In this document: one piece after another, positions 1 to 64,000 of the stretch
Layout of the letters: every line of letters starts with the position of its first letter
How positions within the stretch are numbered: position 1 is the stretch's first letter
Origin: Nocardioides iriomotensis
GTDB lineage: Bacteria; Actinomycetota; Actinomycetes; Propionibacteriales; Nocardioidaceae
Assembly: GCF_004168035.1 (NCBI RefSeq)
Contig: NZ_SDPU01000034.1
Coordinates: 124,001 to 188,000, forward strand
Length of the DNA stretch: 64,000 bases
Reading direction: 5' to 3'
Program-made: the position numbers and the translations under genes
The notes under the pieces: generated by a model
Database searches by the model: none
Seen by the model: the letters and a program-made list of their open reading frames with translations, nothing else
Told to the model about the DNA's origin: nothing

Positions 1-323
1 GGTTCGGCGAGCTGCTGGAGCTGACCGAGCTGCTGGACGCCTCGCTGGGCGTCTCCCGGGTGGTGACCAGTCTCGGCTGGCGGCCGCACCACGAGCAGGT
101 GGGGCAGACCGGCAGCCGGATCTCGCCGGACCTCTACATCCCGTGCGGCATCAGCGGTGCCATCCAGCACTGGGCGGGCTGCTCGTCGGCCAAGAACATC
201 CTGGCGATCAACACCGACCCGGATGCGCCGATGGTGACCAAGGCGACGTACGCCGTGATCGGCGACCTGCACGAGGTGGTGCCGGCGATCAACGCCGAGA
301 TCCGGCGGCGACGGGCCGGCTGA
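1..323 (+). CDS. etfA: Electron transfer flavoprotein alpha subunit, C-terminal part
   Basis: This is the 3' end of a gene that begins before the window; translation is open from base 3 to the TGA ending at 323. The residues carry the hallmarks of the ETF-alpha FAD-binding C-terminal domain: GQTG, then SPDLYIPCGISGAIQH, then AINTDPDAP and GDLHEVVPAI near the end. ETF-alpha pairs with ETF-beta and passes electrons from acyl-CoA dehydrogenases to the quinone pool. The upstream gene, not visible, would be expected to be etfB. The family assignment is very secure; only about 107 residues are present. Confidence 0.95.
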   Translation, partial: FGELLELTELLDASLGVSRVVTSLGWRPHHEQVGQTGSRISPDLYIPCGISGAIQHWAGCSSAKNILAINTDPDAPMVTKATYAVIGDLHEVVPAINAEIRRRRAG

Positions 324-404
324 CCCCGGCACGGTGGCTCCTTCGGGGCATGTCGGGCGGGCCGCGCCGGTCCTAGCCTGGAGGCGACACCACCGGGAGG
401 GCGC

Positions 405-1178
405 ATGGAGTGGTGGCTGATCGACGCGCTGGCCGTCGTCGGTCTCGTCGGCGGCGGTCGCCTCATGCTGACGAAGCGTCGCGCCCACCGGGCCGACGCC
501 GAGGAGCTGGCCGGCGTCCGGACCCTGGCCGACGAGGACGTCACCCAGCTGGGCGAGGAGCTCGGCCGGCTGGACGGCGCCGTCGGCCGGCTCGACCAGG
601 AGGGTCGCGCCGACTACCAGCGCGCCCTGGACGCCTACGAGACCGCGCAGCGTGCGGTGCCCCGGATGCGCACGCGCGACCAGATCGAGGACGTCAGCGA
701 GACCCTCTCCGAGGGGCGCTACGCGCTGGCCTGCGTCGACGCGCGGCTGCAGGGGCTGCCGGTGCCGCCACACCGGGTGCCGTGCTTCTTCAACCCGCAG
801 CACGGCCCGTCGACCGAGGACGTGCTCTACACCGCGTCCGGACGCGGCACCCGCACCGTGCCGGCCTGCGCGCAGGACGCGGCCCGGGTCCGCCAGGGGG
901 AGAAGCCCGAGATCCGGACCGTGAAGGTCGGCACGCGGATGGTGCCCTACTGGGAGGCCGGCGCGGCGTACCTGCCCTACACGCACGGCTACTTCACCGG
1001 CGTCGACACGCTCGGCGGGACCTCGCTCGGCTGGGCGTACGACCCGTCGATGGCCACCGACTTCGGCGGCGGCTACGTCCACGGCGACCACGGCGGTGGT
1101 GGCTTCGGGGACGGCGGAGGTTTCGGGGACGGTGGCTTCGGCGACGGCGGTGGCGGCGGGGACGGCGGAGGCTTCTGA
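405..1178 (+). CDS. Membrane-anchored protein with glycine-rich tail, function unknown
   Basis: The protein has 257 residues. The ATG is preceded by GGGAGG at good spacing. The first 20 residues form a single hydrophobic segment followed by basic residues, so it is probably anchored with the rest in the cytoplasm. Residues about 28-120 are charged and helical, possibly a short coiled coil. A middle module contains CFFNPQHGPS, two further cysteine/proline turns and a tyrosine-rich YWEAG-AYLPY-HGYF stretch. The last 40 residues are almost all Gly, Asp and Phe in GFGDGG repeats. Similar proteins with such tails occur in actinobacteria, but I know no function. It is followed tail-to-tail by the polymer transferase gene only 10 bases away. 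Confidence 0.8.
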   Translation: MEWWLIDALAVVGLVGGGRLMLTKRRAHRADAEELAGVRTLADEDVTQLGEELGRLDGAVGRLDQEGRADYQRALDAYETAQRAVPRMRTRDQIEDVSETLSEGRYALACVDARLQGLPVPPHRVPCFFNPQHGPSTEDVLYTASGRGTRTVPACAQDAARVRQGEKPEIRTVKVGTRMVPYWEAGAAYLPYTHGYFTGVDTLGGTSLGWAYDPSMATDFGGGYVHGDHGGGGFGDGGGFGDGGFGDGGGGGDGGGF

Positions 1179-1188
1179 CCCCCGTGCG

Positions 1189-2355
1189 TCAGGCGATGAT
1201 CGCGGCCGACGTCTCGTCGCCGCCGGTCTCGCCGACCAGCCGGTCGCGCAGCGCGACGAGCTCGGCCACCTCGGTCTTGAAGCGCAGCGTGCTGTCGCCG
1301 ACCTGGTAGTCGTCGAAGTAGTGGTGCCGCATCGCCACCCGCGCCAGGTGGTGCTCGTCGTGGTCCAGCCGGGCCTCGACCAGCGCGGTGAGCGCGGTCT
1401 CGCCGGCGACGCCGTCGACGTGCTCGATGACGTCCGCGCAGCGGCTCACCGGCACCTCCTGGCGCAGCCGCTCGCCGTCGAGGTGACGGTCGGTGACGAA
1501 GAGCGGCTTGCCGGTGCACAGGTACAGCCAGTCGAGGCCGACCGACGAGACGTCGGTGACCATCGCGTCGCAGGAGGGCATCAGCGCCAGGATGTCGCCG
1601 GTGACGTACACCGTGTGGCCGGCCTCCGGATCGCGGGCGGCGGCGTCGGCGACGAGGTCGAGCACGTCGCGATGGGCGTCGCGGATCGACGGGGTCTGGC
1701 TGGTCGCGATCTTCGGGTGCGGCTTGTAGACCAGGCGGACGCCGGGCACGTCGAGGATCGCCCGCACGACGCCGCGGCCGACGGTGTCGAGCGACGTGTA
1801 GTTGTTGTAGTCGGCGTCGCCCTCCCAGGTGGGGGCGTAGAGCACGGTGCGCCGCCCGTCGGCCGCCTCCGGCAGCGGCGACGTACGAGAGAGGTCGAGC
1901 TGGGGCCGGCCGATCCGCACCAGTCGGCTGGTGTCGAACTCCAGCAGCCCGGCCACGTGGCGCTGCACCGCCGCCTCGCCCGCGACGAAGACGCGGTCGT
2001 AGGCCTTCGCGTTGTTGCTCGCCATGCTCTGCTTGTCGCTCTCGCCGTGGTTGACGTGCACGTGCAGCGCCCGGCCGTGCAGCAGCGACTGGAAGTTGAG
2101 GATGGAGTTGTTGCAGTAGAGGACGACCTTCGGGTCGACGTCGTCGTACAGGTCGTGCAGCGCGGGGAACGACGGCGCGACCAGGACCGGCAGCGACGTC
2201 CGGCCCTGCAGCACCGCGGCACTGTCCAGGTCGCGCGCGACCACGCCGACGGGATGCTCCGCGTGGAGCAGCTCGAGCACCGGCAGCCACTGGATCAGCT
2301 GGTAGGTGCGCGACACGTCGTCGGCGAAGTAGGCGAGGACCGAGACCTTTGGCAC
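1189..2355 (-). CDS. CDP-glycerol glycerophosphotransferase family protein
   Basis: A 388-residue protein beginning at GTG (2355-2353); the reading frame stays open far upstream, but homology to the family begins here (VPKVSVLAYFADD). It resembles the catalytic half of TagB/TagF-type polymerases, which transfer polyol phosphate from CDP-glycerol or similar donors to teichoic acid precursors at the inner face of the membrane. Visible family motifs are an HGESDK segment, YAPTWEG, the donor-binding KPHP and DVSSVGLDWL, matching the TagF pattern T-D-x-S-S. It is close to catalytic-domain size only, with no N-terminal membrane-binding domain. A tagD-like cytidylyltransferase lies 53 kb away. The exact polyol substrate is not deducible. 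Confidence 0.85.
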   Translation of the reverse strand: MPKVSVLAYFADDVSRTYQLIQWLPVLELLHAEHPVGVVARDLDSAAVLQGRTSLPVLVAPSFPALHDLYDDVDPKVVLYCNNSILNFQSLLHGRALHVHVNHGESDKQSMASNNAKAYDRVFVAGEAAVQRHVAGLLEFDTSRLVRIGRPQLDLSRTSPLPEAADGRRTVLYAPTWEGDADYNNYTSLDTVGRGVVRAILDVPGVRLVYKPHPKIATSQTPSIRDAHRDVLDLVADAAARDPEAGHTVYVTGDILALMPSCDAMVTDVSSVGLDWLYLCTGKPLFVTDRHLDGERLRQEVPVSRCADVIEHVDGVAGETALTALVEARLDHDEHHLARVAMRHHYFDDYQVGDSTLRFKTEVAELVALRDRLVGETGGDETSAAIIA

Positions 2356-2404
2356 GCGCGAATCGTAAGCCCGCGCGGCCCCGGACGGAACGGGTGTCCG
2401 GCGG

Positions 2405-2758
2405 TCAGTTGAGGCAGAGGCAGAACGGGTGTCCGGCGGGGTCGAGGAACACCCGGAACTTCTCGCCCGGCTGGTGCTCGTGGCGGGTCGCGCCGAGCGC
2501 CACGACGGCCGGTTCGGCCTCCTCGAAGCCCTCCACGACGACGTCGAGGTGCATCTGCTGCGGGACGTCCTGGCCCGGCCACGCCGGCGCCCGGAAGTCG
2601 TCGACCCGCTGGAAGCAGATGCACTGCCCGTCGCCGCGCACCTCCGCCCAGTCGGTGTCGCCGGAGACGTCCCAGTCCAGCAGCGCGCCGTAGAACGTCG
2701 CCAGCTGCCGGGCGTCGGGACAGTCGAGAACGAAGGAAGGGAAGCGTGCGATCGCCAT
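2405..2758 (-). CDS. VOC (glyoxalase/bleomycin resistance) family protein
   Basis: A single 117-residue VOC module with the expected two beta-alpha-beta-beta-beta repeats. It starts MAIARFPSFVLDCPD, has the DxxFYxxLLDW-like segment near residue 25, MHLDVVV in the middle and the terminal FLDPAGHPFCL. Family members bind a divalent metal and act as lyases, dioxygenases or antibiotic-binding proteins; the substrate here cannot be told. The start ATG is at 2758, and a dispersed hairpin repeat begins 45 bases upstream of it. Confidence 0.85.
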   Translation of the reverse strand: MAIARFPSFVLDCPDARQLATFYGALLDWDVSGDTDWAEVRGDGQCICFQRVDDFRAPAWPGQDVPQQMHLDVVVEGFEEAEPAVVALGATRHEHQPGEKFRVFLDPAGHPFCLCLN

Positions 2759-2802
2759 GCCCCCGACCGTAGGGCCGCCCGCCGACAGTTCCCGGGCCAG
2801 AC

Positions 2803-2875
2803 CCAGCTGTAACGCGGGGTTGTGGACGCTTCACAAGGCGCATACCGCTGGGGAAGCGTCCATCTGCCTAGGGAA
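2803..2875 (+). repeat. Dispersed hairpin element, copy 1
   Basis: It starts with CCAGCTGTAACGCGGGGTT, shared with copies at 41746 and 55557. This is followed by a perfect 10-bp inverted repeat, TGGACGCTTC (2823-2832) and GAAGCGTCCA (2853-2862), around a 20-base loop. It sits between two minus-strand genes, 45 bases upstream of the VOC start. Its role, regulatory or mobile repeat, is unknown. Confidence 0.85.
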
Positions 2876-2911
2876 CAGCGCCGGTACGGCGGCCGGCGGC
2901 ACGGGCGACGA

Positions 2912-2996
2912 GGGCAAGATGCGCCGACTCGGCACGTCTGGGAGGGCAAGACGCGCCGACTCGGCACGTCTGGGAGGGCAAGACGCGCCGACTCGC
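2912..2996. repeat. Tandem repeat, 32-bp period, about 2.6 units (type A)
   Basis: Units begin with GGGCAAG at 2912, 2944 and 2976, exactly 32 bases apart; the third is truncated. Each unit holds a near-palindrome (GACGCGCCGA / TCGGCACGTC), so each could fold as a small hairpin. It lies between the hairpin element and the type B array. Confidence 0.85.
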
Positions 2997-3005
2997 GCCC
3001 TCCCG

Positions 3006-3092
3006 GCGGGAGGTTCGAGCCGGGTCGGCGGTGTGGAGCGGGAGGTTCGAGCCGGGTCGGCGGCGTGGAGCGGGAGGTTGGAGCCGGGTCAG
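3006..3092. repeat. Tandem repeat, 32-bp period, about 2.7 units (type B)
   Basis: Units begin with GCGGGAGGTT at 3006, 3038 and 3070, a 32-base period. The core GAGCCGGGTC recurs in each unit. The last unit overlaps the stop codon of the cupin gene. The same unit, with the same period, occurs at 41844-41907, again overlapping the 3' end of a minus-strand gene. Confidence 0.85.
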
Positions 3093-3565
3093 GCGTGCTG
3101 GTCGTCCGGTGGCGCGGGTGGCTGGACCGACCAGGCGGGCGGCTCGTCCGTGCCGGCCTCCTCGTCGCGCTCGGCATCGTCGGCGGTCCCGTGGATCTTG
3201 CCGGCGGCGTGGTGCACCGGGGCGTACACCGCGTAAAGCCGCATCGGCTCGTCGCCGATGTTCGTCACGTTGTGCCAGGTGCCGGCGGGGACGAAGACGG
3301 CCCAGCCGTCCTCGACCTCCTGCTCGAAGTCGAGCCGGTCCTTCGCCGGGCCCATCTGGACGCGGCCGCGGCCCGCGTCGAGGCGGAGGAACTGGTCGGT
3401 CTCCGGGTGCGCCTCGAGGCCGATGTCCTCGCCGACGGGGATCGACATCAGCGTGAGCTGCAGGTACTTCCCGGACCAGGCGGTGGTGCGGTAGTTCTCG
3501 TTCTGCTTCGTCGCGGTCTCCAGGTCGAAGCTCTGCGGCCGCGGTCCGATGTCCTCGATGCCCAT
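3089..3565 (-). CDS. Cupin-domain protein
   Basis: A 158-residue protein starting at ATG with AGGAGGG upstream. A single conserved-barrel cupin spans about residues 30-125: EAHPETDQFLRLDAGRGR corresponds to cupin motif 1 (one His, Glu-type acids), and PAGTWHNVTN to motif 2 with its His. Such small cupins bind a metal and often act as isomerases or sugar/phenolic binding proteins; no specific activity can be named. The C-terminal 30 residues are acidic and proline-rich and look disordered. The stop codon lies inside a tandem repeat unit, which suggests the repeat has replaced or extended the native 3' end. Confidence 0.85.
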   Translation of the reverse strand: MGIEDIGPRPQSFDLETATKQNENYRTTAWSGKYLQLTLMSIPVGEDIGLEAHPETDQFLRLDAGRGRVQMGPAKDRLDFEQEVEDGWAVFVPAGTWHNVTNIGDEPMRLYAVYAPVHHAAGKIHGTADDAERDEEAGTDEPPAWSVQPPAPPDDQHA

Positions 3566-3627
3566 CTGCCCTCCTGTCGCTGACGTCCCGCTTCCTTGTC
3601 CAGCCGTCGTGCCCGAGATCGACGGGT

Positions 3628-4224
3628 TCAGTCCGGTACGGCGGCCTTGCTGGTGACGGTGCGCCGCATCACCGTGTGGTTCTTGCCCTTCGGGCCCTCG
3701 TAGCTGAAGCCCGCCCGCTCGTAGAGCGCGCGCGTGCTGTTGTAGAGGAACGAGTTGCCGACCCGCCGGCCGTCGGACAGGTCCTGCGGGTACCCCTCCA
3801 CGACCCCGCCGCCCTGCTGGGCGATCAGGTCGAGGGCGCCGTTGAGCGCGATCCGCGTCAGCCCGCGCCGGCGGTAGGCCTTGTCGATGAAGATGCAGGT
3901 GAGCCGGTAGTCCGGCGGCGGCTCACCGCGCGCGTCGTACTCCTTGCGGTGGTGGATGTTCGGCAGCTCCTCCGGTGTGCCGTACTCGCACCACGCGACG
4001 GCCCGGTCGCCGTCCATGACCAGGGCGGCATGGGCCTTGCCCTCCTCGACCAGCCGGCGCTTCAGCGCCCGGTTGCCGTCGTACCCCTGACCGCGCTCCG
4101 CGCAGTCCGGGTGGAACCAGATGCACCAGCAGCCCCCGAAGATCCCGTTGTGCCGCTCGACGAGGGCCGCGAAGGCGTCCCAGGTCTCCTCCGTCAGCGG
4201 CCTCACCACGAGGTCGTCGCTCAT
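3628..4224 (-). CDS. GNAT family N-acetyltransferase
   Basis: A 198-residue protein from ATG at 4224. Residues about 5-160 form a GNAT fold. YRRRGLTRIALNGAL is the acetyl-CoA pyrophosphate-binding R/Q-x-x-G-x-A-type motif, preceded by the beta-4 strand TCIFIDKAY, and the C-terminal LYERAGFSYEG is the typical last strand. A tryptophan- and cysteine-rich stretch near residue 30 (GGCWCIWFHP) marks the subfamily common in actinobacteria. It probably acetylates an amine on a small molecule or protein; the substrate is unknown. Confidence 0.9.
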   Translation of the reverse strand: MSDDLVVRPLTEETWDAFAALVERHNGIFGGCWCIWFHPDCAERGQGYDGNRALKRRLVEEGKAHAALVMDGDRAVAWCEYGTPEELPNIHHRKEYDARGEPPPDYRLTCIFIDKAYRRRGLTRIALNGALDLIAQQGGGVVEGYPQDLSDGRRVGNSFLYNSTRALYERAGFSYEGPKGKNHTVMRRTVTSKAAVPD

Positions 4225-4287
4225 GGCAGGAGCGTAGGTCGAGACCTGGTGGTACGGCGAGCGGCGGCGGAGAATGGCGACGTGGTC

Positions 4288-4608
4288 ATGTTCGAGGCCG
4301 CCGTGGTGGTGGGCGTTCTGGCTCTGGTCGTCTACGCGACGATCCGGCTGCTCGCGGGTCCGCCCGGCCTCGCGCGCCCGTCGCGGTCCGCCGTGCAGGG
4401 TGGCGAGTGGCGCATCGACCACGTCGACGTGCACGGCCGGACGCGCGTGCTGCTGCAGAAGGTGCTGCCCGGCAGCGGCGAGGTGCTCGACGAGCACGTC
4501 GTGGCGACGATCGCGGTCGACGACCCCGACTACGACGCGATGTTCCTCCAGGCGATGGCGACCGCACGCGAGCGCCGGGCCCTGTTCGAGAGCGAGCAGG
4601 ATCCCTAG
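4288..4608 (+). CDS. Small single-pass membrane protein, function unknown
   Basis: A 106-residue product. The ATG at 4288 is chosen; an in-frame GTG lies 6 bases upstream. Residues 1-20 are one transmembrane helix. The soluble part has a strand-rich pattern (EWRIDHVDVHGRTRVLLQKV) ending in a charged helix (ATARERRALFESEQ). It reads divergently from the GNAT gene, 63 bases away. I do not recognise a family. Confidence 0.7.
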   Translation: MFEAAVVVGVLALVVYATIRLLAGPPGLARPSRSAVQGGEWRIDHVDVHGRTRVLLQKVLPGSGEVLDEHVVATIAVDDPDYDAMFLQAMATARERRALFESEQDP

Positions 4609-4611
4609 CCC

Positions 4612-4640
4612 TTGACATCGCCCGGAACGGGTGTTGATCC
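4612..4640 (+). promoter_or_regulatory. Possible promoter of the gene at 4680
   Basis: A perfect -35 hexamer TTGACA (4612-4617) is followed after 16-17 bases by a weak -10 (TTGATC/TGATCC). Only the -35 is convincing. Confidence 0.35.
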
Positions 4641-4679
4641 GTCCGGGGAGCAGGCGCATGCTCGGACGAGGAGGTTGCG

Positions 4680-5342
4680 ATGAGGTCCTCTTCACTTCCC
4701 GACGGAATCCCGGTGCTGTCCCGGGGTCGCCACCGCACCCCACGGCGGGGTGCCTGTTTCATGGAGCTCGCGTCCGTCCTCGCCGGCGAACGCTGGAGCG
4801 ACCATCCCGCGTGCACCCATCCCGTGCTGGCCGAGCTGGCCCGGATGGTCAACGACCGCACGCACGACGCCGAACGCCAGGCGCTGCTGCTGCTCGTCCC
4901 GTCGGTCGTCGGCCGGCGCGGCGACGAGAGCACCTGGCTGAGGGTGTCCGTGGCGGTCGCCGGCAGGGTCGTGCTCGACGTTCCCGAGCCGACCCAGCGC
5001 GTCCTCGCGGGCGGCCTGCTCCAGGCCGAGCAGCTCTGCTCGCGTGACCCGTCGCTCGCGGACACGCGGCGTGACGCCCAGGTCGCGCTGAGCCTCGTGC
5101 CCGGCGCGGTCGCGTGGGTCGACGGCCTGTTCGTGCGTACGCCGATCTCGCGGAAGGCGTTCGCCCGGCACTCCGCACCGACGATGGTGCGGCACGCCGT
5201 CGACGGCGTGGTCGCGACCGGCACCCCGGACGTCGACCGACGGCTGCGGGCGCTGCTCGAGGCCGGCATCGCGGCGGTCCCCGCCCCGGTCGTGGAGGAG
5301 GCCTCGACCGGCCTGCCCGCGGCCTGGCGGACCACCGCCTGA
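4680..5342 (+). CDS. Conserved hypothetical protein, 220 aa
   Basis: Translation starts at ATG after a strong GAGGAGG site. There is no membrane segment or signal peptide. After a basic N-terminus (RHRTPRRGACFME) the sequence is mostly helical and rich in Ala, Leu and Arg, with an LLLLVPSVVGRRGDE stretch about residue 75. The pattern (CFMELASVLAGERWSDHP, CTHPVL, ARMVND) looks like an actinobacterial family with no assigned function. Its stop is 6 bases from the 3' end of the frameshifted hydrolase on the other strand. Confidence 0.75.
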   Translation: MRSSSLPDGIPVLSRGRHRTPRRGACFMELASVLAGERWSDHPACTHPVLAELARMVNDRTHDAERQALLLLVPSVVGRRGDESTWLRVSVAVAGRVVLDVPEPTQRVLAGGLLQAEQLCSRDPSLADTRRDAQVALSLVPGAVAWVDGLFVRTPISRKAFARHSAPTMVRHAVDGVVATGTPDVDRRLRALLEAGIAAVPAPVVEEASTGLPAAWRTTA

Positions 5343-5348
5343 GCCCGG

Positions 5349-6140
5349 TCAGCCGGCGAGCAGGTAGCCGAGCGCGAGCGTCGCGGGCACGCGCCCGCCG
5401 GCGACGTACACGTGTGACCGGCCGCGCATGACGACCGCGCGCCCGTGCGGGATCCCGGCGGCCGTCGTCTCGAACAGCTCGCGCGTGTAGAAGCCGTCGG
5501 CGTCGCCGCCCAGCACGAGCGTGGGGGCGGTCACCCGGTCGAGGCGCGCCTCGACGTCGAACGCGTCCTCGGCCGCGACGACGGCGAGCATGTCCGACTG
5601 GTCCTGGGCGGTGAAGCCGCCCATGACCCAGCCGGCCCGGCGGGTCAGTGCGCCGACCGACGGCTTGGTGCCGGCGCCCACGACCAGAGCGGTAGCCGCC
5701 CTCCGGTCGCCGGCCACGGTCAGCCGCGTCACCTCGGCCATCAGCGCGCGGCCGCTCGGTGACAGGCGGCAGGCGGCCGCGGCGAGCACCAGCGGACCAG
5801 CTCGGGGCGGTCGACCGCGAGCTGCAGCGACACCGAGCCGCCGCTGGAGGTGCCGTGCAGGTACACCGGCTCGCCGATGTCGTCCTCGATCGCGCGGGCG
5901 TAGTCGTCGGCGATCTCGGACATCGACGTACCGGGGGCGAGCCCCGGCCGGCGGTTCACCAGGTAGACGGTGAAGTGCTCGGCGTACGGCGCCGCCCACG
6001 AGAGCGACAGCCGCCGCCACACGCCCGTGGGGTTGGCGTGCTCGGTGGTCAGGCCCGCCGCGACGAGCAGCGGTGGCCCGTGGCCCAGGCGCAGGTACGG
6101 CACGCCGGTCGACAGGCTGCCCTCGGTCACCTGCTGCATG
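5349..6140 (-). pseudogene. Alpha/beta hydrolase, broken by a frameshift
   Basis: Two halves of one alpha/beta hydrolase lie in different frames. The N-terminal half (ATG at 6140) contains the nucleophile elbow G-T-S-S-G and reaches ...RPELVR before running into junk. The C-terminal half continues as LVLAAAACRLSPSGRA and carries the acid (LGGDADGFY) and the catalytic His (GRSHVYV). The frames join at about 5789-5793, where restoring one missing C (CGC-CTG-GTG instead of CGC-TGG-TG) gives a continuous protein of about 263 residues. It is either a recent inactivating deletion or a sequencing error. Otherwise it would be a generic serine hydrolase. Confidence 0.85.
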
Positions 6141-6171
6141 GTCGCGAACGTACGCCGTGCGCCGACCCGAG

Positions 6172-8565
6172 TCACCGGCCCGAACGGGCGGCTTCGGGGG
6201 AGGCGGGAGCGCGTGGGGCGGGGATGACCTTTCGGCGCTGGTGACGTCGCCGGCGGCTCGGCATCGGATTGACGGTGCGGACGGCCTCGCGCCAGTCGTC
6301 GGTCAGCGTGAAGCCGGAGTGGCGACCCATCCGGGCGACGGGCCGGGTGAGCCTGCCCAGGTCGGCGACGGCCGGGTCGAGCAGCCGCCAGTCGTTGCCG
6401 GTGACGCGGCGACCGGTGGACGCGTCGACGTACGCCCGGAGCGGTGCGTGGTCGAGGGTGAACCCGTCGCGGCGCGGCGACGGCGGGTCGGTGGGCCACG
6501 ACAGCACGGGGCCGGCGATCGGATCGGTCTCGCGGTAGAGGTTGACCCAGCGGCCGTCCAGGCGGCGGTACAGCCGCTCGACGATCCCGGCGTCGACGTA
6601 CGCCGGGAACGCGCGGGGAAACGCGACCTGCAGCTGCGAGCCGTGGGTGACCAGGCCGACCTTCGCGATCTCGTCGTCGCCGAGCCACAAGGCCGCGGCG
6701 AACGCGATCAGGCTGCCCTGGCTGTGCGCCGCCACTACGACCGCGTCGGCGGGACCCCTCGACGGCTGGACGTCGGTGCGGCCGAGGTGGAAGCGGACCC
6801 GCTCGAGCAGGCCGGGCACCGCGAACTGGGAGTAGGCCGGCGGCACGAACGGGTGCGCGGAGTGCGGCCAGAACGACACGACGTCCCAGACCACGTTGAC
6901 GCCGCGACGGGTCTCGCGGCTGCGCAGCGACCGCCGGCCGAGGACGAGCAGCCATCCGGCGGCCGCGATCAGACCGAGACTGCCGACGTCGGCGACGAAC
7001 GACGACCAGCTGCCTGAGCCGCGCACGGCGCTGCTGAGGAAACCGACGGGGGCCGGCAGCTCGCCGTAGAACATCTCCCACGCCGCCACGAGCGTCATCA
7101 GCAGCGAGACCAGCGCCGTCGTCACGAACACGTGCGGCACCTTGGTCTTCAGCAGGGCCAGGCCCGAGGCGCGGCCGACGCGGCGCAGCCAGAAGTCCGG
7201 CACACCCTTCATGTGGGAGTAGGCGAGCGGCGGCCAGGCCAGACGTTCGTACGACGCGGTCGCCTCACGCGTGAGCCGGCGGCCGGTGACCGTGGCGTAG
7301 GCGAGGCCGAGCACCGCGATCACCGCGATCAGGCCGAACGACAGCCCCCACGCGTAGGCGATGCGGTTCACCAGCGTGCCCGGCACGTCCGCCCCGAGCG
7401 CCCGGGCGGATCCGAGCGCGAACGCCCCGGAGTAGCCGACACCCAGCGACAGGCCGGTCGTCGCCGCGGCCCAGGCCGCCAGGCCGCCGGCGTACCGCCG
7501 GAACTCGTGGCGCACCGGCGCGCGGGTGCACCAGGCCAGCACGGCGTTGGCGGCGAGCAGGGCGGTGACCGCGACGGCCATCGTGATGGGAAGCCAGCGA
7601 GACACCAGGTCGAGCTCGAGCGGGTCGAGGCTCTGGGCCAAACCGGACAGCGCGGTCGCGCACAGGAAGACGATCACCAGCGCGCCGACCACGAGCACGT
7701 GGCTGAGGGGCGCGGCGAGGCGGGAGTGCCACGCGTGCCGGCGGCTGCCACTGACCGAGCGCTCGGGGTCGCCCAGCACAGTGGTCAGCACCGACGCGAG
7801 CGCGACGACGAGCACGGCCAAGGCGAGCCAGCCGACGTCGTACGGCGCCACGTCGGCGCGGCCGACGGTGGTCACCCCGACGACGGCCACCGTGCCGAGG
7901 CCGGCCGCGAGGTGCAGCCGGCTGAGGATCGGGGCGTCCGGGTTGCCCTGGTAGAAGAGGTGGTGGCACAGCCCGGAGTCAACGTCGTCGACGAGCGCGC
8001 CGGCGCCGGGGGAGGGCGCCTCGAGCCGGCGCGACTGGTTGCCGAGCAGCGACAGGCCGAACACGACCGCCGCGGCAGCGAGCAGCCCGGCCGCCATGGG
8101 GAGACCCGCGGGAGCCCAGGCCAGCCAGCCCCACGTGGAGGCCGACTGCCACGCGACGAGGTCGACGAGGATCACGGCGGTGACGAGGGCGAACGTGCAG
8201 GTCTGCCCGACGCCGATCGCCCGGATGAGCGCGCCGGACACGGTGTGCGCGGCGCGCGCCACCCGACGCCGGCCCGGGTCGGGGAGCATGAACGCCGACG
8301 CGTTGACCAGGCCGAACGGGATGAGCACCAGCCACAGCCCCATCCGCCAGCTGCCGGACGTGAACTGACCCCAGTGGTAGCCCTCCAGCATGTGCCGCCG
8401 CGTCAGCGCCCACCGCTCGCGGCCGTCGGAGTCGACCGGACGGAACACCCTGCCGTACTCGTCACCCGCGACCTGGCGCACGTGCGCCGCGTCCAGCAGC
8501 TCCTCGGGCGGCGTCCCGCTGACCCCGTGGACCCGCAGCTCCACCCAGTAGCGACGTCGATCCAC
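6172..8565 (-). CDS. Large polytopic membrane protein with alpha/beta-hydrolase domain
   Basis: A 797-residue protein from GTG at 8565, preceded by GAGGGGAGG at proper spacing; the frame extends upstream but without a better start. It opens with ELRVHGVSGTPPEELLD, a recognisable signature of an actinobacterial family. Next come about ten to eleven transmembrane helices between residues 70 and 560, some in pairs. After these, a soluble part carries AHSQGSLIAFAAALWL, a G/H-x-S-x-G lipase-type nucleophile elbow, and a later LYRETDPIAGPV segment. It could be a membrane-bound lipase or esterase. The N-terminal HGVSG may contribute an oxyanion loop. No neighbour hints at the substrate. Confidence 0.75.
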   Translation of the reverse strand: MDRRRYWVELRVHGVSGTPPEELLDAAHVRQVAGDEYGRVFRPVDSDGRERWALTRRHMLEGYHWGQFTSGSWRMGLWLVLIPFGLVNASAFMLPDPGRRRVARAAHTVSGALIRAIGVGQTCTFALVTAVILVDLVAWQSASTWGWLAWAPAGLPMAAGLLAAAAVVFGLSLLGNQSRRLEAPSPGAGALVDDVDSGLCHHLFYQGNPDAPILSRLHLAAGLGTVAVVGVTTVGRADVAPYDVGWLALAVLVVALASVLTTVLGDPERSVSGSRRHAWHSRLAAPLSHVLVVGALVIVFLCATALSGLAQSLDPLELDLVSRWLPITMAVAVTALLAANAVLAWCTRAPVRHEFRRYAGGLAAWAAATTGLSLGVGYSGAFALGSARALGADVPGTLVNRIAYAWGLSFGLIAVIAVLGLAYATVTGRRLTREATASYERLAWPPLAYSHMKGVPDFWLRRVGRASGLALLKTKVPHVFVTTALVSLLMTLVAAWEMFYGELPAPVGFLSSAVRGSGSWSSFVADVGSLGLIAAAGWLLVLGRRSLRSRETRRGVNVVWDVVSFWPHSAHPFVPPAYSQFAVPGLLERVRFHLGRTDVQPSRGPADAVVVAAHSQGSLIAFAAALWLGDDEIAKVGLVTHGSQLQVAFPRAFPAYVDAGIVERLYRRLDGRWVNLYRETDPIAGPVLSWPTDPPSPRRDGFTLDHAPLRAYVDASTGRRVTGNDWRLLDPAVADLGRLTRPVARMGRHSGFTLTDDWREAVRTVNPMPSRRRRHQRRKVIPAPRAPASPEAARSGR

Positions 8566-8657
8566 CCCCGCCTCCCCTCTGCGGCCGGTTGGTAAAGCCG
8601 ACGGTACGGCGGGTGCGGAGGCGGCGACATGGCCCGAACGGGTCAGCCCGGCGGGCG

Positions 8658-9498
8658 TCAGCTGGGGGAGGCTCCGGTGGCGTAGTCGCACAACAGCTGG
8701 GGTGCACCGATGGCGGGAGACGCCAGGGCAACCGAGGTCATCCGCGCCTGGATGGCGATTCGGTAGGGCCGAGCGAGCGACACTTGAAACGGGTAAGCCG
8801 ATCCTGGCGTGAGAACCGGGGATTGATACACGACGGTCATCTCGTCGGCCACGATCTTGAACTCAGCCGACGAGCCGTCATCGGAACGATCGATGACACC
8901 GGCGACGCCTCGGAATGCCGTGCAATGGCGGCCAGGAGTGTGCCGCGATTCCCACGCCGTCGTGCGGGGCCCGTACCCAAACCAACCGACGTAGGCATTG
9001 CCGGCTATCGATTCGTTGCTGCATTCCGAATTGGAGATGTTCGCCGTCGCGTAGTACGGACGGAACTCATGCAAGTCGAACCAGCGCAACGTGGTGATCC
9101 GAAACGCCGTCGATCGTGCCTTCTCGCCGTCGCGGTAGGTCGCCAGCGCACGCATCCTCAGCGGGTTGTCGGGACCTGCGACCAACGGGATCCGGTGCTT
9201 CGCCCTTCCGTCGACTTGACGCTTCTTCACGGTCTCCCAGACGGGGGGTGCCGTAGATGTCCGTGGACCGGACCTGGAGCTCGACCTTCTTGGCCTTGGC
9301 CGCCGAGCTCACCTTGACGACCACGGAGTAGCGGTCGCCCTCGGTGACCTCGGTCGGGCTCTCGACGATCGCGACCGAACGTCCGGCGAGCCGAGCGGAG
9401 GCGTCGTCCGGCGAGGACTGAGCCATGACGGGCCCGGACACGAGGACGCCACCGACGAGTGCAGCGGACAGCGCAGAGCAGAGCAGACGAGCGTTCAC
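8658..9498 (-). pseudogene. Secreted protein gene, frameshifted in a G6/C6 run
   Basis: The first part starts at GTG 9498 behind AAGGGGG and encodes a clear signal peptide (VNARLLCSALSAALVGGVLVSG...AQS). It continues with a beta-strand-rich domain (EVTEGDRYSVVVKVSS, KVELQVRST) and loses frame after DIYGTP. The rest continues in another frame as VWETVKKRQVDGRA to DYATGASPS. Removing one base from the six-G run at 9243-9248 joins them into about 280 residues. The second half looks like an extracellular sugar- or surface-binding beta-sandwich with several Cys. Base composition is visibly less GC-rich than the neighbours, which suggests recent acquisition. Confidence 0.75.
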
Positions 9499-9593
9499 GA
9501 TTCCCCCTTGAAGCACCGGTGATCCGGTGTGCGGGGCAGCCTAGGCGGTTGCGCCGACAGATCGGCGCACCCGACACGATCCGTCGGCCGGGG

Positions 9594-11144
9594 TCAGCGC
9601 GCGAGCTCGTCGACCATCAGCGCCAGGTGCAGCGACGTCCGCACCTCGGCGTCCTCCAGGTCGACGCCCATCGCCCGCGCCGCGTGCGCGAGGCGCTCGT
9701 AGAACACCGGCCGAGACACGGCGAGGCTGGCGGCGGCGGCGGACTTGCTGCCGGGGTGCTCGAGCAGCGCCCGCACGGCCGCCTCCATCCGGCCGGACGC
9801 GTCGGCCGCGCGCAGCCGGGCGAGCTCACGGTCGGCGAACGCCTGCAGCCGGTCGTCGTCGCGCAGCAGCGCGAGCAGGCCGCGCACGTGGACGTCCTCG
9901 AGCCGGTGCACGCGTGGCGCGTCGGGCGTACGGCGCACCGCCCGAAGCACCTGCTGGGCCTCGCGGAGCGTGCGGTCGGCGCCGGCCAGGTCGTCGACGG
10001 GCGTGCCGCACGCGGCGACCACGTCGTGCCGGCGCAGCACGGCGAGGGCGACGTCGTCGGCGACCCGGTCCGCGTCCGCGCGGGCGGACAGGGACAGCAG
10101 GACGTGCACGTCCTCGTCGATCACCGCGACCAGCGCCGGCGCCTTCGCGACCGAGGCGGCGTGCAGGGTCGCGGCGACGACCTCGTCGTGGGCGGACGGC
10201 GTCGCGGCCCGGAGCGCGAGCCCGACGTACCGCCGCCGCCCCGACGGGAGCCCGGCCAGCTCGCACCGCCGGCGCAGCTCGTCGCGGTCGCCCCCGGTGA
10301 GCAGACCCACCAGCAGCTCGTGGTGCAGCCGCCGCTGCTGGCCGTCGCGCTGCCGGTCGTTGAGCCGGTGCAGCGCCAGGGCGGCGGCGCCCCGCTCGGC
10401 GACGGCGACCAGCCGCTCGGTCGCGCCGTCGGCGCACTCGATGACCAGGCGCCCCCACCCGCGTTCGGGCCGGCCCACCTGGGTGACCAGCCAGCCGGTG
10501 CTCCCGTCCCAGTGGGTACGGCGGTCGAGGTGCACGCCCCGCGAGCGCCGCTCCCAGTCGTCGAGGAAGGCGTCGACGTCGCGCGGTCCCGGCCGGTAGT
10601 CGAGCACTCGATGCCGGCCACTCTCGAGCACGACCGTCGAACCGGCCAGGGCGGCGACGGCGTCGAGGATCTCGGCCGGTCCGGCCTCGGCGACGGACAG
10701 GTCGGTGAACACCTCGTGCACGTGCTGGGCCTCGCGGAGCCGGGCGAGCTGGTCGTCCACGATGCGCTCGCCGACGGACTGCGCGACGGCAGCGAAGCGC
10801 ACCTCGCGCTGCAGGGCGACGAGCGGCAGCCCGACCCGCTCGCAGGCGTCGACCAGGGGAGCGGGCACCTCGTCCCAGCGCCGGCCGAGCTCGATCGCGA
10901 GGCCGGCGGCGCGCGACTCCCACAGCGACTCGGCGAACGCGGCGAGCGCCGCCGGCGCCTCGGGCAGCGCGATGCCGGTGGTGAGCACGAGGTCGCCTCC
11001 GCGCAGCAGCGGGCCGATGTCCGGCAGCTCGGTGGTGTGCACCCAGCGCACGTCGCGGTCGAGCGCGGCGCCGCCTGCGAGCACGGCCGGTTGGGCGCTG
11101 CGCAGCGCCGGCATCGTCAGCACGTCGGCGACGGTCACGGCCAT
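9594..11144 (-). CDS. PucR family transcriptional regulator
   Basis: A 516-residue protein starting at ATG 11144 behind GGGAG. The N-terminal PucR domain covers about residues 8-125 (TVADVLTMPALRSAQPAVLAG, LLRGGDLVLTTG). A central GGDEF-like/CdaR region lies about 290-400, and the C-terminal helix-turn-helix about 450-508 (KSAAAASLAVSRPVFYERLAH). PucR-type regulators sense catabolic substrates such as purines, beta-alanine or GABA. It is divergent from mmsA with 90 bases between, so it most likely controls mmsA and the aminotransferase behind it. Confidence 0.9.
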   Translation of the reverse strand: MAVTVADVLTMPALRSAQPAVLAGGAALDRDVRWVHTTELPDIGPLLRGGDLVLTTGIALPEAPAALAAFAESLWESRAAGLAIELGRRWDEVPAPLVDACERVGLPLVALQREVRFAAVAQSVGERIVDDQLARLREAQHVHEVFTDLSVAEAGPAEILDAVAALAGSTVVLESGRHRVLDYRPGPRDVDAFLDDWERRSRGVHLDRRTHWDGSTGWLVTQVGRPERGWGRLVIECADGATERLVAVAERGAAALALHRLNDRQRDGQQRRLHHELLVGLLTGGDRDELRRRCELAGLPSGRRRYVGLALRAATPSAHDEVVAATLHAASVAKAPALVAVIDEDVHVLLSLSARADADRVADDVALAVLRRHDVVAACGTPVDDLAGADRTLREAQQVLRAVRRTPDAPRVHRLEDVHVRGLLALLRDDDRLQAFADRELARLRAADASGRMEAAVRALLEHPGSKSAAAASLAVSRPVFYERLAHAARAMGVDLEDAEVRTSLHLALMVDELAR

Positions 11145-11234
11145 CGATCGCTCCCGTCGGAGTGTCGGTAATTCCAGCAGGATCCTACGCTCTGTCGGTG
11201 CGCCGGGGGTGCCGCGGCTGCCAGGCTCGCGACC

Positions 11235-12752
11235 ATGACGACCACGATCACGCACTGGGCGGGCGGTGCCCCGTTCGCCGGCACCAGCGACCGGACCGCC
11301 CCGGTCACGAACCCCGCCACCGGCGCGGTGACCGGCGAGCTCGCGCTCGCCTCCCGCGCCGACGCCGACCACGTCATCGCCGCGGCGAGCGCGGCCGCGC
11401 AGGAGTGGGGCCGCACCTCGCTCGCGCGCCGCACCCAGGTGATGTTCGCCTTCCGCGAGCTGCTCAACGCGCGCAAGGGCGAGCTCGCGCAGATCATCAC
11501 GTCCGAGCACGGCAAGGTGCTCTCCGACGCGATGGGCGAGATCGCGCGCGGCCAGGAGGTCGTGGAGTTCGCCTGTGGCATCTCGCACCTGCTCAAGGGC
11601 GGTCACTCCGAGTCCGCCTCGACCGGCGTCGACGTGCACTCCAAGCGCGACCCGCTCGGCGTCGTCGGGATCATCTCGCCGTTCAACTTCCCGGCGATGG
11701 TCCCGATGTGGTTCTTCCCGGTCGCGATCGCGTCCGGCAACGCCGTCGTCCTCAAGCCCAGCGAGAAGGACCCGTCGGCGTCGCTGTGGCTCGCCGCGCT
11801 CTGGCAGGAGGCCGGGTTGCCCGACGGCGTGTTCAACGTGCTGCAGGGAGACAAGGAGGCGGTCGACGCGCTCCTCGAGCACCCCGACGTGCAGGCGATC
11901 AGCTTCGTCGGCTCGACCCCGATCGCGGAGTACGTCTACGAGAACGCCTCCAAGCACGGCAAGCGGGTGCAGGCCCTCGGCGGCGCCAAGAACCACATGG
12001 TCGTGCTGCCCGACGCCGACCTCGACCTGGCGGCCGACTCGGCGGTGAACGCCGGCTACGGCAGCGCCGGCGAGCGCTGCATGGCGATCAGCGTCCTGGT
12101 CGCCGTCGGCTCCGTCGCCGACGAGCTCGTCGCGCGGATCGCCGACCGCACCCACACCCTGGTCACCGGCGACGGCAACCCCAGCGACGGCAGCAAGGAA
12201 GCCGACATGGGCCCGCTCGTCACCCGGGCGCACCGCGACAAGGTCGCGTCGTACATCGACTCCGGCGAGAAGGCCGGGGCCAAGGTCGTGGTCGACGGCC
12301 GCGAGGTCCAGGCCCAGGGCGCGGCCGACGGATTCTGGCTCGGCCCGACGCTGTTCGACAACGTGACCCCGGAGATGGAGATCTACCACGAGGAGATCTT
12401 CGGCCCGGTGCTGTCGGTGGTCCGCGTCGAGACCTACGACGAGGCGGTGGCGCTGATCAATGCCAACCCCTACGGCAACGGCACGGCGATCTTCACCAAC
12501 GACGGCGGCGCCGCCCGCCGCTTCGAGGCCGACGTCCACGTCGGGATGATCGGCGTCAACGTCCCGATCCCGGTGCCCGTCGCCTACTACTCCTTCGGCG
12601 GCTGGAAGCGCTCGCTCATGGGCGACACCCACGCGCACGGCGTCGAGGGCGTGCACTTCTTCACCCGTGGCAAGGTCGTCACCACCCGGTGGATCGACCC
12701 GGCCAACCGCCCCGAGGGCGGCCTCGAGCTGGGGTTCCCGCGCAATGTCTGA
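11235..12752 (+). CDS. mmsA: CoA-acylating methylmalonate-semialdehyde dehydrogenase
   Basis: A 505-residue aldehyde dehydrogenase of the MMSDH class, which converts (methyl)malonate semialdehyde with NAD and CoA to propionyl- or acetyl-CoA and CO2. The catalytic Cys is residue 282 in SAGERCMAIS and the oxyanion Asn is 151 in SPFNFPAM. The usual general-base Glu is replaced by the GGAKNH signature typical of the CoA-dependent enzyme. FVGSTPIAEY binds NAD. The gene overlaps the aminotransferase by 8 bases (ATGTCTGA), so the two are translationally coupled and probably run beta-alanine or valine-type catabolism in sequence. Confidence 0.93.
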   Translation: MTTTITHWAGGAPFAGTSDRTAPVTNPATGAVTGELALASRADADHVIAAASAAAQEWGRTSLARRTQVMFAFRELLNARKGELAQIITSEHGKVLSDAMGEIARGQEVVEFACGISHLLKGGHSESASTGVDVHSKRDPLGVVGIISPFNFPAMVPMWFFPVAIASGNAVVLKPSEKDPSASLWLAALWQEAGLPDGVFNVLQGDKEAVDALLEHPDVQAISFVGSTPIAEYVYENASKHGKRVQALGGAKNHMVVLPDADLDLAADSAVNAGYGSAGERCMAISVLVAVGSVADELVARIADRTHTLVTGDGNPSDGSKEADMGPLVTRAHRDKVASYIDSGEKAGAKVVVDGREVQAQGAADGFWLGPTLFDNVTPEMEIYHEEIFGPVLSVVRVETYDEAVALINANPYGNGTAIFTNDGGAARRFEADVHVGMIGVNVPIPVPVAYYSFGGWKRSLMGDTHAHGVEGVHFFTRGKVVTTRWIDPANRPEGGLELGFPRNV

Positions 12753-14106
12753 GACCACGATGGCGACGGACACGGATCTCACGCCCCTGACCGCTGAGCA
12801 GACCTACGAGCTCGACCGCAGGCACGTCTTCCACTCCTGGTCCGCCCAGGCGCAGATCACGCCGATGGTCGTGACCAAGGCGGAGGGCTCCTACGTGTGG
12901 GACCAGGACGACAACCGGCTGCTCGACTTCACCTCGCAGCTCGTCTACACCAACCTCGGCCACCAGCACCCGCGGATCGTCGCGGCGATCCAGGAGCAGG
13001 CCGCCACGCTCTGCACGGTCGCGCCGCAGCACGCCAACGCGACGCGGTCCGAGGCCGCGCGGCTCATCGCGAGCCACACCCCGGACGGCCTCGACAAGGT
13101 GTTCTTCACCAACGGCGGCGCCGACGCCAACGAGCACGCCGTCCGGATGGCCCGGCTGCACACCGGCCGGCCCAAGGTGCTGACGACGTACCGCTCCTAC
13201 CACGGCGGCACCCAGCTCGCGATCAACATGACCGGCGACCAGCGCCGCTGGGCCAACGACGCCGCGTCGTCCGGCGCCGTGCACTTCTTCGGGCCGTTCG
13301 CCTACCGCAGCCCCTTCCACTCCAGCTCGGTCGAGGAGGAGGGCGAGCGCGCGCTGGCCCACCTCGAGCAGACCATCCTGTTCGAGGGGCCGGACACGTT
13401 CGCGGCGGTCGTGCTCGAGTCGATCCCGGGTACGGCGGGCGTCCTGGTGCCGCCGCCGGGCTACCTGCGCGGGGTGCGGGAGCTGTGCGACAAGTACGGC
13501 ATCTTGCTGGTCGCCGACGAGGTGATGGCCGGCTTCGGCCGCGCCGGTCGCTGGTTCGCGGTGGAGCACGACGGCGTGGTGCCCGACCTGCTGACGTTCG
13601 CGAAGGGCGTGAACTCCGGCTACGTCCCGCTCGGCGGCGTCGCGATCAGCCCGCACGTCGCGGCGACGTTCGACGACCGTGCCTACCCCGGTGGGCTCAC
13701 CTACTCCGGCCACCCGCTGGCCTGCGCCGCGGCCGTCGCCACCATCCGCGCCATGGAGGACGATCGCGTGGTCGAGCACGCCGCCGCGCTCGGGGACGAG
13801 GTGTTCGGGCCGCGGCTGCAGGACCTGGCCGACCGCGACCCGTGGGTCGGGGAGGCGCGCGGGGTCGGCGCCTTCTGGGCCGTCGAGCTCGTCGCCGACA
13901 AGGCCACCCGCGAACCGCTCGCGGCGTACCCCGGCAGCAGCCCCCAGATGGCCGCCGTCGTCGCCGCGTGCAAGAAGCGCGGGCTGCTGCCCCTCGCCGT
14001 CGTCAACCGGATCCACCTGGTGCCGCCGCTGAACGCGTCGGCCAGCCAGGTCCACGAGGCCGTCGACGTGCTCGGCGAGGCGCTGGCCGAGGCCCGCGCG
14101 GGCTGA
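12745..14106 (+). CDS. Class III (omega) aminotransferase, probable beta-alanine/amino acid:pyruvate transaminase
   Basis: A 453-residue PLP enzyme. The ATG at 12745 overlaps the mmsA stop; the frame is open further upstream inside mmsA, but that extension is not conserved-looking. The Schiff-base lysine is Lys287 in FAKGVNSGYVPLGG, the pyridine-N-binding Asp is 258 in VADEVMAGFGR, and TNGGADANEHAVRMAR is the cofactor phosphate loop. It would deaminate an omega-amino acid such as beta-alanine to its semialdehyde, which mmsA then oxidises. The exact donor is inferred from that pairing only. Confidence 0.88.
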   Translation: MSETTMATDTDLTPLTAEQTYELDRRHVFHSWSAQAQITPMVVTKAEGSYVWDQDDNRLLDFTSQLVYTNLGHQHPRIVAAIQEQAATLCTVAPQHANATRSEAARLIASHTPDGLDKVFFTNGGADANEHAVRMARLHTGRPKVLTTYRSYHGGTQLAINMTGDQRRWANDAASSGAVHFFGPFAYRSPFHSSSVEEEGERALAHLEQTILFEGPDTFAAVVLESIPGTAGVLVPPPGYLRGVRELCDKYGILLVADEVMAGFGRAGRWFAVEHDGVVPDLLTFAKGVNSGYVPLGGVAISPHVAATFDDRAYPGGLTYSGHPLACAAAVATIRAMEDDRVVEHAAALGDEVFGPRLQDLADRDPWVGEARGVGAFWAVELVADKATREPLAAYPGSSPQMAAVVAACKKRGLLPLAVVNRIHLVPPLNASASQVHEAVDVLGEALAEARAG

Positions 14107-14124
14107 CCAGCACGAGTCGTTCTC

Positions 14125-14886
14125 TCAGCTCGACTGACGCTCGACGTGCTGGTCCGGGAGCGTCAGCTCGGCCCACACCAGCTTGCCGCTGCCGGGCCCG
14201 TCCTCGATGCCCCAGGCCGCGGTCAGGGCGTCGATCAGGAGGAGCCCGCGACCGTGCTCGTCGGCGGACGTGGTGCTCTGCGGCTCGGGGGTGCCGCCGC
14301 CGAAGTCGATGACGTCGATGCGCAGGGTGTGCTGGGTCAGGGAGAGCTGGATCCGGAACGCCGAGTCCGCGTGGGTCACCGCGTTGGCGGCCAGCTCGCT
14401 GGCCACGAGCAGAGCGGGGTCGATGAGCGGCGTCAGGGACCAGTCGGTCAGCGTCGCGGTCACGAAGCGCCGGGCGAGGGCGGCACTGGTGAGCGCCCGG
14501 GGCAGCTCGAGCACGGACTGTCGCGTGGCGCGGCTGCCCACCGAGGCGAGCAGGTCGACGAGGTACTCGAGCTCGTCGTCCTTGAGCACGTAGCCCTCGA
14601 CGTGCGCGCGTACCCACGCGTCGTCGGCGTCGTGGCCGGAGTAGACGACGACCTTGGACGTCGGCGACAGGGCGCGGATCTGGCTCAGGACCTCGCGACC
14701 GGCGAGGTCGGGGAGGCCGAGGTCGAGCACGACCACGTCCGGGTGGTGGTCCTCGGCGAGGCGGACGGCCTCGGCCCCGTCGCGGGCCTCGGCCACGACC
14801 TCGAAACCGCCGTGGAACCGCAGCGCGGTCCGCACGAGGCGGCGGACGTCGTCGACGTCGTCCACGAGCAGGGCACGGATGGTCAC
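14125..14886 (-). CDS. Response-regulator receiver fused to an RsbW-like HATPase
   Basis: A 253-residue two-domain protein. Residues 1-120 are a receiver domain: LLVDD at the start, phospho-acceptor Asp in VVVLDLGLPD, and a Ser/Lys switch in VVYSG and VLKDD. Residues 125-245 are a GHKL ATPase of the anti-sigma-kinase type, with ELAANAVTHA as the N box and GRGLLLIDAL as the G box. There is no HisKA domain. The protein probably links phosphorylation by the adjacent kinase to a partner-switching step. It starts 9 bases after the stop of the kinase gene, so the two form an operon. No anti-sigma antagonist or target sigma is adjacent. Confidence 0.88.
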   Translation of the reverse strand: MTIRALLVDDVDDVRRLVRTALRFHGGFEVVAEARDGAEAVRLAEDHHPDVVVLDLGLPDLAGREVLSQIRALSPTSKVVVYSGHDADDAWVRAHVEGYVLKDDELEYLVDLLASVGSRATRQSVLELPRALTSAALARRFVTATLTDWSLTPLIDPALLVASELAANAVTHADSAFRIQLSLTQHTLRIDVIDFGGGTPEPQSTTSADEHGRGLLLIDALTAAWGIEDGPGSGKLVWAELTLPDQHVERQSS

Positions 14887-14895
14887 GACAGCAAC

Positions 14896-16836
14896 CTAGG
14901 GGCTCGGGACCGGCCGCGGAACCTCGAGCACGAAGGCGCCGCCGGGCTGGTCGGAGGAGGGTGGCTCGTAGCGGGCGTCGCCGCCGTGGGCCCGGGCCAG
15001 CTGACGCGCGATGTAGAGGCCGAGACCGGTGCCGCCGCTGCGTCCCGTGGCGAAGCGGTCGAACAGGCGGTCACGGAGCTCCTCCGGGACGCCGGTGCCG
15101 GCGTCGGAGACCCGCACCAGGGCCGACCGGTCGGTGCTGGTGACCCCGATCCGCACCGGCGGGGCGCCGTGACGCACGGCGTTGCCGGCGAAGTTCTCCA
15201 GCACCTGCGCCAGCCGGTCGCGGTCGCCCTCGACGGTCACGGCGGGCAGGTCGTCGACGACGACCTCGGTGTCGGGGTACGTCGATCGCACGCTGATGGC
15301 GACGCCCTCGACGAGCTCGCGCACGTCAACGGGTAGGCGGGCCAGCTCGATCCGGCTCGCCTGCAGCCGCGAGGCCGTGAGCAGGTCCGCGAGGAGCCGG
15401 CGCAGCCGGGAGGTGCCGGAGGAGATCGCGGCCATGACGTCGGTGCGCTCCTCGTCGGTCAGCCGGTCCCCGTGCGCGGCGAGGAGGTCGGCCGACCCGG
15501 CGAGCAGGCCGACCGGCGTCCGGAGCTCGTGGGCGGTCACGGCGACGAACTGCGCCTGGTCGTCCGCCGCCCGCTGCAGCCGCCGGTTGAGCGACTCGAG
15601 CTCCGCGTTGGCGGCCGCGAGCGCGGTCACGGCGTGCTCGCGGTCCTCCTCGAGCCGACGTCGTTCGGAGGTGTCACGGGTGACCTTGGCGAAGCCGACG
15701 TGCTCCCCGGCGGCGTTGAACACGGCCGTGATGAGGACGTTGGCCCAGAACCGCGACCCGTCCTTGCGGATCCGCCAGCCCTCCTCCTCGTACTGGCCCT
15801 CGCGGAGCGCGATCTCGAGCTCGTGCTCGGGGTGCTTCGCGGCCTGCACCTCCGGCGGGTAGAACACGCTGAAGTGCTGCCCGATGATCTCGTCGGCGGT
15901 GTAGAGCTTGCTGCGCTGGGCCCCGCTGTTCCAGCTCACGATGTGACCCTGCGGGTCGAGCATGAAGATCGCGTAGTCCTCCACCGCCTCCACCAGCAGC
16001 CGGAACCGCTCCTCGCTGCGGCGCAGCCCCTCCAGCGCCAGGTGCTCGGCCGTGACGTCCTGCACCTGCATGAAGAGGTACAGCGCCCGGCCGGCCGAGT
16101 CGCGCACCGGGGCGAGGGTGGCGCGGACGAACGTCGTGCGGGTCCGCGCCAGGGTGTGCTCGAGGTGCACGACCTCCACGGGGGTACTCCGGATGTCGTC
16201 GAGCGCCGCGTCGAACGCCTGCGCCTCGTGGGCGAGGTCCGCGTAGCGGGTGCCGACGAGGGCGGTCTCGGACGCGCCCAGCAGCGACGCGAAGGCCCGG
16301 TTCACCCGGATCAGCCGTCCGGTCAGGGTGAGGGTGGCCATGCCGATCGCGGCCTCCTCGAACACCTCGCGGAAGCGCTCGCGGTGCTCGTCGAGGACGG
16401 CGAGGTCGTCGCTGCCCGCGCTGTCGGCAGCCGGCGCCGCGGCCGGCTCCGGGTCGACGGCTGCGTGGCCGGCCAGCTCGTCCATGCGTCCGAGCAGCGT
16501 CTCGAGCGACACGGACTTCTCGAGGAAAGCTGCCGCGCCGAGCTCCGCCGCACGCTCCGCCAGGCCCTGTTCCTCGAAACCGCTGAACATCAGCACCCGG
16601 GTGGCCGGTGACGCAGCGAGGACGCGGGGGAGTGCCTCCAGGCCGTCGACGCCGGGCATCGAGACGTCGAGGAGCACCAGGGTGGGCTGGTGCTCCTCGG
16701 CCAGCGCGATCGCGGCGGCGCCGTCCGCGCCCTCGCCGACGACCTCATACCGACCCGAGAGCCGGAGCCTCGTCCGCAGCAGGCGGCGCACGTCAGGGGC
16801 GTCGTCGACGACGACGACGGTCGGGAGGCCGCTCAC
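14896..16836 (-). CDS. Hybrid sensor histidine kinase (REC-PAS-PAS-HisKA-HATPase)
   Basis: A 646-residue soluble kinase. GTG 16836 is the only start that trims the protein to the receiver domain; there is no clear ribosome site and alternatives upstream lie in non-homologous sequence. Order: receiver about 5-125 (VVVVDDAPD, LVLLDVSMPG), PAS about 155-270, second PAS with PAC about 285-400 (EEGWRIRKDGSRFWANV), HisKA with the His in VTAHELRTP, then HATPase with GLGLYIARQLARAHGG. Having the receiver at the N-terminus suggests input from another kinase. No membrane segment is present, so it senses an internal signal, perhaps redox or energy through PAS. Confidence 0.9.
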   Translation of the reverse strand: MSGLPTVVVVDDAPDVRRLLRTRLRLSGRYEVVGEGADGAAAIALAEEHQPTLVLLDVSMPGVDGLEALPRVLAASPATRVLMFSGFEEQGLAERAAELGAAAFLEKSVSLETLLGRMDELAGHAAVDPEPAAAPAADSAGSDDLAVLDEHRERFREVFEEAAIGMATLTLTGRLIRVNRAFASLLGASETALVGTRYADLAHEAQAFDAALDDIRSTPVEVVHLEHTLARTRTTFVRATLAPVRDSAGRALYLFMQVQDVTAEHLALEGLRRSEERFRLLVEAVEDYAIFMLDPQGHIVSWNSGAQRSKLYTADEIIGQHFSVFYPPEVQAAKHPEHELEIALREGQYEEEGWRIRKDGSRFWANVLITAVFNAAGEHVGFAKVTRDTSERRRLEEDREHAVTALAAANAELESLNRRLQRAADDQAQFVAVTAHELRTPVGLLAGSADLLAAHGDRLTDEERTDVMAAISSGTSRLRRLLADLLTASRLQASRIELARLPVDVRELVEGVAISVRSTYPDTEVVVDDLPAVTVEGDRDRLAQVLENFAGNAVRHGAPPVRIGVTSTDRSALVRVSDAGTGVPEELRDRLFDRFATGRSGGTGLGLYIARQLARAHGGDARYEPPSSDQPGGAFVLEVPRPVPSP

Positions 16837-17146
16837 GGATCGGACGGTAACCCAGAAACCCCTCCGACATGCATCGGTCGCGGCCGGCCGGACAGGTCGG
16901 GTCCGCGAGGCCGGCGGGACGGCGTATGCTGGACGCGGACGTAGACGGGACTGCGTCCGCGAGCCCCGGTCCACCGACCGGCAGCACGCAAGTTCGGGAG
17001 GCCCTCGCCGCACGTTCGCGGCGCGCCACGTCCGGACATCTGTTGCGCCGCTGCTGCCTGCCGCTCACGCGGTGGTCGACCCGGGCTGATGAGTCGGGGC
17101 GGACCGCCGAACGGCCGTCCCGGGTGACAACGTTGAGGAGACGTGC
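16837..17146. other. Intergenic region between kinase operon and SNF2 gene
   Basis: 310 bases between divergent genes. It contains an 8-bp inverted repeat, CGCGGACG (16934-16941) and CGTCCGCG (16954-16961), and a -10-like TATGCT (16925-16930) without a matching -35. I see no convincing gene or RNA. Confidence 0.5.
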
Positions 17147-19282
17147 TTGTCGGAACGTCGACGTCCGCGTCGCGGCGGCGGCCGGTCCACCGCGGGTGGG
17201 CAGAACCGCAACCGTGACGACGGGATCCTGTCCGTGCTGGCCAAGGCCGTGCGTGAGGTGGAGAACCGCGTGCAGCGCGGCCAGCTCGAGCCGACCCGCT
17301 TCCAGGTGATCGCCCTGCTCGTCCGCGAGGAGCGTGCCCGGGTCAAGGCCGACCAGGAGCTGACCGACGCCCAGCGCGACAAGGAGCTCAAGCGGCTGGA
17401 CGGGATCGCCACGATCCTGGCCCAGATCGCCACTCGCGCACCCGCGCTGTTCACGCTGCTCGGCGAGGACGCCGAGGTGACCGACGCGGCCCGGCGGATG
17501 AAGCGGGAGATGCAGATCGCCGGTGGCCTGGAGCCCGACCCCGAGGTCGAGCCGGTCCGGGCGGCGACCACGGCCCTCGCCGAGCGCCAGGTCGTGCCCG
17601 CCTCGGTCCGCGCCGCCCAGCTGGCCAACCCGTTCCTCGCGCCGGACTACGCCGCACCGCTCCCGCCCCGGCCGTCGGAGCGCCGGTTGCTCGGCTGGGA
17701 GCTCATCGAGCCGCTGCTGACCGCGTTCGAGGAGGCCCCGGGCGGTGCCGTCTCGTGCATGGACCTGCCGGAGTCCGCTCCGAACATCAAGGTGCCGGTC
17801 GGCCTCGAGCTGATGCCCCACCAGCTGCGGGTCGTCGCCGCGGCGGCGGAGGGGCACCGCACCTTCCTGCTCGCCGACGAGCCCGGGCTCGGCAAGACCG
17901 CGCAGGCGCTGCTCGCCGCGCAGGCGGCCGACGCCTACCCCCTGCTCTGCGTCGTGCCGAGCGTCGTCAAGACCAACTGGGCGCGCGAGGCCGCCCGCTG
18001 GACCCCGCGCCGGTCGGTGACGGTGATCCACGGCAGCGGCGAGACGATCGACGGCTTCGCCGACATCGTCGTCGTCAACTACGAGGTGCTCGACCGTCAC
18101 GTCGGCTGGATCGCCAACCACGGCTTCCGCGGGATGGTCGTCGACGAGGCGCACTTCATCAAGAACAAGAAGTCCCAGCGCTCGCAGCACGTGCTCGAGA
18201 TCGCCGACAAGATCCGCAACCGGATCGCCCGGCCGCTGATGATGGCGCTCACGGGTACGCCGCTGATCAACGACATCGACGACTTCCGCGCGATCTGGCA
18301 GTTCCTCGGCTGGATCGACGAGCGCAAACCGACCCGCACGCTGATGGCCTCGCTGGAGGAGACCGGCCTCACCCCGCTGGACCGCGGCTTCCACACCGCG
18401 GCGCGGAGGTCCGTCATCGACATGGGCATCGTCCGCCGGCGCAAGCACGACGTCGCCGCCGAGATCCCCGCTCGCCGGATCGCCGACCTCCCGGTCGAGC
18501 TGGACGCCGTCAGCGCCCGGTCGATCCGCGAGGCCGAGCGCGACCTCGCGCTCCGGCTGCTCCAGCGCTACGACTCCGCGGTCGCCGCGCGTGAGGAGCA
18601 CTCCGGCGTCCGCACCGAGGGCATCGACGAGGAGCTGGTCCGCCGGGTCGCCGGGTGGGAGCTGGCCGCTTCCGAGGACTCCACGACCGGCGAGAACGTC
18701 TTCTCGATGGTCCGCCGGATCGGCCAGGCCAAGGCGATGCTCGCCGCGGACTACACGGTCCAGCTCGCGCACAGCGCCGGCAAGGTGGTGTTCTTCGCCA
18801 AGCACATCGACGTCATGGACGCGGCCGAGGAGTTCTTCGAGCAGCGCGCCGTCCGGCACGCCTCGGTGCGCGGCGACCAGACGCCGACCGTCCGCCAGCG
18901 CAACATCGACAGCTTCGTCAACGACCCCGACGTCGCGGTCGTGGTGTGCTCGCTGACCGCGGCCGGCGTCGGCCTGAACCTCCAGGTCGCCAGCAACGTC
19001 GTGCTCGCCGAGCTGTCCTGGACCAACGCCGAGCAGACCCAGGCGATCGACCGCGTGCACCGGATCGGCCAGACCGACCCGGTGACGGCCTGGCGGATCA
19101 TCGCCGCGCAGACCATCGACGCCCGGATCGCCGAGCTCATCGACTCCAAGGCGTCGCTCGCCGCGCGGGCGCTCGACGGCTCCGACGAGGAGGTCGCCGC
19201 GTCGGCCGACATCCAGCTCGAGGCGATGGTGACGATGCTGAGCGACGCGCTGGCCCAGCGGGAGGGCCAGCTGCAGGCGTAG
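17147..19282 (+). CDS. SNF2-family DNA-dependent ATPase/helicase
   Basis: A 711-residue protein. It begins at TTG 17147, with GAGGAG six bases ahead, giving LSERRRPRRGGGR. The first 30 residues are basic and probably disordered, followed by a helical region of about 190 residues of unknown fold. Walker A is EPGLGKT (245-251), DEAH is 333-336, motif III ALTGTPLIN follows, and QAIDRVHRIGQ is motif VI of the SNF2/SMARCAL1-type lineage. It should remodel or translocate on DNA or DNA-protein complexes. There is no nuclease or methylase gene next to it, so a restriction-type system is not supported. Confidence 0.9.
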   Translation: MSERRRPRRGGGRSTAGGQNRNRDDGILSVLAKAVREVENRVQRGQLEPTRFQVIALLVREERARVKADQELTDAQRDKELKRLDGIATILAQIATRAPALFTLLGEDAEVTDAARRMKREMQIAGGLEPDPEVEPVRAATTALAERQVVPASVRAAQLANPFLAPDYAAPLPPRPSERRLLGWELIEPLLTAFEEAPGGAVSCMDLPESAPNIKVPVGLELMPHQLRVVAAAAEGHRTFLLADEPGLGKTAQALLAAQAADAYPLLCVVPSVVKTNWAREAARWTPRRSVTVIHGSGETIDGFADIVVVNYEVLDRHVGWIANHGFRGMVVDEAHFIKNKKSQRSQHVLEIADKIRNRIARPLMMALTGTPLINDIDDFRAIWQFLGWIDERKPTRTLMASLEETGLTPLDRGFHTAARRSVIDMGIVRRRKHDVAAEIPARRIADLPVELDAVSARSIREAERDLALRLLQRYDSAVAAREEHSGVRTEGIDEELVRRVAGWELAASEDSTTGENVFSMVRRIGQAKAMLAADYTVQLAHSAGKVVFFAKHIDVMDAAEEFFEQRAVRHASVRGDQTPTVRQRNIDSFVNDPDVAVVVCSLTAAGVGLNLQVASNVVLAELSWTNAEQTQAIDRVHRIGQTDPVTAWRIIAAQTIDARIAELIDSKASLAARALDGSDEEVAASADIQLEAMVTMLSDALAQREGQLQA

Positions 19283-19313
19283 CCGGTCAGCCGCCGGCAG
19301 CAGCCGGCAGCAG

Positions 19314-20051
19314 CTAGCAGGTGGTCGCCGCGGAGCGCTGCGCCGCCTCGTCGTACGCCTTCAGCTGGGCGGAGCCGACTTTCCAGCTCTTCTCCCACAG
19401 CTTCGCGGCGGTGTCCCCGGTCATCGTGCCGTCCCGGAGCATCTCCATCTGGAGCACGTGCTCGCGCCACGTCGCGAGCGCGGCGTCGGCGGCGCGCAGC
19501 GTCAGGTTGCGGGCGCTGACGGCGGCCCGGCAGGCCGTCACCGACGCGTCGGCCGGCCCGGAGGCGTCGACCGCGTCGGCCGTCCCGGCGGTCCCGGTGG
19601 TGGCTCCGGTCGGGGTCGGGCAGCGGGTGGTGCGTGCGGCGTAGGCGGCGGCTGCCTCGTCGTACGCCGCGAGGTCCTCGGTGGCGTGGTGGCGAGTCCG
19701 GTCCCAGTCCTCGTTCGCCTTCTCGCGCGTGATCTCGTCGGCGGCGAACGCGTTCATCGTGTCGACGTGGACGCGCCAGTCTTGGAGCGCCGTGGTCGCG
19801 GCCCGCAGCGCCGGGGTCTGGATGTCGTGCACCGCGTGGCAGGGCTCGGCTGCCACGCCCGCGGGTCGCGGCCGCGCGGAGTCGTCCGGCGCCGCCGCCC
19901 GGTTCCGGTCGCTGCCGCCGGTCGCACCCGGCGACACCAGGGTGGTCAGCGCCCACACGAGCGCGACCACGGCGGCACCGACGACGACCCCGCCGGCGAA
20001 CGCCCACGCCCCCCGCGGCGACTCCTCGGTCTCCGAGAACAGATAGCTCAT
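19314..20051 (-). CDS. Membrane-anchored protein with a duplicated extracytoplasmic domain
   Basis: A 245-residue protein from ATG 20051. A transmembrane helix spans about residues 16-40, then a Pro/Ala/Arg linker. Two similar all-helical modules of about 75 residues follow. Module 1 contains RAATTALQDWRVHVDTMNAF, ITREKANEDWDRTR and YDEAAAAYAARTTRC. Module 2 contains RAADAALATWREHVLQMEML, GDTAAKLWEKSW and YDEAAQRSAATTC. Each is bracketed by cysteines. The internal duplication is visible by eye. Both modules face the outside if the anchor is N-in. No known function. Confidence 0.8.
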   Translation of the reverse strand: MSYLFSETEESPRGAWAFAGGVVVGAAVVALVWALTTLVSPGATGGSDRNRAAAPDDSARPRPAGVAAEPCHAVHDIQTPALRAATTALQDWRVHVDTMNAFAADEITREKANEDWDRTRHHATEDLAAYDEAAAAYAARTTRCPTPTGATTGTAGTADAVDASGPADASVTACRAAVSARNLTLRAADAALATWREHVLQMEMLRDGTMTGDTAAKLWEKSWKVGSAQLKAYDEAAQRSAATTC

Positions 20052-20441
20052 GACGCCCCGCCCCCTGCTCTGCCTTCCGCACAAATGGTGCGAGCGGACC
20101 CGAAGCGAGTCAACGGTGTCGGACAAAGGTCCGCCGGATCTACGCCGATCGGGGGAGAGCGGGAGGCCCGTCCGTCGCGTCGGCCTGACCCGGTCAGCGC
20201 CCCCGGCCGGGTGGTCGCGCGCGGCCGGAGGCGCTGCCTCCCCCGGCCTTGGTCTCGACCCGTGGTGCTCGCCGACGTCCCCTCTGGCGTCGGCGCATGG
20301 CACCGACGCTAGGCCGGGGCCCGCCGCGCCCGGAATAGCCCGATGTGACCGGGTGACTTTTCGACACTCGGACGCTAGGGTCCGTCCGCCCCACGCCGGA
20401 GGCGCCGGGGGCGCCGGGGGCGCGGCGCCCGGTTCGCCCGG
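20052..20441. other. Intergenic region upstream of the duplicated-domain gene
   Basis: 390 bases without a convincing gene. A basic 34-codon frame on the minus strand (20298-20194) has no coding support. A GC-rich hairpin near 20409-20430 is listed separately. No promoter can be named. Confidence 0.5.
20409..20430 (-). terminator. GC-rich hairpin after the PGPGW gene
   Basis: A 7-bp inverted repeat, GGGCGCC (20409-20415) and GGCGCCC (20424-20430), lies just past the stop at 20442 on the minus strand. No T-run follows, as is common in actinobacteria. Confidence 0.3.
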
Positions 20442-20897
20442 TCAGCCGACGTCGGCGGCGGTCTTCTCCGTCACCACGATCTCGCCGGCCTCCTCCTTGC
20501 GGTGCAGCCAGATCGCGACCACCGTCGTGACGATCACGATCGTGCCCGTGCCGATCACGCAGTAGCCGGTGACGTTCGTCCAGAACCGGTCGAAGAAGGA
20601 GTCCCAGACCGGCCAGGCCACGTCGTCGACCAGGACGATCGTCACGCCGACCCCGATCGTGGCGCACGCCGACGCGAGCGTGGTGAGCAGGCGCGGCCAG
20701 GTCTCGACAGCGGCCTTCTGCGCCTCCCAGGCCTTGTCGCGCGTCTTGTGCAGCAGCGAGCGGGCCCAGTCGAACTGCGTCGCCATCACGGCGATCCCGG
20801 CCACGACGATCACGAAGCCGGGTCCGGGCAACGGCATCAGGATCGCGCCCAGCACCACCAGTCCGCCGCCGACGAGCGCGGCGAGCACCTTCTTCAT
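20442..20897 (-). CDS. PGPGW transmembrane protein (TIGR02611-like)
   Basis: A 151-residue membrane protein from ATG 20897. The N-terminal pair of helices is separated by PLPGPGF, the motif that names the family. A cytoplasmic amphipathic stretch follows (FDWARSLLHKTRDKAWEAQKA), then two more helices about residues 75-97 and 112-135, and a charged tail. The function of this family is unknown. It is transcribed in the same direction as helR, 110 bases downstream of that gene's stop. Confidence 0.82.
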   Translation of the reverse strand: MKKVLAALVGGGLVVLGAILMPLPGPGFVIVVAGIAVMATQFDWARSLLHKTRDKAWEAQKAAVETWPRLLTTLASACATIGVGVTIVLVDDVAWPVWDSFFDRFWTNVTGYCVIGTGTIVIVTTVVAIWLHRKEEAGEIVVTEKTAADVG

Positions 20898-21007
20898 CTG
20901 CCCTCCCCAGGACGGGGCGTGCCCCGTCCGTCCGGAGCTCGCGCCCTCGTGAGGTACCCCGCGGACGGACATTTGAAGCCTGTGCCGTCCGGTCCCCGTA
21001 CGCCGGC

Positions 21008-23161
21008 TCAGCCGCGGGTGAGCACGGCCAGCCGTTGCGTGGCGCGGGTCATCGCGACGTACCGGTCGACGGCCCCCTCGATGCCGTCGCCGAAGCGGTC
21101 CGGGTCGACCAGGACCACGAGGTCGAACTCGAGCCCCTTGGCGAGCACCGGCGTGAGCGACCGGACCCGGGGACGGGCCTCGAACGTCGGGTCGCCGATG
21201 ACGCAGGCGACGCCCTCGGCGTGCTCGGCCAGCCAGCCGTCGACGATCGCGTCGCGGTCCCGGTGCGGGCCGTGCAGGACGGGGAGGCCGCTCTCGCGGA
21301 CCGAGGTCGGCACGTTGGCGTCCGGGAGTGCCGCCCGGATGAGCGGCGCGGCCTCGGTCATGACCTCCTCGGGCGTCCGGTAGTTGACCGTGAGCGAGGA
21401 GTGCGCGACGTGGTCCAGCCCGACGCGCCGCAGCCGCTCCTGCCACGACTCGGTGAAGCCGTGCCGGGCCTGGGCGCGGTCGCCGACGACGGTCACGCTG
21501 CGGGAGGGGCAGCGCAGCAGCAGCATCTGCCACTCGGCGTCGGTCAGCTCCTGGGCCTCGTCGACGACGACGTGCGCGAACGGGCCGGCGAGCAGGTCCG
21601 GGTCGGCGGCCGGGAGCGCGCTGTCGTCGACGAGCGCGTCCCGCATGTCCTGCACGCGCAGCATCGACATCACCATCATCTCGGAGTCGTCGGAGGCGAC
21701 CAGGTGGTCGACCACCTGCGACATCTGCTCCCGCTCCGCGGCCAGGGTGGCCTCCGCGCGCCTCCGACGCCGGGCCGCCTCGGGGTCGCCGAGCCGCTGC
21801 CGGGCCGCGTCGAGCAGCGGCAGGTCCGCCACCGTCCAGGCGTGCGGCTCGGACCGTTGCAGGGTGCGCACCTCGTCGGACTCGAGCCACGGCGCGCACA
21901 GCCGCAGGTACGCCGGCACGGACCAGAGGTCGCCGACGAGGTCGGTCGGTTCGACCAGCGGCCAGGCGCGGTCGAACGCGTCGGCGAGCTCCCGGTTCCG
22001 GGCCAGCGCCCGCCGGAGCTCCTCGTCGGTGGCCTCCTCGTCGTCGTGCTTGGCGACCATGAGGTCGAGCAGCTCGCTCCAGACCTGGTCGCGGGCCTCG
22101 TTGTGCGGGGTGCCCGGGTCGGGGGAGTCGAACGCCGCCGCCCAGTCGTCGGCGCCGAGCCAGAGGTCGCCCCAGGGCGTCTCGACCTCCATCCCCTCGG
22201 TGGGCGCCTCCTCGTAGAAGCGCACCGCCGGCTCGATCGCGCCCACCATCGCCGCCGACGACTTCAGCCGCGCGACCTCCGGGTCGGGCTCGGGACCGGC
22301 GTCGGCGCCCTCGGGCACCAGGTCGCGGAGCGTGCAGGTCTGGACGCCCTCCTCGCCCAGGCTCGGCAGGACGTCGGCGACGTAGGCCAGGTAGGGCTGG
22401 TGCGGCCCGACGAACAGCACTCCGCCGCGCCGATGGCCCAGCCGCGGGTCGGCGTACAGCAGGTAGGCCGCGCGGTGCAGGGCGACCACGGTCTTGCCCG
22501 TCCCGGGTCCGCCGTCGACGACGAGTGCGCCTCGCGAGGACGCGTGGATGATCGCGTCCTGGTCGGCCTGGATCGTGGCGAGCACGTCGCGCATCCGGTC
22601 CGAACGGTGGCCACCGAGGGAGGCGATGAAGGCCGACTGGTCGTCGAGGGCGACCGGGTGCGCCGCGAGGCTGTCCGGGTCGAACACCTCGTCCCAGTAG
22701 TCGCTGACCCGCCCGCGGGTCCAGCGATACCGCCGCCGGCTGGCCAGGCCCATCGGGTTGCCGTGCGTCGCGCCGAAGAACGGCTCGGCGGCCGGTGAGC
22801 GCCAGTCGACCAGCAGCGGCTCGCCGGTGTCGTCCTTGAGACCGAGGCGGCCGACGTAGACGGGGTCGCCGCCGTCGGCGGGCACCATCCGGCCCAGGCA
22901 GAGGTCGAGCCCGAAGCGGCGCAGCGTGCGCAGCCGGGCGGTCAGCCGGTGCACCTCCTGGTCGCGGTCGAGGGCTTGCTGCCCGGCGCGGGCGGGGGCG
23001 CGCCGGACCTCGTCGAGCCGCGCGGTCAGGTCGGCGAGCGCCCGGTCCAGGCTGGTCGCGATGGCGGTGAAGTGCTGCTCGTCGTGGGCGACCAGGGCCG
23101 GGTCGGCCTTGGCGGTCAGGTGCGCGGGCAGGTCGAACGTGGCGGTGCGGAGCTGGTTCAC
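21008..23161 (-). CDS. helR: RNA polymerase recycling motor ATPase, HelR/HelD type
   Basis: A 717-residue UvrD/HelD-like superfamily 1 ATPase starting at GTG 23161 behind GAGGGG. An N-terminal coiled-coil arm (about residues 25-75) would enter the RNA polymerase secondary channel. Next come the family stretch RFGLDLCLGRMV and VDWRSPAAEPFFGAT, then Walker A at 217-224 (GGPGTGKT) and Walker B VVVDEAQELTDAEW. The terminal helicase motifs are AKGLEFDLVVLVDP and YVAMTRATQRLAVL. HelR proteins dislodge stalled or rifamycin-bound polymerase and give rifamycin tolerance. The RAE-like palindrome 55 bases upstream supports HelR rather than a generic HelD. Confidence 0.88.
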   Translation of the reverse strand: MNQLRTATFDLPAHLTAKADPALVAHDEQHFTAIATSLDRALADLTARLDEVRRAPARAGQQALDRDQEVHRLTARLRTLRRFGLDLCLGRMVPADGGDPVYVGRLGLKDDTGEPLLVDWRSPAAEPFFGATHGNPMGLASRRRYRWTRGRVSDYWDEVFDPDSLAAHPVALDDQSAFIASLGGHRSDRMRDVLATIQADQDAIIHASSRGALVVDGGPGTGKTVVALHRAAYLLYADPRLGHRRGGVLFVGPHQPYLAYVADVLPSLGEEGVQTCTLRDLVPEGADAGPEPDPEVARLKSSAAMVGAIEPAVRFYEEAPTEGMEVETPWGDLWLGADDWAAAFDSPDPGTPHNEARDQVWSELLDLMVAKHDDEEATDEELRRALARNRELADAFDRAWPLVEPTDLVGDLWSVPAYLRLCAPWLESDEVRTLQRSEPHAWTVADLPLLDAARQRLGDPEAARRRRRAEATLAAEREQMSQVVDHLVASDDSEMMVMSMLRVQDMRDALVDDSALPAADPDLLAGPFAHVVVDEAQELTDAEWQMLLLRCPSRSVTVVGDRAQARHGFTESWQERLRRVGLDHVAHSSLTVNYRTPEEVMTEAAPLIRAALPDANVPTSVRESGLPVLHGPHRDRDAIVDGWLAEHAEGVACVIGDPTFEARPRVRSLTPVLAKGLEFDLVVLVDPDRFGDGIEGAVDRYVAMTRATQRLAVLTRG

Positions 23162-23215
23162 GCGTCCCCTCGTGTGCGTCGGTGAGGCCTCGGCGGGAGA
23201 TTGTGCGGCCTCACC

Positions 23216-23236
23216 GGGGCCTTGCGGCAAGACCCC
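23216..23236 (-). promoter_or_regulatory. Rifamycin-associated element (RAE) upstream of helR
   Basis: An imperfect inverted repeat with left arm GGGGCCTTGC and right arm GGCAAGACCCC. It closely matches my recollection of the published RAE palindrome (core CTTGCGGCAAG), which lies upstream of rifamycin-inducible genes. It is 55 bases upstream of the helR start. A -10-like TATAGC (minus strand, 23248-23243) lies just ahead of it, without a clear -35. Confidence 0.8.
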
Positions 23237-23256
23237 CTGTCCGCTATACGTTGAGA

Positions 23257-23281
23257 GTGGAGAGGGCGGACCCCTCTCCAC
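23257..23281 (-). terminator. Perfect hairpin between methyltransferase gene and helR
   Basis: A 10-bp perfect inverted repeat, GTGGAGAGGG (23257-23266) and CCCTCTCCAC (23272-23281), with a 5-base loop. It lies 52 bases past the stop of the minus-strand methyltransferase and ahead of the helR promoter area, so it probably insulates helR. There is no T-run. Confidence 0.5.
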
Positions 23282-23332
23282 TTGCATGTCCGACGTGCAT
23301 GCCCGACGTGCACGCCCGGCCGGCGTCGAGGG

Positions 23333-24130
23333 TCACCGGCGCGGAGCGGCCAGCAGGTCCTCGTGCTGCACGGTGACCGCGAGACTGCCCGACTCGACCT
23401 GCGCGACCCGTCGCGCCGCCCACGCCGCCGCGGGAGCGGCCAGGTCCGGGCGCTGCTCGACGGCAGCGGCGACCCAGCCCTCGAGCCAGGCCAGCAGCAG
23501 CTCGCCCGTCGCCGCGTCGAGCCGCCACGGACTGGCGGCGGTGCGCACGTCCTGACCGCGTGCGCGGAACGCCGCCGCGACGGCGGACGGCGCGTCGGGG
23601 CCGAGCAGGTCCCCGCCACGCACGGGGCGGCGCTGGTGGGCGTTGAACGCGTCGCGAAGCGCGCTGTCGAGCGGGTCGGAGGGGTCCAGGGCGACCTCGC
23701 CGGTCACGTCGAGCGTGACGAGCACCGGTGCCCCCGACGACGCGCACGCCGCGACAAAGCCGGCCAGCTCCTCGGCGGTCAGGATGTCGAGCAGCGCCGA
23801 CGACGTGACCAGCCCCGCCCCGGACAGGGCGTCCGGCGCGAGCGCCGTGACGTCGCCCGCGCGGGTCTCGACAAGCGCGCCGGGCGGCGCGTCCTCGGCG
23901 GCGATCGCGAGCAGCTCCGGGTCGCGGTCGTGCAGCACCCAGGTCTGCTGTGCGGGCGGCACCGGCAGCAGCGGCGCGAGCCAGCGGCCCATCGAGCCCG
24001 ACCCGCAGCCGAGGTCGTGCACCACCAGCGGGCCGGTCAGGAGAGGTCGGAGCGCGTCGACCAGGTCGCGCGACCGGGCCGCGGCGTCCGCCGGCTCCCG
24101 CAGCGCGAGCCAGGCGGGGAACGTCGTCAC
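23333..24130 (-). CDS. Class I SAM-dependent methyltransferase-like protein
   Basis: A 265-residue protein from ATG 24130. The SAM motif I is VVHDLGCGSGSMGRWLAPLL about residues 36-55. The acidic end of strand 2 is VLHDRDPELL and motif III surrounds GAGLVTSSALLDIL. The frame continues past the chosen ATG, but the divergent gene begins 20 bases away, which supports this start. It is probably one of two methyltransferases serving the downstream cluster; the substrate is unknown. It is not obviously a ribosomal or DNA enzyme. Confidence 0.8.
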   Translation of the reverse strand: MTTFPAWLALREPADAAARSRDLVDALRPLLTGPLVVHDLGCGSGSMGRWLAPLLPVPPAQQTWVLHDRDPELLAIAAEDAPPGALVETRAGDVTALAPDALSGAGLVTSSALLDILTAEELAGFVAACASSGAPVLVTLDVTGEVALDPSDPLDSALRDAFNAHQRRPVRGGDLLGPDAPSAVAAAFRARGQDVRTAASPWRLDAATGELLLAWLEGWVAAAVEQRPDLAAPAAAWAARRVAQVESGSLAVTVQHEDLLAAPRR

Positions 24131-24150
24131 GGTCGAACCTCTCGAGCGGG

Positions 24151-25500
24151 GTGCTGAACCGGGTGGTGGCCACCTCCGTACTACCAGGCGTGCTCCTGCC
24201 GGCCGTCGTGACCCTCGCGTGCCTCGCCGGGCTGCTTGTCGCGGTGCGGCACGGCCTGCGGGCGTACGGCGACCGGCCGAGCCCGGCCGACCTCGTCACG
24301 CTCGCGCGGGCCGGGTTGGCCTGTGCCTGCGCGGGTCTCGTCACGGCGCGGCTCGGGACGTCGCCTGCGCCGGACCTCCTGGCCGGGCTCGCCGCCGTGT
24401 CGCTCGCGCTGGACCTGGTCGACGGCCGGGTCGCCCGCCGTACCGGGACGGGGACGCGGTTCGGCGCGCGGTTCGACGGCGAGGCCGACGCGTGGCTGAT
24501 GCTCGTGCTCTCGGTGTACGTCGCGTCGTGGTGGGGGTGGTGGCTGCTGGCCCTCGGCCTGGTCCGCTACGTGTTCGGGGCGGCCGGCGCCGTGCTGCCG
24601 TGGCTTCGCGACGAGCTGCCGCTGCGCTACTGGCGCAAGGTGGTGACGGCGACCGCCGGCGTCGCGCTGGTGGCCGGGACGGCCGGCGTTTTGGGTGACC
24701 GCGTGACGATGCTGCTGCTCGTGCTCGCCGCGGCACTGCTGGCCGAGTCGTTCGGCCGCGACGTGCTGTGGCTGTGGCGGCACCGCCGCCGCCGGCACGA
24801 CGGGGCCACCCGGGCGGCGCGGGCGGCGGCTTACGGGCCGGGCGAGTTCGTCGGGCAGGAGAGCTTCGTCCGGGCGAGCGAGGTGCTCGCGATCGCGGCG
24901 AAGGCGGGCGTCGGGCCGGGCGCCAGGGTCCTCGACCTCTGCTGCGGCGTCGGCGGCCCCGGGGTCCACGTCGTGCGGTCCCTCGGTGGGCACTACCTGG
25001 GCGTCGACCGCAGCGCCTCGGCCGTCGCGGTCGCGCGCCGCCGGGCCCGCGGGCTGGACTGCCGGTTCGAGGTCGCGACGGTGCCGCCGCTCCCAGCCGG
25101 GACGTTCGACGTGGTGCTGCTGCTCGAGACCATGCTGGCGTTCCCCGACAAGGACGCGCTGCTGCGTGCGGTGGCGGGCGCCCTGCCGGAGAGCGGACGG
25201 TTCGCGTTCACGGTCGAGGTGGGCGAGCCGCTCACCGCCGTGGAGCGCGCCGCCATGCCGGCCGCGGACACGGTGTGGCCGGTCCCGCGGGCCTGCCTCG
25301 ACGACCTGCTCGGCCGGCACGGGTTCCGCGTGACGTGGTCCGACGACCACACCCCCGCGCACCGCGACGTCGCCGCCGCCCTCGCCGCGGCGTACACCGA
25401 TCCCGACCTCGTGGCGTCGCACGCCCTCTGGCGCGACTGGCTCGCGTCCGGCCGGATCCGCAAGCAGGCCGTGGTCGCCGAACGGGTCGGTGCAGGATGA
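24151..25500 (+). CDS. CDP-alcohol phosphatidyltransferase fused to a SAM methyltransferase
   Basis: A 449-residue fusion. GTG 24151 is chosen; another GTG lies 12 bases later. The first 215 residues are a polytopic CDP-alcohol phosphatidyltransferase with the complete motif DG(x2)AR(x8)G(x3)D(x3)D at 91-113 and the extra upstream Asp at 88, so it should be active. After a basic linker (about 209-235) the frame continues without stop into a class I methyltransferase with LDLCCGVGGPGVHVV (261-275) and LGVDRSASAVAVARRR. The enzyme would couple an alcohol or sugar-alcohol to a CDP-activated lipid and methylate it or a pathway neighbour. In one chain the combination is unusual. Confidence 0.85.
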   Translation: MLNRVVATSVLPGVLLPAVVTLACLAGLLVAVRHGLRAYGDRPSPADLVTLARAGLACACAGLVTARLGTSPAPDLLAGLAAVSLALDLVDGRVARRTGTGTRFGARFDGEADAWLMLVLSVYVASWWGWWLLALGLVRYVFGAAGAVLPWLRDELPLRYWRKVVTATAGVALVAGTAGVLGDRVTMLLLVLAAALLAESFGRDVLWLWRHRRRRHDGATRAARAAAYGPGEFVGQESFVRASEVLAIAAKAGVGPGARVLDLCCGVGGPGVHVVRSLGGHYLGVDRSASAVAVARRRARGLDCRFEVATVPPLPAGTFDVVLLLETMLAFPDKDALLRAVAGALPESGRFAFTVEVGEPLTAVERAAMPAADTVWPVPRACLDDLLGRHGFRVTWSDDHTPAHRDVAAALAAAYTDPDLVASHALWRDWLASGRIRKQAVVAERVGAG

Positions 25501-25543
25501 ACCGGAACGCGCTCCGCTGCGTGCAACCAGGGTGGGAGGTGTG

Positions 25544-26056
25544 ATGCCCGAGACGCCGGCCGCGGCCATGAAGGCGCTGTACGACGAGCACGCGTCGGCG
25601 CTCTGGGCGTTCTGCATGCGGCTGACCGGACAGGACCGTGCGCGCGCCGAGGACGTGGTGCAGGAGACGCTGCTGCGCGCGTGGCGCAACGAGACCGTGC
25701 TCGAGGGCGGGCACGGCTCGGTGCGCGCGTGGCTCTACACGGTGGCCCGCAACATCGTCATCGACGAGTGGCGCACGCACCGCTCCGAGCGCGAGCTCTC
25801 GGTCGCCCAGGTCCCCGACACCACGCCGACGGGCGACCGCACCGACGACCTGCTCACCTCCTGGATCGTCGCCGAGGCGATCACCAAGCTGTCGCCGGAG
25901 CACCGGGGCGTGCTGCTCGAGTGCTACTACCGCGGCGCCTCCGTCGCGGAGGCTTCTCGGCGCCTCGGCGTCCCGCAGGGGACGGTGAAGTCGCGCTGCC
26001 ACTACGCCCTGCGCGCGCTCGCGCTCGCCCTCGAGGAGATGGGGGTGAGGCCATGA
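25544..26056 (+). CDS. ECF sigma factor, SigL-like
   Basis: A 170-residue ECF sigma. ATG 25544 follows GGGAGGTGTG. Region 2 contains LYDEHASALWAFCMRLTGQD and the -10-recognition AEDVVQETLLRAWR. Region 4 is the helix-turn-helix VAEASRRLGVPQGTVKSRCHYALRAL. The sequence pattern resembles mycobacterial SigL. The stop overlaps the anti-sigma start by 4 bases (ATGA), the standard arrangement for ECF/anti-sigma pairs. Target genes may include its own operon and the cell-surface genes on either side, but no matching promoter pair was found. Confidence 0.9.
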   Translation: MPETPAAAMKALYDEHASALWAFCMRLTGQDRARAEDVVQETLLRAWRNETVLEGGHGSVRAWLYTVARNIVIDEWRTHRSERELSVAQVPDTTPTGDRTDDLLTSWIVAEAITKLSPEHRGVLLECYYRGASVAEASRRLGVPQGTVKSRCHYALRALALALEEMGVRP

Positions 26057-26730
26057 GCTGCGAGCACGCCCACGACGACGCCGCCTACGTGCTGGGTGCG
26101 CTCTCGTCGACCGAGCGGGCGGCGTACCAGGAGCACCTCGCCACCTGCGCCGAGTGCACCCAGGCGGTGCGCCGGCTCTCGGGCCTGCCCGGACTGCTGT
26201 CCCGGGTGAGCCTCGACGTGCTCGAGGCGCCCGCGCCGGCGGAGCCGGTCCCGGACACGCTCCTGCCGGCGCTGGTCGCGCAGGCCCGCCGCCGGCAGCG
26301 CCGCCGGTCGTGGTCGATCGCCGCCGCGGCGGCCGCCGCAGCGATCGTGCTGACCGGTGGCGCGGTCGCCCTGGGCGGCTACCTGGCCCAGGACCAGGCG
26401 GCCCCGCCCGCCGCCGTGGAGCAGCCGATGACCCGCGTCGCGGACATCCCGGTCACCGCCGAGGTCGGGCTCACGAGCGTCGACTGGGGCACCCGGCTCG
26501 ACCTGACCTGCACCTACGCCGAGCCGACGTCCGGGGACGGGCAGGAGTGGCCCTACGCGCTGGTCGTGCGCACCCGGGCCGGCGGCAGCGAGCGGGTCGC
26601 GAGCTGGGTGGCCAAGCCCGGCCGGACGTTCCGGCTGAGCGGTGCCACGGCCAGCCCGGCCGAGGACATCGCATCGGTCGAGATCCAGTCCCTCGACGGC
26701 CGGACCCTGCTCCGGCTCCGGACGTCCTGA
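26053..26730 (+). CDS. Zinc-binding anti-sigma factor
   Basis: A 225-residue membrane protein. The N-terminal ZAS domain has the signature H28-x3-C32-x2-C35 (EHLATCAEC) preceded by DDAAYVLGALS. One transmembrane helix lies at about 91-114. The external part, about 110 residues, is beta-rich (LDLTCTYAEP, YALVVRTRAGG) and could be the sensor. It should hold the ECF factor encoded just upstream at the membrane until a surface or redox signal releases it. It resembles RslA-type anti-sigmas. Confidence 0.9.
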   Translation: MSCEHAHDDAAYVLGALSSTERAAYQEHLATCAECTQAVRRLSGLPGLLSRVSLDVLEAPAPAEPVPDTLLPALVAQARRRQRRRSWSIAAAAAAAAIVLTGGAVALGGYLAQDQAAPPAAVEQPMTRVADIPVTAEVGLTSVDWGTRLDLTCTYAEPTSGDGQEWPYALVVRTRAGGSERVASWVAKPGRTFRLSGATASPAEDIASVEIQSLDGRTLLRLRTS

Positions 26731-26742
26731 GGGCGTGTCGTG

Positions 26743-28386
26743 TCAGCCCGCGCCGAACGCCCTCAGGAACCGGTCCCGGAACGCCTCCATCGGCCACACG
26801 GGGGCGTCCGGTCCGGGTCGCAGCCCGTCGTCCCAGCCCCACCCGGTGACCCGGTCGAGCACCGCAGGGTCCCGCGCGAGGAGGCTGACCGGCACGGCGT
26901 GGTCGGGGTCGCCGCCGGTCACGTAGCTGTGCGGCTGGTGGTCGCCGAGCAGCACGACGACCAGGTCGTCGTCCGCGGGCCGGCGCTGCAGCCACGCGCA
27001 GGTCGTCCGCAGCGAGTAGACGATGCTGCGGCCGTACGCCGCCCGCACGGCGTCGTCGTCGGCGAGCAGCGCCTCCTCGTCGGGCTGGTCGGCGCGCTGG
27101 CCGCGGAACACCCGGCCGTCGCCGAGCTCGTCCCACGGCACGCTCCGAGGCAGCGGCGTCCAGGGGTGGTGGCTCGACGAGAGGTCGACCTCGGCCATCA
27201 CCGGCGGCCGCTCGGGGACGTCGAGCACGCGCCGGCCGAAGGCGTCGAGGGCGTACTGGTCGGGCACCCGCGACCAGCCGAACGCCGGCCCGTCGTACCC
27301 GGTGGCCTGCGTCCCGAACAGCTCGTCGTACCGGTAGAACCGCTGCCCCTCCGGCCACGCCCGGCGCACCGAGGGCAGCGCGAAGACCGTACGCCAGCCG
27401 GCCCGGCCGAACGCCTCGGTCAGCGTGAGGCGCCGCGCGTTCATCAGCTGGTCGTAGCGCTGCTGGGTGTCGACCCGGAGCCCGGACTGCAGGGTGGCGT
27501 GCGCGAGCCAGCTGCCGGCGCCGTACGTCGGGGAGTCGAGCCAGCCGCTGCGCGCCGCGAAGCCGGCGCCGGCCAGCGACTCCGTGCAGTCCGCGAGAGC
27601 CCGTTCCGTCGCCGGTCCGAGCACCGGGTCGTCGAGCGCGACGCGGCCGTAGCTCTCGACGTAGAGCACCAGCACGTCCTTGCCGGCCAGGCCGGGCAGC
27701 CGCGGCGACCCCTCCACGTCGCGGGCCAGCGGGTCGGTGCGGATCTCCTCGGTGAACCGGGACCGGTCCGCGAGGTCGGCGCGCAGCTGTCGCACGTCGG
27801 TCCACACCCGGTCGGCCGCGCTGGCGCTCGCCACCTGGCCCTCGTCCGCGACCTGCCACCCGGCGGTGCGGGCGACGCCCCAGACCAGGCCGAGGACGAC
27901 GGCGACGGCCACGGCGGCGCGGCGGTGCGCAGCCGCGACGCCCGTCAGCCGCAGGGTCGCGAGGGGGAGCAGCACGAGCACCGCGACGGCCGCCAGCCCG
28001 GCGACCACACCGGCCGCCACGGCGACCCCGAGACCCTCGGTGTCGCGCAGCACGCCGAGGCCCGGGCCGAGGTACGCCCAGTCCACGACCGGGTCGAAGT
28101 CGCGGACGAAGACCGCGTTGAACCCGATGTTCAGCAGCGTGGCCAGCAGCACCAGCGCGAGCAGCACCCCGGCGACGACGGCCACCACGCGCCGCGGTCG
28201 GCGCGGCAGCACGACGGCGAGAGCCAGCAGCACCACCGCCTCGACGGGCACGCGGACGAACGCGTCGGCGGTGAGGTACTGCCGCTCGTCCGGCAGCACC
28301 AGCGCGACCCACACGACGACAGCCGCGAGCACGGTGAGGACAGCGGCGGTCGCGCTCGCTCGTCGGGGTCGTCGCACACCTGTCAT
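26743..28386 (-). CDS. Membrane sulfatase-family (LtaS-like) hydrolase/transferase
   Basis: A 547-residue protein from ATG 28386. Five or so transmembrane helices occupy residues 12-185, then an extracytoplasmic alkaline-phosphatase-fold domain. It contains VLVLYVESYGRVALDDP, with the metal-binding Glu of the sulfatase/phosphoglycerol-transferase group, STYGAGSWLAHATLQSG, which carries the likely Thr/Ser nucleophile region, and the C-terminal LLGDHQPHS metal motif. The architecture is like lipoteichoic acid synthase or sugar-phosphoglycerol transferases. It probably adds a phosphoalcohol to a surface glycolipid outside the membrane. Its stop is 12 bases from the anti-sigma stop on the other strand. 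Confidence 0.82.
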   Translation of the reverse strand: MTGVRRPRRASATAAVLTVLAAVVVWVALVLPDERQYLTADAFVRVPVEAVVLLALAVVLPRRPRRVVAVVAGVLLALVLLATLLNIGFNAVFVRDFDPVVDWAYLGPGLGVLRDTEGLGVAVAAGVVAGLAAVAVLVLLPLATLRLTGVAAAHRRAAVAVAVVLGLVWGVARTAGWQVADEGQVASASAADRVWTDVRQLRADLADRSRFTEEIRTDPLARDVEGSPRLPGLAGKDVLVLYVESYGRVALDDPVLGPATERALADCTESLAGAGFAARSGWLDSPTYGAGSWLAHATLQSGLRVDTQQRYDQLMNARRLTLTEAFGRAGWRTVFALPSVRRAWPEGQRFYRYDELFGTQATGYDGPAFGWSRVPDQYALDAFGRRVLDVPERPPVMAEVDLSSSHHPWTPLPRSVPWDELGDGRVFRGQRADQPDEEALLADDDAVRAAYGRSIVYSLRTTCAWLQRRPADDDLVVVLLGDHQPHSYVTGGDPDHAVPVSLLARDPAVLDRVTGWGWDDGLRPGPDAPVWPMEAFRDRFLRAFGAG

Positions 28387-28432
28387 ACGGATCCAGGATC
28401 GCGCGGGTTCACCGCGCCGGGGGAGGGCCGCG

Positions 28433-29410
28433 ATGGCTGACGCGACGGCGTTCTGGGTGACCGGCCCCGGGCGCGGCGAGCTGCGGCCCGCCGCGCTGCC
28501 GCAGTCCGGCCCGGACGACGTGCAGGTGCGCACCCTGCACACCGGCGTCAGCCGCGGCACCGAGACGCTCGTGCTCGCCGGTCGGGTCCCCGACAGCGAG
28601 CGGGAGCGGATGCGCGCGCCGTTCCAGGAGGGCGACTTCCCGGCGCCCGTGAAGTACGGCTACCTCAACGTCGGCGTCGTCGAGCACGGACCCGACCCGC
28701 TGGTCGGGCGGACCGTCTTCACCCTGTACCCCCACCAGGACCGGTACGTCGTGCCCGCCGCCGCGGTCGCCGTGGTCCCGGACGGCGTGCCGCCGCGTCG
28801 GGCCGTGCTCGCGGGCACCGTCGAGACCGCGGTCAACGCGTTGTGGGACGCCCGGCCGCTCGTCGGCGACCACCTGACGGTCGTGGGCGCCGGCATGGTC
28901 GGCTGCTGCGTCGCACGGCTGCTCTCCGGCGTCCCCGGCACCGTCGTGACCCTCGTCGACGTCGACCCGTCGCGGGCGGCGGTCGCCGAGGCGCTCGGTG
29001 TCCGGTTCGCGCTGCCGGAGGAGGCGACCGGCGACCAGGACCTCGTGCTGCACGCCAGCGCGACCGCGGCCGGGCTCGCCCGGTCGCTCGACCTCCTCGG
29101 GAGGGAGGGGGAGGTCGTCGAGCTCAGCTGGTACGGCGACCGCCCGGTCACGGTCGCGCTCGGCGGCGCCTTCCACGCGGGCCGGCTGGCCATCCGCGCC
29201 AGCCAGGTCGGTGCCGTGTCGCCGGCCCGCCGCGCCCGCCGTACCCACGCCGACCGGCTCGCGCTGGCCCTCGACCTGCTCCGCGACCCGGCGTACGACG
29301 CGCTGCTCACCGGCCGCTCGCCGTTCGCCGACCTGCCCGACGTGCTGCCGCGGCTCGCCTCCGGCGACCTGCCCGCGCTGTGCCACACGATCGACTACCC
29401 GGAGGCCTGA
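28433..29410 (+). CDS. MDR-superfamily dehydrogenase, zinc-ligand-poor
   Basis: A 325-residue protein from ATG 28433 behind GGGAGGG. It has the medium-chain dehydrogenase plan: a GroES-like N-terminal half and a Rossmann NAD(P) domain with VVGAGMVGCCVARLL about residues 150-165. In place of the catalytic Cys region it has TGVSRGTETLVLAGRVP, the S-R-G-T-E form seen in BchC-like members, and the structural-zinc Cys cluster is absent. It is therefore probably a zinc-independent reductase or dehydrogenase. It is the first gene of a six-gene coupled operon; the PTPS-like gene begins 3 bases after its stop. Confidence 0.85.
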   Translation: MADATAFWVTGPGRGELRPAALPQSGPDDVQVRTLHTGVSRGTETLVLAGRVPDSERERMRAPFQEGDFPAPVKYGYLNVGVVEHGPDPLVGRTVFTLYPHQDRYVVPAAAVAVVPDGVPPRRAVLAGTVETAVNALWDARPLVGDHLTVVGAGMVGCCVARLLSGVPGTVVTLVDVDPSRAAVAEALGVRFALPEEATGDQDLVLHASATAAGLARSLDLLGREGEVVELSWYGDRPVTVALGGAFHAGRLAIRASQVGAVSPARRARRTHADRLALALDLLRDPAYDALLTGRSPFADLPDVLPRLASGDLPALCHTIDYPEA

Positions 29411-29413
29411 GCG

Positions 29414-29791
29414 ATGTTCAGCGTGACCGTCCGCGACCACATGCTCGTGGCGCACAGCCTGCGCGGTGAGGTGTTCGGGCCGGCGCAGCGGCTGCACGGC
29501 GCGACCTACGTCGTCGACGTGACCTTCCGCGGGCCGGAGCTCGACGACGACGGCATCCTCGTCGACATCGGCTGGGCCACCGAGACCCTGCGCGACGTGA
29601 TGGGCGACCTGGGCTACCGCAACCTCGACGACGAGCCGGACCTGGCCGGCCTCAACACCACCACCGAGGTGCTGGCCCGGGTCGTCGCCGACCGCGTCGT
29701 CGCACGGCTCACCACCGACGCCGTCCGGACGGTCGCGGTCACCCTGCACGAGTCGCACGTCGCGTCGGCCGGCTACGAGCGGTCGGTGTGA
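29414..29791 (+). CDS. 6-pyruvoyl-tetrahydropterin synthase/QueD family protein, altered active site
   Basis: A 125-residue T-fold protein. His14 (VAHSL) and His28 (LHGA) match two zinc ligands of PTPS/QueD, but the usual HGH is HGA here, so the third histidine is missing. No Cys is present in residues 20-28, where the family places its nucleophile. NTTTEVLA and the terminal HES(x3)AGYER are retained, so the pterin-binding Glu may remain. The protein is thus unlikely to be a standard PTPS. It lies in an operon with RibA and a RibD-type reductase, which supply pterin/flavin-like pyrimidines, and its stop overlaps the glycosyltransferase start by 4 bases. Confidence 0.82.
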
Positions 29792-30756
29792 CCGCGATGC
29801 GCCGCCTCCGTGCCGTCGTCCCCGCCGGGCTCGACGACCCCACCCGCCCGAGCGGCGGCAACGCCTACGACCGGCGCGTGCTCGACGGACTGCGCCGACG
29901 CGGCTGGGTGGTGCGCGAGACCGACACCTTCGACGGGGCGCGCGACGGGGCGCTGGTGCTCGCCGACGGGATGCTCGTCGCCCAGGACCCGTCCGGGGCC
30001 CTCGACGTCGCGGAGCGCTGCCGGCTCGTGGTCCTGGCCCACATGAGCTGGGGGCGGGAGCACCACGTGCTGCGGGAGGCCCACGCCGTGGTGACCACCA
30101 GCCGGCACACCCGCGACGCCCTCGACCTGCCGGACGGCCGCGTGCACGTCGTGCGCCCCGGAGTCGACCCCGCGCCGCTCGCCCGCGGCAGCGGCCTGCT
30201 CTCCGTCGGCGCGGTCGTGCACGGCAAGGGGCACGACGTCCTGGTGCGCGCCCTCCGCCGGCTCGACGACCTGTCCTGGAGCTGCACCGTCGTCGGTGCG
30301 CTCGACGTCGAGCCGGACTTCGTCGCGCGGCTGCCCCGGCACGACCGGGTCGCGTTCACCGGGCCGCTGCACGGGCGTGGCCTCGAACGCGCCTACGCCG
30401 CCGCCGGGCTGCTCGTGCTGCCCTCACGGCACGAGGCCTACGGCATGGTCGTCACCGAGGCGCTGGCCCGCGGCATCCCGGTCGTCGCCGGTGACGTCGG
30501 CGGCGTGCGGGAGGCGCTCGGGACGACGAGCGGCGGGTACCCCGGCCTCCTCGTGCCGTCCGACGACGACGTCGCCCTCGCCGAGGCGCTCCGCCTGTGG
30601 CTCACCGACCCTGTGCTGCGCGCCCGCCTGCAGCGCTGGGCCGCCGACCGCCGTACCCGGCTGGCGGGGTGGTCCGCGGCCGTCGCCGGCGTCGAAGACG
30701 TGCTGACCTCCGTCGCGGGTGAACCGGTCGGGCGTCCGGCCCGTACAGGAAGGTAG
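29788..30756 (+). CDS. Glycosyltransferase family 4
   Basis: A 322-residue GT-B enzyme beginning at GTG 29788 (GTGA overlap with the upstream stop). An N-terminal acceptor half contains [15 protein letters not shown]. The C-terminal donor half has [34 protein letters not shown] and the nucleotide-sugar-binding E(x7)E motif in [17 protein letters not shown]. It would transfer a sugar from a nucleotide donor to an acceptor made by the other operon enzymes or to the CDP-alcohol lipid. The donor sugar is not deducible. Confidence 0.88.
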
Positions 30757-30769
30757 CGGGAGGAGCGCC

Positions 30770-31600
30770 ATGACGAGCCTGGGACGGTGGGCGGGGCGCG
30801 CGGTCGGCATGGCCGTGCTCGTCGTGCTCGCGCTCCGGCTCGGCAGCGAGCCCTTCCTCCACGGCCTCACCGCGGTCGGGCCGGCCGCCCTCGTGAGCGC
30901 GCTCGTCGTCGGTGCCCTCACCACGCTGGCGAGCGCGTGGCGGTGGCGGCTGGTCGCGCGGCACCTCGGGCTCGGCGGCCTCTCGCTCCGCGCCGCGATC
31001 GCGGCCTGCTACCGCTCGCAGCTGCTCAACGCCGCGCTGCCCGGCGGCGTCCTCGGCGACGTGCACCGCGCGATCCGCCACGGCCGCCGAGCCGGGACGA
31101 CCGGTCTCGCCGCCCGGTCCGTCGCGTGGGAGCGCGGGCTCGGGCAGCTCGTCCAGATCGCGGTGACGCTGCTGGCGCTCCGGCTCTGGCTGCCCGCCGC
31201 CGTCGCCGTCCTGCTGCTCAGCGCCGGGCTCGTGCGGTTCCGGGCGGTCGCGCTCGGCGTGGTCGCCGCGTCGCTCGCCGCGCTGGCCGGCTACTCGCTG
31301 CTGTTCCTGGTCGCCGCCTCCGCCACCGGCTCCTCGCCGCCGCTGCCCGTGGTGCTGCTGGTGCTCCTGGCCGCCGCCGTACCCCTGAACGTCGGGGGCT
31401 GGGGCCCCCGCGAGGGCGCCGCCGCCTGGGCCTTCGCGTCCGCCGGGCTCGGCGCCGACCAGGGTCTTGCCGCCTCGGTGGCGTACGGCGTGCTCGCGCT
31501 CGTGTCCACGCTGCCCGGCCTGGCCGTCCTCCTCCTCACCCGCCCCGCCCCGCCCGCTCCACCCACCCGTGTCGCCACCCCGGAGGTGAGCCGTGCCTGA
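30770..31600 (+). CDS. LPG-synthase transmembrane-domain (flippase-like) protein
   Basis: A 276-residue integral membrane protein from ATG 30770 behind GGGAGGAG. About seven helices carry the family marks of the lysylphosphatidylglycerol-synthase TM domain: SAWRWRLVARHLG, LPGGVLGDVHRA and GGWGPREGAAAWAF. There is no aminoacyl-transferase domain, so, like AglD/MprF-TM homologues, it may flip a lipid-linked product. It overlaps the RibD-type gene by 8 bases. Confidence 0.85.
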   Translation: MTSLGRWAGRAVGMAVLVVLALRLGSEPFLHGLTAVGPAALVSALVVGALTTLASAWRWRLVARHLGLGGLSLRAAIAACYRSQLLNAALPGGVLGDVHRAIRHGRRAGTTGLAARSVAWERGLGQLVQIAVTLLALRLWLPAAVAVLLLSAGLVRFRAVALGVVAASLAALAGYSLLFLVAASATGSSPPLPVVLLVLLAAAVPLNVGGWGPREGAAAWAFASAGLGADQGLAASVAYGVLALVSTLPGLAVLLLTRPAPPAPPTRVATPEVSRA

Positions 31601-32294
31601 CCGCCCCTACACCGTGCTGTCCTGCGCGATGTCGCTCGACGGCTACCTCGACGACACCGCCGACCAGCGCCTGGTGCTGTCGAACCAGGCCGACCTCGAC
31701 CGCGTCGACGCCGTCCGGGCGTGGAGCGACGCGATCCTCGTCGGCGCCGGCACCGTCCGCATCGACAACCCGCGGCTGCTCGTGCGCGACCCGGACCGCC
31801 GACGGCAGCGTCGCGCCGACGGGCGGCCCGCGACGCCGTGCAAGGTCACCGTCACCGGCAGCGGCGACCTCGACCCGGACGCTCCGTTCTTCGCGACCGG
31901 TGACGTCGACAAGCTCGTCTACTGCGCCACCGACGCCGTCGAGAAGGCCTCCCGGCTGCTCGGCCACGTCGCGACCGTCGTCGACGCCGGCCAGCCCGTC
32001 GACCTGGGGGAGGTGCTCGCGCACCTGCACGGCCGCGGCATCCGGCGCCTCATGGTCGAGGGCGGCGGCACCGTGCTGACCCAGCTGCTCACCGCCGCGC
32101 TGGCCGACGAGCTGCACCTCGTCGTGGCGCCGTTCTTCGTCGGCGACTCCGAGGCACGCCGCCTCGTCGACGACGGCGACTACCCCTGGCGCGCCGAGCA
32201 CGGCGCCCGGCTCCTGGAGAGCCGCACGATCCGGGACGTCGTCCTGCTGCGCTACGCACTCTCGGCCCGGGTCGTCGACGGGGGAGTGCGATGA
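31593..32294 (+). CDS. RibD C-terminal-type reductase (DHFR-like family)
   Basis: A 233-residue protein from GTG 31593. It has the DHFR/RibD-C fold: SCAMSLDGYLDD at the N-terminus, DAILVGAGTVRIDNPRL binding NADPH, RRLMVEGGGTVLTQLL, and ADELHLVVAPFFVG. In riboflavin synthesis this domain reduces the ribosyl side chain of the RibA product to ribityl. Here there is no deaminase domain, and the partner RibA is encoded immediately downstream with a 4-base overlap, so the pair likely makes a reduced diaminopyrimidine for the cluster product. Confidence 0.88.
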   Translation: MPDRPYTVLSCAMSLDGYLDDTADQRLVLSNQADLDRVDAVRAWSDAILVGAGTVRIDNPRLLVRDPDRRRQRRADGRPATPCKVTVTGSGDLDPDAPFFATGDVDKLVYCATDAVEKASRLLGHVATVVDAGQPVDLGEVLAHLHGRGIRRLMVEGGGTVLTQLLTAALADELHLVVAPFFVGDSEARRLVDDGDYPWRAEHGARLLESRTIRDVVLLRYALSARVVDGGVR

Positions 32295-32914
32295 CGCTGA
32301 CCCCGCTGCCGGTCGCCACCGTGCGCACCCAGGTCGACCTGCCGCTGCGCCGCAGCGACGGGCACCGCACCCTCGCCCGGGCGACGACCTTCGACGGCCT
32401 GGTCGACGGGGCCGAGCACCTCGCCCTCGTGCTCGGTCGCGCCGACCGCGCCACCCCGCCGCTGGTGCGCCTGCACAGCGAGTGCCTGACCGGTGACCTG
32501 TTCGGCAGCCAACGCTGCGACTGCGGCCCGCAGCTCGACGAGGCGGTCCGCCGGATCACCCGCGCGGGCGGCTACCTGCTCTACCTCCGCCAGGAGGGCC
32601 GCGGCATCGGGCTCTACGCCAAGCTCGACGCCTACACCTTGCAGGACACCGGCCTCGACACCTACGACGCCAACCTGGCGCTGGGGTACGCCGCCGACGG
32701 GCGCACCTACGCGGCCGCCGCGCAGATGCTGCACGCCCTCGGAGTGGTGGAGGTGGACCTGCTCACCAACAACCCCGACAAGGCCGCGCAGCTCGAGGCG
32801 CACGGCATCCGCGTCCGGCAGCGGGTGCCGACCGCGGTGCACGTCAGCCACGCCAACGTGCACTACCTCGCCGCCAAGGCCCGCCGGGGCGGGCACGACC
32901 TCCTTTACCCGTAA
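32291..32914 (+). CDS. ribA: GTP cyclohydrolase II
   Basis: A 207-residue single-domain GTP cyclohydrolase II without the RibB fusion common in actinobacterial riboflavin operons. Zinc ligands are Cys65, Cys76 and Cys78 (SECLTGDLFGSQRCDC). RQEGRGIGLYAKL carries the GTP-binding Arg and LLTNNPDKAAQL the C-terminal site. Tyr115 aligns with E. coli RibA Tyr105, the residue linked to complete hydrolysis versus formamide product. So canonical 2,5-diamino-6-ribosylamino-pyrimidinone phosphate is expected. It is the last gene of the coupled operon and probably a specialised paralogue. Confidence 0.9.
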   Translation: MTLTPLPVATVRTQVDLPLRRSDGHRTLARATTFDGLVDGAEHLALVLGRADRATPPLVRLHSECLTGDLFGSQRCDCGPQLDEAVRRITRAGGYLLYLRQEGRGIGLYAKLDAYTLQDTGLDTYDANLALGYAADGRTYAAAAQMLHALGVVEVDLLTNNPDKAAQLEAHGIRVRQRVPTAVHVSHANVHYLAAKARRGGHDLLYP

Positions 32915-32924
32915 CCTTGCGGCC

Positions 32925-34040
32925 GTGCGGTGCGGCTACTACGACGCGGGGCTCTGCCGGTCGTGCACCTGGCTGCCCACGCCGTACGCCGCGCAAGTGG
33001 AGGCCAAGCAGCGGCACGCCGCCGACCTGCTCGCCGCGTGGCCCGACCTCACCTGGCTGCCGCCGGTGACGGGTCCCGAGGAGGGGTTCCGCAACAAGGC
33101 CAAGATGGTCGTCGCGGGCACCGTCGACGAGCCGACGCTCGGCATCCTCGACGCGACCGGCCACGGCACCGACCTTCGCGAGTGCGGCCTGCACGAACCG
33201 GTCCTGCACGACGCGCTGCCGGCCCTGGCCGCGTTCGTGACCCGCGCCCGCCTCACGCCGTACCACGTGCCCACGCGCACCGGCGAGCTCAAGCACGTGC
33301 TGGCCACCGTCTCGCCGGACCGCGAGCTGATGGTCCGGTTCGTGCTGCGCTCGACCGAGTCACTCGCCCGGATCCGCAAGCACCTGCCCTCGCTCCGGGC
33401 CGACCTGCCGCACCTGCGCGTGGTGTCGGCCAACCTGCAGCCGCGGCACGCCGCCGTGCTCGAGGGCGAGCACGAGGAGCCGCTGCTCGGCGACTCGCTC
33501 GCCTTCCGGGTCGACGGGATCACCCTGCACCTGCGTCCGCAGAGCTTCTTCCAGACCAACACCGCCGTCGCGGCCGCGCTGTACCGCGAGGGCGCGGCGT
33601 GGGTCGACGACGCCGACCCGACGTCGGTGTGGGACCTCTACTGCGGCGTCGGCGGCTTCGCCCTGCACCTGGCCCGCCCCGGACGCGACGTGGTCGGCGT
33701 CGAGGTCAGCGCCCAGGCGGTCGAGGCGGCCCGGCTCAGTGCCGAGGAGGCTGGGGTGACCGCCCGGTTCGAGGAAGCCGACGCCACCACCTGGATGACC
33801 GCGCGGCCGGCCGCGCCCGACCTCGTCGTGGTGAACCCGCCGCGGCGGGGGATCGGCCCGGAGCTCGCCGCCTGGCTCGAGCGCTCCGCGGTCCGGCACG
33901 TCCTGTACAGCAGCTGCAACCCGACCACCCTCGCGCGCGACCTGGCCGCGATGCCGTCCCTGACGCCGGTGCGGGCGCGGGTGTTCGACATGTTCCCGCA
34001 GACGGCGCACCAGGAGGTGCTGGTCCTCGCGAGCCGTTGA
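32925..34040 (+). CDS. rlmC: 23S rRNA (uracil-C5)-methyltransferase, RlmC type
   Basis: A 371-residue protein from GTG 32925. It closely follows E. coli RlmC: it opens MRCGYYDAGLCRSC with iron-sulfur Cys at 3, 11 and 14, has the fourth in LRECGLHEP, then GFRNKAKMVVAG, RPQSFFQTN and WDLYCGVGGF for SAM. VNPPRRGIG and the nucleophile Cys in YSSCNPTTLARDL complete the site. It methylates U747 of 23S rRNA (E. coli numbering) or an equivalent uracil. It sits 10 bases after ribA and may be cotranscribed without sharing its pathway. Confidence 0.9.
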   Translation: MRCGYYDAGLCRSCTWLPTPYAAQVEAKQRHAADLLAAWPDLTWLPPVTGPEEGFRNKAKMVVAGTVDEPTLGILDATGHGTDLRECGLHEPVLHDALPALAAFVTRARLTPYHVPTRTGELKHVLATVSPDRELMVRFVLRSTESLARIRKHLPSLRADLPHLRVVSANLQPRHAAVLEGEHEEPLLGDSLAFRVDGITLHLRPQSFFQTNTAVAAALYREGAAWVDDADPTSVWDLYCGVGGFALHLARPGRDVVGVEVSAQAVEAARLSAEEAGVTARFEEADATTWMTARPAAPDLVVVNPPRRGIGPELAAWLERSAVRHVLYSSCNPTTLARDLAAMPSLTPVRARVFDMFPQTAHQEVLVLASR

Positions 34041-34045
34041 CTCAC

Positions 34046-34084
34046 CTATCGAAAAACGATAGATTCCTCTCGTTCGTCGAGAGG
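34046..34084 (+). promoter_or_regulatory. Palindromic operator and leader hairpin of the DUF2975/XRE pair
   Basis: CTATCG (34046-34051), AAAAA, CGATAG (34057-34062) is a perfect inverted repeat, strikingly AT-rich for this genome. It is followed at once by CCTCTCG (34066-34072) and CGAGAGG (34078-34084), another perfect inverted repeat whose right arm contains the ribosome site GAGAGG. Likely an autoregulatory operator plus a hairpin covering the ribosome site. Confidence 0.6.
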
Positions 34085-34092
34085 GGTGGGAC

Positions 34093-34590
34093 ATGGGCAC
34101 GCTGACGGTGACCGCGTTGCGGGTGGTCCTGGCGCTGGTGCTGGCCGGCACGCTGTTCGTGCAGACGGTGATGGTGCCGCTGCTCTGGCGGGACATGGAC
34201 GGCGCCGACGCCGACGTGCTGGCGATCCGCGTGCCGTTCGTGGTGATCCTCGTGCTCGGCATCGTCACCGTGCAGGTGTGCGCCGTGTGCGTGTGGCGAC
34301 TGCTGACGATGGTGCGCCGGGGCACGGTGTTCTCGCCCGGGTCGTTCCGGTACGTCGACGTGATCATCGGCGCGATCACCGCCGCGGCGCTGCTGGCGTT
34401 CGCGCTGGGCGTGGTGCTCGCCCCGGGGGAGGCCGTCGCGCCGGGCGTGGTGCTGCTCGTCGGCGGGGTCGGCCTCACCATCCTGGGCATCGCGCTGATC
34501 GTGCTGGTGCTGCGGACGCTCCTCGCGCAGGCCGTCGCCCGCGACGCCGAGGCGAGCAGCCTCCAGGCCGAGCTCGACGAGGTCATCTGA
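34093..34590 (+). CDS. DUF2975 membrane protein
   Basis: A 165-residue four-helix membrane protein: helices about 9-30, 46-70, 92-114 and 119-143. The third-helix entry motif FSPGSFRYVDVI and the preceding RLLTMVRRGTVF are typical of DUF2975. Members are regularly encoded with a small XRE repressor, as here, where the stop and next start overlap (TGATG). Function unknown; a membrane stress sensor role is often guessed but unproven. Confidence 0.85.
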   Translation: MGTLTVTALRVVLALVLAGTLFVQTVMVPLLWRDMDGADADVLAIRVPFVVILVLGIVTVQVCAVCVWRLLTMVRRGTVFSPGSFRYVDVIIGAITAAALLAFALGVVLAPGEAVAPGVVLLVGGVGLTILGIALIVLVLRTLLAQAVARDAEASSLQAELDEVI

Positions 34591-34811
34591 TGCCGATCGT
34601 CGTCGACATCGACGTGATGCTGGCCCGGCGCAAGATGCCGGTCGGCGTGCTCGCCGAGCGTGTCGGGATCACGCCCGCCAACCTCGCGGTGCTCAAGAAC
34701 GGCCGCGCCAAGGCCGTCCGCTTCACCACCCTCGAGGCCATCTGCGAGGTGCTCGAGTGCCAGCCCGGCGACCTGCTGCGCTGGGAGCCGGAAGGGCCCG
34801 CCGCGACGTAG
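34590..34811 (+). CDS. Small XRE/YozG-type HTH regulator
   Basis: A 73-residue protein that is essentially one helix-turn-helix domain: MLARRKMPVGVLAERVGITPANLAVLKNGRAKAVRF, then LEAICEVLECQPGDLLRW. The ATG shares a base with the stop of the DUF2975 gene. It most likely represses the pair through the CTATCG/CGATAG palindrome upstream of it. Confidence 0.88.
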   Translation: MPIVVDIDVMLARRKMPVGVLAERVGITPANLAVLKNGRAKAVRFTTLEAICEVLECQPGDLLRWEPEGPAAT

Positions 34812-34819
34812 CATCAGCC

Positions 34820-35212
34820 GTGTCGTTGCGTGCGGGCCCCGTCGTCGTGGCCCTTCTCCTGGCCGCCCTCGCGGCCGCCTGCGGAGCGGATGCGACGTGC
34901 GAGGTCGCCCCGCGCGACCCGAGCTGCCCGGACCTGCGCTTCAGCGAGGTCCTGTACGACGAGTGGCGCGAGGTCACGCCGCCACGCATCCGGCAGGAGC
35001 TCGGCGACGCGGTGTACCCGGCGTGCAACGACGCCGAGACCTGCGGCCCGGATCTGGGCGGCTTCGCCGCCACCGACGTGTGGCTGCTCGAGGGCGTGGA
35101 TCCCGACGACGCGGTCATCGGCTACCGGCAGGGCACCGAGATCCCCGTGGTGTTCGTGCGCCGCGGCGCCGACCCGGACACGGTGCCGGGCCTGCGGCAG
35201 GCCGTGCGCTGA
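34820..35212 (+). CDS. Putative lipoprotein, function unknown
   Basis: A 130-residue protein from GTG 34820. A lipoprotein signal is clear: hydrophobic VVVALLLAALAA followed by the lipobox ending in Cys21 (LAAAC-G). The mature part has pairs of cysteines (TCEVAPRDPSC, YPACNDAETC), suggesting two disulfides, and a strand-rich end (EIPVVFVRRG). It starts 8 bases after the XRE gene and may be cotranscribed. I do not recognise a named family. Confidence 0.75.
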   Translation: MSLRAGPVVVALLLAALAAACGADATCEVAPRDPSCPDLRFSEVLYDEWREVTPPRIRQELGDAVYPACNDAETCGPDLGGFAATDVWLLEGVDPDDAVIGYRQGTEIPVVFVRRGADPDTVPGLRQAVR

Positions 35213-35228
35213 CCTGTGCCCACCGGGC

Positions 35229-35930
35229 TCAGGCCGGCACCGGCGAGGCGAACCAGACCGTGCGCTTCTCCCAGTTACCGGGCCCGAGCCGGCGGCCGGA
35301 GCAGGCCAGGATCGCGAGCTGGGGCGGCCCGTCCAGGTCGTAGTAGCGGGGCAGCCCGTCGGACGCGAGCACCTCGACCCGCTCGGTGACGCGGTAGCAG
35401 AGCCGCCGGCCCTCACCGAGCACCACGACGGAGCCACCCACGTCGAGGTGGGCCAGCAGGGCGTTGCCCAGTGCGCTGCCGTCGGGCCACGTGTGCGCGT
35501 TGAGCAGCACGTTGCCGGCCGCGTCGCCGGGACGGGTGCCCTGCGCGGTGTCCCAGGCGAACAGGTACTTGCCAGCCGTCGACAGCGGCGGCGTACCGGG
35601 GATGTCGTTCGCGTCGCGCGGCGGCGTCACGATGCCCGAGCCGCGCGTGACGCCGGGGATCGCGATCGTCGCCGGCGTGATGGCGCCGGTCCCGGTGTCA
35701 CACGTCGGTGCGGCCTCGAGGGTCGCGGCGCGGGCCACCTTCATCCGCGGCGGCTCGGTCGGGGTGGCGGACGGGCCGGCCGACGGTGAGCCGGAGGCCT
35801 CGGTTCGCGGGGCGCCGGCTCCGGCGGGGCTCCGCGGGTCCCGGCCCAGCAGCACGACGCCGCCGGCCACGGCGACGACGAGCAGGAGCATGGCAGCGCC
35901 CACCGTTCCCCACGTCCCCCGCCGCGCCAT
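35229..35930 (-). CDS. Class F-type sortase
   Basis: A 233-residue protein with an N-terminal transmembrane anchor (about 9-29), a Pro/Ser/Ala linker and a sortase barrel. The catalytic triad is His146 (LNAHTWPDG), Cys210 (LAILACSG) and Arg223 (NWEKRTVWF). Class F is suggested by the short barrel and the ACSG context. No substrate with an LPxTG-like tail is encoded in the window, so this is an orphan housekeeping or accessory enzyme. It is divergent from the molybdoenzyme operon with 66 bases between. Confidence 0.85.
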   Translation of the reverse strand: MARRGTWGTVGAAMLLLVVAVAGGVVLLGRDPRSPAGAGAPRTEASGSPSAGPSATPTEPPRMKVARAATLEAAPTCDTGTGAITPATIAIPGVTRGSGIVTPPRDANDIPGTPPLSTAGKYLFAWDTAQGTRPGDAAGNVLLNAHTWPDGSALGNALLAHLDVGGSVVVLGEGRRLCYRVTERVEVLASDGLPRYYDLDGPPQLAILACSGRRLGPGNWEKRTVWFASPVPA

Positions 35931-35996
35931 GGCTGCAGCCTACGGAAGTCAGCACTATCGTGACGGGCCTCTGTCCACTCCAACGGGGGTTCGCCG

Positions 35997-37511
35997 GTGC
36001 GGTACGGCTTCGCGATCGACCAGCGCACGTGCATCGGCTGCCATGCCTGCACCGTCGCGTGCAAGACCGAGCACCAGGTCCCGCTGGGGCAGTTCCGCAC
36101 CTGGGTGAAGTACGTCGACTCCGGCACGTTCCCGGACACCCGCCGTGACTTCGGGGTGATGCGCTGCAACCACTGCACCGACGCGCCGTGCGTGACGATC
36201 TGCCCGACCGGCGCGCTGTTCAAGCGCGACGACGGGATCGTCGACTTCGACTCCTCGGCGTGCATCGGCTGCAAGTCCTGCCTGCAGGCCTGCCCGTACG
36301 ACGCGATCTACATCGACGAGGACACCCAGACGGCAGCGAAGTGCAACTTCTGCGCGCACCGCGTCGACGACGGGCTCGAGCCGGCCTGCGTCGTGGTCTG
36401 CCCGACGCACTCGATCTGGGTGGGCGACCTCGACGACGAGCAGTCCGGGATCTCCCAGCTCGTCGCGAGCAACGAGACCGCCGTCCGGGCTCCCGACCAG
36501 GGCACCGGCCCCAACGTCTTCTACCTCGGCGCCTCGCCCGCCGTGCTCGACCCGCTCGAGGCACCGGTCCGCGGCACCTACCTCTGGGCGCAGCCCGACG
36601 AGCTCCGCCTGGCGACCTCGGTCGACTTCGACGGCAGCGACCCGACCGCCGCGACCACGCTCAACACCGCGCACCCGCGGCCGTGGGGCTGGCGGGTCGT
36701 GACCTACCTCTGGACGAAGGGGTTCGGCGCCGGGGCGCTCGCCGTCGCCGCGCTCGCCGTGGTGCTCGGCATCGACCTCGGTGTGACCGGAGCGGTGGTC
36801 GCCCCGGTCGTCGCGGCCGTTGGCGCGGCCCTGACCGGCGTCCTGCTCGTGTGGGACCTCAAGCGCCCCGAGCGGTTCTACTTCCTGTTCACCCGCGGCA
36901 ACCACCGGTCGTGGCTCGTGCTCGGCGGCTACTGCCTGCTGGCCTTCGGGGTCGTCGCGGTCGCGTGGTTCGTCTCCGGCGTGCTCGACGCCGACGGCGC
37001 CCAACGGGTGCTGGCGTGGCCGGTGCTCCTGGCGGCGGCGATGGTGGCCGGTTACACCGCGTTCCTGTTCGGGCAGGCCGAGGGCCGTGACCTGTGGCAG
37101 TCGCGCTGGCTCTTCCCGCACCTGCTCGCCCAGGCGCTGATGACCGGCGCCGGCGTCATTGCGGTCGCCCTCGCCCTCGCCGGGGCTGCGGGGCGGGCCA
37201 CCACGCTCACCGCCGCCGTGCTGGTCGTCGGCGCGGTGCTGCACCTCGTGCTCGCCGGGGTCGACCTCGGCGGCCACCACGAGAGCCCGGGCGCCGCTGT
37301 CGCCGCCCGGACCATCCTGCGCGGCCGCTACCAGCGGCTGTTCCTCGCCGGTGCCGTCGCGCCGACCGTGCTGGCCGTGCTCCTCGCCGCCGTCACCTGG
37401 GCCGGCGGGTCGCCGTACCTCGCCGCGCTCGCGGGGCTGCTGGTGCAGCCCGCCCTGCTCGCCTACGAGACCGCCTACGTCCGGGCGGGACAGGACGTGC
37501 CGCTCTCATGA
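35997..37511 (+). CDS. 4Fe-4S electron-transfer subunit fused to NrfD-like membrane subunit
   Basis: A 504-residue fusion from GTG 35997. Residues 1-170 are a PsrB/HycB-type ferredoxin: C12-C15-C18-C22 opens the first of four clusters, followed by CNHCTDAPCVTICPTGAL, CIGCKSCLQACPYDA and CNFCAHRVDDG. From about residue 225, eight or so hydrophobic helices form an NrfD/PsrC-like quinone-reacting subunit (VLLVWDLKRPERFYFLFTRGN is the NrfD signature). Normally these are two proteins. It supplies the electron wire and membrane anchor for the catalytic subunit encoded downstream with a 4-base overlap. Confidence 0.9.
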   Translation: MRYGFAIDQRTCIGCHACTVACKTEHQVPLGQFRTWVKYVDSGTFPDTRRDFGVMRCNHCTDAPCVTICPTGALFKRDDGIVDFDSSACIGCKSCLQACPYDAIYIDEDTQTAAKCNFCAHRVDDGLEPACVVVCPTHSIWVGDLDDEQSGISQLVASNETAVRAPDQGTGPNVFYLGASPAVLDPLEAPVRGTYLWAQPDELRLATSVDFDGSDPTAATTLNTAHPRPWGWRVVTYLWTKGFGAGALAVAALAVVLGIDLGVTGAVVAPVVAAVGAALTGVLLVWDLKRPERFYFLFTRGNHRSWLVLGGYCLLAFGVVAVAWFVSGVLDADGAQRVLAWPVLLAAAMVAGYTAFLFGQAEGRDLWQSRWLFPHLLAQALMTGAGVIAVALALAGAAGRATTLTAAVLVVGAVLHLVLAGVDLGGHHESPGAAVAARTILRGRYQRLFLAGAVAPTVLAVLLAAVTWAGGSPYLAALAGLLVQPALLAYETAYVRAGQDVPLS

Positions 37512-40342
37512 CCGCTCTCCCCGGGGACCGCAGCCACGAGCACCTGCGCAGCTTCCCGCCGCCGGAGACGTGGGACCACCACGTCGCCACCGACGCCAAG
37601 GCCCACCCGCGCAAGGTCACGCGCGAGTTCATGCTGATCCCCACGACCTGCTTCAACTGCGAGTCCGCGTGCGGCCTGCTCGCCCACGTCGCCAAGGACG
37701 ACCTGACCGTCACCAAGGTCGAGGGCAACCCCGCGCACCCGGGCTCGCGCGGCCGCAACTGCGCCAAGGGACCGGCCACCATCAACCAGCTCGACGACCC
37801 CGAGCGCATCCTCCACCCGCTCAAGCGTGTCGGCGACCGCGGCGCCGGCGGCTGGGAGCGGGTGTCGTGGGACGAGGCGCTCGACGACATCGCAGCCCGC
37901 ATCCGCGCCGCGATCGAGGCCGACCGCCGCGACCGCGTCGTCTACCACGTGGGCCGGCCGGGCGAGGACGGCTTCGCCGAGCGGTTCCTGCTCGCCTGGG
38001 GCGTCGACGGGCACAACAGCCACACCAACATCTGCTCCGCCGGCGCGCGGCTCGGCTACACGACGTGGGGCGGCTACGACCGGCCCTCGCCCGACTACGC
38101 CAACGCCAAGGTCATCCTGCTGCTGTCGTCGCACCTGGAGACCGGCCACTACTTCAACCCGCACGCGCAGCGGATCATGGAGGCCAAGGCCCAGGGCAAC
38201 GCCAAGCTCGTCGTGCTCGACGTGCGGATGTCCAACACCGCCAGCCACGCCGACCTCTGGCTCGCGCCCTGGCCCGGCAGCGAGGCGGCGATCCTGCTCG
38301 CCGTCGCGTCGCACCTGCTGCAGACCGGTCAGGTGGACCGCGACTACCTGCGCCGCTGGGTCAACTGGGACACCTACCTCGACCGCCTGCACCCGGACCT
38401 GCCGCGCGACTTCGACACCTTCATGACGGCGCTGGCCGACGACTACGCGCACTACACCTTCGACTTCGCCGCCGAGGAGAGCCAGGTCCCCGCCGGGCGG
38501 ATCCGCGAGCTGGCCGAGATCGTCGCGACCTCCGGCTCCGCGCTGTCCGCGCACATCTGGCGCTCCGCCGCGGCCGGCAACCTGGGCGGCTGGCAGGTCG
38601 CGCGCAGCCTGTTCTTCCTCAACGTGCTCACCGGCAGCGTCGGTACGCCCGGCGGCACCAGCCCCAACGGCTGGGACAAGCTCATCGCCCACGGCTTCGA
38701 CGTACCGGAGGGCGGCGACGTCTGGAACGAGCTGCTGTGGCCGCGCGAGTACCCGCTGTCCACCAACGAGATGTCGTTCCTCCTCCCGCACCTGCTGCAG
38801 GACGGCCGGGGCGACCTCGACGTCTACTTCACTCGCGTCTACAACCCCGTGTGGACCAACCCCGACGGCTTCTCCTGGATCGAGACGCTCACCCGCACCG
38901 ACGGGATCGGCCTGCACGTCGCCCTCACGCCGACGTGGTCGGAGACGGCGACCTTCGCCGACTACGTGCTGCCGATGGGGCACGCGACGGAGCGGCACGA
39001 CACGCACTCCTACGAGACGCACGCCGCCAAGTGGCTCGGCTTCCGCCAGCCGGTCAAGCGCGTCGCCATGGACAAGCTCGGGATCCCGTACGCCGACACC
39101 CGCGACAGCAACCCGGGGGAGGTGTGGGAGGAGAACGAGTTCTGGTTCGAGCTCTCCTGGCGGATCGACCCGGACGGGTCGCTCGGCATCCGGCGCTACT
39201 TCGAGTCGCCGTACCGGCCGGGCGAGAAGGTCACCGTCGACGAGTACTACCGGTGGGTCTTCGAGAACCGCGTGCCCGAGCTGCCGGAGAAGGCCGCGGA
39301 GCAGGGGCTCACGCCGATGGAGTACATGCGGAAGTACGGCGTCGTGGAGATCGCCAGGGACGTGTACCGGCAGGACGAGCGCCCGCTGACGGAGGCCGAG
39401 CTCGACGGGGCGGTCGCCGACGACCACGGCGTGCTGCGCAAGCCCACCACCGACGAGTCGACGCCCCCGCTGGTGGGGGAGGCGGGCGCCGTCGGGATCC
39501 GCCTCGACGACGGCTCCGAGGTCGCCGGCTGGCTGTCGCCGAGCCGCAAGCTCGAGCTGTGGTCCGACGCGATCGCGTCGTTCGGCTGGCCCGAGCTCGC
39601 CGTCCCGACGTACATCGAGTCGCACGTGTCCCGGCGCACGATCGACGCCGGCAAGGGCGAGATGGTGCTGGTGCCGACGTTCCGGCTGCCGACGCTGATC
39701 CACACGCGCTCCGCGAACGCCAAGTACCTCAACGAGATCAGCAACACCCACCCGGTCTGGATCCACGACGATGACGCGCGCCGGCTCGGCGTCGCGACCG
39801 GCGACCTGGTCCGGGTGACGACGAGGATCGGCCACTTCGTCGCGCGGGCGTGGGCGCACCAGGGCATCCGGCCCGGAGTCGTGGCACTCAGCCACCACAT
39901 GGGCCGCTGGCGGCTGGACGACATCCACGCGAGCAGGTGGGCCAGCGGCAAGGTCGACATGGAGCGCACCGACGACGGCGTGTGGCGGATGCGCTACACC
40001 GAGCCCACCACGCCGTTCAGCAGCGACGACCCGGACAGCCGGCGCATCTACTGGGAGGACCCCGGCGTCCACCAGAACCTCACGTTCCCGGTCCAGCCCG
40101 ACCCCTGGTCGGGCGCGCACTGCTGGCACCAGCGCGTCACGGTGGCGCCGGCGCAGCCGGGGGACCGGTACGGCGACATCGAGGTCGACACCCAGCGGGC
40201 CCGCGAGGTCTACCGCGAGTGGCTCGCGCTCACCAGACCCGGGCCCAACGCCGACGGCCTGCGCCGGCCGGAGTTCATGATGCGGCCGGTGAAGCCGAAG
40301 CGGAAGGCGTTCCGCCTCGACCCGCCGCCCACGACGGCCTAG
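37508..40342 (+). CDS. Molybdopterin oxidoreductase, catalytic subunit
   Basis: A 944-residue DMSO-reductase-superfamily enzyme from ATG 37508. A 4Fe-4S cluster is bound by C48, C51, C55 and C85 (TTCFNCESAC, RNCAKG). The probable Mo ligand is Cys176 in NICSAGAR. The C-terminal molybdopterin-guanine-dinucleotide domain contains NEISNTHPVWIH and LSHHMGRWRLDD. There is no twin-arginine signal, so the active site faces the cytoplasm, unlike PsrA/PhsA. The substrate is not evident. Related three-part enzymes act on sulfur compounds or phenylacetyl-CoA. Confidence 0.88.
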   Translation: MTALPGDRSHEHLRSFPPPETWDHHVATDAKAHPRKVTREFMLIPTTCFNCESACGLLAHVAKDDLTVTKVEGNPAHPGSRGRNCAKGPATINQLDDPERILHPLKRVGDRGAGGWERVSWDEALDDIAARIRAAIEADRRDRVVYHVGRPGEDGFAERFLLAWGVDGHNSHTNICSAGARLGYTTWGGYDRPSPDYANAKVILLLSSHLETGHYFNPHAQRIMEAKAQGNAKLVVLDVRMSNTASHADLWLAPWPGSEAAILLAVASHLLQTGQVDRDYLRRWVNWDTYLDRLHPDLPRDFDTFMTALADDYAHYTFDFAAEESQVPAGRIRELAEIVATSGSALSAHIWRSAAAGNLGGWQVARSLFFLNVLTGSVGTPGGTSPNGWDKLIAHGFDVPEGGDVWNELLWPREYPLSTNEMSFLLPHLLQDGRGDLDVYFTRVYNPVWTNPDGFSWIETLTRTDGIGLHVALTPTWSETATFADYVLPMGHATERHDTHSYETHAAKWLGFRQPVKRVAMDKLGIPYADTRDSNPGEVWEENEFWFELSWRIDPDGSLGIRRYFESPYRPGEKVTVDEYYRWVFENRVPELPEKAAEQGLTPMEYMRKYGVVEIARDVYRQDERPLTEAELDGAVADDHGVLRKPTTDESTPPLVGEAGAVGIRLDDGSEVAGWLSPSRKLELWSDAIASFGWPELAVPTYIESHVSRRTIDAGKGEMVLVPTFRLPTLIHTRSANAKYLNEISNTHPVWIHDDDARRLGVATGDLVRVTTRIGHFVARAWAHQGIRPGVVALSHHMGRWRLDDIHASRWASGKVDMERTDDGVWRMRYTEPTTPFSSDDPDSRRIYWEDPGVHQNLTFPVQPDPWSGAHCWHQRVTVAPAQPGDRYGDIEVDTQRAREVYREWLALTRPGPNADGLRRPEFMMRPVKPKRKAFRLDPPPTTA

Positions 40343-40465
40343 GCCTCGTGTCCGCCCGGCGCACGCCGCAGTCACGGGTGTGCCCCCTGTGGCTCGTGAG
40401 GCCTCGTCGCCGGATCGCGACGAAGGTCACGTTCCGATAACGGTCGCTCGGGTAACGGTTCTCCC

Positions 40466-40735
40466 ATGCCGCGCCCTCACCACCGCCGTAACGAGTACGG
40501 CTTCGACGTCCCCCTGCACCGCGACTGGCTCTTCTGGTTCCTGCTGCCGCTGGCCGCCCTGGTCGCGATCCTGGCCGTCGTCACCGAGCGCGCCCAGCCG
40601 GGCGAGGCCTTGCTGCAGATCGGTGGCGCGCTGACCATCGCCGGCGTGCTCATCGGCAGCGTCCGCGAGCTCGTGCGCGGCTTCCGCGAGCCGCGCGAGC
40701 AGGTCGCGCCGGCTCGTGTCCGCAGCGGACGCTGA
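40466..40735 (+). CDS. Small membrane protein, 89 aa
   Basis: A basic N-terminus (MPRPHHRRNEYGFDVPLHRD) is followed by two hydrophobic helices, about 22-40 and 49-65, and a basic tail. The gene overlaps the next by 20 bases. I do not recognise a function. Two near-identical AACGGT direct repeats (40438 and 40455) precede the start. Confidence 0.65.
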   Translation: MPRPHHRRNEYGFDVPLHRDWLFWFLLPLAALVAILAVVTERAQPGEALLQIGGALTIAGVLIGSVRELVRGFREPREQVAPARVRSGR

Positions 40736-41105
40736 CCGCGCGGCCGTCCTGGCCGCCGCCCGCGCCCGCGCCGACGCCCTCGCCGCCGGGGACGCCGCCG
40801 CGCTGACCGGCCTGCTGCACGAGGACTTCCGCTGGACCGCGCACACCGGCGCGACCTTCGACCGCGAGGAGTACGTCCGCCGCAACACCGACGGCACGAC
40901 CGTGTGGCGCTCGCAGGACCTCGCCGACGCCGACATCGCGGTCGTCGGCGACACCGCGGTGGTCCGCGCGGAGGTGACGGACGTGGTCGAGGGAGGCGAC
41001 GGCGGGTCCGCCACCTTCCGGATGCCGATGACGCAGACGTGGGTGCGCGAGGGCGGCCGGTGGCGGTGCCTCGCCGGTCACGCCGGGCCGCGCCGGACGG
41101 ACTGA
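40716..41105 (+). CDS. NTF2-like (SnoaL/DUF4440) protein
   Basis: A 129-residue cone-shaped NTF2-like fold starting at GTG 40716, inside the preceding gene. ARARADALAAGDAAALTGLLHEDFRWTAHTG is the typical helix-strand opening, and TQTWVREGGRWRCLAGHAG the closing strands. Members are ligand-binding or isomerase-like; no substrate can be named. Confidence 0.85.
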   Translation: MSAADADRAAVLAAARARADALAAGDAAALTGLLHEDFRWTAHTGATFDREEYVRRNTDGTTVWRSQDLADADIAVVGDTAVVRAEVTDVVEGGDGGSATFRMPMTQTWVREGGRWRCLAGHAGPRRTD

Positions 41106-41109
41106 CCCG

Positions 41110-41727
41110 TCAGTCCTCCTGGCACCTGCGCGCGACGAGGGACACCAGCAGGTTCGCGTAGCCCCGCGCGTCGTCGATCGCGCGGTGCGTGTGCGGCACG
41201 TCGCCGAACCACTCCGCCGGCAGCGACGCCGGCGAAACCTCGGAGACCGGCCGCCCCGTGACCGCGGCGGCGTAGCTGCGCACGCACAGCCCGCCCCGGG
41301 CCTCGAACAGCACGTCCTCCTCGTACGGCCCCTGCGTGACGCCGTACGGCGTGAACCGGCGGAGGTAGTAGTCGATCCAGCCGCCGTCGAAGCCCAGCGG
41401 GTGCGCGGCGAACATGCACGGCCCCGGCAGCCCGCGCACCCACGCGACGAAGTCGTCGAGCACCTCCGTCACGGGCCGCGGATCGGTCGTGCACGCCGCC
41501 CAGGCGTCCCCCTGGGTCTGGAACCAGGCGTACGTGTCCGGGTGCGGCGCCGCCCCCGGCAGCGGCTCCAGCACCGCCTCGAACTCCCCGTGCCGCGTCC
41601 CGTCGGCCGTGACCGCCACCGACGCGAACGACCGCATGGAGTTCGCCCCCGGCCACGGCCCGTCGACCTCGATGTCGGTGACGACGTACGTGACGGGGTC
41701 GCGCGGCTCGGACGGCATGCGCGGCAT
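41110..41727 (-). CDS. DnaQ/RNase T-like 3'-5' exonuclease
   Basis: A 205-residue protein. ATG 41727 is preferred because GGGGG lies 8 bases ahead; a GTG 15 bases upstream is in frame. The DEDD metal residues are visible: D and E in VVTDIEVDGP, D in GFDGGWIDYYL, and H/D in HRAIDDARGYANLL (DEDDh type). It probably trims RNA or DNA 3' ends. The dispersed hairpin element copy 2 begins 19 bases before the start. It converges on the NTF2-like gene with 4 bases between. Confidence 0.85.
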   Translation of the reverse strand: MPRMPSEPRDPVTYVVTDIEVDGPWPGANSMRSFASVAVTADGTRHGEFEAVLEPLPGAAPHPDTYAWFQTQGDAWAACTTDPRPVTEVLDDFVAWVRGLPGPCMFAAHPLGFDGGWIDYYLRRFTPYGVTQGPYEEDVLFEARGGLCVRSYAAAVTGRPVSEVSPASLPAEWFGDVPHTHRAIDDARGYANLLVSLVARRCQED

Positions 41728-41745
41728 CCTGGCAGCCCCCACGAT

Positions 41746-41820
41746 CCAGCTGTAACGCGGGGTTATGGACGCTTCACAAGGCGCATGCCCCTAGGGAAGC
41801 GTCCACACGGCTGGGGAAGT
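41746..41820 (+). repeat. Dispersed hairpin element, copy 2
   Basis: Same CCAGCTGTAACGCGGGGTT head as copies 1 and 3. The inverted repeat TGGACGCTTC (41766-41775) and GAAGCGTCCA (41796-41805) is perfect with a 20-base loop, and the loop starts ACAAGGCGCAT exactly as in copy 1. It sits 19 bases upstream of the exonuclease start. Confidence 0.88.
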
Positions 41821-41843
41821 GCTCGCCCGGCCCGCCGCCCCCG

Positions 41844-41907
41844 GCGGGAGATTCGAGCCGGGTCGGCGAGGTGGCGCGGGAGGTTCAGGCCGGGTCGGCG
41901 AGGGTGA
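41844..41907. repeat. Tandem repeat, 32-bp period, two units (type B)
   Basis: GCGGGAG starts at 41844 and 41876, 32 bases apart, with the GAGCCGGGTCGGCG core seen at 3006-3092. The second unit overlaps the stop codon of the dual-GGDEF gene, just as the other array overlaps the cupin stop. Confidence 0.82.
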
Positions 41908-43300
41908 CGGAGTTGCGGCGGCCGGAGACCTTCGCGGCGTACGCCGCCTCACTCGCGCGCGCGAGCGCGGAGGCGAGGTCGCCCTCGCCGCTCCACGCGA
42001 CGCCGATGGTCACGCTGACGACCGGTACGTCGTCGGCGCCACCATGCTCGATCGCGAGATCGGCCACCCCGCGACGGAACCGCTCGCCGGCGGCTGCCGC
42101 GTCCTCGCCGACGGTGCCCGGGAGCACCACCACGAACTCCTCGCCGCCCTTGCGGAACACGACGTCGCTTCCGCGGCAGCTCGTGACCAGGGCGTCGCCG
42201 ACCTCGCGCAGGGTCTCGTCTCCCCGCTGGTCGGTGTGGAGATGGTTGAAGAGGCCGAAGCGGTCGAGGTCGACGAAGAGCAGTCCGGCCGGCCCCAGCT
42301 CATGGCCGGCCGCGACGTACTCGTCCATGGCCCGCCGGTTGGGCAGCCCCGTCAGCGCGTCCGTGCGTGCCTCGACGTGCAGGCGGTCGCGTTCCGCCTT
42401 GAGCGCCGCCACGTCGCGGAGCTCCTCGGCGGACTTCCGGTTGACCGACTCGAGGCCCGGCTCGTAGAGCACGACGCAGTCGCGCCCGCTGAACTTGGCG
42501 GCGTACATGGCGACGTCGGCCTCCCGCAGCGACGTGGACGGGTCGGTCACGCGACTCACCCCGATCGAGGCGGTGATCGGGCGCTCGAACCCCGGGTACG
42601 GCGCGGCGATGTCCTCGCGCAGCCGCTCGGCCACCTTGCGTGCGACGTCGGGCGCGAGGCCGGGAAGCAGGACCGCGAACTCGTCACCACCGAGCCGCGC
42701 GAACGTCGCGTCGTCGGGAACGACCCGCTCGACCCGCCGCGCCACCTGCGTGAGCAGCGCGTCGCCGACGGCGTGCCCGAACGTGTCGTTGACCAGCTTG
42801 AAGCCGTCGAGGTCGACCATCACCAGGGCGCCGGCGGGACCGTCCACCGCGCAGACGCGCTGGAGGCGCTCGTGGAACAGCGCGCGGTTCGGCAACCCGG
42901 TCAGCGCGTCGTACAGCGCGTGCCGCTCCAGCTCGGCCTCTCGCCGACGGGCGTCCGTGCCGTCCACGAGGCCGAGCACGAGGACCCGTGCCGCGGGATC
43001 GCCCAGCAGGTTCCGGCCGTGCACGTGCAGGAAGCGCCCGGAGTCGTCGCCGCCCACCGTCTCGCCCGTGAAGAACATGATCGCGCCGGGCGGCGCCGCG
43101 GACACGCTCTCGAGATAGCTCGCCGCGCGGCGGCGATCCGCGGGGTGGAACAGCCGGACGATCCGGCGACCGATGCGCGCCCCCGGTCCGAGCAGGTGTC
43201 GGGCGCGCTGGTTGAGCGCCCGGATGCTTCCCTTCCGGTCGGTCGCCACCACGGCGATCGGATTCAGGTCGAGCAAGGTCGTTGAAAAATCATCCCCCAT
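41885..43300 (-). CDS. PAS protein with tandem GGDEF domains
   Basis: A 471-residue soluble protein. ATG 43300 is chosen because the PAS homology starts just after it; no strong ribosome site is seen. A PAS domain occupies about 8-115 (LLDLNPIAVVATDRKG). GGDEF domain 1 is about 127-282 with GGDEF at 204-208 and no RxxD inhibition site. GGDEF domain 2 is about 312-468 with GGEEF at 385-389 and the I-site RGSD at 376-379. Both signatures are compatible with diguanylate cyclase activity, and two cyclase domains in one chain could form an intramolecular dimer. No EAL domain is present. Confidence 0.88.
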   Translation of the reverse strand: MGDDFSTTLLDLNPIAVVATDRKGSIRALNQRARHLLGPGARIGRRIVRLFHPADRRRAASYLESVSAAPPGAIMFFTGETVGGDDSGRFLHVHGRNLLGDPAARVLVLGLVDGTDARRREAELERHALYDALTGLPNRALFHERLQRVCAVDGPAGALVMVDLDGFKLVNDTFGHAVGDALLTQVARRVERVVPDDATFARLGGDEFAVLLPGLAPDVARKVAERLREDIAAPYPGFERPITASIGVSRVTDPSTSLREADVAMYAAKFSGRDCVVLYEPGLESVNRKSAEELRDVAALKAERDRLHVEARTDALTGLPNRRAMDEYVAAGHELGPAGLLFVDLDRFGLFNHLHTDQRGDETLREVGDALVTSCRGSDVVFRKGGEEFVVVLPGTVGEDAAAAGERFRRGVADLAIEHGGADDVPVVSVTIGVAWSGEGDLASALARASEAAYAAKVSGRRNSVTLADPA

Positions 43301-43437
43301 GCCGAGACCATCGGCACTTCGCGGTGCCGAATTGAGGCCGAAGGCAGGATCCGCGCTGATCGACGCGCCGGCCCGCCCTGCCAACCTTCCACCGACCTCC
43401 TGCGTTCAGGATGTGACGACGAAGGGGGTACGACGAC

Positions 43438-43953
43438 GTGGCGGACGACGACCGCGAGACGTTCACGCGCTGGGCGACCGAGCGACAGCAGGCGCTGCTG
43501 CGGCTCGCCGTGCTCGTCTCGCGCGACCACCACCGCGCCCAGGACCTGGTCCAGGAGGCGCTCACGCAGGTGGCGCTGCGGTGGCGCGCGCTGCAGGACG
43601 GCTACCCCGACGCGTATGCGCGACAGGTGATCGTGCGCGGCAACATCTCGTGGTGGCGACGGCACCGGCGCGAGGTCGTCACGGACCCCGCCGAGCACCT
43701 CGAGCACGGTCGCACCACGCACGACCAGGAGCGCAGCGACCGCAGGCTCGCCCTCGACCGCGCCCTGGTGAGCCTGACCGACAAGCAGCGCGCGGTGCTC
43801 GTGCTGCGCTTCTACGAGGACCTGTCCGAGCGCGAGACCGCCGAGACCCTCGGCGTCGGCGTCGGCACGGTCAAGAGCCAGACCCACCACGCACTGACCC
43901 GCCTCCGCGAGAGCTCGGCCCACCTCGCCCTGATGCTGGAGGACCTCCGATGA
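43438..43953 (+). CDS. SigE-family ECF sigma factor
   Basis: A 171-residue ECF sigma of the SigE family typical of Streptomyces and Nocardioides. Region 2 is LLRLAVLVSRDHHRAQDLVQEALTQVALRW, and region 4 is LSERETAETLGVGVGTVKSQTHHAL. The start is GTG 43438. The stop overlaps the next start by 4 bases (ATGA), so the next product probably serves as its regulator or target. Confidence 0.9.
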   Translation: MADDDRETFTRWATERQQALLRLAVLVSRDHHRAQDLVQEALTQVALRWRALQDGYPDAYARQVIVRGNISWWRRHRREVVTDPAEHLEHGRTTHDQERSDRRLALDRALVSLTDKQRAVLVLRFYEDLSERETAETLGVGVGTVKSQTHHALTRLRESSAHLALMLEDLR

Positions 43954-45164
43954 CGCACGACGACCTGCGCGAGCTGCTGCGCGACCACGTCGAGGACGTG
44001 ACGGGGCCCGACCTCGCTGACGTCGCCTGGAAGCGTGCCCGGGGGATCCGGCGCCGCCGCGCCGCCACCACCGTCGCCGCCGTCGCCGTCGTGGCCGTGC
44101 TGCTCGGCACCGCGCTGGGGCGTCCCGGCGACGAACGCGCCACCGAGCCGGTGGCTCCGTCGCCCGCTCCGAGCCCGACGGTCACCCGGGAATCGACGCC
44201 GGCGCCGCCGTACGACAGCTCGAGGGGATCGCAGCCGGACGGTGAGGAGGACGGCTGGTCGGTCTTCCGGGGTCCGACCGCCGAGCAGGAGACCGCGCTA
44301 CCCCTGGTCGAGTCGCCTCTTCCGACCGAGATCGACCTGGGCGCACCGGCCGCACCGCTCGAGGACGACCCGGTCGAGGCCGCACTCGCCGCCTACGCGA
44401 TCACCCGCGAGGACGGCTCGATCGAGCTGCTGCTGCTCGCCGACGACGGCTCGCTCCGCTCCGTCGACGTCAGCGACGTGCAGCCGCTGTCGGACGGTGG
44501 CCTGGACGTGTCGATCGCCCGGGAGACCTTGCTGTCGCCGACCGGCCGCTTCCTGGCGATCCCGCAGGAGGGCAGCGTCCTGGTGCTCACGCTGGCGACG
44601 GGGGACTGGCGCACGATCGACACCGGTACGGCGCCCACCGCCTGGGTGAGCTGGCTCGGCGAGTCCGACCTGTACCTGCCCCCCGCCCGGCTCGGTGGCC
44701 AGGGCCCGACGTACAGCGCGCTCGACGGGACCCGCAACGGCAGCAACGGCTTCGTCGTCCCGACCGGGCCCTTCGACCCGGCCACCGGTGTGCCGATCGG
44801 CCGCTCCCGGCAGGGTCCGCTGGGGACCGCCCAGACCTGGGCCTCGGTCGCCGTCCCGGGTCCGGACACCCCGCCGGTCCCCTCGCGGGTGGTGGTCGTC
44901 GACGGCTTCACCCGTGCCGACGACGCTCTCCTCGTGCTGGGGGAGACGAACACGTCGGAGCGCCCGGACAGCTGCTGCTCGGTGGCGTTCTGGCTGGACG
45001 GCGAGCGCATCGTCTACGAGTCGCAGACCGACCCTCGACGGCTCGTCGCCTGGCGGGTCCGCACGCACGAGCTCGGGACCGTCGCGACGATCACCGGCAT
45101 CGTGCCCGGCCAGCGGGTGGTGTCGAGCTACGTCCGGGTCTGGGACCGGTCGCCGGGCTCCTAG
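43950..45164 (+). CDS. Membrane-anchored protein coupled to a sigma factor, probable regulator
   Basis: A 404-residue protein from ATG 43950. A short cytoplasmic segment (HDDLRELLRDHVEDV, AWKRARGIRRRR) is followed by one transmembrane helix about 38-55, a Pro/Ser/Thr linker and a large outside domain with beta-propeller-like repeats (LSPTGRFLAIPQEGSVLVLTLATGDW). Its arrangement after a SigE-family sigma suggests a non-zinc anti-sigma-like or sensor role; no ZAS motif is present. A disulfide could form at Cys pair SCCS near residue 350. Its stop overlaps the next gene's stop on the other strand (CTAG). Confidence 0.75.
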   Translation: MTHDDLRELLRDHVEDVTGPDLADVAWKRARGIRRRRAATTVAAVAVVAVLLGTALGRPGDERATEPVAPSPAPSPTVTRESTPAPPYDSSRGSQPDGEEDGWSVFRGPTAEQETALPLVESPLPTEIDLGAPAAPLEDDPVEAALAAYAITREDGSIELLLLADDGSLRSVDVSDVQPLSDGGLDVSIARETLLSPTGRFLAIPQEGSVLVLTLATGDWRTIDTGTAPTAWVSWLGESDLYLPPARLGGQGPTYSALDGTRNGSNGFVVPTGPFDPATGVPIGRSRQGPLGTAQTWASVAVPGPDTPPVPSRVVVVDGFTRADDALLVLGETNTSERPDSCCSVAFWLDGERIVYESQTDPRRLVAWRVRTHELGTVATITGIVPGQRVVSSYVRVWDRSPGS

Positions 45165-45718
45165 CGGTCCACGCCCTCGTCGAGCCGTTCCGCGAGCCCC
45201 GCCGCGAGGCCGAGGATCGTCAGCGCGTCGAACGCGCCGCCGACGGTCTCCGCGACCCGCACGTGACGCACCGGACCCAGCCGGAGCCGCAGGTGCACCC
45301 GCGTGCTCCGCCCCCCGTCGTACGGCGAGAGGTGGAGGGTCCAGGAGACGCTCGTGCCACCGCGGCGGGACGTGTGCACGAGGTGCGACGCCGGCACGAG
45401 CTCGGCGACCTCGAACGTCGCGTCCCGGCCGCCGTAGTCGGGGATCACGTCGCCGACCGCCAGCCCCTGCCAGCGCGGGTCCACGTGCCGCAGGGCGCGC
45501 CGGCCGCGCGGGACCAGCCGCTCGACCGGGCGAGGCAGGTACCAGCCCGCGCGTCGCTTGCCGAGCTGCACCAGCCACGGCCACACGGCGGCGGGTGGGT
45601 GCGCGAGGTCGAAGCCCCGGTCCATCACGACCGTGGCCGGGTCGACCAGCTGGTCGCCGGGGCGGGACGCGGACACCTCTTCGGCGGTCGCCGCCACGCG
45701 ACGGAACGGGTCGATCAC
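45161..45718 (-). CDS. SRPBCC (START-like) family protein
   Basis: A 185-residue protein from GTG 45718. The helix-grip fold is indicated by VVMDRGFDLAHPPAAVWPWLVQLGKRRAGWY at the start, strands (TFEVAELVPASHLVHTSRRGG, SWTLHLSPYDGG, VHLRLRLGP) and a long C-terminal helix (TVGGAFDALTILGLAAGLAERLDEG). Such proteins bind hydrophobic ligands or act as cyclases; nothing more specific can be said. The last 4 bases overlap the convergent neighbour. Confidence 0.8.
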   Translation of the reverse strand: MIDPFRRVAATAEEVSASRPGDQLVDPATVVMDRGFDLAHPPAAVWPWLVQLGKRRAGWYLPRPVERLVPRGRRALRHVDPRWQGLAVGDVIPDYGGRDATFEVAELVPASHLVHTSRRGGTSVSWTLHLSPYDGGRSTRVHLRLRLGPVRHVRVAETVGGAFDALTILGLAAGLAERLDEGVDR

Positions 45719-45747
45719 GCGTCCATCGTGCCTGGTTGGATGCCCGC

Positions 45748-46938
45748 ATGGGAGCCGGTCACGCGCACGCACACCGTCGGACCTCACGCAGCGGCACCGA
45801 CGACGTCGAGGTCGGACTCGTCGCCCGCGTCGTGCTGCTCGGCACTCTCGCGCTCTGCGCCCTCGGCACGGTCGCAGGACTCGTGCACTACTGGCCCGAC
45901 GGGGGAGCGGTCGAGCGGACGCTCGGGTCGGTGGAGTACGCCGCCGAGGGCGTGACGTTCCCGCACGCCGAGGTGCTCGCGGTCCGCGGCGACGGTCTCG
46001 TGGTGGCCCGTGTGCTCGAGGGCGAGGCGGAGGGCGACCGCGTCCGGGTCCAGGTGCCGCGCGACATCAGCGAGTCTGGCCTGAGGGGCGGCGACGTTGT
46101 GGAGCTCCAGCGCAACCCGACCGTCGAGGGCGTCGAGCAGAGCTTCGCACTGTTCGGTGTCGACCGGTCCCGCACGCTGTGGCTGCTGCTCGGCGCCTTC
46201 GTGCTCTCGGTCGTCCTCGTCGCCCGGCTGCGCGGCGTGCTCGCCCTCGTCGGGCTGCTGGTGGGTGGCTACGTGCTCACCCAGTTCATGCTCCCGGCTC
46301 TGCTGCTCGGCGCGTCCGGCCTCGGCATCGCCATGATCGGGTCGGCCGCGATCATGTTCGTCACGCTCTATCTCGCGCACGGTCCGTCGCTGCGCACCAG
46401 CGCCGCCCTGGCCGGGACGCTGGGGGGCATCGCGATCACGGCGGTGATCGGCGTGGCCGCGATCCGGTCCGCCCGGCTCAGCGGCGTCGACGACGACGCG
46501 GGCGCGATCCTGGCGTCGTACGTCGACGGCGTCAGCTTCACGGGGTTGCTCACCTGCGCGCTGATCGTCGCCGGCCTGGGCGTGCTCAACGACGTCACCA
46601 TCACCCAGTCGTCGGCAGTGTGGGAGCTGCGCGCCGCCGCGCCCGCGATGTCGCGACGCGCGCTGTTCCGCAGCGCCATGCGGATCGGTCGCGACCACAT
46701 CGCCTCGACGATCTACACGATCGTGTTCGCCTACGCCGGGACGGCGTTGTCCGTGCTCCTGCTGCTGTACCTGTACCAACGCCCGGCGGCGTCGACGCTC
46801 ACCGCCCAGCCGATCGCCACCGAGGTGGTGACGACGCTGGCGACCGCCATCGGGTTGGTGCTCGCCGTGCCGATCACGACCGCCATCGCCGCGGCCACGG
46901 TCGGTCCCGCGCGAGCCCGCGAAGGCGCCCAGGCATAG
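45748..46938 (+). CDS. YibE/F-family membrane protein
   Basis: A 396-residue protein from ATG 45748. After one N-terminal helix comes an outside soluble module (HAEVLAVRGDGLVVARVLEG, RVRVQVPRD), then seven or so further helices. The central core LVGGYVLTQFMLPALLLGASGLG and GLGVLNDVTITQSSAVWELRAA is the signature of the YibE/F family, implicated in export but without a firm function. The frame ends with a short acidic-basic tail. Confidence 0.88.
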   Translation: MGAGHAHAHRRTSRSGTDDVEVGLVARVVLLGTLALCALGTVAGLVHYWPDGGAVERTLGSVEYAAEGVTFPHAEVLAVRGDGLVVARVLEGEAEGDRVRVQVPRDISESGLRGGDVVELQRNPTVEGVEQSFALFGVDRSRTLWLLLGAFVLSVVLVARLRGVLALVGLLVGGYVLTQFMLPALLLGASGLGIAMIGSAAIMFVTLYLAHGPSLRTSAALAGTLGGIAITAVIGVAAIRSARLSGVDDDAGAILASYVDGVSFTGLLTCALIVAGLGVLNDVTITQSSAVWELRAAAPAMSRRALFRSAMRIGRDHIASTIYTIVFAYAGTALSVLLLLYLYQRPAASTLTAQPIATEVVTTLATAIGLVLAVPITTAIAAATVGPARAREGAQA

Positions 46939-47137
46939 CGAATCGCGTGGCTGGGTAGTGGTTCCTTCGGAATCGCTTCGCTGACGGGGAGACACCAGGG
47001 CCCGGGGTTCTCCGTCCTCGAGGCGGCCGCGCGGCGAACGCACAGGGCGCCGCGCCGTACACGCCCGGCTGCTCGCCGGCGTGCCACTGTCGCCGGCCCG
47101 CGACGCCGGTCGACCTGTCCCGAAGGAGGCCACGACC

Positions 47138-48640
47138 GTGGCTGAAGGTGTGGAAACAGGAAGGATCACCACCGACATACCGGCGCGCATGGACCGGTTG
47201 CCGTGGGCCCGATGGCACTGGCTCGTGGTCATCGGTCTCGGCACGGTGTGGATCCTCGACGGTCTCGAGGTCACGATCGTGGGCTCGATGTCGGAGGCGT
47301 TGAAGCCGGAGGGCACCGGCCTGGGCCTGAACAACTTCGACATCGGCCTGGCCGGCGCCGTCTACGTCGCCGGCGCCTGTCTGGGTGCCCTGTTCTTCGG
47401 ACAGCTCACCGACCGCTTCGGCCGGAAGAAGCTGTTCCTGCTCACGCTCGCCGTCTACACCCTGGCGACCGTGCTGACGGCGTTCGCCCCCACGGCGCTG
47501 TGGTACTTCATCGCGCGCTTCCTCACCGGTGCCGGCATCGGTGGTGAGTACGCCGCGATCAACAGCGCGATCGACGAGCTGATCCCGGCGAAGTACCGCG
47601 GTCGCGTCGACGTCGCGATCAACGGCTCCTTCTGGGTCGGCGCCGCTGCCGGCTCGCTGCTCACCATCCCGCTGCTCAACCCGACGCTCGTCGACCCGGC
47701 CTGGGGCTGGCGCCTCGCGTTCGGCCTGGGCGCGGTCCTCGCGGTCGGCATCCTGCTGGTCCGTCGCAACGTCCCCGAGAGCCCGCGCTGGCTGTTCATC
47801 CACGGCCGCGAGGAGGAGGGCGAGGCGATCGTCCGTGACATCGAGGAGACCGTCGCCCGCGAGAGCGGCAAACAGCTCCCGTCCGTCTCCGAGAGCATCA
47901 CGATCCGGCAGCGCAAGTCGATCGGCATCGGGCTGATCGCCCGGACCGTGTTCACGCTCTACCCGAAGCGCACGATCCTGTGCTTCTCGCTGTTCGTGGG
48001 CCAGGCGTTCCTCTACAACGCCTTCTTCTTCACCTACGGCGACACCCTCACGACATTCCTCGACGTCAAGCAGACCGGCTGGTACCTCGCGATCTTCGCG
48101 GCCAGCAACTTCCTCGGCGCGCTGCTGCTGAGCCCGCTGTTCGACAGCCTCGGCCGGGTGAAGATGATCGCCGGCACCTACATCCTGTCCGGCACGCTGC
48201 TGGCCGTCGCCGGCTTCATGCTCGGTGGCCTGACCGCCACGACGCTGACGATGTTCGGCGCGGTGATCTTCTTCTTCGCGTCGGCCGGCGCCAGCGCGGC
48301 GTACCTCACGGCCAGCGAGATCTTCCCGATGGAGACGCGGGCGCTGTGCATCGCGTTCTTCTACGCCATCGGTACGGCGGCCGGCGGTATCGCCGGGCCC
48401 CTGCTGTTCGGCAAGCTCATCGAGGACGCGTCGGCGTCGAAGGACATCACCGGCATCGCGATCGGCTACTTCATCGGCGCCGTGCTGATGGTCGCCGGTG
48501 GCCTCGTCGAGGCGTTCCTCGGCGTCAAGGCCGAGGGGCAGTCCCTGGAGAGCATCGCCCAGCCGCTCACCGCCGAGGACCCCGCCGGCTCGACGTCCGG
48601 CACCGGCCCGAACCCGACGACCGCCACCCAGACGGCCTGA
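47138..48640 (+). CDS. MFS transporter
   Basis: A 500-residue 12-helix transporter. GTG 47138 is preceded by GAAGGAGG at 8 bases. The loop-2 motif DRFGRKKLFL and the loop after helix 4 RFLTGAGIGGEYAAINSAIDELIPAKYRGR mark the sugar/metabolite:H+ symporter type (SV2/AAHS-like). VRRNVPESPRWLFIHGREEEGEAIV follows helix 6. The substrate may be an aromatic acid, sugar or organic acid. It is followed 13 bases later by a small winged-helix-like gene, so the two are probably an operon. Confidence 0.88.
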   Translation: MAEGVETGRITTDIPARMDRLPWARWHWLVVIGLGTVWILDGLEVTIVGSMSEALKPEGTGLGLNNFDIGLAGAVYVAGACLGALFFGQLTDRFGRKKLFLLTLAVYTLATVLTAFAPTALWYFIARFLTGAGIGGEYAAINSAIDELIPAKYRGRVDVAINGSFWVGAAAGSLLTIPLLNPTLVDPAWGWRLAFGLGAVLAVGILLVRRNVPESPRWLFIHGREEEGEAIVRDIEETVARESGKQLPSVSESITIRQRKSIGIGLIARTVFTLYPKRTILCFSLFVGQAFLYNAFFFTYGDTLTTFLDVKQTGWYLAIFAASNFLGALLLSPLFDSLGRVKMIAGTYILSGTLLAVAGFMLGGLTATTLTMFGAVIFFFASAGASAAYLTASEIFPMETRALCIAFFYAIGTAAGGIAGPLLFGKLIEDASASKDITGIAIGYFIGAVLMVAGGLVEAFLGVKAEGQSLESIAQPLTAEDPAGSTSGTGPNPTTATQTA

Positions 48641-48653
48641 GAGGAGAACCGCC

Positions 48654-48890
48654 ATGCCCATGCCGCCACCCAAGTCGTCCACGGAGAGCCCGCGGGACCG
48701 CCAGGTGAACCACGAGATCACGCAGATCGTGCGTGCGCTGAACGCCCGGGGCGCACAGCGCGCCGAGGACCTCCGCGCGCTGGTCGGTGCGGACTACTGG
48801 GACGCGCACCGGTTCGACCGCGCGCTCGCGCTCAGCGTGAGCGACGGCCTGGTCGTCCGCGACGCCGAGGGGATGCTGCAGACCGTGTAG
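48654..48890 (+). CDS. Small winged-helix-like protein, paralogue 1
   Basis: A 78-residue protein with a GAGGAG site before ATG 48654. The N-terminus is disordered (MPMPPPKSSTESP), followed by a compact fold: EITQIVRALNARGAQRAEDL, LVGADYWDAHRFDRALALSVSDGLV, and the wing VRDAEGMLQT. It is clearly related to the product at 53459-53710. The pattern fits a small winged-helix DNA- or protein-binding domain. Function unknown. Confidence 0.8.
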   Translation: MPMPPPKSSTESPRDRQVNHEITQIVRALNARGAQRAEDLRALVGADYWDAHRFDRALALSVSDGLVVRDAEGMLQTV

Positions 48891-48895
48891 CCCGG

Positions 48896-49561
48896 CTAGC
48901 GACCGAGGGTCAGACCCTGCCGGCCGGCTTCGTCGATCACCTCGACGAGGTCGGCCGGTCCGTCGTGGACGGCCATGCAGCCGGCGTCGCGCAGCTCGGC
49001 CGCGCTGAACCCGCCGCAGCGCAGACCGATCGCGGGGATGCCGGCGGAGACCGCCGACCGCACGTCCCACACGGAGTCGCCCACGAGGACGGCGTCGCGC
49101 GACCCGGCGCGGTCGAGTGCGGCCTCGACCAGGTCGGGAGCCGGCTTGCTCGCCGCGACGTCGGAGCTGGTCACGACGGGGGTGTCGAGGTCGTTGGCGC
49201 CGACCAGCTCGACCGCGAGCGCCGTGTGCTCGGCGGAGCCCGAGCTGGCGAGCACGACACCGAGTCCGAGCTTGGTCAGCGCTCCGAGAAGGTCGTCGGC
49301 GCCCGGGAGCGCGCGGACCGTCGGGAACAGCTCCTCGTAGAACTCCGCGTGCAGCCGGCGCACCTCGTCGCCGAGGGCGGTCTCGACGCGCTCGCCGGCC
49401 ACCTCGGTGACGAGCCGGTCGCCGCCCATGCCGATCGAGCGGTGGATCCGCCAGGAGGGGACGTCGGTGCCGATGGCGTGGAACGCCCGGCACCACGCCT
49501 GCACGTGGGTGTAGACGGAGTCGACGAGAGTCCCGTCGACGTCCAGCACGACGGTGTCCAC
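48896..49561 (-). CDS. HAD-superfamily phosphatase
   Basis: A 221-residue subfamily IA HAD hydrolase. Motif I is VLDVDGTLVDS (Asp7 nucleophile, Asp9 general acid), motif II VVLASSGS, motif III with the Lys in SKPAPDLVEAAL, and motif IV VGDSVWDV. A cap domain lies between motifs I and II. It resembles phosphoglycolate or beta-phosphoglucomutase-type enzymes. Its stop is 5 bases from that of the convergent small protein gene. Confidence 0.9.
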   Translation of the reverse strand: MDTVVLDVDGTLVDSVYTHVQAWCRAFHAIGTDVPSWRIHRSIGMGGDRLVTEVAGERVETALGDEVRRLHAEFYEELFPTVRALPGADDLLGALTKLGLGVVLASSGSAEHTALAVELVGANDLDTPVVTSSDVAASKPAPDLVEAALDRAGSRDAVLVGDSVWDVRSAVSAGIPAIGLRCGGFSAAELRDAGCMAVHDGPADLVEVIDEAGRQGLTLGR

Positions 49562-49629
49562 GGAACCCCTCCTCGTGGTGGCGGTCGGTCACCGGCGCCG
49601 TACCCGGGCGCCCTGGTGCCAAACGCCCG

Positions 49630-50364
49630 TCAGTCCCGGGCGTACAGCTCGACGAAGCGCTGCAGCAGCTTCGGCGGCTCGACGACGACGCCGGTGCGGG
49701 CGGTGGCCAGCAGGGCGTCCATCTGCTCGGGCTCGAAGTACCCGGCGTAGCGGTAGGCCTCGATCCGCAGGGACAGCCCGAGCACGTCGAGCTCGGGGTG
49801 GAACTGCGTGGCGTAGACGTTGCGGCCGATCCGGAAGGCCTGCACGGGGCACTCCCGCGAGGACGCCAGGTGCACGGCGTGCGACGGCAGCGAGCGCACC
49901 GCCTCCTTGTGGCCGACGAACGCCTGGAACGTCGGCGGTACGGCGGCGAAGAGCGGGTCGTCGCGGCCGGCGTCGGTGAGGCTGATCTCGATCGGCCCGA
50001 TCGGCTCGCCGTACTCCCGGTCGATGACGGCGCCCTGGTGGGTGCCGATCGTGCCGATGCCGTAGCAGGCGCCCAGCATCGGGAAGTCCTTCGCGACCAC
50101 GTCGTCGAGCAGGGCCGCGAGCTCGGCCTCGACGCGCACCTGCGTCCGCGACTTGCCCTCGTCCGGGTCGCTGGCGTTGAACGGGCCGCCGCCGATCAGC
50201 AGGCCCGACCAGTCGGCGAGGTCGAGCTCCTCCAGCGGCGTGGCCTCGAGCCGGTGCCGGCGCAGCAGGCCCTCGTCGAGACCGGTGAAGCCGAGGAACG
50301 CCTCGTACTCGTTGTCGGCGACGGCGTCCTCCTCGCGGGTGGCGAGCAGCAGGAAGGGCTTCAC
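49630..50364 (-). CDS. Class I glutamine amidotransferase-like protein
   Basis: A 244-residue single-domain GATase. The nucleophile Cys is in MLGACYGIG, the catalytic His and Glu are in ATQFHPELD, and GLLIGGGPFN is the oxyanion region. It has the GuaA-like N-domain but no synthetase partner, like standalone members that hydrolyse gamma-glutamyl compounds. The start ATG 50364 is close to the MgtA-like gene's stop at 50391 on the same strand, so the two may be cotranscribed. Confidence 0.88.
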   Translation of the reverse strand: MKPFLLLATREEDAVADNEYEAFLGFTGLDEGLLRRHRLEATPLEELDLADWSGLLIGGGPFNASDPDEGKSRTQVRVEAELAALLDDVVAKDFPMLGACYGIGTIGTHQGAVIDREYGEPIGPIEISLTDAGRDDPLFAAVPPTFQAFVGHKEAVRSLPSHAVHLASSRECPVQAFRIGRNVYATQFHPELDVLGLSLRIEAYRYAGYFEPEQMDALLATARTGVVVEPPKLLQRFVELYARD

Positions 50365-50390
50365 GTCCGCAGGATAGGCGGACGGGCCGA

Positions 50391-51533
50391 TCAGGCGGCA
50401 CGTTGCGCGGGCCGGTGGGCACCCAGCACCGCGGGGTAGTGCCGGGTGACGAGCTCGTCGACGACGCGCTCCCAGGTCCGGCCCTGCACCTCCCGGTGCC
50501 CGGCCGCGCCGAGCCGGGCGCGCAGGTCGGGGTCGCCGCCGAGCACGGCGACCGCGCGGCGCAGCGAGCGCGGGTCCTCCGGGTCGAAGAGCAGGCCGGT
50601 CACGCCGTGCCGGACCAGGTCGAGCGGGCCGCCGGCTGCGGGCGCGACCACGGGGACCCCGCTGGCCTGCGCCTCCTGCACGGTCTGGCAGAACGTCTCG
50701 TGCGGACCGGTGTGCACGAACACGTCGAGCGAGGCGAACGCGCCGGCGAGGTCGCGGCCGGACAGCATGCCGGTGAACTTCGCCTCCGGCAGGGCTCGTT
50801 CGAGCCGCGCGCGCTCGGGGCCGTCACCGACCACGACGAGCCGGACGCCGGGCACCCGGGCGACCTCCTCGAGACGGTGCACCTCCTTCTCGGCGGCCAG
50901 GCGACCGACGTACCCGACGACGACGCGGGGGTCGCCGCTGCTGCGACGTGACCAGGCGGCGTGCAGGTCGTCGTTGCGGTGCGCGGGGTCGAACAGCGAC
51001 AGGTCGACGCCACGCCGCCACAGGTGCACGTCGTCCACGCCGAGGCGCCTCAACCGGGTGGCCGAGGCCGTCGACGGGACCAGGTTGCGGTCGGCGCGTC
51101 GGTGCAGGTGACCGACCCAGCGGTCGAGCAGGCCGTCGCCGGGGACGCCGTACTGCCGGGCGAACCCGGCGACGTCGGTCTGGTAGACCGCCACCGTCGG
51201 GATCCCGAGACGGCGGGCGGCGCGCAGCCCGACGTACCCGAGCGCGAACGGCGAGGCCAGGTGGACCACGTCCGGCTCGAAGTCGGCCAGTGCCTTGCCG
51301 ACCGCCCCGTCGGGCAGGCCGACGGAGAAGGTGCGGTAGCCGGGCAGCCCGAACGACCGCACCCGGACGACCTTCGCCCCGCGGTAGCTCGCCAGGCCGG
51401 GGGCGGGGGCGACGACGAGGACCTCGTGGCCGCCGGCGAGCAGCCGGTCGGCGCAGTGACGCACCGTGTTGGTGACGCCGTTGACAGCAGGGAGGAACGA
51501 CTCCGAGACGATCGCGACCTTCAGCCGGTTCAT
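50391..51533 (-). CDS. mgtA: GT4 mannosyltransferase, MgtA-like
   Basis: A 380-residue GT-B enzyme. It follows the Mycobacterium MgtA pattern closely: VAIVSESFLPAVNGVTNTV, VVHLASPFALGYVGLRAARRLG, VAVYQTDVAGFARQYG, and the donor-binding VGYVGRLAAEKEV with HTGPHETFCQTVQEAQASGVPVVAP (E(x7)E). MgtA mannosylates a glucuronosyl-diacylglycerol glycolipid in corynebacteria and mycobacteria; GDP-mannose is the likely donor. A 21-bp double palindrome lies 50 bases upstream of its start. Confidence 0.85.
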   Translation of the reverse strand: MNRLKVAIVSESFLPAVNGVTNTVRHCADRLLAGGHEVLVVAPAPGLASYRGAKVVRVRSFGLPGYRTFSVGLPDGAVGKALADFEPDVVHLASPFALGYVGLRAARRLGIPTVAVYQTDVAGFARQYGVPGDGLLDRWVGHLHRRADRNLVPSTASATRLRRLGVDDVHLWRRGVDLSLFDPAHRNDDLHAAWSRRSSGDPRVVVGYVGRLAAEKEVHRLEEVARVPGVRLVVVGDGPERARLERALPEAKFTGMLSGRDLAGAFASLDVFVHTGPHETFCQTVQEAQASGVPVVAPAAGGPLDLVRHGVTGLLFDPEDPRSLRRAVAVLGGDPDLRARLGAAGHREVQGRTWERVVDELVTRHYPAVLGAHRPAQRAA

Positions 51534-51583
51534 GGCACGAAGGTCGCGAGACCACGTGAACGGACGGTGGCGTCGAGGTTCAG

Positions 51584-51604
51584 GTCGGCCGACGGTCGGC
51601 CGAC
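51584..51604 (-). promoter_or_regulatory. Tandem palindromes upstream of the MgtA-like gene
   Basis: GTCGGCCGAC occurs at 51584-51593 and 51595-51604, two perfect 10-bp palindromes 11 bases apart, one helical turn. They lie about 50 bases upstream of the MgtA-like start. This spacing fits cooperative binding of a dimeric regulator. Confidence 0.5.
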
Positions 51605-51618
51605 GGCTCAGTGTGAGG

Positions 51619-52395
51619 TCATGCCTCCCCGGCGCCGTCCTGGCTGCTGTCGGCGCTGTCGGGGTCCGCGAGCTGGCTGTAGTCGTCGGGCAGCGTGCGC
51701 TGCTCGACGACCCGGTGCGCGACCTCGCGGAGCTTGACGTTGGCGTGGCTGGAGTAGCGGCGGAGCACCTCGAAGGCCGTCTCCAGCCCCATGTCGTACT
51801 GCGCCATCAGGATGCCCTGGGCCACGCCGATCAGGTGCCGGCTCTGCAACGCGGTCTGCAGACCCGACACGAGCTGGGTGTTGCTGATCGCAGTCGCGGC
51901 GTGCGACGCGAACACCAGGGCGAGGTCGCGGTTGTCGGCGTCCCAGGCGTGCGGCTTGCGGGAGTAGAGGTTCAGGGCACCGAGGGCCTCGACGTCGTTG
52001 GCCATCCGCACGCTGAGGATCGACCCGGCGCCGACGTCCGCGGCTCGGGGCGCCCAGCGCGGCCAGCGCTCGTCGTTGACCAGGTCGTCGATGACGTAGG
52101 ACTCGTCGCCCGCGATCGCGGACAGGCACGGGCCCTCGTCGAGCTCGTACTGCCAGTCGTCGCACAGCCGGGCGGCCTCGTCGGTGAGGGCGACCGTCTC
52201 CGGGCGGCCCTTCCGCCGGCGCAGCGTGATGCCGACGAAGTCGCAGGCCGGGATCACCTCGACCGCGCGGTCGGCGATGCGCTGGAAGGTCAGCGTCTCG
52301 TCGGCGCGGGCGAGCAGGTCGCGGCTCACCAGGGCGAAGTACGCCGCCAGCTGGGCCTGGTTGTCCACCAACCCCTCCGTTTCGTTCTCGAGCAT
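51619..52395 (-). CDS. GAF-ANTAR regulator
   Basis: A 258-residue protein. The GAF domain is about 25-170 (QRIADRAVEVIPACDFVGITLR, CDDWQYELDEGPCLSAIAGD, GAGSILSVRMANDV). The ANTAR domain is about 178-240: LQTALQSRHLIGVAQGILMAQYDMGLETAFEVLRRYS, three helices that bind a two-hairpin RNA and prevent termination. So it is an RNA-binding antiterminator triggered by a GAF ligand. The target leader RNA was not found in the window. Confidence 0.92.
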   Translation of the reverse strand: MLENETEGLVDNQAQLAAYFALVSRDLLARADETLTFQRIADRAVEVIPACDFVGITLRRRKGRPETVALTDEAARLCDDWQYELDEGPCLSAIAGDESYVIDDLVNDERWPRWAPRAADVGAGSILSVRMANDVEALGALNLYSRKPHAWDADNRDLALVFASHAATAISNTQLVSGLQTALQSRHLIGVAQGILMAQYDMGLETAFEVLRRYSSHANVKLREVAHRVVEQRTLPDDYSQLADPDSADSSQDGAGEA

Positions 52396-52469
52396 GTCGC
52401 ACCACCCACGATCAGAGTCCCCGCGCGCCCGAATCTACCCAGAGGCGGCGGTGGTGTCCCGCTTGCGCA

Positions 52470-53231
52470 TCACGACAGCTCGTCGCGCAGCTCGGCGATG
52501 ATCCTGGTCAGCAGCCTCGAGACATGCATCTGCGTGACACCGATCTCACGGGCGATCTCCTCCTGCGTCCAGCCGCTGAAGAAGCGCAGGTGCAGGATCT
52601 TGCGATCCCGCTCGCTGAGGCGGCGTACGGCGGGCCCGAGCATCACCCGGGCGTCGACCGCGTCGTGGCCGTCGGCGTCCTCCGCGGCGTCCGGCAGCAG
52701 GTCCCCGAGCGAGGGGGCGTCCGGGACGCCGCTGACGGGACGGTCCAGCGACGACGGGCTGAAGCAGCCGTCGGCGCCGAGTGCCTCCTCGATCTCGCCC
52801 ACCGGCTCGCCGAGCCGGGCCGCGATCTCCGAGGGCCGGGGAGAGCGCCCGAGCTCCTGGGTCAGGTCGGCCGCGGCGGCGAGGATCCGGCTCTGCAGCT
52901 CCTGCACCCGACGGGGCGGACGCACCACCCAGCCGTGGTCGCGGAAGTGCTTGCGGACCTCGCCCCGGATCGTCGGCACGGCGTAGGCCAGGAAGTCGGC
53001 CTGCTTGGCCGAGTCGTAGCCGCGGGCCGCCTTCACCAGGCCCAACCGGGCGACCTGCTCGAGGTCCTCGGCGGCGATGCCGCGGTTGCGGTAGCGCCGG
53101 GCGATCCCGTGGGCGACCCCCAGGTGGGCCATCACGAGGTCGGAGGCGGCCGAGCTCAGCTCGGCGGGGACGGTGTGGGCCGACTCGGGAAGGGGCTCGG
53201 CCACCTGCGTGCTCACGGACTTTCCGGTCAT
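52470..53231 (-). CDS. SigB/SigF-family RNA polymerase sigma factor
   Basis: A 253-residue sigma of the stress/sporulation group. Region 2 is HGIARRYRNRGIAAEDLEQVARLGLVKAARGYD, with FLAYAVPTIRGEVRKHFRDHGW. Region 3 follows, and region 4 is LHLRFFSGWTQEEIAREIGVTQMHVSRLLTR. There is no anti-sigma or anti-anti-sigma gene next to it. The GAF-ANTAR gene downstream may be part of the same stress regulon. Confidence 0.9.
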   Translation of the reverse strand: MTGKSVSTQVAEPLPESAHTVPAELSSAASDLVMAHLGVAHGIARRYRNRGIAAEDLEQVARLGLVKAARGYDSAKQADFLAYAVPTIRGEVRKHFRDHGWVVRPPRRVQELQSRILAAAADLTQELGRSPRPSEIAARLGEPVGEIEEALGADGCFSPSSLDRPVSGVPDAPSLGDLLPDAAEDADGHDAVDARVMLGPAVRRLSERDRKILHLRFFSGWTQEEIAREIGVTQMHVSRLLTRIIAELRDELS

Positions 53232-53458
53232 GCCGGATCACCACGGCTCTCGCTAAGGTCCAGCACCGGCGCACGGGCGGACTCTGCTCTCGCCGGGCTT
53301 TTTCAGCGAGCAACGGCCGTCCCGGGAGTCCCGGTGGGGCCACTGGTCACAGTACTCCCGCTTGCCGCGACGGGAACCCCTGCGGTGGGAATCCCGGCGC
53401 GCGGGTCTGGGTACGGTGTTCGGGACCCCCGATGCGCCGCACACGCCCGAGGAGCCCC

Positions 53459-53710
53459 ATGACGATGAGCAGCCCGACCGACCCCGACGCGCCCTTCGCG
53501 CCCGCTGGGCTCGACCGTCACCTGCTGCGTGAGGTGGGTCAGGTGGTCCGGGCGCTCGAGGCCAACGGACGCTGCACCGAGGAGGAGCTCGCCGTGCTCG
53601 TCGGCGCGCCGTACTGGGAGCGCAACCGGTACCACCGCGTGCTGGAGTTCATGAAGTCCGACGGCCTCCTGAGCCAGGACGACGCGGGCGTCATCAGCCT
53701 CCAGCGCTGA
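53459..53710 (+). CDS. Small winged-helix-like protein, paralogue 2
   Basis: An 83-residue protein from ATG 53459. After a disordered start (SSPTDPDAPF) the fold matches paralogue 1 at 48654: EVGQVVRALEANGRCTEEEL, LVGAPYWERNRYHRVLEFMKSDGLL, DDAGVISLQR. It is divergent from the SigB-type sigma gene. The family is abundant in actinobacterial genomes but uncharacterised. Confidence 0.8.
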   Translation: MTMSSPTDPDAPFAPAGLDRHLLREVGQVVRALEANGRCTEEELAVLVGAPYWERNRYHRVLEFMKSDGLLSQDDAGVISLQR

Positions 53711-53714
53711 GCCG

Positions 53715-54065
53715 TTACCGGAGGAAGATCCACCACGCGCCGACCAGGCTCGGCACCAAGCCGATCAGCAGCCACGGGCTGACCGGGCGCTTCTCGTGGA
53801 TGAGCAGCGCGGCCACCATGGCGATCACGCCGAACGCCGCGCCGATGAGCAGCAGGCCGACCTTCTCGTCGAGCCCGTCGGAGAACGCCGCCGCCACGAC
53901 CAGCCCGACGGCGAGGTGCATGATCGTCGTCGCGGCGAGGGTGGACAACACCCACCTCTGCACGCCACTGAGGCTCATCGGCTCGCGGTTCTGCGGACGC
54001 GGGGCGCCGGGCTGCATCAGGTGCTTGCGCACGGGCGGGCGGTCGCCCGAGGGTGTGACGGTCAC
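53715..54065 (-). CDS. Small membrane protein, 116 aa
   Basis: An integral membrane protein with about three helices: 38-60, 70-89 and 97-114. The frame opens at GTG 54065; ATGs at 54017 and further down are alternatives, and no ribosome site settles the choice. No family is recognised. Its stop is 5 bases from the convergent small winged-helix gene. Confidence 0.65.
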   Translation of the reverse strand: MTVTPSGDRPPVRKHLMQPGAPRPQNREPMSLSGVQRWVLSTLAATTIMHLAVGLVVAAAFSDGLDEKVGLLLIGAAFGVIAMVAALLIHEKRPVSPWLLIGLVPSLVGAWWIFLR

Positions 54066-54082
54066 ATGGCAGACTAACCGCC

Positions 54083-55090
54083 ATGCTTCCCCTGGCCGAC
54101 CTGACGTACGAGGCCGACTCCCTGCGGATCCTCGGCACGACCCGTCGGGCCTACGTCATCCCCGAGCTGAAGCTGCTCTACATCTCCCTGGCCAAGAACG
54201 CCTGCACGAGCATCAAGTGGCTGATGGCCGAGCTCGCCGGGGAGGACCTCGACAGCCTGGTGCCGTCGGCGGGCTTCTACCCGAACCGCGAGGCCGGGAT
54301 CCACGACCGCTACGCGTGGAAGCGCACCCCGCGGCTGCACGAGCTGCCCGAGGGGGTGCGCCCGACCATCAGCGGCGAGAACGGCTGGATGATCTTCACC
54401 GTGCTGCGCGACCCACGCTCGCGGCTGTTCTCGGCGTGGGAGAACAAGTACCTGCTGCGCAACCCGGCCTACTGGCGCAAGGTCGACCGGCCCTGGGCGC
54501 CGCGGATCCCGACCGAGCCGCAGCACGTCATCGACGACTTCGCGAAGTTCGTCTTCGACGTCTACGACAACCCCGACCACGAGGTGTTCCAGAGCGACGC
54601 GCACTTCCGCGCGCAGACGTTCCTGCTGCAGGAGTACGCCGTTCCCTACACGCACCTCTACGACATCTCCGAGCTGAAGCAGATGGTCGCGGACCTCACC
54701 GACCACGTCCGGGGGCACGGCTGGACCGGCGAGGTCTCGCTCGGCAACTCCAACGACACCCCGCTGCCGGCCAACCGCGACGTGTTCGCCGGCGGCGTCC
54801 GCGAGGCGATCGAGAAGCTGTACGCCGACGACTTCTCGCGCTTCCCCGACGCCTGGGACTTCTCGCGCGTCGAGGCCCGCGACCTGCAGTGGACCAAGGA
54901 GTCCTTCGCCCACGTGCGCTCGATCGTCGAGGCCAACCAGCGGATCGCGGACCTCGCGCGCACCGCCCGTCGGCTCAACCAGCGCAACGCCACCCTGCAG
55001 GCGCGGGTCAACGAGCTGCGGGCCGCCGGCGCGACCTCGGGCGCCGCCGCGTCCCTCCCGTCGCGCGTGCTGCGCAAGATCCGCGGCTGA
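54083..55090 (+). CDS. Sulfotransferase family protein
   Basis: A 335-residue cytoplasmic protein of the sulfotransferase-2 type. The PAPS 5'-phosphosulfate loop is YISLAKNACTSIKWLMAEL (about 32-50) and the 3'-phosphate loop VLRDPRSRLFSAWENKY (about 107-123). The C-terminal helical tail ANQRIADLARTARRLNQRNATLQARVNEL is a short coiled coil. It should sulfate a carbohydrate or glycolipid. The gene converges on tagD, which suggests a role at the cell surface. Confidence 0.86.
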   Translation: MLPLADLTYEADSLRILGTTRRAYVIPELKLLYISLAKNACTSIKWLMAELAGEDLDSLVPSAGFYPNREAGIHDRYAWKRTPRLHELPEGVRPTISGENGWMIFTVLRDPRSRLFSAWENKYLLRNPAYWRKVDRPWAPRIPTEPQHVIDDFAKFVFDVYDNPDHEVFQSDAHFRAQTFLLQEYAVPYTHLYDISELKQMVADLTDHVRGHGWTGEVSLGNSNDTPLPANRDVFAGGVREAIEKLYADDFSRFPDAWDFSRVEARDLQWTKESFAHVRSIVEANQRIADLARTARRLNQRNATLQARVNELRAAGATSGAAASLPSRVLRKIRG

Positions 55091-55107
55091 CCCCGCGCGA
55101 CCTCGGG

Positions 55108-55506
55108 TCAGGCGAGGTCGGAGATCTTCTCGATGAGCTCGGTCGTCGAGATCGACGGCGTGCGCGGGAGGTAGTGCACCTCGCAGATGTCCTTGAACTC
55201 GTCGAACCGGCCGGCCCAGTCGTCGCCCATGACGAGGATGTCGGCCTGGTGCTCGATGATGTAGTCGCGCTTCTGTTCCAGCGACTCCTCGACGAACACC
55301 GCGTCGACCACCTTCAGGGCGGCCACGATCTCGAGCCGCTCGGCCTGCGAGAAGACCGGCGACCGGCCCTTCTTGCGCTCGTTCAGCGCGTCGGCCGAGA
55401 CGCCGACCACGAGCCGGTCCCCGAGGGCGGCCGCGCGCTCGATGACGCGCAGGTGGCCCACGTGGAACACGTCGAAGGTGCCGAAGGTGATGACGGTCTT
55501 GCTCAT
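55108..55506 (-). CDS. tagD: Glycerol-3-phosphate cytidylyltransferase-like protein
   Basis: A 132-residue nucleotidyltransferase from ATG 55506. It has TFDVFHVGHLRVIERA (the H-x-G-H nucleotide-binding motif) and the terminal RTPSISTTELIEKI (variant of the R-T-x-G-I-S-T-T signature). It would make CDP-glycerol or a similar CDP-polyol, the donor used by the transferase encoded at 1189-2355. Dispersed hairpin element copy 3 begins 51 bases upstream of its start. Confidence 0.85.
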   Translation of the reverse strand: MSKTVITFGTFDVFHVGHLRVIERAAALGDRLVVGVSADALNERKKGRSPVFSQAERLEIVAALKVVDAVFVEESLEQKRDYIIEHQADILVMGDDWAGRFDEFKDICEVHYLPRTPSISTTELIEKISDLA

Positions 55507-55556
55507 GGCGCAGCATCCTCCCACGCGTCCCCGCCCGCGCCGAATCGGCGGTCACA

Positions 55557-55632
55557 CCAGCTGTAACGCGGGGTTATGGACGCTCAACACCTGGAATTCC
55601 GCGTGGGATGCGTCCAGATGACGTGGGGAGTG
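55557..55632 (+). repeat. Dispersed hairpin element, copy 3
   Basis: Same CCAGCTGTAACGCGGGGTT head. TGGACGC (55577-55583) pairs with GCGTCCA (55610-55616), but the loop is 26 bases and unlike copies 1 and 2. No tandem array follows. It lies in the divergent gap between tagD and the iron transporter. Confidence 0.8.
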
Positions 55633-55665
55633 CCACGTCGGACCGTGTGGCGACCCGCCACTGGT

Positions 55666-55684
55666 GTTGGTTAGGCTCACCTAA
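55666..55684 (+). promoter_or_regulatory. DtxR/IdeR iron box
   Basis: GTTGGTTAGGCTCACCTAA matches the 19-bp IdeR/DtxR consensus TTAGGTTAGGCTAACCTAA at 16 positions. It lies 27 bases upstream of the ATG at 55712, in front of a ferric iron ABC transporter, so iron-dependent repression is expected. Confidence 0.88.
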
Positions 55685-55711
55685 GTTCGAATGGTCCGTC
55701 CCAGGAGAGTC

Positions 55712-56755
55712 ATGCCCCGGTCCCCCCGCGTCCGCCGCCCCGCGCTGCTGCTGGCGTCGACGCTCGCCCTGTCCGCCACCGTGTCCGGCTGCGGCTTCCT
55801 CGGCATCGGTGGCGACGAGCCCGGTGACATCCAGGTCTACTCCGCGCGGCACTACGACCTCGAGGACGCGTTCGTCGAGTTCGAGGAGGAGACCGGCCTC
55901 AAGGTCGACTTCATCTTCGGCGACGACGCGGAGCTGCTCGAGCGGCTCAAGTCCGAGGGCGACGAGAGCCCGGCCGACATGTTCGTCACGGTCGACGCCG
56001 GAAACCTCTGGAACGCCGAGGAGCAGGGCGTCCTGCAGCCGGTCGACTCGCAGGTCCTGAAGGACTCGATCCCGGCGGAGTACCGCGACCCCGGCAACGA
56101 GTGGTTCGGCCTCGCGCTGCGTGCCCGCACCATCGCCTACAACCCGGACAACGTCGACCCCGCCGACTTCGACACCGAGGACACGTACGCCGGACTGACC
56201 GACCCGAAGTGGAAGGGCCGGCTCTGCATGCGTGACTCGACCGAGGCCTACACGCAGTCGCTGGTGGCCAGCCTCATCGACCTGCACGGCCGCGAGCGCA
56301 CCAAGGAGATCGTGCAGGGCTGGCTGGACAACGACGTCGACATCATGAGCAACGACATCGAGCTGCTCGAGGCCGTCGACGCGGGCACCTGCGACGTCGC
56401 GATCGTCAACCACTACTACTACGCGCGCGAGCTCGACGAGAAGCCGGACCTGAACGTCAAGCTGTTCTGGGCCAGCCAGGACGGCGCCGGCACGCACGTC
56501 AACATCTCCGGCGCGGGCATCACGGAGTCGTCCGACGCGCCCAAGAAGGCGCAGCGGCTGCTCGAGTGGCTCGCCTCCGACGGCCAGAAGGCGTTCGTGG
56601 GCGGCAACCACGAGTACCCCGTGAACCCCGACGTCGCCCCCGACGACGTGATCGCGGGCTTCGGCGACTTCACGCCGATGCCCGTCGACGCCAAGGCCTA
56701 CGGGTCGCTCAATCCCGAGGCCACCGAGCTGCTCGCCGAAGTCGGATACGAGTGA
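55712..56755 (+). CDS. Ferric iron ABC transporter, substrate-binding lipoprotein
   Basis: A 347-residue protein. ATG 55712 is preferred to one 21 bases upstream because AGGAG precedes it. The signal sequence ends in a lipobox (LSATVSGC-G). The mature part is a two-lobed FbpA/FutA-type iron-binding protein: IQVYSARHYDLED at the start of lobe 1, the pair of metal-contacting tyrosines in NHYYYARELDE, and GAGTHVNISGAGI. It should capture Fe(III) outside the cell for the permease and ATPase encoded next, with overlapping stop/start (GTGA). Confidence 0.92.
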   Translation: MPRSPRVRRPALLLASTLALSATVSGCGFLGIGGDEPGDIQVYSARHYDLEDAFVEFEEETGLKVDFIFGDDAELLERLKSEGDESPADMFVTVDAGNLWNAEEQGVLQPVDSQVLKDSIPAEYRDPGNEWFGLALRARTIAYNPDNVDPADFDTEDTYAGLTDPKWKGRLCMRDSTEAYTQSLVASLIDLHGRERTKEIVQGWLDNDVDIMSNDIELLEAVDAGTCDVAIVNHYYYARELDEKPDLNVKLFWASQDGAGTHVNISGAGITESSDAPKKAQRLLEWLASDGQKAFVGGNHEYPVNPDVAPDDVIAGFGDFTPMPVDAKAYGSLNPEATELLAEVGYE

Positions 56756-58434
56756 CAGTCACGGCGGCCCCGGTCCCGGGGCCGCGCACGCGTGCCCGTC
56801 GGGGAGCCGGGTCCGGCCGTCCGGCGTGGTCGTTCGTGACGTTCCTGGTCGCGCTGGTCGTGGCGAGCCCGGTGATCGCCGTGGTGGTCGACGGGGTGCT
56901 CAACGGTCGCGAGGCGACGATGCCGCGCGGGCTCGGCGGGATGGTCGTCACCACGCTGCTGCTGATGACCGGCGTCGGGCTCGGCACGCTGGTGGTCGGC
57001 GGCGGCCTCGCCTGGCTGGTGACCGCCTACCGCTTCCCGGGGCGCGACGTCCTGGTGTGGCTGCTGGTGCTGCCGCTGGCGATGCCGGCGTACATCCTGG
57101 GCTTCGTCTTCCTCTCCACCTTCGACGCGGCGGGTCCCGTCCAGTCGCTGCTGCGTGACGTGCTCGGCGACGCGGTCGCGTTCTCCGTCCGCTCGCTGCC
57201 GGGCGCGATCGTCGTGATGTCGCTGTCGCTCTTTCCGTACGTGTACCTGATGGCGCGCGCCGCGCTCGTCGAGCAGTCGCCGACGACGTACGACGCGGCA
57301 CGCAGCCTCGGCGCCGGTCGCCGACGGGCGTTCTGGCGGGTGGTCGTCCCGCTCGCGCGGCCGTCGCTCGCGGCCGGCCTGGCGATCGTGATGATGGAGG
57401 TGCTCACCGACTTCGCGACGGTGCAGTACTTCGGCGTGAAGACCGTCTCGGTCGGCGTCTACCTGGTCTGGAAGGGCTCGTACGACTTCCACGCCGCCAC
57501 CCAGATCTCGGCGCTGGTGCTCGTGTTCGCCGTCGCCGTGCTGGCGGGGGAGCGGCTGATGCGCGGCCGGGCCCGCTTCACCCAGCGCGGCGGCCGCGGC
57601 GCCGGGCTGCCCGCCGAACGGCTCACCGGCGCGCACGGCTGGGCCGCGACGCTGGCCTGCCTGCTCGCCCTCGCCGCCGGCTTCGTCGTTCCGGTGATCC
57701 GGCTGGTCGGCTGGGCGGTCGCCGAGGCGCGGGCGGACCCGGAGGCGTTCGTCGACGAGCGGTTCGGCGAGTACCTCGCCAACTCTCTCGCCGTCGCCGC
57801 GATCGCCGCGACCGGCTGCGTGCTGCTCTCGCTGGTGATGAGCCACGCGGTCCGCATCGGCGGTGGTCGGGTGGTCGGCTCCGCCGCGTCCGTGACCACG
57901 TTCGGGTACGCCGTCCCCGGCGCCGTCGTCGGTATCGGCGTGCTGCTCGTCTTCGCGTGGGCGGACCGGGCGCTCGAGGCGCTCGGCGTGCCCAACGGGA
58001 CCGGCCTGCTGGTCACCGGCTCGGTCCTCGGCATCCTCTACGCCTACCTCGTCCGGTTCCTCGCCCCGGCGTACCAGGCGGTCGACGCCAGCTTCGCCAA
58101 GATCGCCCCGTCGATGACGCTGTCGGCGATGAGCCTCGGCGCGGGACCGCTCGGCGTCCTAAGCCGGGTGCACCTGCCGCTCGTCCGGCCCGGCGTCGCG
58201 GTCGCCCTCGTGCTGGTCACGATCGACGCGATCAAGGAGCTGCCGATCGTGCTGCTGCTCCGCCCGTTCGGGTTCACTACGGTTGCGGTGTGGGTCTACC
58301 AGCTCGCCGCCGAGAACTTCTGGCAGAAGGCGGCTCTCCCGGCGCTCGTGATCGTCGCGGCCGCGACCGTGCCCGTCTACGTGCTGTTCCGGCAGATCCG
58401 CGCCACCGACCGCAGGGACGCGCGTGAGCGCTGA
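56752..58434 (+). CDS. Ferric iron ABC transporter permease
   Basis: A 560-residue fused double permease starting at GTG 56752, with twelve or so helices in two BPD halves. The first EAA-type loop is YDAARSLGAGRRRAFWRVVVPLARPSLAAGL and the second is MSLGAGPLGVLSRVHLPLVRPGVAVAL. Each would contact one ATPase subunit. This FbpB/SfuB-type architecture goes with the substrate-binding protein upstream. It overlaps the ATPase gene by 11 bases. Confidence 0.92.
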   Translation: MTVTAAPVPGPRTRARRGAGSGRPAWSFVTFLVALVVASPVIAVVVDGVLNGREATMPRGLGGMVVTTLLLMTGVGLGTLVVGGGLAWLVTAYRFPGRDVLVWLLVLPLAMPAYILGFVFLSTFDAAGPVQSLLRDVLGDAVAFSVRSLPGAIVVMSLSLFPYVYLMARAALVEQSPTTYDAARSLGAGRRRAFWRVVVPLARPSLAAGLAIVMMEVLTDFATVQYFGVKTVSVGVYLVWKGSYDFHAATQISALVLVFAVAVLAGERLMRGRARFTQRGGRGAGLPAERLTGAHGWAATLACLLALAAGFVVPVIRLVGWAVAEARADPEAFVDERFGEYLANSLAVAAIAATGCVLLSLVMSHAVRIGGGRVVGSAASVTTFGYAVPGAVVGIGVLLVFAWADRALEALGVPNGTGLLVTGSVLGILYAYLVRFLAPAYQAVDASFAKIAPSMTLSAMSLGAGPLGVLSRVHLPLVRPGVAVALVLVTIDAIKELPIVLLLRPFGFTTVAVWVYQLAAENFWQKAALPALVIVAAATVPVYVLFRQIRATDRRDARER

Positions 58435-59500
58435 CACGCCGGCGCTCCGGCTCGACAAGGTCACCAAGAGGTACGGCGCCACGACGGCCGCCCGCGACCT
58501 CGTGCTCGACGTCGCGCCGGGCGAGCTGCTGACGCTGATCGGGCCGTCCGGCTGCGGCAAGTCCACGACGCTGCGGCTGGTCGCCGGCCTCGACCGGCCC
58601 GACGAGGGCTGTGTCTCGATCGCCGGCGAGACCGTCGCCGACGGGCGCCGGTGGCAGCCGCCGGAGAAGCGGCGCGTCGGGCTGGTGTTCCAGGAGCACG
58701 CGCTGTTCCCGCACCTGACGGTCGCGCGCAACGTCGCGTTCGGGATCGACCGGCTGCCGCGCGGCGAGCAGCGCGCCCGCGTCGGGGAGATGCTCGACCT
58801 GGTCCGGCTCGGCCACCTCGCCAAGCGCTACCCGCACGAGCTGTCCGGCGGCGAGCAGCAGCGCGTCGCCCTCGCCCGGGCGCTGGCGCCGCGGCCGGCG
58901 GTGGTGCTTCTCGACGAGCCGTTCAGCAGCCTCGACGAGACGCTGCGCGCGCAGGTCCGCGCCGAGACCGTGGGTGCGCTGCGCGAGACCGGCACGACCG
59001 CCCTGTTCGTCACCCACGACCAGACCGAGGCGCTGTCCACCGGCGACCGCGTCGTCGTGATGCGCGACGGCGTCATCGAGCAGGCCGACACCCCGCAGGC
59101 GGTGTTCGAGTCGCCGGCCACCCGGTTCGTGGCGTCGTTCATGGGCGACGCGGACTTCCTGCCCGCCCACGTGCACGACGCCCTGCTGACCTCCGAGATC
59201 GGCGTGGTGTCCACGGTGCCGGGGTGGGGCAACGTCGACGTGGACGTCGAGGTGGTGCTCCGCCCGCACGAGGTGGCGCTGGCGCCCGACCCGGACGCGA
59301 GGGCCGAGGTCGTCGCCGTCGAGTACCACGGCGCGTTCGTCCTGCACACCGTCCGCCTCGCGTCGGGCAGCACGCTGCGGTCGTGGCAGACCCACGCCGT
59401 GCGCTACCCGGCCGGCACGCGGGTCGCGGTGTCCGTCGTACCCGGGATCCGGCCCACCCTCCTCGTCGGCGACCACGCGGTCAGCGAGCCTCCGCGGTAA
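58424..59500 (+). CDS. Ferric iron ABC transporter ATPase
   Basis: A 358-residue protein from GTG 58424. Walker A is GPSGCGKST (about 42-50), Q loop VFQEHALF, signature LSGGEQQRVALARAL, Walker B VVLLDEPFSSLD and H loop VTHDQTEAL. A C-terminal TOBE-like domain (about 270-350, VVLRPHEVAL) matches FbpC and related importers. It is the last gene of the iron operon, under the IdeR box. Confidence 0.92.
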   Translation: MSADTPALRLDKVTKRYGATTAARDLVLDVAPGELLTLIGPSGCGKSTTLRLVAGLDRPDEGCVSIAGETVADGRRWQPPEKRRVGLVFQEHALFPHLTVARNVAFGIDRLPRGEQRARVGEMLDLVRLGHLAKRYPHELSGGEQQRVALARALAPRPAVVLLDEPFSSLDETLRAQVRAETVGALRETGTTALFVTHDQTEALSTGDRVVVMRDGVIEQADTPQAVFESPATRFVASFMGDADFLPAHVHDALLTSEIGVVSTVPGWGNVDVDVEVVLRPHEVALAPDPDARAEVVAVEYHGAFVLHTVRLASGSTLRSWQTHAVRYPAGTRVAVSVVPGIRPTLLVGDHAVSEPPR

Positions 59501-59537
59501 CCGGGGGACGGCACCCCGTCCGGTACGTTCGACGCTG

Positions 59538-60794
59538 ATGTCCGTCCCGATGATCACCGCCAACCCCGAGCTCGACGAGGAGCGCCGCAGGGGCCTGCGC
59601 CGGATGCGGTCCGTCGCCGTGGGGCTGCTGCTGTTCGCCGCCGTGGTGTACGTCGTCACGCTCGACCTCGACGGCTTCTGGGGCTACGTGAACGCCGGCG
59701 CCGAGGCGTCCATGGTGGGCGCGATCGCCGACTGGTTCGCGGTCACCGCGCTGTTCAAGCACCCCCTCGGCCTGCCGATCCCGCACACCGCGCTGATCCC
59801 GCGGCGCAAGGAGATGCTGGGCCGCAGCCTGGAGGAGTTCGTCGGCGAGAACTTCCTCCAGGAGCGGATCATCCGCGAGCGCCTGGAGGTCGCCGAGCTC
59901 AGCCGCCGCGTCGGCGGCTGGCTGGTCGAGGAGGCCAACGCCCGGCGGGTCGTCGACGAGGCTGCCTCGGTCCTGCAGCTGGGGCTGTCGCGGATCAAGG
60001 ACGAGGACATGGCCTCGCTCGTCGGCGAGGCGATCCTGCCGCGGCTGCGCGAGGAGCCGATCAGCCCCGTCGCCGGCAGCCTGCTCGAGGAGGTGGTCCG
60101 CGACGGCGCCCACCACGGCCTGGTGGACCTCGCGCTCGACGAGGCCTACGGCTGGCTCGACCAGAACGAGGACACGTTCACCGACATCGTCGGCGAGCGT
60201 GCGCCCTGGTGGTCGCCGCACTCGGTCAACGACCGGGTCAGCCGGCGCATCCACCTCGAGCTGATGGCCTGGATCGCCGACATCCGCAACGACCCGCGGC
60301 ACCGCGCCCGCCTCGCGCTGGACAGCATGCTCGCCGACCTGGCCCGCGACCTGCTGCACGACGAGGCGACCCAGGCGCGCGCCGAGCAGCTCAAGCTGCG
60401 CGTGCTCGACCACCCGCAGATCCTGGTGACGGCGACGTCGCTGTGGAAGGCGTTCCGGTCCGCGCTGCTCGACGCCCTCGCCGAGCGCGAGGGTCCGCTG
60501 CGCGTGCGGGCGCGCCAGGAGCTGACCCACTTCGGGCAGCAGCTGCTGGCCGACCCCGACCTGCGCCGCAGGCTCGACGGCCACGCGGCCGACCTGGCGG
60601 TGTTCGTGGTCGACCGCTACGGCCGCGAGCTGACCACGGTGATCACCCACACCATCGACCGGTGGGACGGCCGCGAGGCCGCGTCGCGCATCGAGCTGCA
60701 CGTCGGTCGCGACCTGCAGTTCATCCGGATCAACGGCACGATCGTGGGTGGCCTCGTCGGCGTGCTGATCCACGCCGCGACGCAGTTGGTGTGA
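59538..60794 (+). CDS. DUF445 family membrane protein
   Basis: A 418-residue protein. An N-terminal helix (about 25-42) and GYVNAGAEASMVGAIADWFAVTALFKHPLGLPIPHTALIP, the DUF445 signature, are followed by a long helical soluble region and a C-terminal membrane helix (GTIVGGLVGVLIHAATQLV). The domain is distantly related to YheB. Function unknown. Confidence 0.88.
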   Translation: MSVPMITANPELDEERRRGLRRMRSVAVGLLLFAAVVYVVTLDLDGFWGYVNAGAEASMVGAIADWFAVTALFKHPLGLPIPHTALIPRRKEMLGRSLEEFVGENFLQERIIRERLEVAELSRRVGGWLVEEANARRVVDEAASVLQLGLSRIKDEDMASLVGEAILPRLREEPISPVAGSLLEEVVRDGAHHGLVDLALDEAYGWLDQNEDTFTDIVGERAPWWSPHSVNDRVSRRIHLELMAWIADIRNDPRHRARLALDSMLADLARDLLHDEATQARAEQLKLRVLDHPQILVTATSLWKAFRSALLDALAEREGPLRVRARQELTHFGQQLLADPDLRRRLDGHAADLAVFVVDRYGRELTTVITHTIDRWDGREAASRIELHVGRDLQFIRINGTIVGGLVGVLIHAATQLV

Positions 60795-60804
60795 CAATCG
60801 CGCC

Positions 60805-61017
60805 ATGACCGTGCGCATCGTGCCCATCCGCGAGCGGACGATCCGACTGGGCCAGCTGCTCAAGCTGGCCGATCTCGTGGACGCCGGGTCCGATGCCAAG
60901 CCGCTGCTCGAGTCGGGACGCGTCTACGTCAACGGCGAGCTCGAGACCCGGCGCGGGCGCCAGCTCGTGCGCGGCGACGTGGTGAGCGTCGGCGGCGAGT
61001 CGGTGCGGCTGGCCTGA
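60805..61017 (+). CDS. S4-domain RNA-binding protein
   Basis: A 70-residue protein made almost entirely of one S4 domain: IRLGQLLKLADLVDAGSDAKPLLESGRVYVNGE, then RRGRQLVRGDVVSV. It is of the YbcJ/YaaA type. It begins 10 bases after the DUF445 gene and may be cotranscribed. It probably binds structured RNA, but its target is unknown. Confidence 0.88.
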   Translation: MTVRIVPIRERTIRLGQLLKLADLVDAGSDAKPLLESGRVYVNGELETRRGRQLVRGDVVSVGGESVRLA

Positions 61018-61027
61018 GGGCCGGCGC

Positions 61028-61399
61028 TCAGCGCACCTCGACCAGGTCGACGACGAAGATCAGCGTCTCGCCCGGCTTGATGACGCCGCCGGCGCCGCGG
61101 TCGCCGTACCCGAGGTGCGGCGGGATCACCAGCTGACGCCGGCCGCCGACCTTCATGCCCTGCACGCCCTGGTCCCAGCCGGAGATGACCTGGCCGACGC
61201 CGAGCCGGAACGCCAGCGGCTCACCGCGGTTGTAGGAGGCGTCGAACTCCTCACCGGTGGAGTGCGCGACACCCACGTAGTGCACCAGCACCTGCTTGCC
61301 GGCCACCGCCTCGTCGCCGTCGCCCTCGTGGACGTCGGTCACGACCAGGTCGTTCGGGGCGTCGGGTCCGGGGAACTCGATCTCGGGCTTGTCGGCCAT
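61028..61399 (-). CDS. FKBP-type peptidyl-prolyl isomerase
   Basis: A 123-residue FKBP from ATG 61399; a GTG 9 bases upstream is also possible, and AAGGAG sits nearer to it. Active-site residues are visible: VLVHYVGVAHSTGEEFDASYNRGEPLAFRLGVGQVISGWDQGVQGMKVGGRRQLVIPPHLGYG (in part), including the Asp, Phe, Val-Ile, Trp and Tyr of the FK506 pocket. There is no signal peptide, so it is cytoplasmic. Confidence 0.93.
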   Translation of the reverse strand: MADKPEIEFPGPDAPNDLVVTDVHEGDGDEAVAGKQVLVHYVGVAHSTGEEFDASYNRGEPLAFRLGVGQVISGWDQGVQGMKVGGRRQLVIPPHLGYGDRGAGGVIKPGETLIFVVDLVEVR

Positions 61400-61566
61400 G
61401 CGGCTCACGTCTCCTTCGGTCGGCTGGGGACCGGCCCAGCCTACGGGCGCCCGGTCAGCGCACGTCAGGGTGCTGCCGGACCAGCCGCCCGGCCGCGCGC
61501 ACCAGGTACACGTTCGGCTCGCGAGCTGCCTGCCGGAGACGTCCCCCTAGCCGCCCACCCGCGGTG
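61400..61566. other. Short intergenic gap
   Basis: About 170 bases between two minus-strand genes; I see no gene, hairpin or promoter of note. Confidence 0.5.
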
Positions 61567-61998
61567 TCAGGCTCCGTGGACGTAGTGGTCGAGCTGGTCG
61601 CGCTCGAACTCCAGCTCGCTCATCCGGTGCTTCACCACGTCGCCGATGCTGACGATGCCGGTCAGGCGGCCGTCGGCGACGACGGGCAGGTGCCGGAAGC
61701 GCCGCTCGGTCATCACCTTCATCAGCTCGTGCACGCTGGCGTCACCGGTGCAGGTCTGCACATCGGCGGTCATGATGTCCGACACCGGTAGGTCCACGAC
61801 GGCCTCGAGCTCGTGCAGCCGACGGACGACGTCGCGCTCGGAGACGATCCCGTCGACGGTGCTGCCGTCGGTGCTCACGACGAGCGCACCGATGTTGTGC
61901 TTGGCCAGCAGCGCGATGAGCTCGCGCACCGTGGCGTCCGGCTTGATGGTGACGACGTCCTGGCTCCCCTTGCCGGACAGAACCTCGTGGATGCGCAT
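61567..61998 (-). CDS. CBS-domain pair protein
   Basis: A 143-residue protein of two CBS repeats. Repeat 1 is VVTIKPDATVRELIALLAKHNIGALVVSTDGSTVDGIVSERDVVRRL. Repeat 2 is VQTCTGDASVHELMKVMTERRFRHLPVVADGRLTGIVSIGDVVKHRM, both given only in part here. Such standalone pairs bind adenine nucleotides and regulate a partner protein. The GGAGG ribosome site sits just upstream of the ATG at 61998. Confidence 0.93.
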   Translation of the reverse strand: MRIHEVLSGKGSQDVVTIKPDATVRELIALLAKHNIGALVVSTDGSTVDGIVSERDVVRRLHELEAVVDLPVSDIMTADVQTCTGDASVHELMKVMTERRFRHLPVVADGRLTGIVSIGDVVKHRMSELEFERDQLDHYVHGA

Positions 61999-62111
61999 CG
62001 TGCGACCTCCGCTTCCCGATCTCGACGGTGCTTTTACGGTGGCCCCGTGTGCTCCACCACGCTAGTCACATTTCGAACTCGTGGGTAGGAGGCTGCGAGG
62101 ATGGTCCCGCC

Positions 62112-62876
62112 ATGAAGACAGAACTCGACCGGTTGGGCGCTCCCGCAAGCCTGCTGATGATGGGCTGGCTGAGCGTCGTGCTCGGGCTCGACCGCGCCGG
62201 CGGCGACGGCACGCTGTGGCTGCAGCGTGGCCTCGGCGTGCTGACCTGGGTCGTGCTGCTGGTCGCGCTGCGCCGGGTCTCACCGATGGTGCGCGCGCAG
62301 ACCGCGGTCGTCGTCGCGTTCGCGACGCTCGTGGAGTACACCTTCAGCGCCGGGCTCGAGGTCTACACCTACCGCTTCGACAACGTGCCGGCGTACGTCC
62401 CACCGGGGCACGGGCTGGTCTACCTCTCGGCGTTCGCGCTGGGGCACGCCGCGTTCGTGCAGCGACGGCTACGAGCGGCCGAGCTGCTCGTGCTCGTCGT
62501 CGGTGGCGGGTGGGCGGCGTACGGGCTGTTCCTGGCCGACCGCCCCGACGCGCTCGGGGCGTTCTGGTTCGTGTGCCTGGCCGGGTTCCTGGCGTGGGGC
62601 CCGTCCAAGCAGGTGTACGTCGGCGCGTTCGTCGTCGTGAGCTGGCTGGAGCTGCTAGGCACGCACCTCGGCACCTGGGCGTGGGGCACCCACGACTTCA
62701 CCGGCTGGGTCACGATCGGCAACCCGCCGTCGGGTGCGGCCGGAGGCTACGGCTGGTTCGACCTGGCCGGCCTGCTGCTCGCGCCGTACATCCTCCGCGC
62801 GACCGGACGGCTCACTCGTCCTCGTCCAGCTCCGGGATCGGCTCGTCCTGAGCCGGAGGACGCCGCCGCGCACTGA
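62112..62876 (+). CDS. Polytopic membrane protein, function unknown
   Basis: A 254-residue protein from ATG 62112 with about seven helices. A conserved-looking central segment reads EYTFSAGLEVYTYRFDNVPAYVPPGHGLVY, and there is a second one, GTHLGTWAWGTHDFTGW, near the end. I do not recognise the family with certainty. The last 65 bases overlap the 3' end of hisN on the opposite strand. Confidence 0.75.
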   Translation: MKTELDRLGAPASLLMMGWLSVVLGLDRAGGDGTLWLQRGLGVLTWVVLLVALRRVSPMVRAQTAVVVAFATLVEYTFSAGLEVYTYRFDNVPAYVPPGHGLVYLSAFALGHAAFVQRRLRAAELLVLVVGGGWAAYGLFLADRPDALGAFWFVCLAGFLAWGPSKQVYVGAFVVVSWLELLGTHLGTWAWGTHDFTGWVTIGNPPSGAAGGYGWFDLAGLLLAPYILRATGRLTRPRPAPGSARPEPEDAAAH

Positions 62877-63717
62877 GGTCGTGCACCGAGCCGCCCCGGT
62901 GGCCGGGCTCGGCGGGCTCGTCGTCGCCGGAGACCGACCCGAGGTAGGACAGCGCGGCGTCGTGGAGACGGCCGTTGCTGGCCAGCGCGTTGCCGCCGGT
63001 CGGTCCGGGCGTGCCGGCGAGCGACGTGAACTGGCCGCCGGCCTCGCGCACGATCACGTCGAGCGCGGCCATGTCGTAGAGCTCGAGGTCCGGCTCGGCG
63101 GCCAGGTCGACGGCGCCCTCGGCGACGAGCATGTAGGACCAGAAGTCGCCGTACGCCCGGGTGCGCCAGGTGCGGCGCGACAGCGCCATGAAGTCGTCGA
63201 GCCGGCCAGCCTCCTCCCACCCTCTGAACGAGGAGAAGGAGAGCGATGCGTCCTCCAGTGAGGCGACGTCGGAGACCCGGCACGTCGACGCGTTGAGCAG
63301 CGAGCGGCCGGTCCAGGCGCCGCCGTCCTTGGACGCCCACCAGCGGCGGTTGAGCTGCGGCGCGGACACGCAACCGACGACGACCTCGTCGTCGACCATC
63401 AGCGCGATGAGGGTGGCCCACACGGGGACGCCGCGGACGAAGTTCTTGGTGCCGTCGATCGGGTCGACCACCCAGCGGCGCTGGCTGTAGCCGGTCGAGC
63501 CCTGCTCCTCACCGATCACCGCGTCGCGCGGGCGAGCACGGGAGAGGGTGCGGCGGATGCCCTCCTCGACGGACTTGTCCGCGTCGGTCACCGGCGTCAG
63601 GTCGGGCTTGTTCATCACGTGCAGGTCCTGGGCCTTGAACCGGCTCGTGGTCAGCGAGTCGGCGTCGTCCGCCAGGACGTGCGCAAGCCGCAAGTCGTCG
63701 GTGTAGTTGGGGGGCAT
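62812..63717 (-). CDS. hisN: Histidinol-phosphatase, inositol-monophosphatase type
   Basis: A 301-residue protein from ATG 63717. The IMPase-type metal sites are visible: GEEQGSTG, the WVVDPIDGTKNF motif with its Asp and Asp/Thr ligands, and LYDMAALDVIVREAGG. The opening DDLRLAHVLADDADSLT and LTPVTDADKSVEEGIRRTLSRARPRDAVIGEE match the actinobacterial HisN pattern, which dephosphorylates histidinol phosphate in histidine synthesis. A charged 45-residue tail follows the domain and is encoded where the two convergent genes overlap. Confidence 0.9.
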   Translation of the reverse strand: MPPNYTDDLRLAHVLADDADSLTTSRFKAQDLHVMNKPDLTPVTDADKSVEEGIRRTLSRARPRDAVIGEEQGSTGYSQRRWVVDPIDGTKNFVRGVPVWATLIALMVDDEVVVGCVSAPQLNRRWWASKDGGAWTGRSLLNASTCRVSDVASLEDASLSFSSFRGWEEAGRLDDFMALSRRTWRTRAYGDFWSYMLVAEGAVDLAAEPDLELYDMAALDVIVREAGGQFTSLAGTPGPTGGNALASNGRLHDAALSYLGSVSGDDEPAEPGHRGGSVHDLSARRRPPAQDEPIPELDEDE

Positions 63718-63837
63718 GAGGGTCAGGCTAGGGCACCCGCCGTGCTCGGCCGCTGCGCCGTCGCCGGAACCTGTGAAGACCTGAAGATTCCCGGGTCGGA
63801 ACGGACTGCCGCGTCTCGCGCTGGCTAGCGTGACCGC

Positions 63838-64000
63838 ATGGAGATCGCCGGCCTGCCCGCGCACCCGCTGATCGTGCACGCCGCGGTCGTGTTCACGCCG
63901 TTGGCCGCCCTGCTGGTGATCGTCTTCGCGGTGCTGCCGAGGTACCGGTGGCTGACCCGCTGGCCGACGGCCGCGGCGGTGGTGGCGGCACTGCTCGCGG
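63838..64000 (+). CDS. DUF2231 membrane protein, N-terminal part
   Basis: The gene runs off the window end; 54 codons from ATG 63838 are present. The opening MEIAGLPAHPLIVHAAVVFTPLA is typical of DUF2231 integral membrane proteins of unknown function, with the His-Pro-x3-His pair near residue 9. The first helix is about 14-33, and a second begins near residue 43. Confidence 0.82.
   Translation, partial: MEIAGLPAHPLIVHAAVVFTPLAALLVIVFAVLPRYRWLTRWPTAAAVVAALLA

What the first reader, a model, noticed from the sequence alone, without database searches (positions are those of the whole stretch)
23333..32914. Uncharacterised GTP-derived, lipid-linked pathway: RibA + RibD-type + degenerate PTPS + GT4 + flippase-like + CDP-alcohol transferase/methyltransferase
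The plus-strand genes from 28433 to 32914 are packed with gaps of 3 to 13 bases or overlaps of 4 to 8 bases, so six enzymes are likely translated together. They combine a GTP cyclohydrolase II, a RibD-type reductase, a PTPS-like protein, an MDR dehydrogenase, a GT4 and an LPG-synthase-type membrane protein. Just upstream lie a CDP-alcohol phosphatidyltransferase fused to a methyltransferase, a second methyltransferase, a membrane sulfatase-family enzyme and a sigma/anti-sigma pair. Known families suggest a pyrimidine or pterin head group built from GTP, glycosylated, attached to a lipid and moved across the membrane. The product is not known to me; the assembly is inference.
Basis: partly seen in the sequence, partly recalled or inferred. 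Interest (0 to 1): 0.85.

Follow-up and report, generated by a model that had tools for sequence, protein, structure and literature searches.

The report
Conserved unsolved GTP-derived actinobacterial pathway
A gene cluster shared by many soil actinobacteria appears to turn GTP into a pyrimidine- or pterin-like compound that is then sugared and may be put on a membrane lipid; its product is unknown, but the cluster looks real, dedicated and testable.

Summary
In detail: genes, coordinates and gaps are as stated, and the neighbourhood is conserved. Of 51 well-flanked relatives with the cluster, the dehydrogenase is linked in 51, GT4 and flippase-like protein in 49, a GTP cyclohydrolase II in 47 and a CDP-alcohol transferase in 46. 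It is not simply riboflavin supply: RibD, RibE and RibBA lie elsewhere in the genome. New here: (1) two versions of the cluster. GCH II with the canonical switch tyrosine goes with a RibD-type reductase (the window). GCH II with Met/His/Gln there goes with a creatininase-family gene (23 of 23, against 0 of 47 with Tyr). This suggests FAPy formation and deformylation, so that both reach one diaminopyrimidine. (2) TGAACC-N15-CCGT sites stand before several cluster units, tying the sigma/anti-sigma pair to it. (3) The PTPS-like protein is the ortholog of S. coelicolor SCO6650 (PDB 3d7j), with catalytic residues lost. A GTP-derived, glycosylated, probably lipid-linked compound remains the best reading, but no activity was tested and no chemical step is shown.

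The parts
23333..24130 (-). MT1, class I SAM methyltransferase; in many relatives its ortholog sits between GT4 and LPG
   Evidence: Pfam Methyltransf_25 1.2e-6; 43 of 51 well-flanked cluster loci, order; AlphaFold pLDDT 96.5, only generic methyltransferase neighbours
24155..24179 (+). promoter-like site TGAACC-N15-CCGT before the CDP-alcohol gene
   Evidence: 3 sites in window, 0.26 expected, 0 of 100 shuffles reach 3
24190..25500 (+). CDP-alcohol phosphatidyltransferase fused to a methyltransferase (start revised)
   Evidence: Pfam CDP-OH_P_transf 4.6e-12 and Methyltransf_25 4.8e-12, run on 24163-25500; window reads DLVDGRVARRTGTGTRFGARFDGEAD; DxxDGxVAR...GAxFDxExD at >=95% in 60 relatives, window's fusion not among them; CDP part linked in 46 of 51
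25498..25523 (+). promoter-like site TGAACC-N16-CGTG before the sigma gene
   Evidence: this looser pattern has 32 matches in the genome (reversed control 6), so it is weak alone
25544..26056 (+). ECF sigma factor
   Evidence: Pfam Sigma70_r2 3.8e-17, Sigma70_r4 7.6e-12
26053..26730 (+). anti-sigma factor with zf-HC2 domain
   Evidence: Pfam zf-HC2 1.1e-6
26743..28386 (-). membrane sulfatase-fold protein; true start perhaps GTG 28377
   Evidence: Pfam Sulfatase 0.0015, under cut-off; 43-52% relatives in 24 of 51 well-flanked cluster loci
28387..28411 (-). promoter-like site TGAACC-N15-CCGT facing the sulfatase-like gene
28433..29410 (+). MDR dehydrogenase, apparently zinc-free, BchC/polyol-dehydrogenase-like
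   Evidence: BchC 5.1e-14, under cut-off; profile hits to threonine, iditol, xylitol and idonate dehydrogenases; invariant SxGTE, PHQ, ETA, SWY in 22 sequences; AlphaFold pLDDT 85
29414..29791 (+). PTPS-like T-fold protein, ortholog of SCO6650 (PDB 3d7j)
   Evidence: phmmer 2.7e-46; FGPA..LHGA in 100 of 100 cluster-type sequences, window and a few repeated contigs included; Glu113 and His14 invariant
29788..30756 (+). GT4 glycosyltransferase with E-x7-E
   Evidence: Pfam 3e-25; conservation in 87 sequences
30720..30744 (+). promoter-like site TGAACC-N15-CCGT before LPG, inside the end of the GT4 gene
30770..31600 (+). LPG_synthase_TM / flippase-like membrane protein
   Evidence: Pfam 2.4e-15; linked in 49 of 51
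31593..32294 (+). stand-alone RibD_C reductase, no deaminase domain; best NCBIfam match is the archaeal APy reductase
   Evidence: Pfam 5.6e-40; TIGR01508 4.1e-39, 133.9 bits, cut-off 186.45
32291..32914 (+). GTP cyclohydrolase II with switch tyrosine (KLDAYTLQ) and all three zinc cysteines

Best explanation
The cluster encodes a dedicated, sigma-controlled pathway that makes a GTP-derived 2-amino-4-oxopyrimidine (or dihydropterin) compound carrying a sugar and probably a phospholipid anchor. Step 1 (from residues and gene content, not assayed): GCH II opens GTP to APy. In the window the tyrosine-type enzyme does this alone; in the other version a Met/His/Gln-type enzyme stops at FAPy and a creatininase-family amidohydrolase removes the formyl group. 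Step 2 (from family): RibD_C reduces the ribosyl to a ribityl phosphate. There is no linked deaminase, so the 2-amino group stays, unlike in riboflavin. Step 3 (inferred): the apparently zinc-free MDR oxidises a side-chain hydroxyl, and the PTPS-like T-fold protein, without its catalytic cysteine and third zinc His but with the pterin-anchoring glutamate, binds the product. Step 4 (inferred): GT4 and the methyltransferases decorate it. Step 5 (inferred): the CDP-alcohol transferase attaches phosphatidyl to its polyol-phosphate side, and the LPG-type protein moves it outward. The linked ECF sigma factor switches the units on (inferred from promoter-like sites).
For: Conserved linkage across genera and joint presence/absence (57 of 58 genomes). 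Separate RibD, RibE and RibBA. Switch residue and partner gene agree in all 70 RibA examined, window included: 23 of 23 non-Tyr with creatininase, 0 of 47 Tyr (one Tyr sequence, L162, is from a non-cluster locus). RibA tree: the two cluster types are separate clades (46/46 and 23/23), so a GCH II seems to have been recruited twice to the same core. RibD_C ortholog (56-60%) unlinked in 6 of 6 genomes of the genus holding type-B locus L161. Glu113 and first His kept, Cys and third His lost in the PTPS-like protein. A distant version in family f21 keeps RibD_C, MDR, PTPS and GT4 in a run (4 of 4 loci), with a methyltransferase next (L157) or fused to GT4 (L156). MDR profile relatives include polyol dehydrogenases. 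The CDP-alcohol part is nearest, weakly and under all cut-offs, to archaetidylinositol- and phosphatidylinositol-phosphate synthases (their polyol-phosphate acceptors recalled). Promoter-like sites before CDP-alcohol, sulfatase-like and LPG genes and a looser one before sigma.
Against: No product, substrate, activity or lipid link has been seen. 17 of 23 type-B loci have no linked RibD_C by BLAST, 5 have a distant one (27-29%) and 1 one at 45%; the unlinked orthologs viewed in L192 and L194 are fused to a deaminase, so RibD_C may not serve type B. Two Amycolatopsis loci (L048, L054) lack linked GT4, LPG, RibA and RibD_C/creatininase; L056 lacks CDP, MT1, RibA and RibD_C/creatininase; L111 lacks RibA. 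No CDP-alcohol or LPG relative was hit in the four f21 loci, and their FolB is the only one in 6 of 6 genomes, so it must serve folate. The window has no forward TGAACC-N15-CCGT before MDR. The creatininase scores nearer MftE than ArfB, under every equivalog cut-off. MT1 and MDR folds name no substrate.
Confidence: 0.55

Rival explanations
1. A soluble glycosylated pterin/pyrimidine cofactor or pigment: the GTP-derived part, GT4 and methyltransferases make a free compound, while the CDP-alcohol transferase, flippase-like and sulfatase-like proteins change the envelope in parallel under the same regulation.
For: In the four f21 loci RibD_C, MDR, PTPS and GT4 occur with no CDP-alcohol or LPG hit; glycosylated pterins exist in cyanobacteria (recalled).
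Against: CDP-alcohol and LPG genes are linked in 46 and 49 of 51 well-flanked loci, about as often as RibA (47); an acyltransferase gene lies beside the f21 cluster in L157.
Confidence: 0.27
2. Extra riboflavin or deazaflavin precursor supply: a second RibA and RibD_C simply raise flux to ribitylaminouracil.
For: RibA and RibD_C families are riboflavin enzymes; S. coelicolor SCO6655 is listed under riboflavin metabolism (PMC2853524, one passage).
Against: No deaminase, RibE or DHBP synthase among the cluster proteins scanned; RibD, RibE and RibBA elsewhere; usual partners are a GT4, MDR, PTPS-like and membrane proteins; in PMC2853524 SCO6655 and SCO2687 expression is anticorrelated with predicted flux (-0.61, -0.52; passage).
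Confidence: 0.05
3. Two unrelated modules side by side: an envelope module (CDP-alcohol, methyltransferases, sulfatase-like, sigma pair) and a GTP-derived module, linked by chance or shared transfer.
For: The modules lie on different strands or in separate units in the window; sulfatase-like and sigma genes are linked in 24 and 5 of 51.
Against: The CDP-alcohol gene stays near MDR in many genera and through rearrangements; the same promoter-like motif precedes units of both modules.
Confidence: 0.1

Closest known systems
S. coelicolor SCO6650-SCO6655 region (PDB 3d7j = SCO6650)
   Same: Same PTPS-like protein (phmmer 2.7e-46); type-B order PTPS-GT4-MT1-LPG-creatininase-RibA (L161) fits the numbering 6650 to 6655 with SCO6655 = GCH II; the S. 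coelicolor locus itself was not fetched
   Different: Window is the other version: switch Tyr and RibD_C instead of a non-Tyr residue and creatininase; has sulfatase-like gene, methyltransferase fusion and sigma pair
Archaeal/fungal first steps of riboflavin (GCH III/ArfA, FAPy deformylase ArfB, APy reductase ArfC/Rib7; recalled)
   Same: GTP to (FAPy to) APy to ribityl compound with no deaminase in the cluster; creatininase-family second enzyme in type B
   Different: GCH II rather than GCH III; creatininase far below the ArfB cut-off (34.6 bits, cut-off 180); continues to MDR, PTPS-like, GT4 and lipid genes
QueD / PTPS (COG0720)
   Same: T-fold family (Pfam 6.4e-25); first zinc His and pterin-anchoring Glu kept
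   Different: Catalytic Cys, third zinc His and the Asp-His pair lost against the QueD of L162; PMC5041015 (passages) names PTPS-I to IV; only the QueD (I) motif was compared here
Toxoflavin-type pathways (ToxB/ToxE; recalled)
   Same: GCH II and RibD-type enzymes recruited to another product
   Different: No GT4, CDP-alcohol transferase or flippase-like protein there (recalled)
Cyanobacterial pterin glycosides (biopterin glucoside, cyanopterin; recalled)
   Same: PTPS family plus GT
   Different: Start from GCH I, no lipid genes (recalled)

Membership tests
GTP cyclohydrolase II | three zinc cysteines (SEC...C.C) | tested here: met
   70 of 70 sequences, window included
GTP cyclohydrolase II, APy-forming | switch tyrosine (role recalled from Spoonamore 2006) | tested here: met
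   KLDAYTLQ in window; activity not tested
QueD/PTPS enzymes | catalytic Cys (C...HGH) | tested here: not met
   [10 protein letters not shown], Ala at that place; FGPA..LHGA in 100 of 100 cluster-type sequences, against QueD of L162 (104.8 bits, cut-off 89.25)
QueD/PTPS enzymes | three-His zinc site | tested here: not met
   HGH is HGA in 100 of 100
QueD/PTPS enzymes | pterin-anchoring Glu | tested here: met
   E113 invariant in 16 of 16, aligned to a Glu of the L162 QueD; role recalled
APy reductase (ArfC/Rib7 type, TIGR01508) | equivalog score and no deaminase domain | tested here: inconclusive
   best NCBIfam match, 133.9 bits under the 186.45 cut-off; 233 aa, no deaminase match
Riboflavin operon | deaminase, DHBP synthase and RibE linked | tested here: not met
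   no match among the cluster proteins scanned; RibD, RibE and RibBA found at G000:C18; RibH not looked for
FAPy deformylase ArfB (type-B creatininase, not in window) | NF033501 cut-off | tested here: not met
   34.6, 32.4 and 33.7 bits, cut-off 180, in three proteins
CDP-alcohol phosphatidyltransferases | DxxDGxxAR(x8)GxxxDxxxD motif (recalled) | tested here: met
   window sequence, Pfam over cut-off, 60 relatives
Zinc alcohol dehydrogenases | catalytic zinc ligands | tested here: inconclusive
   by eye, places that read CGTD and GHE in zinc MDRs (recalled) read SRGTE and YGY in alignment A2; not aligned to a zinc enzyme residue by residue
ECF sigma with zinc anti-sigma | regions 2 and 4 plus overlapping zf-HC2 gene | tested here: met
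Lipid-linked product | head group covalently on lipid | not testable with these tools
   needs LC-MS

The most novel reading that the evidence does not exclude
Actinobacteria make a dihydropterin without GTP cyclohydrolase I: GCH II, RibD_C and the MDR turn GTP into a 1'-deoxy-2'-keto side chain by reduction and re-oxidation, the 5-amino group closes the pyrazine ring in the PTPS-like scaffold, and the reduced pterin becomes the glycosylated, methylated head group of a new membrane phospholipid, made in S. coelicolor in aerial hyphae and spores.
Probability: 0.15. Interest if true: 0.93.

Novelty: new variant of a known kind. Interest (0 to 1): 0.72.

Why it matters
A bacterial GCH II that stops at FAPy (2006) and a PTPS homolog without its active site (structure 3d7j; both papers recalled, not read here) have, as far as my ten searches show, no assigned pathway. 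The two versions of this cluster suggest a logic: two separate GCH II recruitments feed the same core, each with the partner its chemistry would need. If the product is on a lipid it would be a new class of redox-active or UV-absorbing membrane lipid in widespread soil bacteria, and the experiments are simple.

Tried and rejected
Rejected: QueD/queuosine role (no QueD motif; the window's is the only PTPS-family gene found in the genome). Sole ribA. 'Type B lacks a reductase altogether' (6 of 6 genomes hold an unlinked ortholog; but those viewed in L192 and L194 are fused to a deaminase). FolB as proof of a pterin in f21 (the only FolB in 6 of 6 genomes). Defence role: only a methyltransferase-domain match to mad2 in five proteins scanned. 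Genome-wide regulon: 15 TGAACC-N15-CCGT sites in the genome, 3 of them in the cluster (reversed control 1); the other 12 were not followed. The looser TGAACC-N15/16-CGTG has 32 sites (control 6), and the window also holds two scan matches outside the cluster, at 35807 and 48706. Structure models of MDR and MT1 gave only general fold neighbours. I recall a TGAACC-type consensus for mycobacterial SigL, but none of the 10 papers listed holds the string TGAACC, so it is unverified. Papers on this cluster: ten searches used; from the listings and the four papers opened for passages none describes its product; the library lacks most subscription journals, and two DOIs (Spoonamore 2006; a guessed one for the 2008 structure) were not held.
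Full report
WHAT IS THERE. The sulfatase and MDR assignments fall under Pfam cut-offs. RlmC at 32925 looks like a housekeeping neighbour: no ortholog of it was hit in the 106 loci scanned, many of which have short flanks.

CONSERVATION. Of the 80, 54 have at least 7 kb on both sides. Three of these are Streptomyces PTPS copies without MDR or GT4. In the other 51: MDR 51, GT4 49, LPG 49, RibD_C (>=50% identity) or creatininase 48, RibA 47, CDP-alcohol 46, MT1 43, sulfatase-like 24, linked anti-sigma 5. Among 58 related genomes 15 have the PTPS-like gene and 14 of those same genomes the MDR; the odd one, G007, has MDR pieces in different frames. A draw of 396 genomes of the phylum gave 39 with a match at 1e-15: 10 close ones (the window's own included), 24 of a distant form in family f21, and 5 others, of which the one examined (G242, locus L162) is a true QueD. 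So the close form is patchy in the phylum.

NOT SIMPLY RIBOFLAVIN SUPPLY. The genome has a second GCH II, fused to DHBP synthase and near a deaminase-reductase RibD and a lumazine-binding RibE, and two GCH I genes. RibH was not looked for.

TWO VERSIONS. Aligning RibA from the loci showed two types. In 70 sequences (window included; one, L162, from a non-cluster locus; L034 and L095 are one contig met twice) all keep the zinc cysteines. 47 have Tyr at the switch position and no creatininase hit; 23 have Met (16), His (6) or Gln (1), and all 23 have a creatininase-family gene in the locus. These are not 23 independent events: on the tree the two types are one clade each (46 of 46 and 23 of 23, node support 0.86) and are not sisters with a midpoint root. 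So a GCH II seems to have been recruited twice to one core. The window is Tyr type, with RibD_C. I recall that Spoonamore et al. 2006 (title and reference seen in PMC3509567; text not held) found SCO6655 to yield FAPy because of a Met in place of Tyr. SCO6655 fits the RibA of the type-B order by gene count: SCO6650 is the PTPS-like protein, SCO6655 a GCH II (PMC2853524, passage), and L161 shows hits in the order PTPS, GT4, MT1, LPG, creatininase, RibA; the S. coelicolor locus itself was not fetched. A FAPy-forming enzyme plus an amidohydrolase equals an APy-forming one: that is the simplest reading. The creatininase itself is nearest MftE and far under the ArfB cut-off, so its role is inferred.

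REDUCTASE. Linked RibD_C at 50% or more goes with Tyr-type RibA (45 of 47). Of the 23 type-B loci, 17 show no RibD_C hit, 5 a distant one (27-29%) between LPG and the creatininase and 1 one at 45%. Six of six genomes of the genus of L161 have an unlinked 56-60% ortholog. Five regions around those orthologs were fetched; the two viewed, L192 and L194, are reductase-deaminase fusions (L192 by NCBIfam), and a RibA was hit in 4 of 5. Whether they serve the cluster is open. In the window the reductase stands alone, so a reduced, not deaminated, pyrimidine is the expected product.

PTPS-LIKE PROTEIN. It is the ortholog of SCO6650 (3d7j). Against a true QueD (L162, above cut-off) it keeps the first zinc His and the Glu that anchors the pterin ring (roles recalled), and has lost the Cys, the third His and the Asp-His pair; FGPA..LHGA holds in 100 of 100 cluster-type sequences. 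The ten f21 homologs that one search printed in the right frame keep HGH but not the Cys. In four f21 loci RibD_C, MDR, PTPS and GT4 lie in a run; a methyltransferase follows in L157 and is fused to GT4 in L156, and FolB and an acyltransferase lie beside it in L157. FolB is single in 6 of 6 such genomes and lies near the PTPS gene in 5 of them, so it is no proof of a pterin product. I commit to a 2-amino-4-oxopyrimidine or dihydropterin ligand.

LATER STEPS (INFERRED). The MDR appears to lack zinc ligands and is nearest to BchC and, by profile, to threonine and polyol dehydrogenases: oxidation of a ribityl hydroxyl fits. A 2'-ketone would let the 5-amino group close a dihydropterin ring, which would be a pterin route without GCH I. 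The CDP-alcohol part keeps its catalytic motif and is nearest, weakly, to enzymes with polyol-phosphate acceptors (acceptors recalled); a ribityl phosphate is one. The LPG-type protein may flip the product. None of this is shown.

REGULATION. Upstream regions of MDR in 17 loci with an anti-sigma gene (window included) hold TGAAC-N16-CCGT, that is TGAACC-N15-CCGT, in 15; the window and L021 are the two without. The window has three such sites, all at gene starts of the cluster, 0.26 expected, 0 of 100 shuffles with three, and a looser TGAACC-N16-CGTG before the sigma gene. In 98 loci (window not counted, a few contigs met twice), with T or C first and either form, 149 of 188 sites lie from about 260 bases upstream to 40 inside the start of a cluster gene on the right strand; the reversed patterns give 2 sites in all. 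In sigma-linked loci the sites stand before MDR (15 of 16), sigma (9 of 16), CDP-alcohol (7 of 15), LPG (4 of 13) and the sulfatase-like gene (2 of 16), and before none of PTPS (16), GT4 (14), RibD_C (12), RibA (9) and anti-sigma (16). Over all loci: MDR 38 of 90, CDP-alcohol 30 of 75, LPG 24 of 80, PTPS 2 of 95, RibA 1 of 68. The motif was found on part of the same loci, so these counts describe rather than test it; the window shuffle test is the cleaner control. Genome-wide there are 15 TGAACC-N15-CCGT sites, three of them here. The five Streptomyces-type MDR upstream regions printed do not show it. In S. coelicolor SCO6652 (MT1 by gene count) is 0.8, 4.3 and 4.1 log2 up in substrate, aerial and spore stages over first mycelium (PMC3610822, passages): a developmental product is likely.

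VERDICT. A real, widespread, dedicated pathway with an unknown product.

Noticed in passing
L058, L082, L091, L110 (Streptomyces): Lone copies of the PTPS-like gene without MDR or GT4, in a partly shared, different neighbourhood.
   Followed up: partly
L192:7942-10549: In an apparent Streptomyces genome a reductase-deaminase fusion (RibD domains in reversed order) lies near a RibA that is sister to the type-A cluster RibA, away from the cluster.
   Followed up: partly
L100 (Inquilinus limosus MP06, 3003-base contig): MDR and PTPS-like genes in a proteobacterial assembly; a tiny contig, contamination likely.
   Followed up: no
L025 and L026 (G003:C1, both ends): The cluster occurs at both ends of a single 4.9 Mb contig with the same PTPS and MDR match scores: probably an untrimmed circular overlap.
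   Followed up: no
L021:8027-8606: MDR of G007 appears as pieces in different frames; disrupted gene or sequencing error.
   Followed up: no
window 35997-40342: Open frames that read like a 4Fe-4S subunit with a membrane part and a molybdopterin oxidoreductase, downstream of the cluster (by eye).
   Followed up: no
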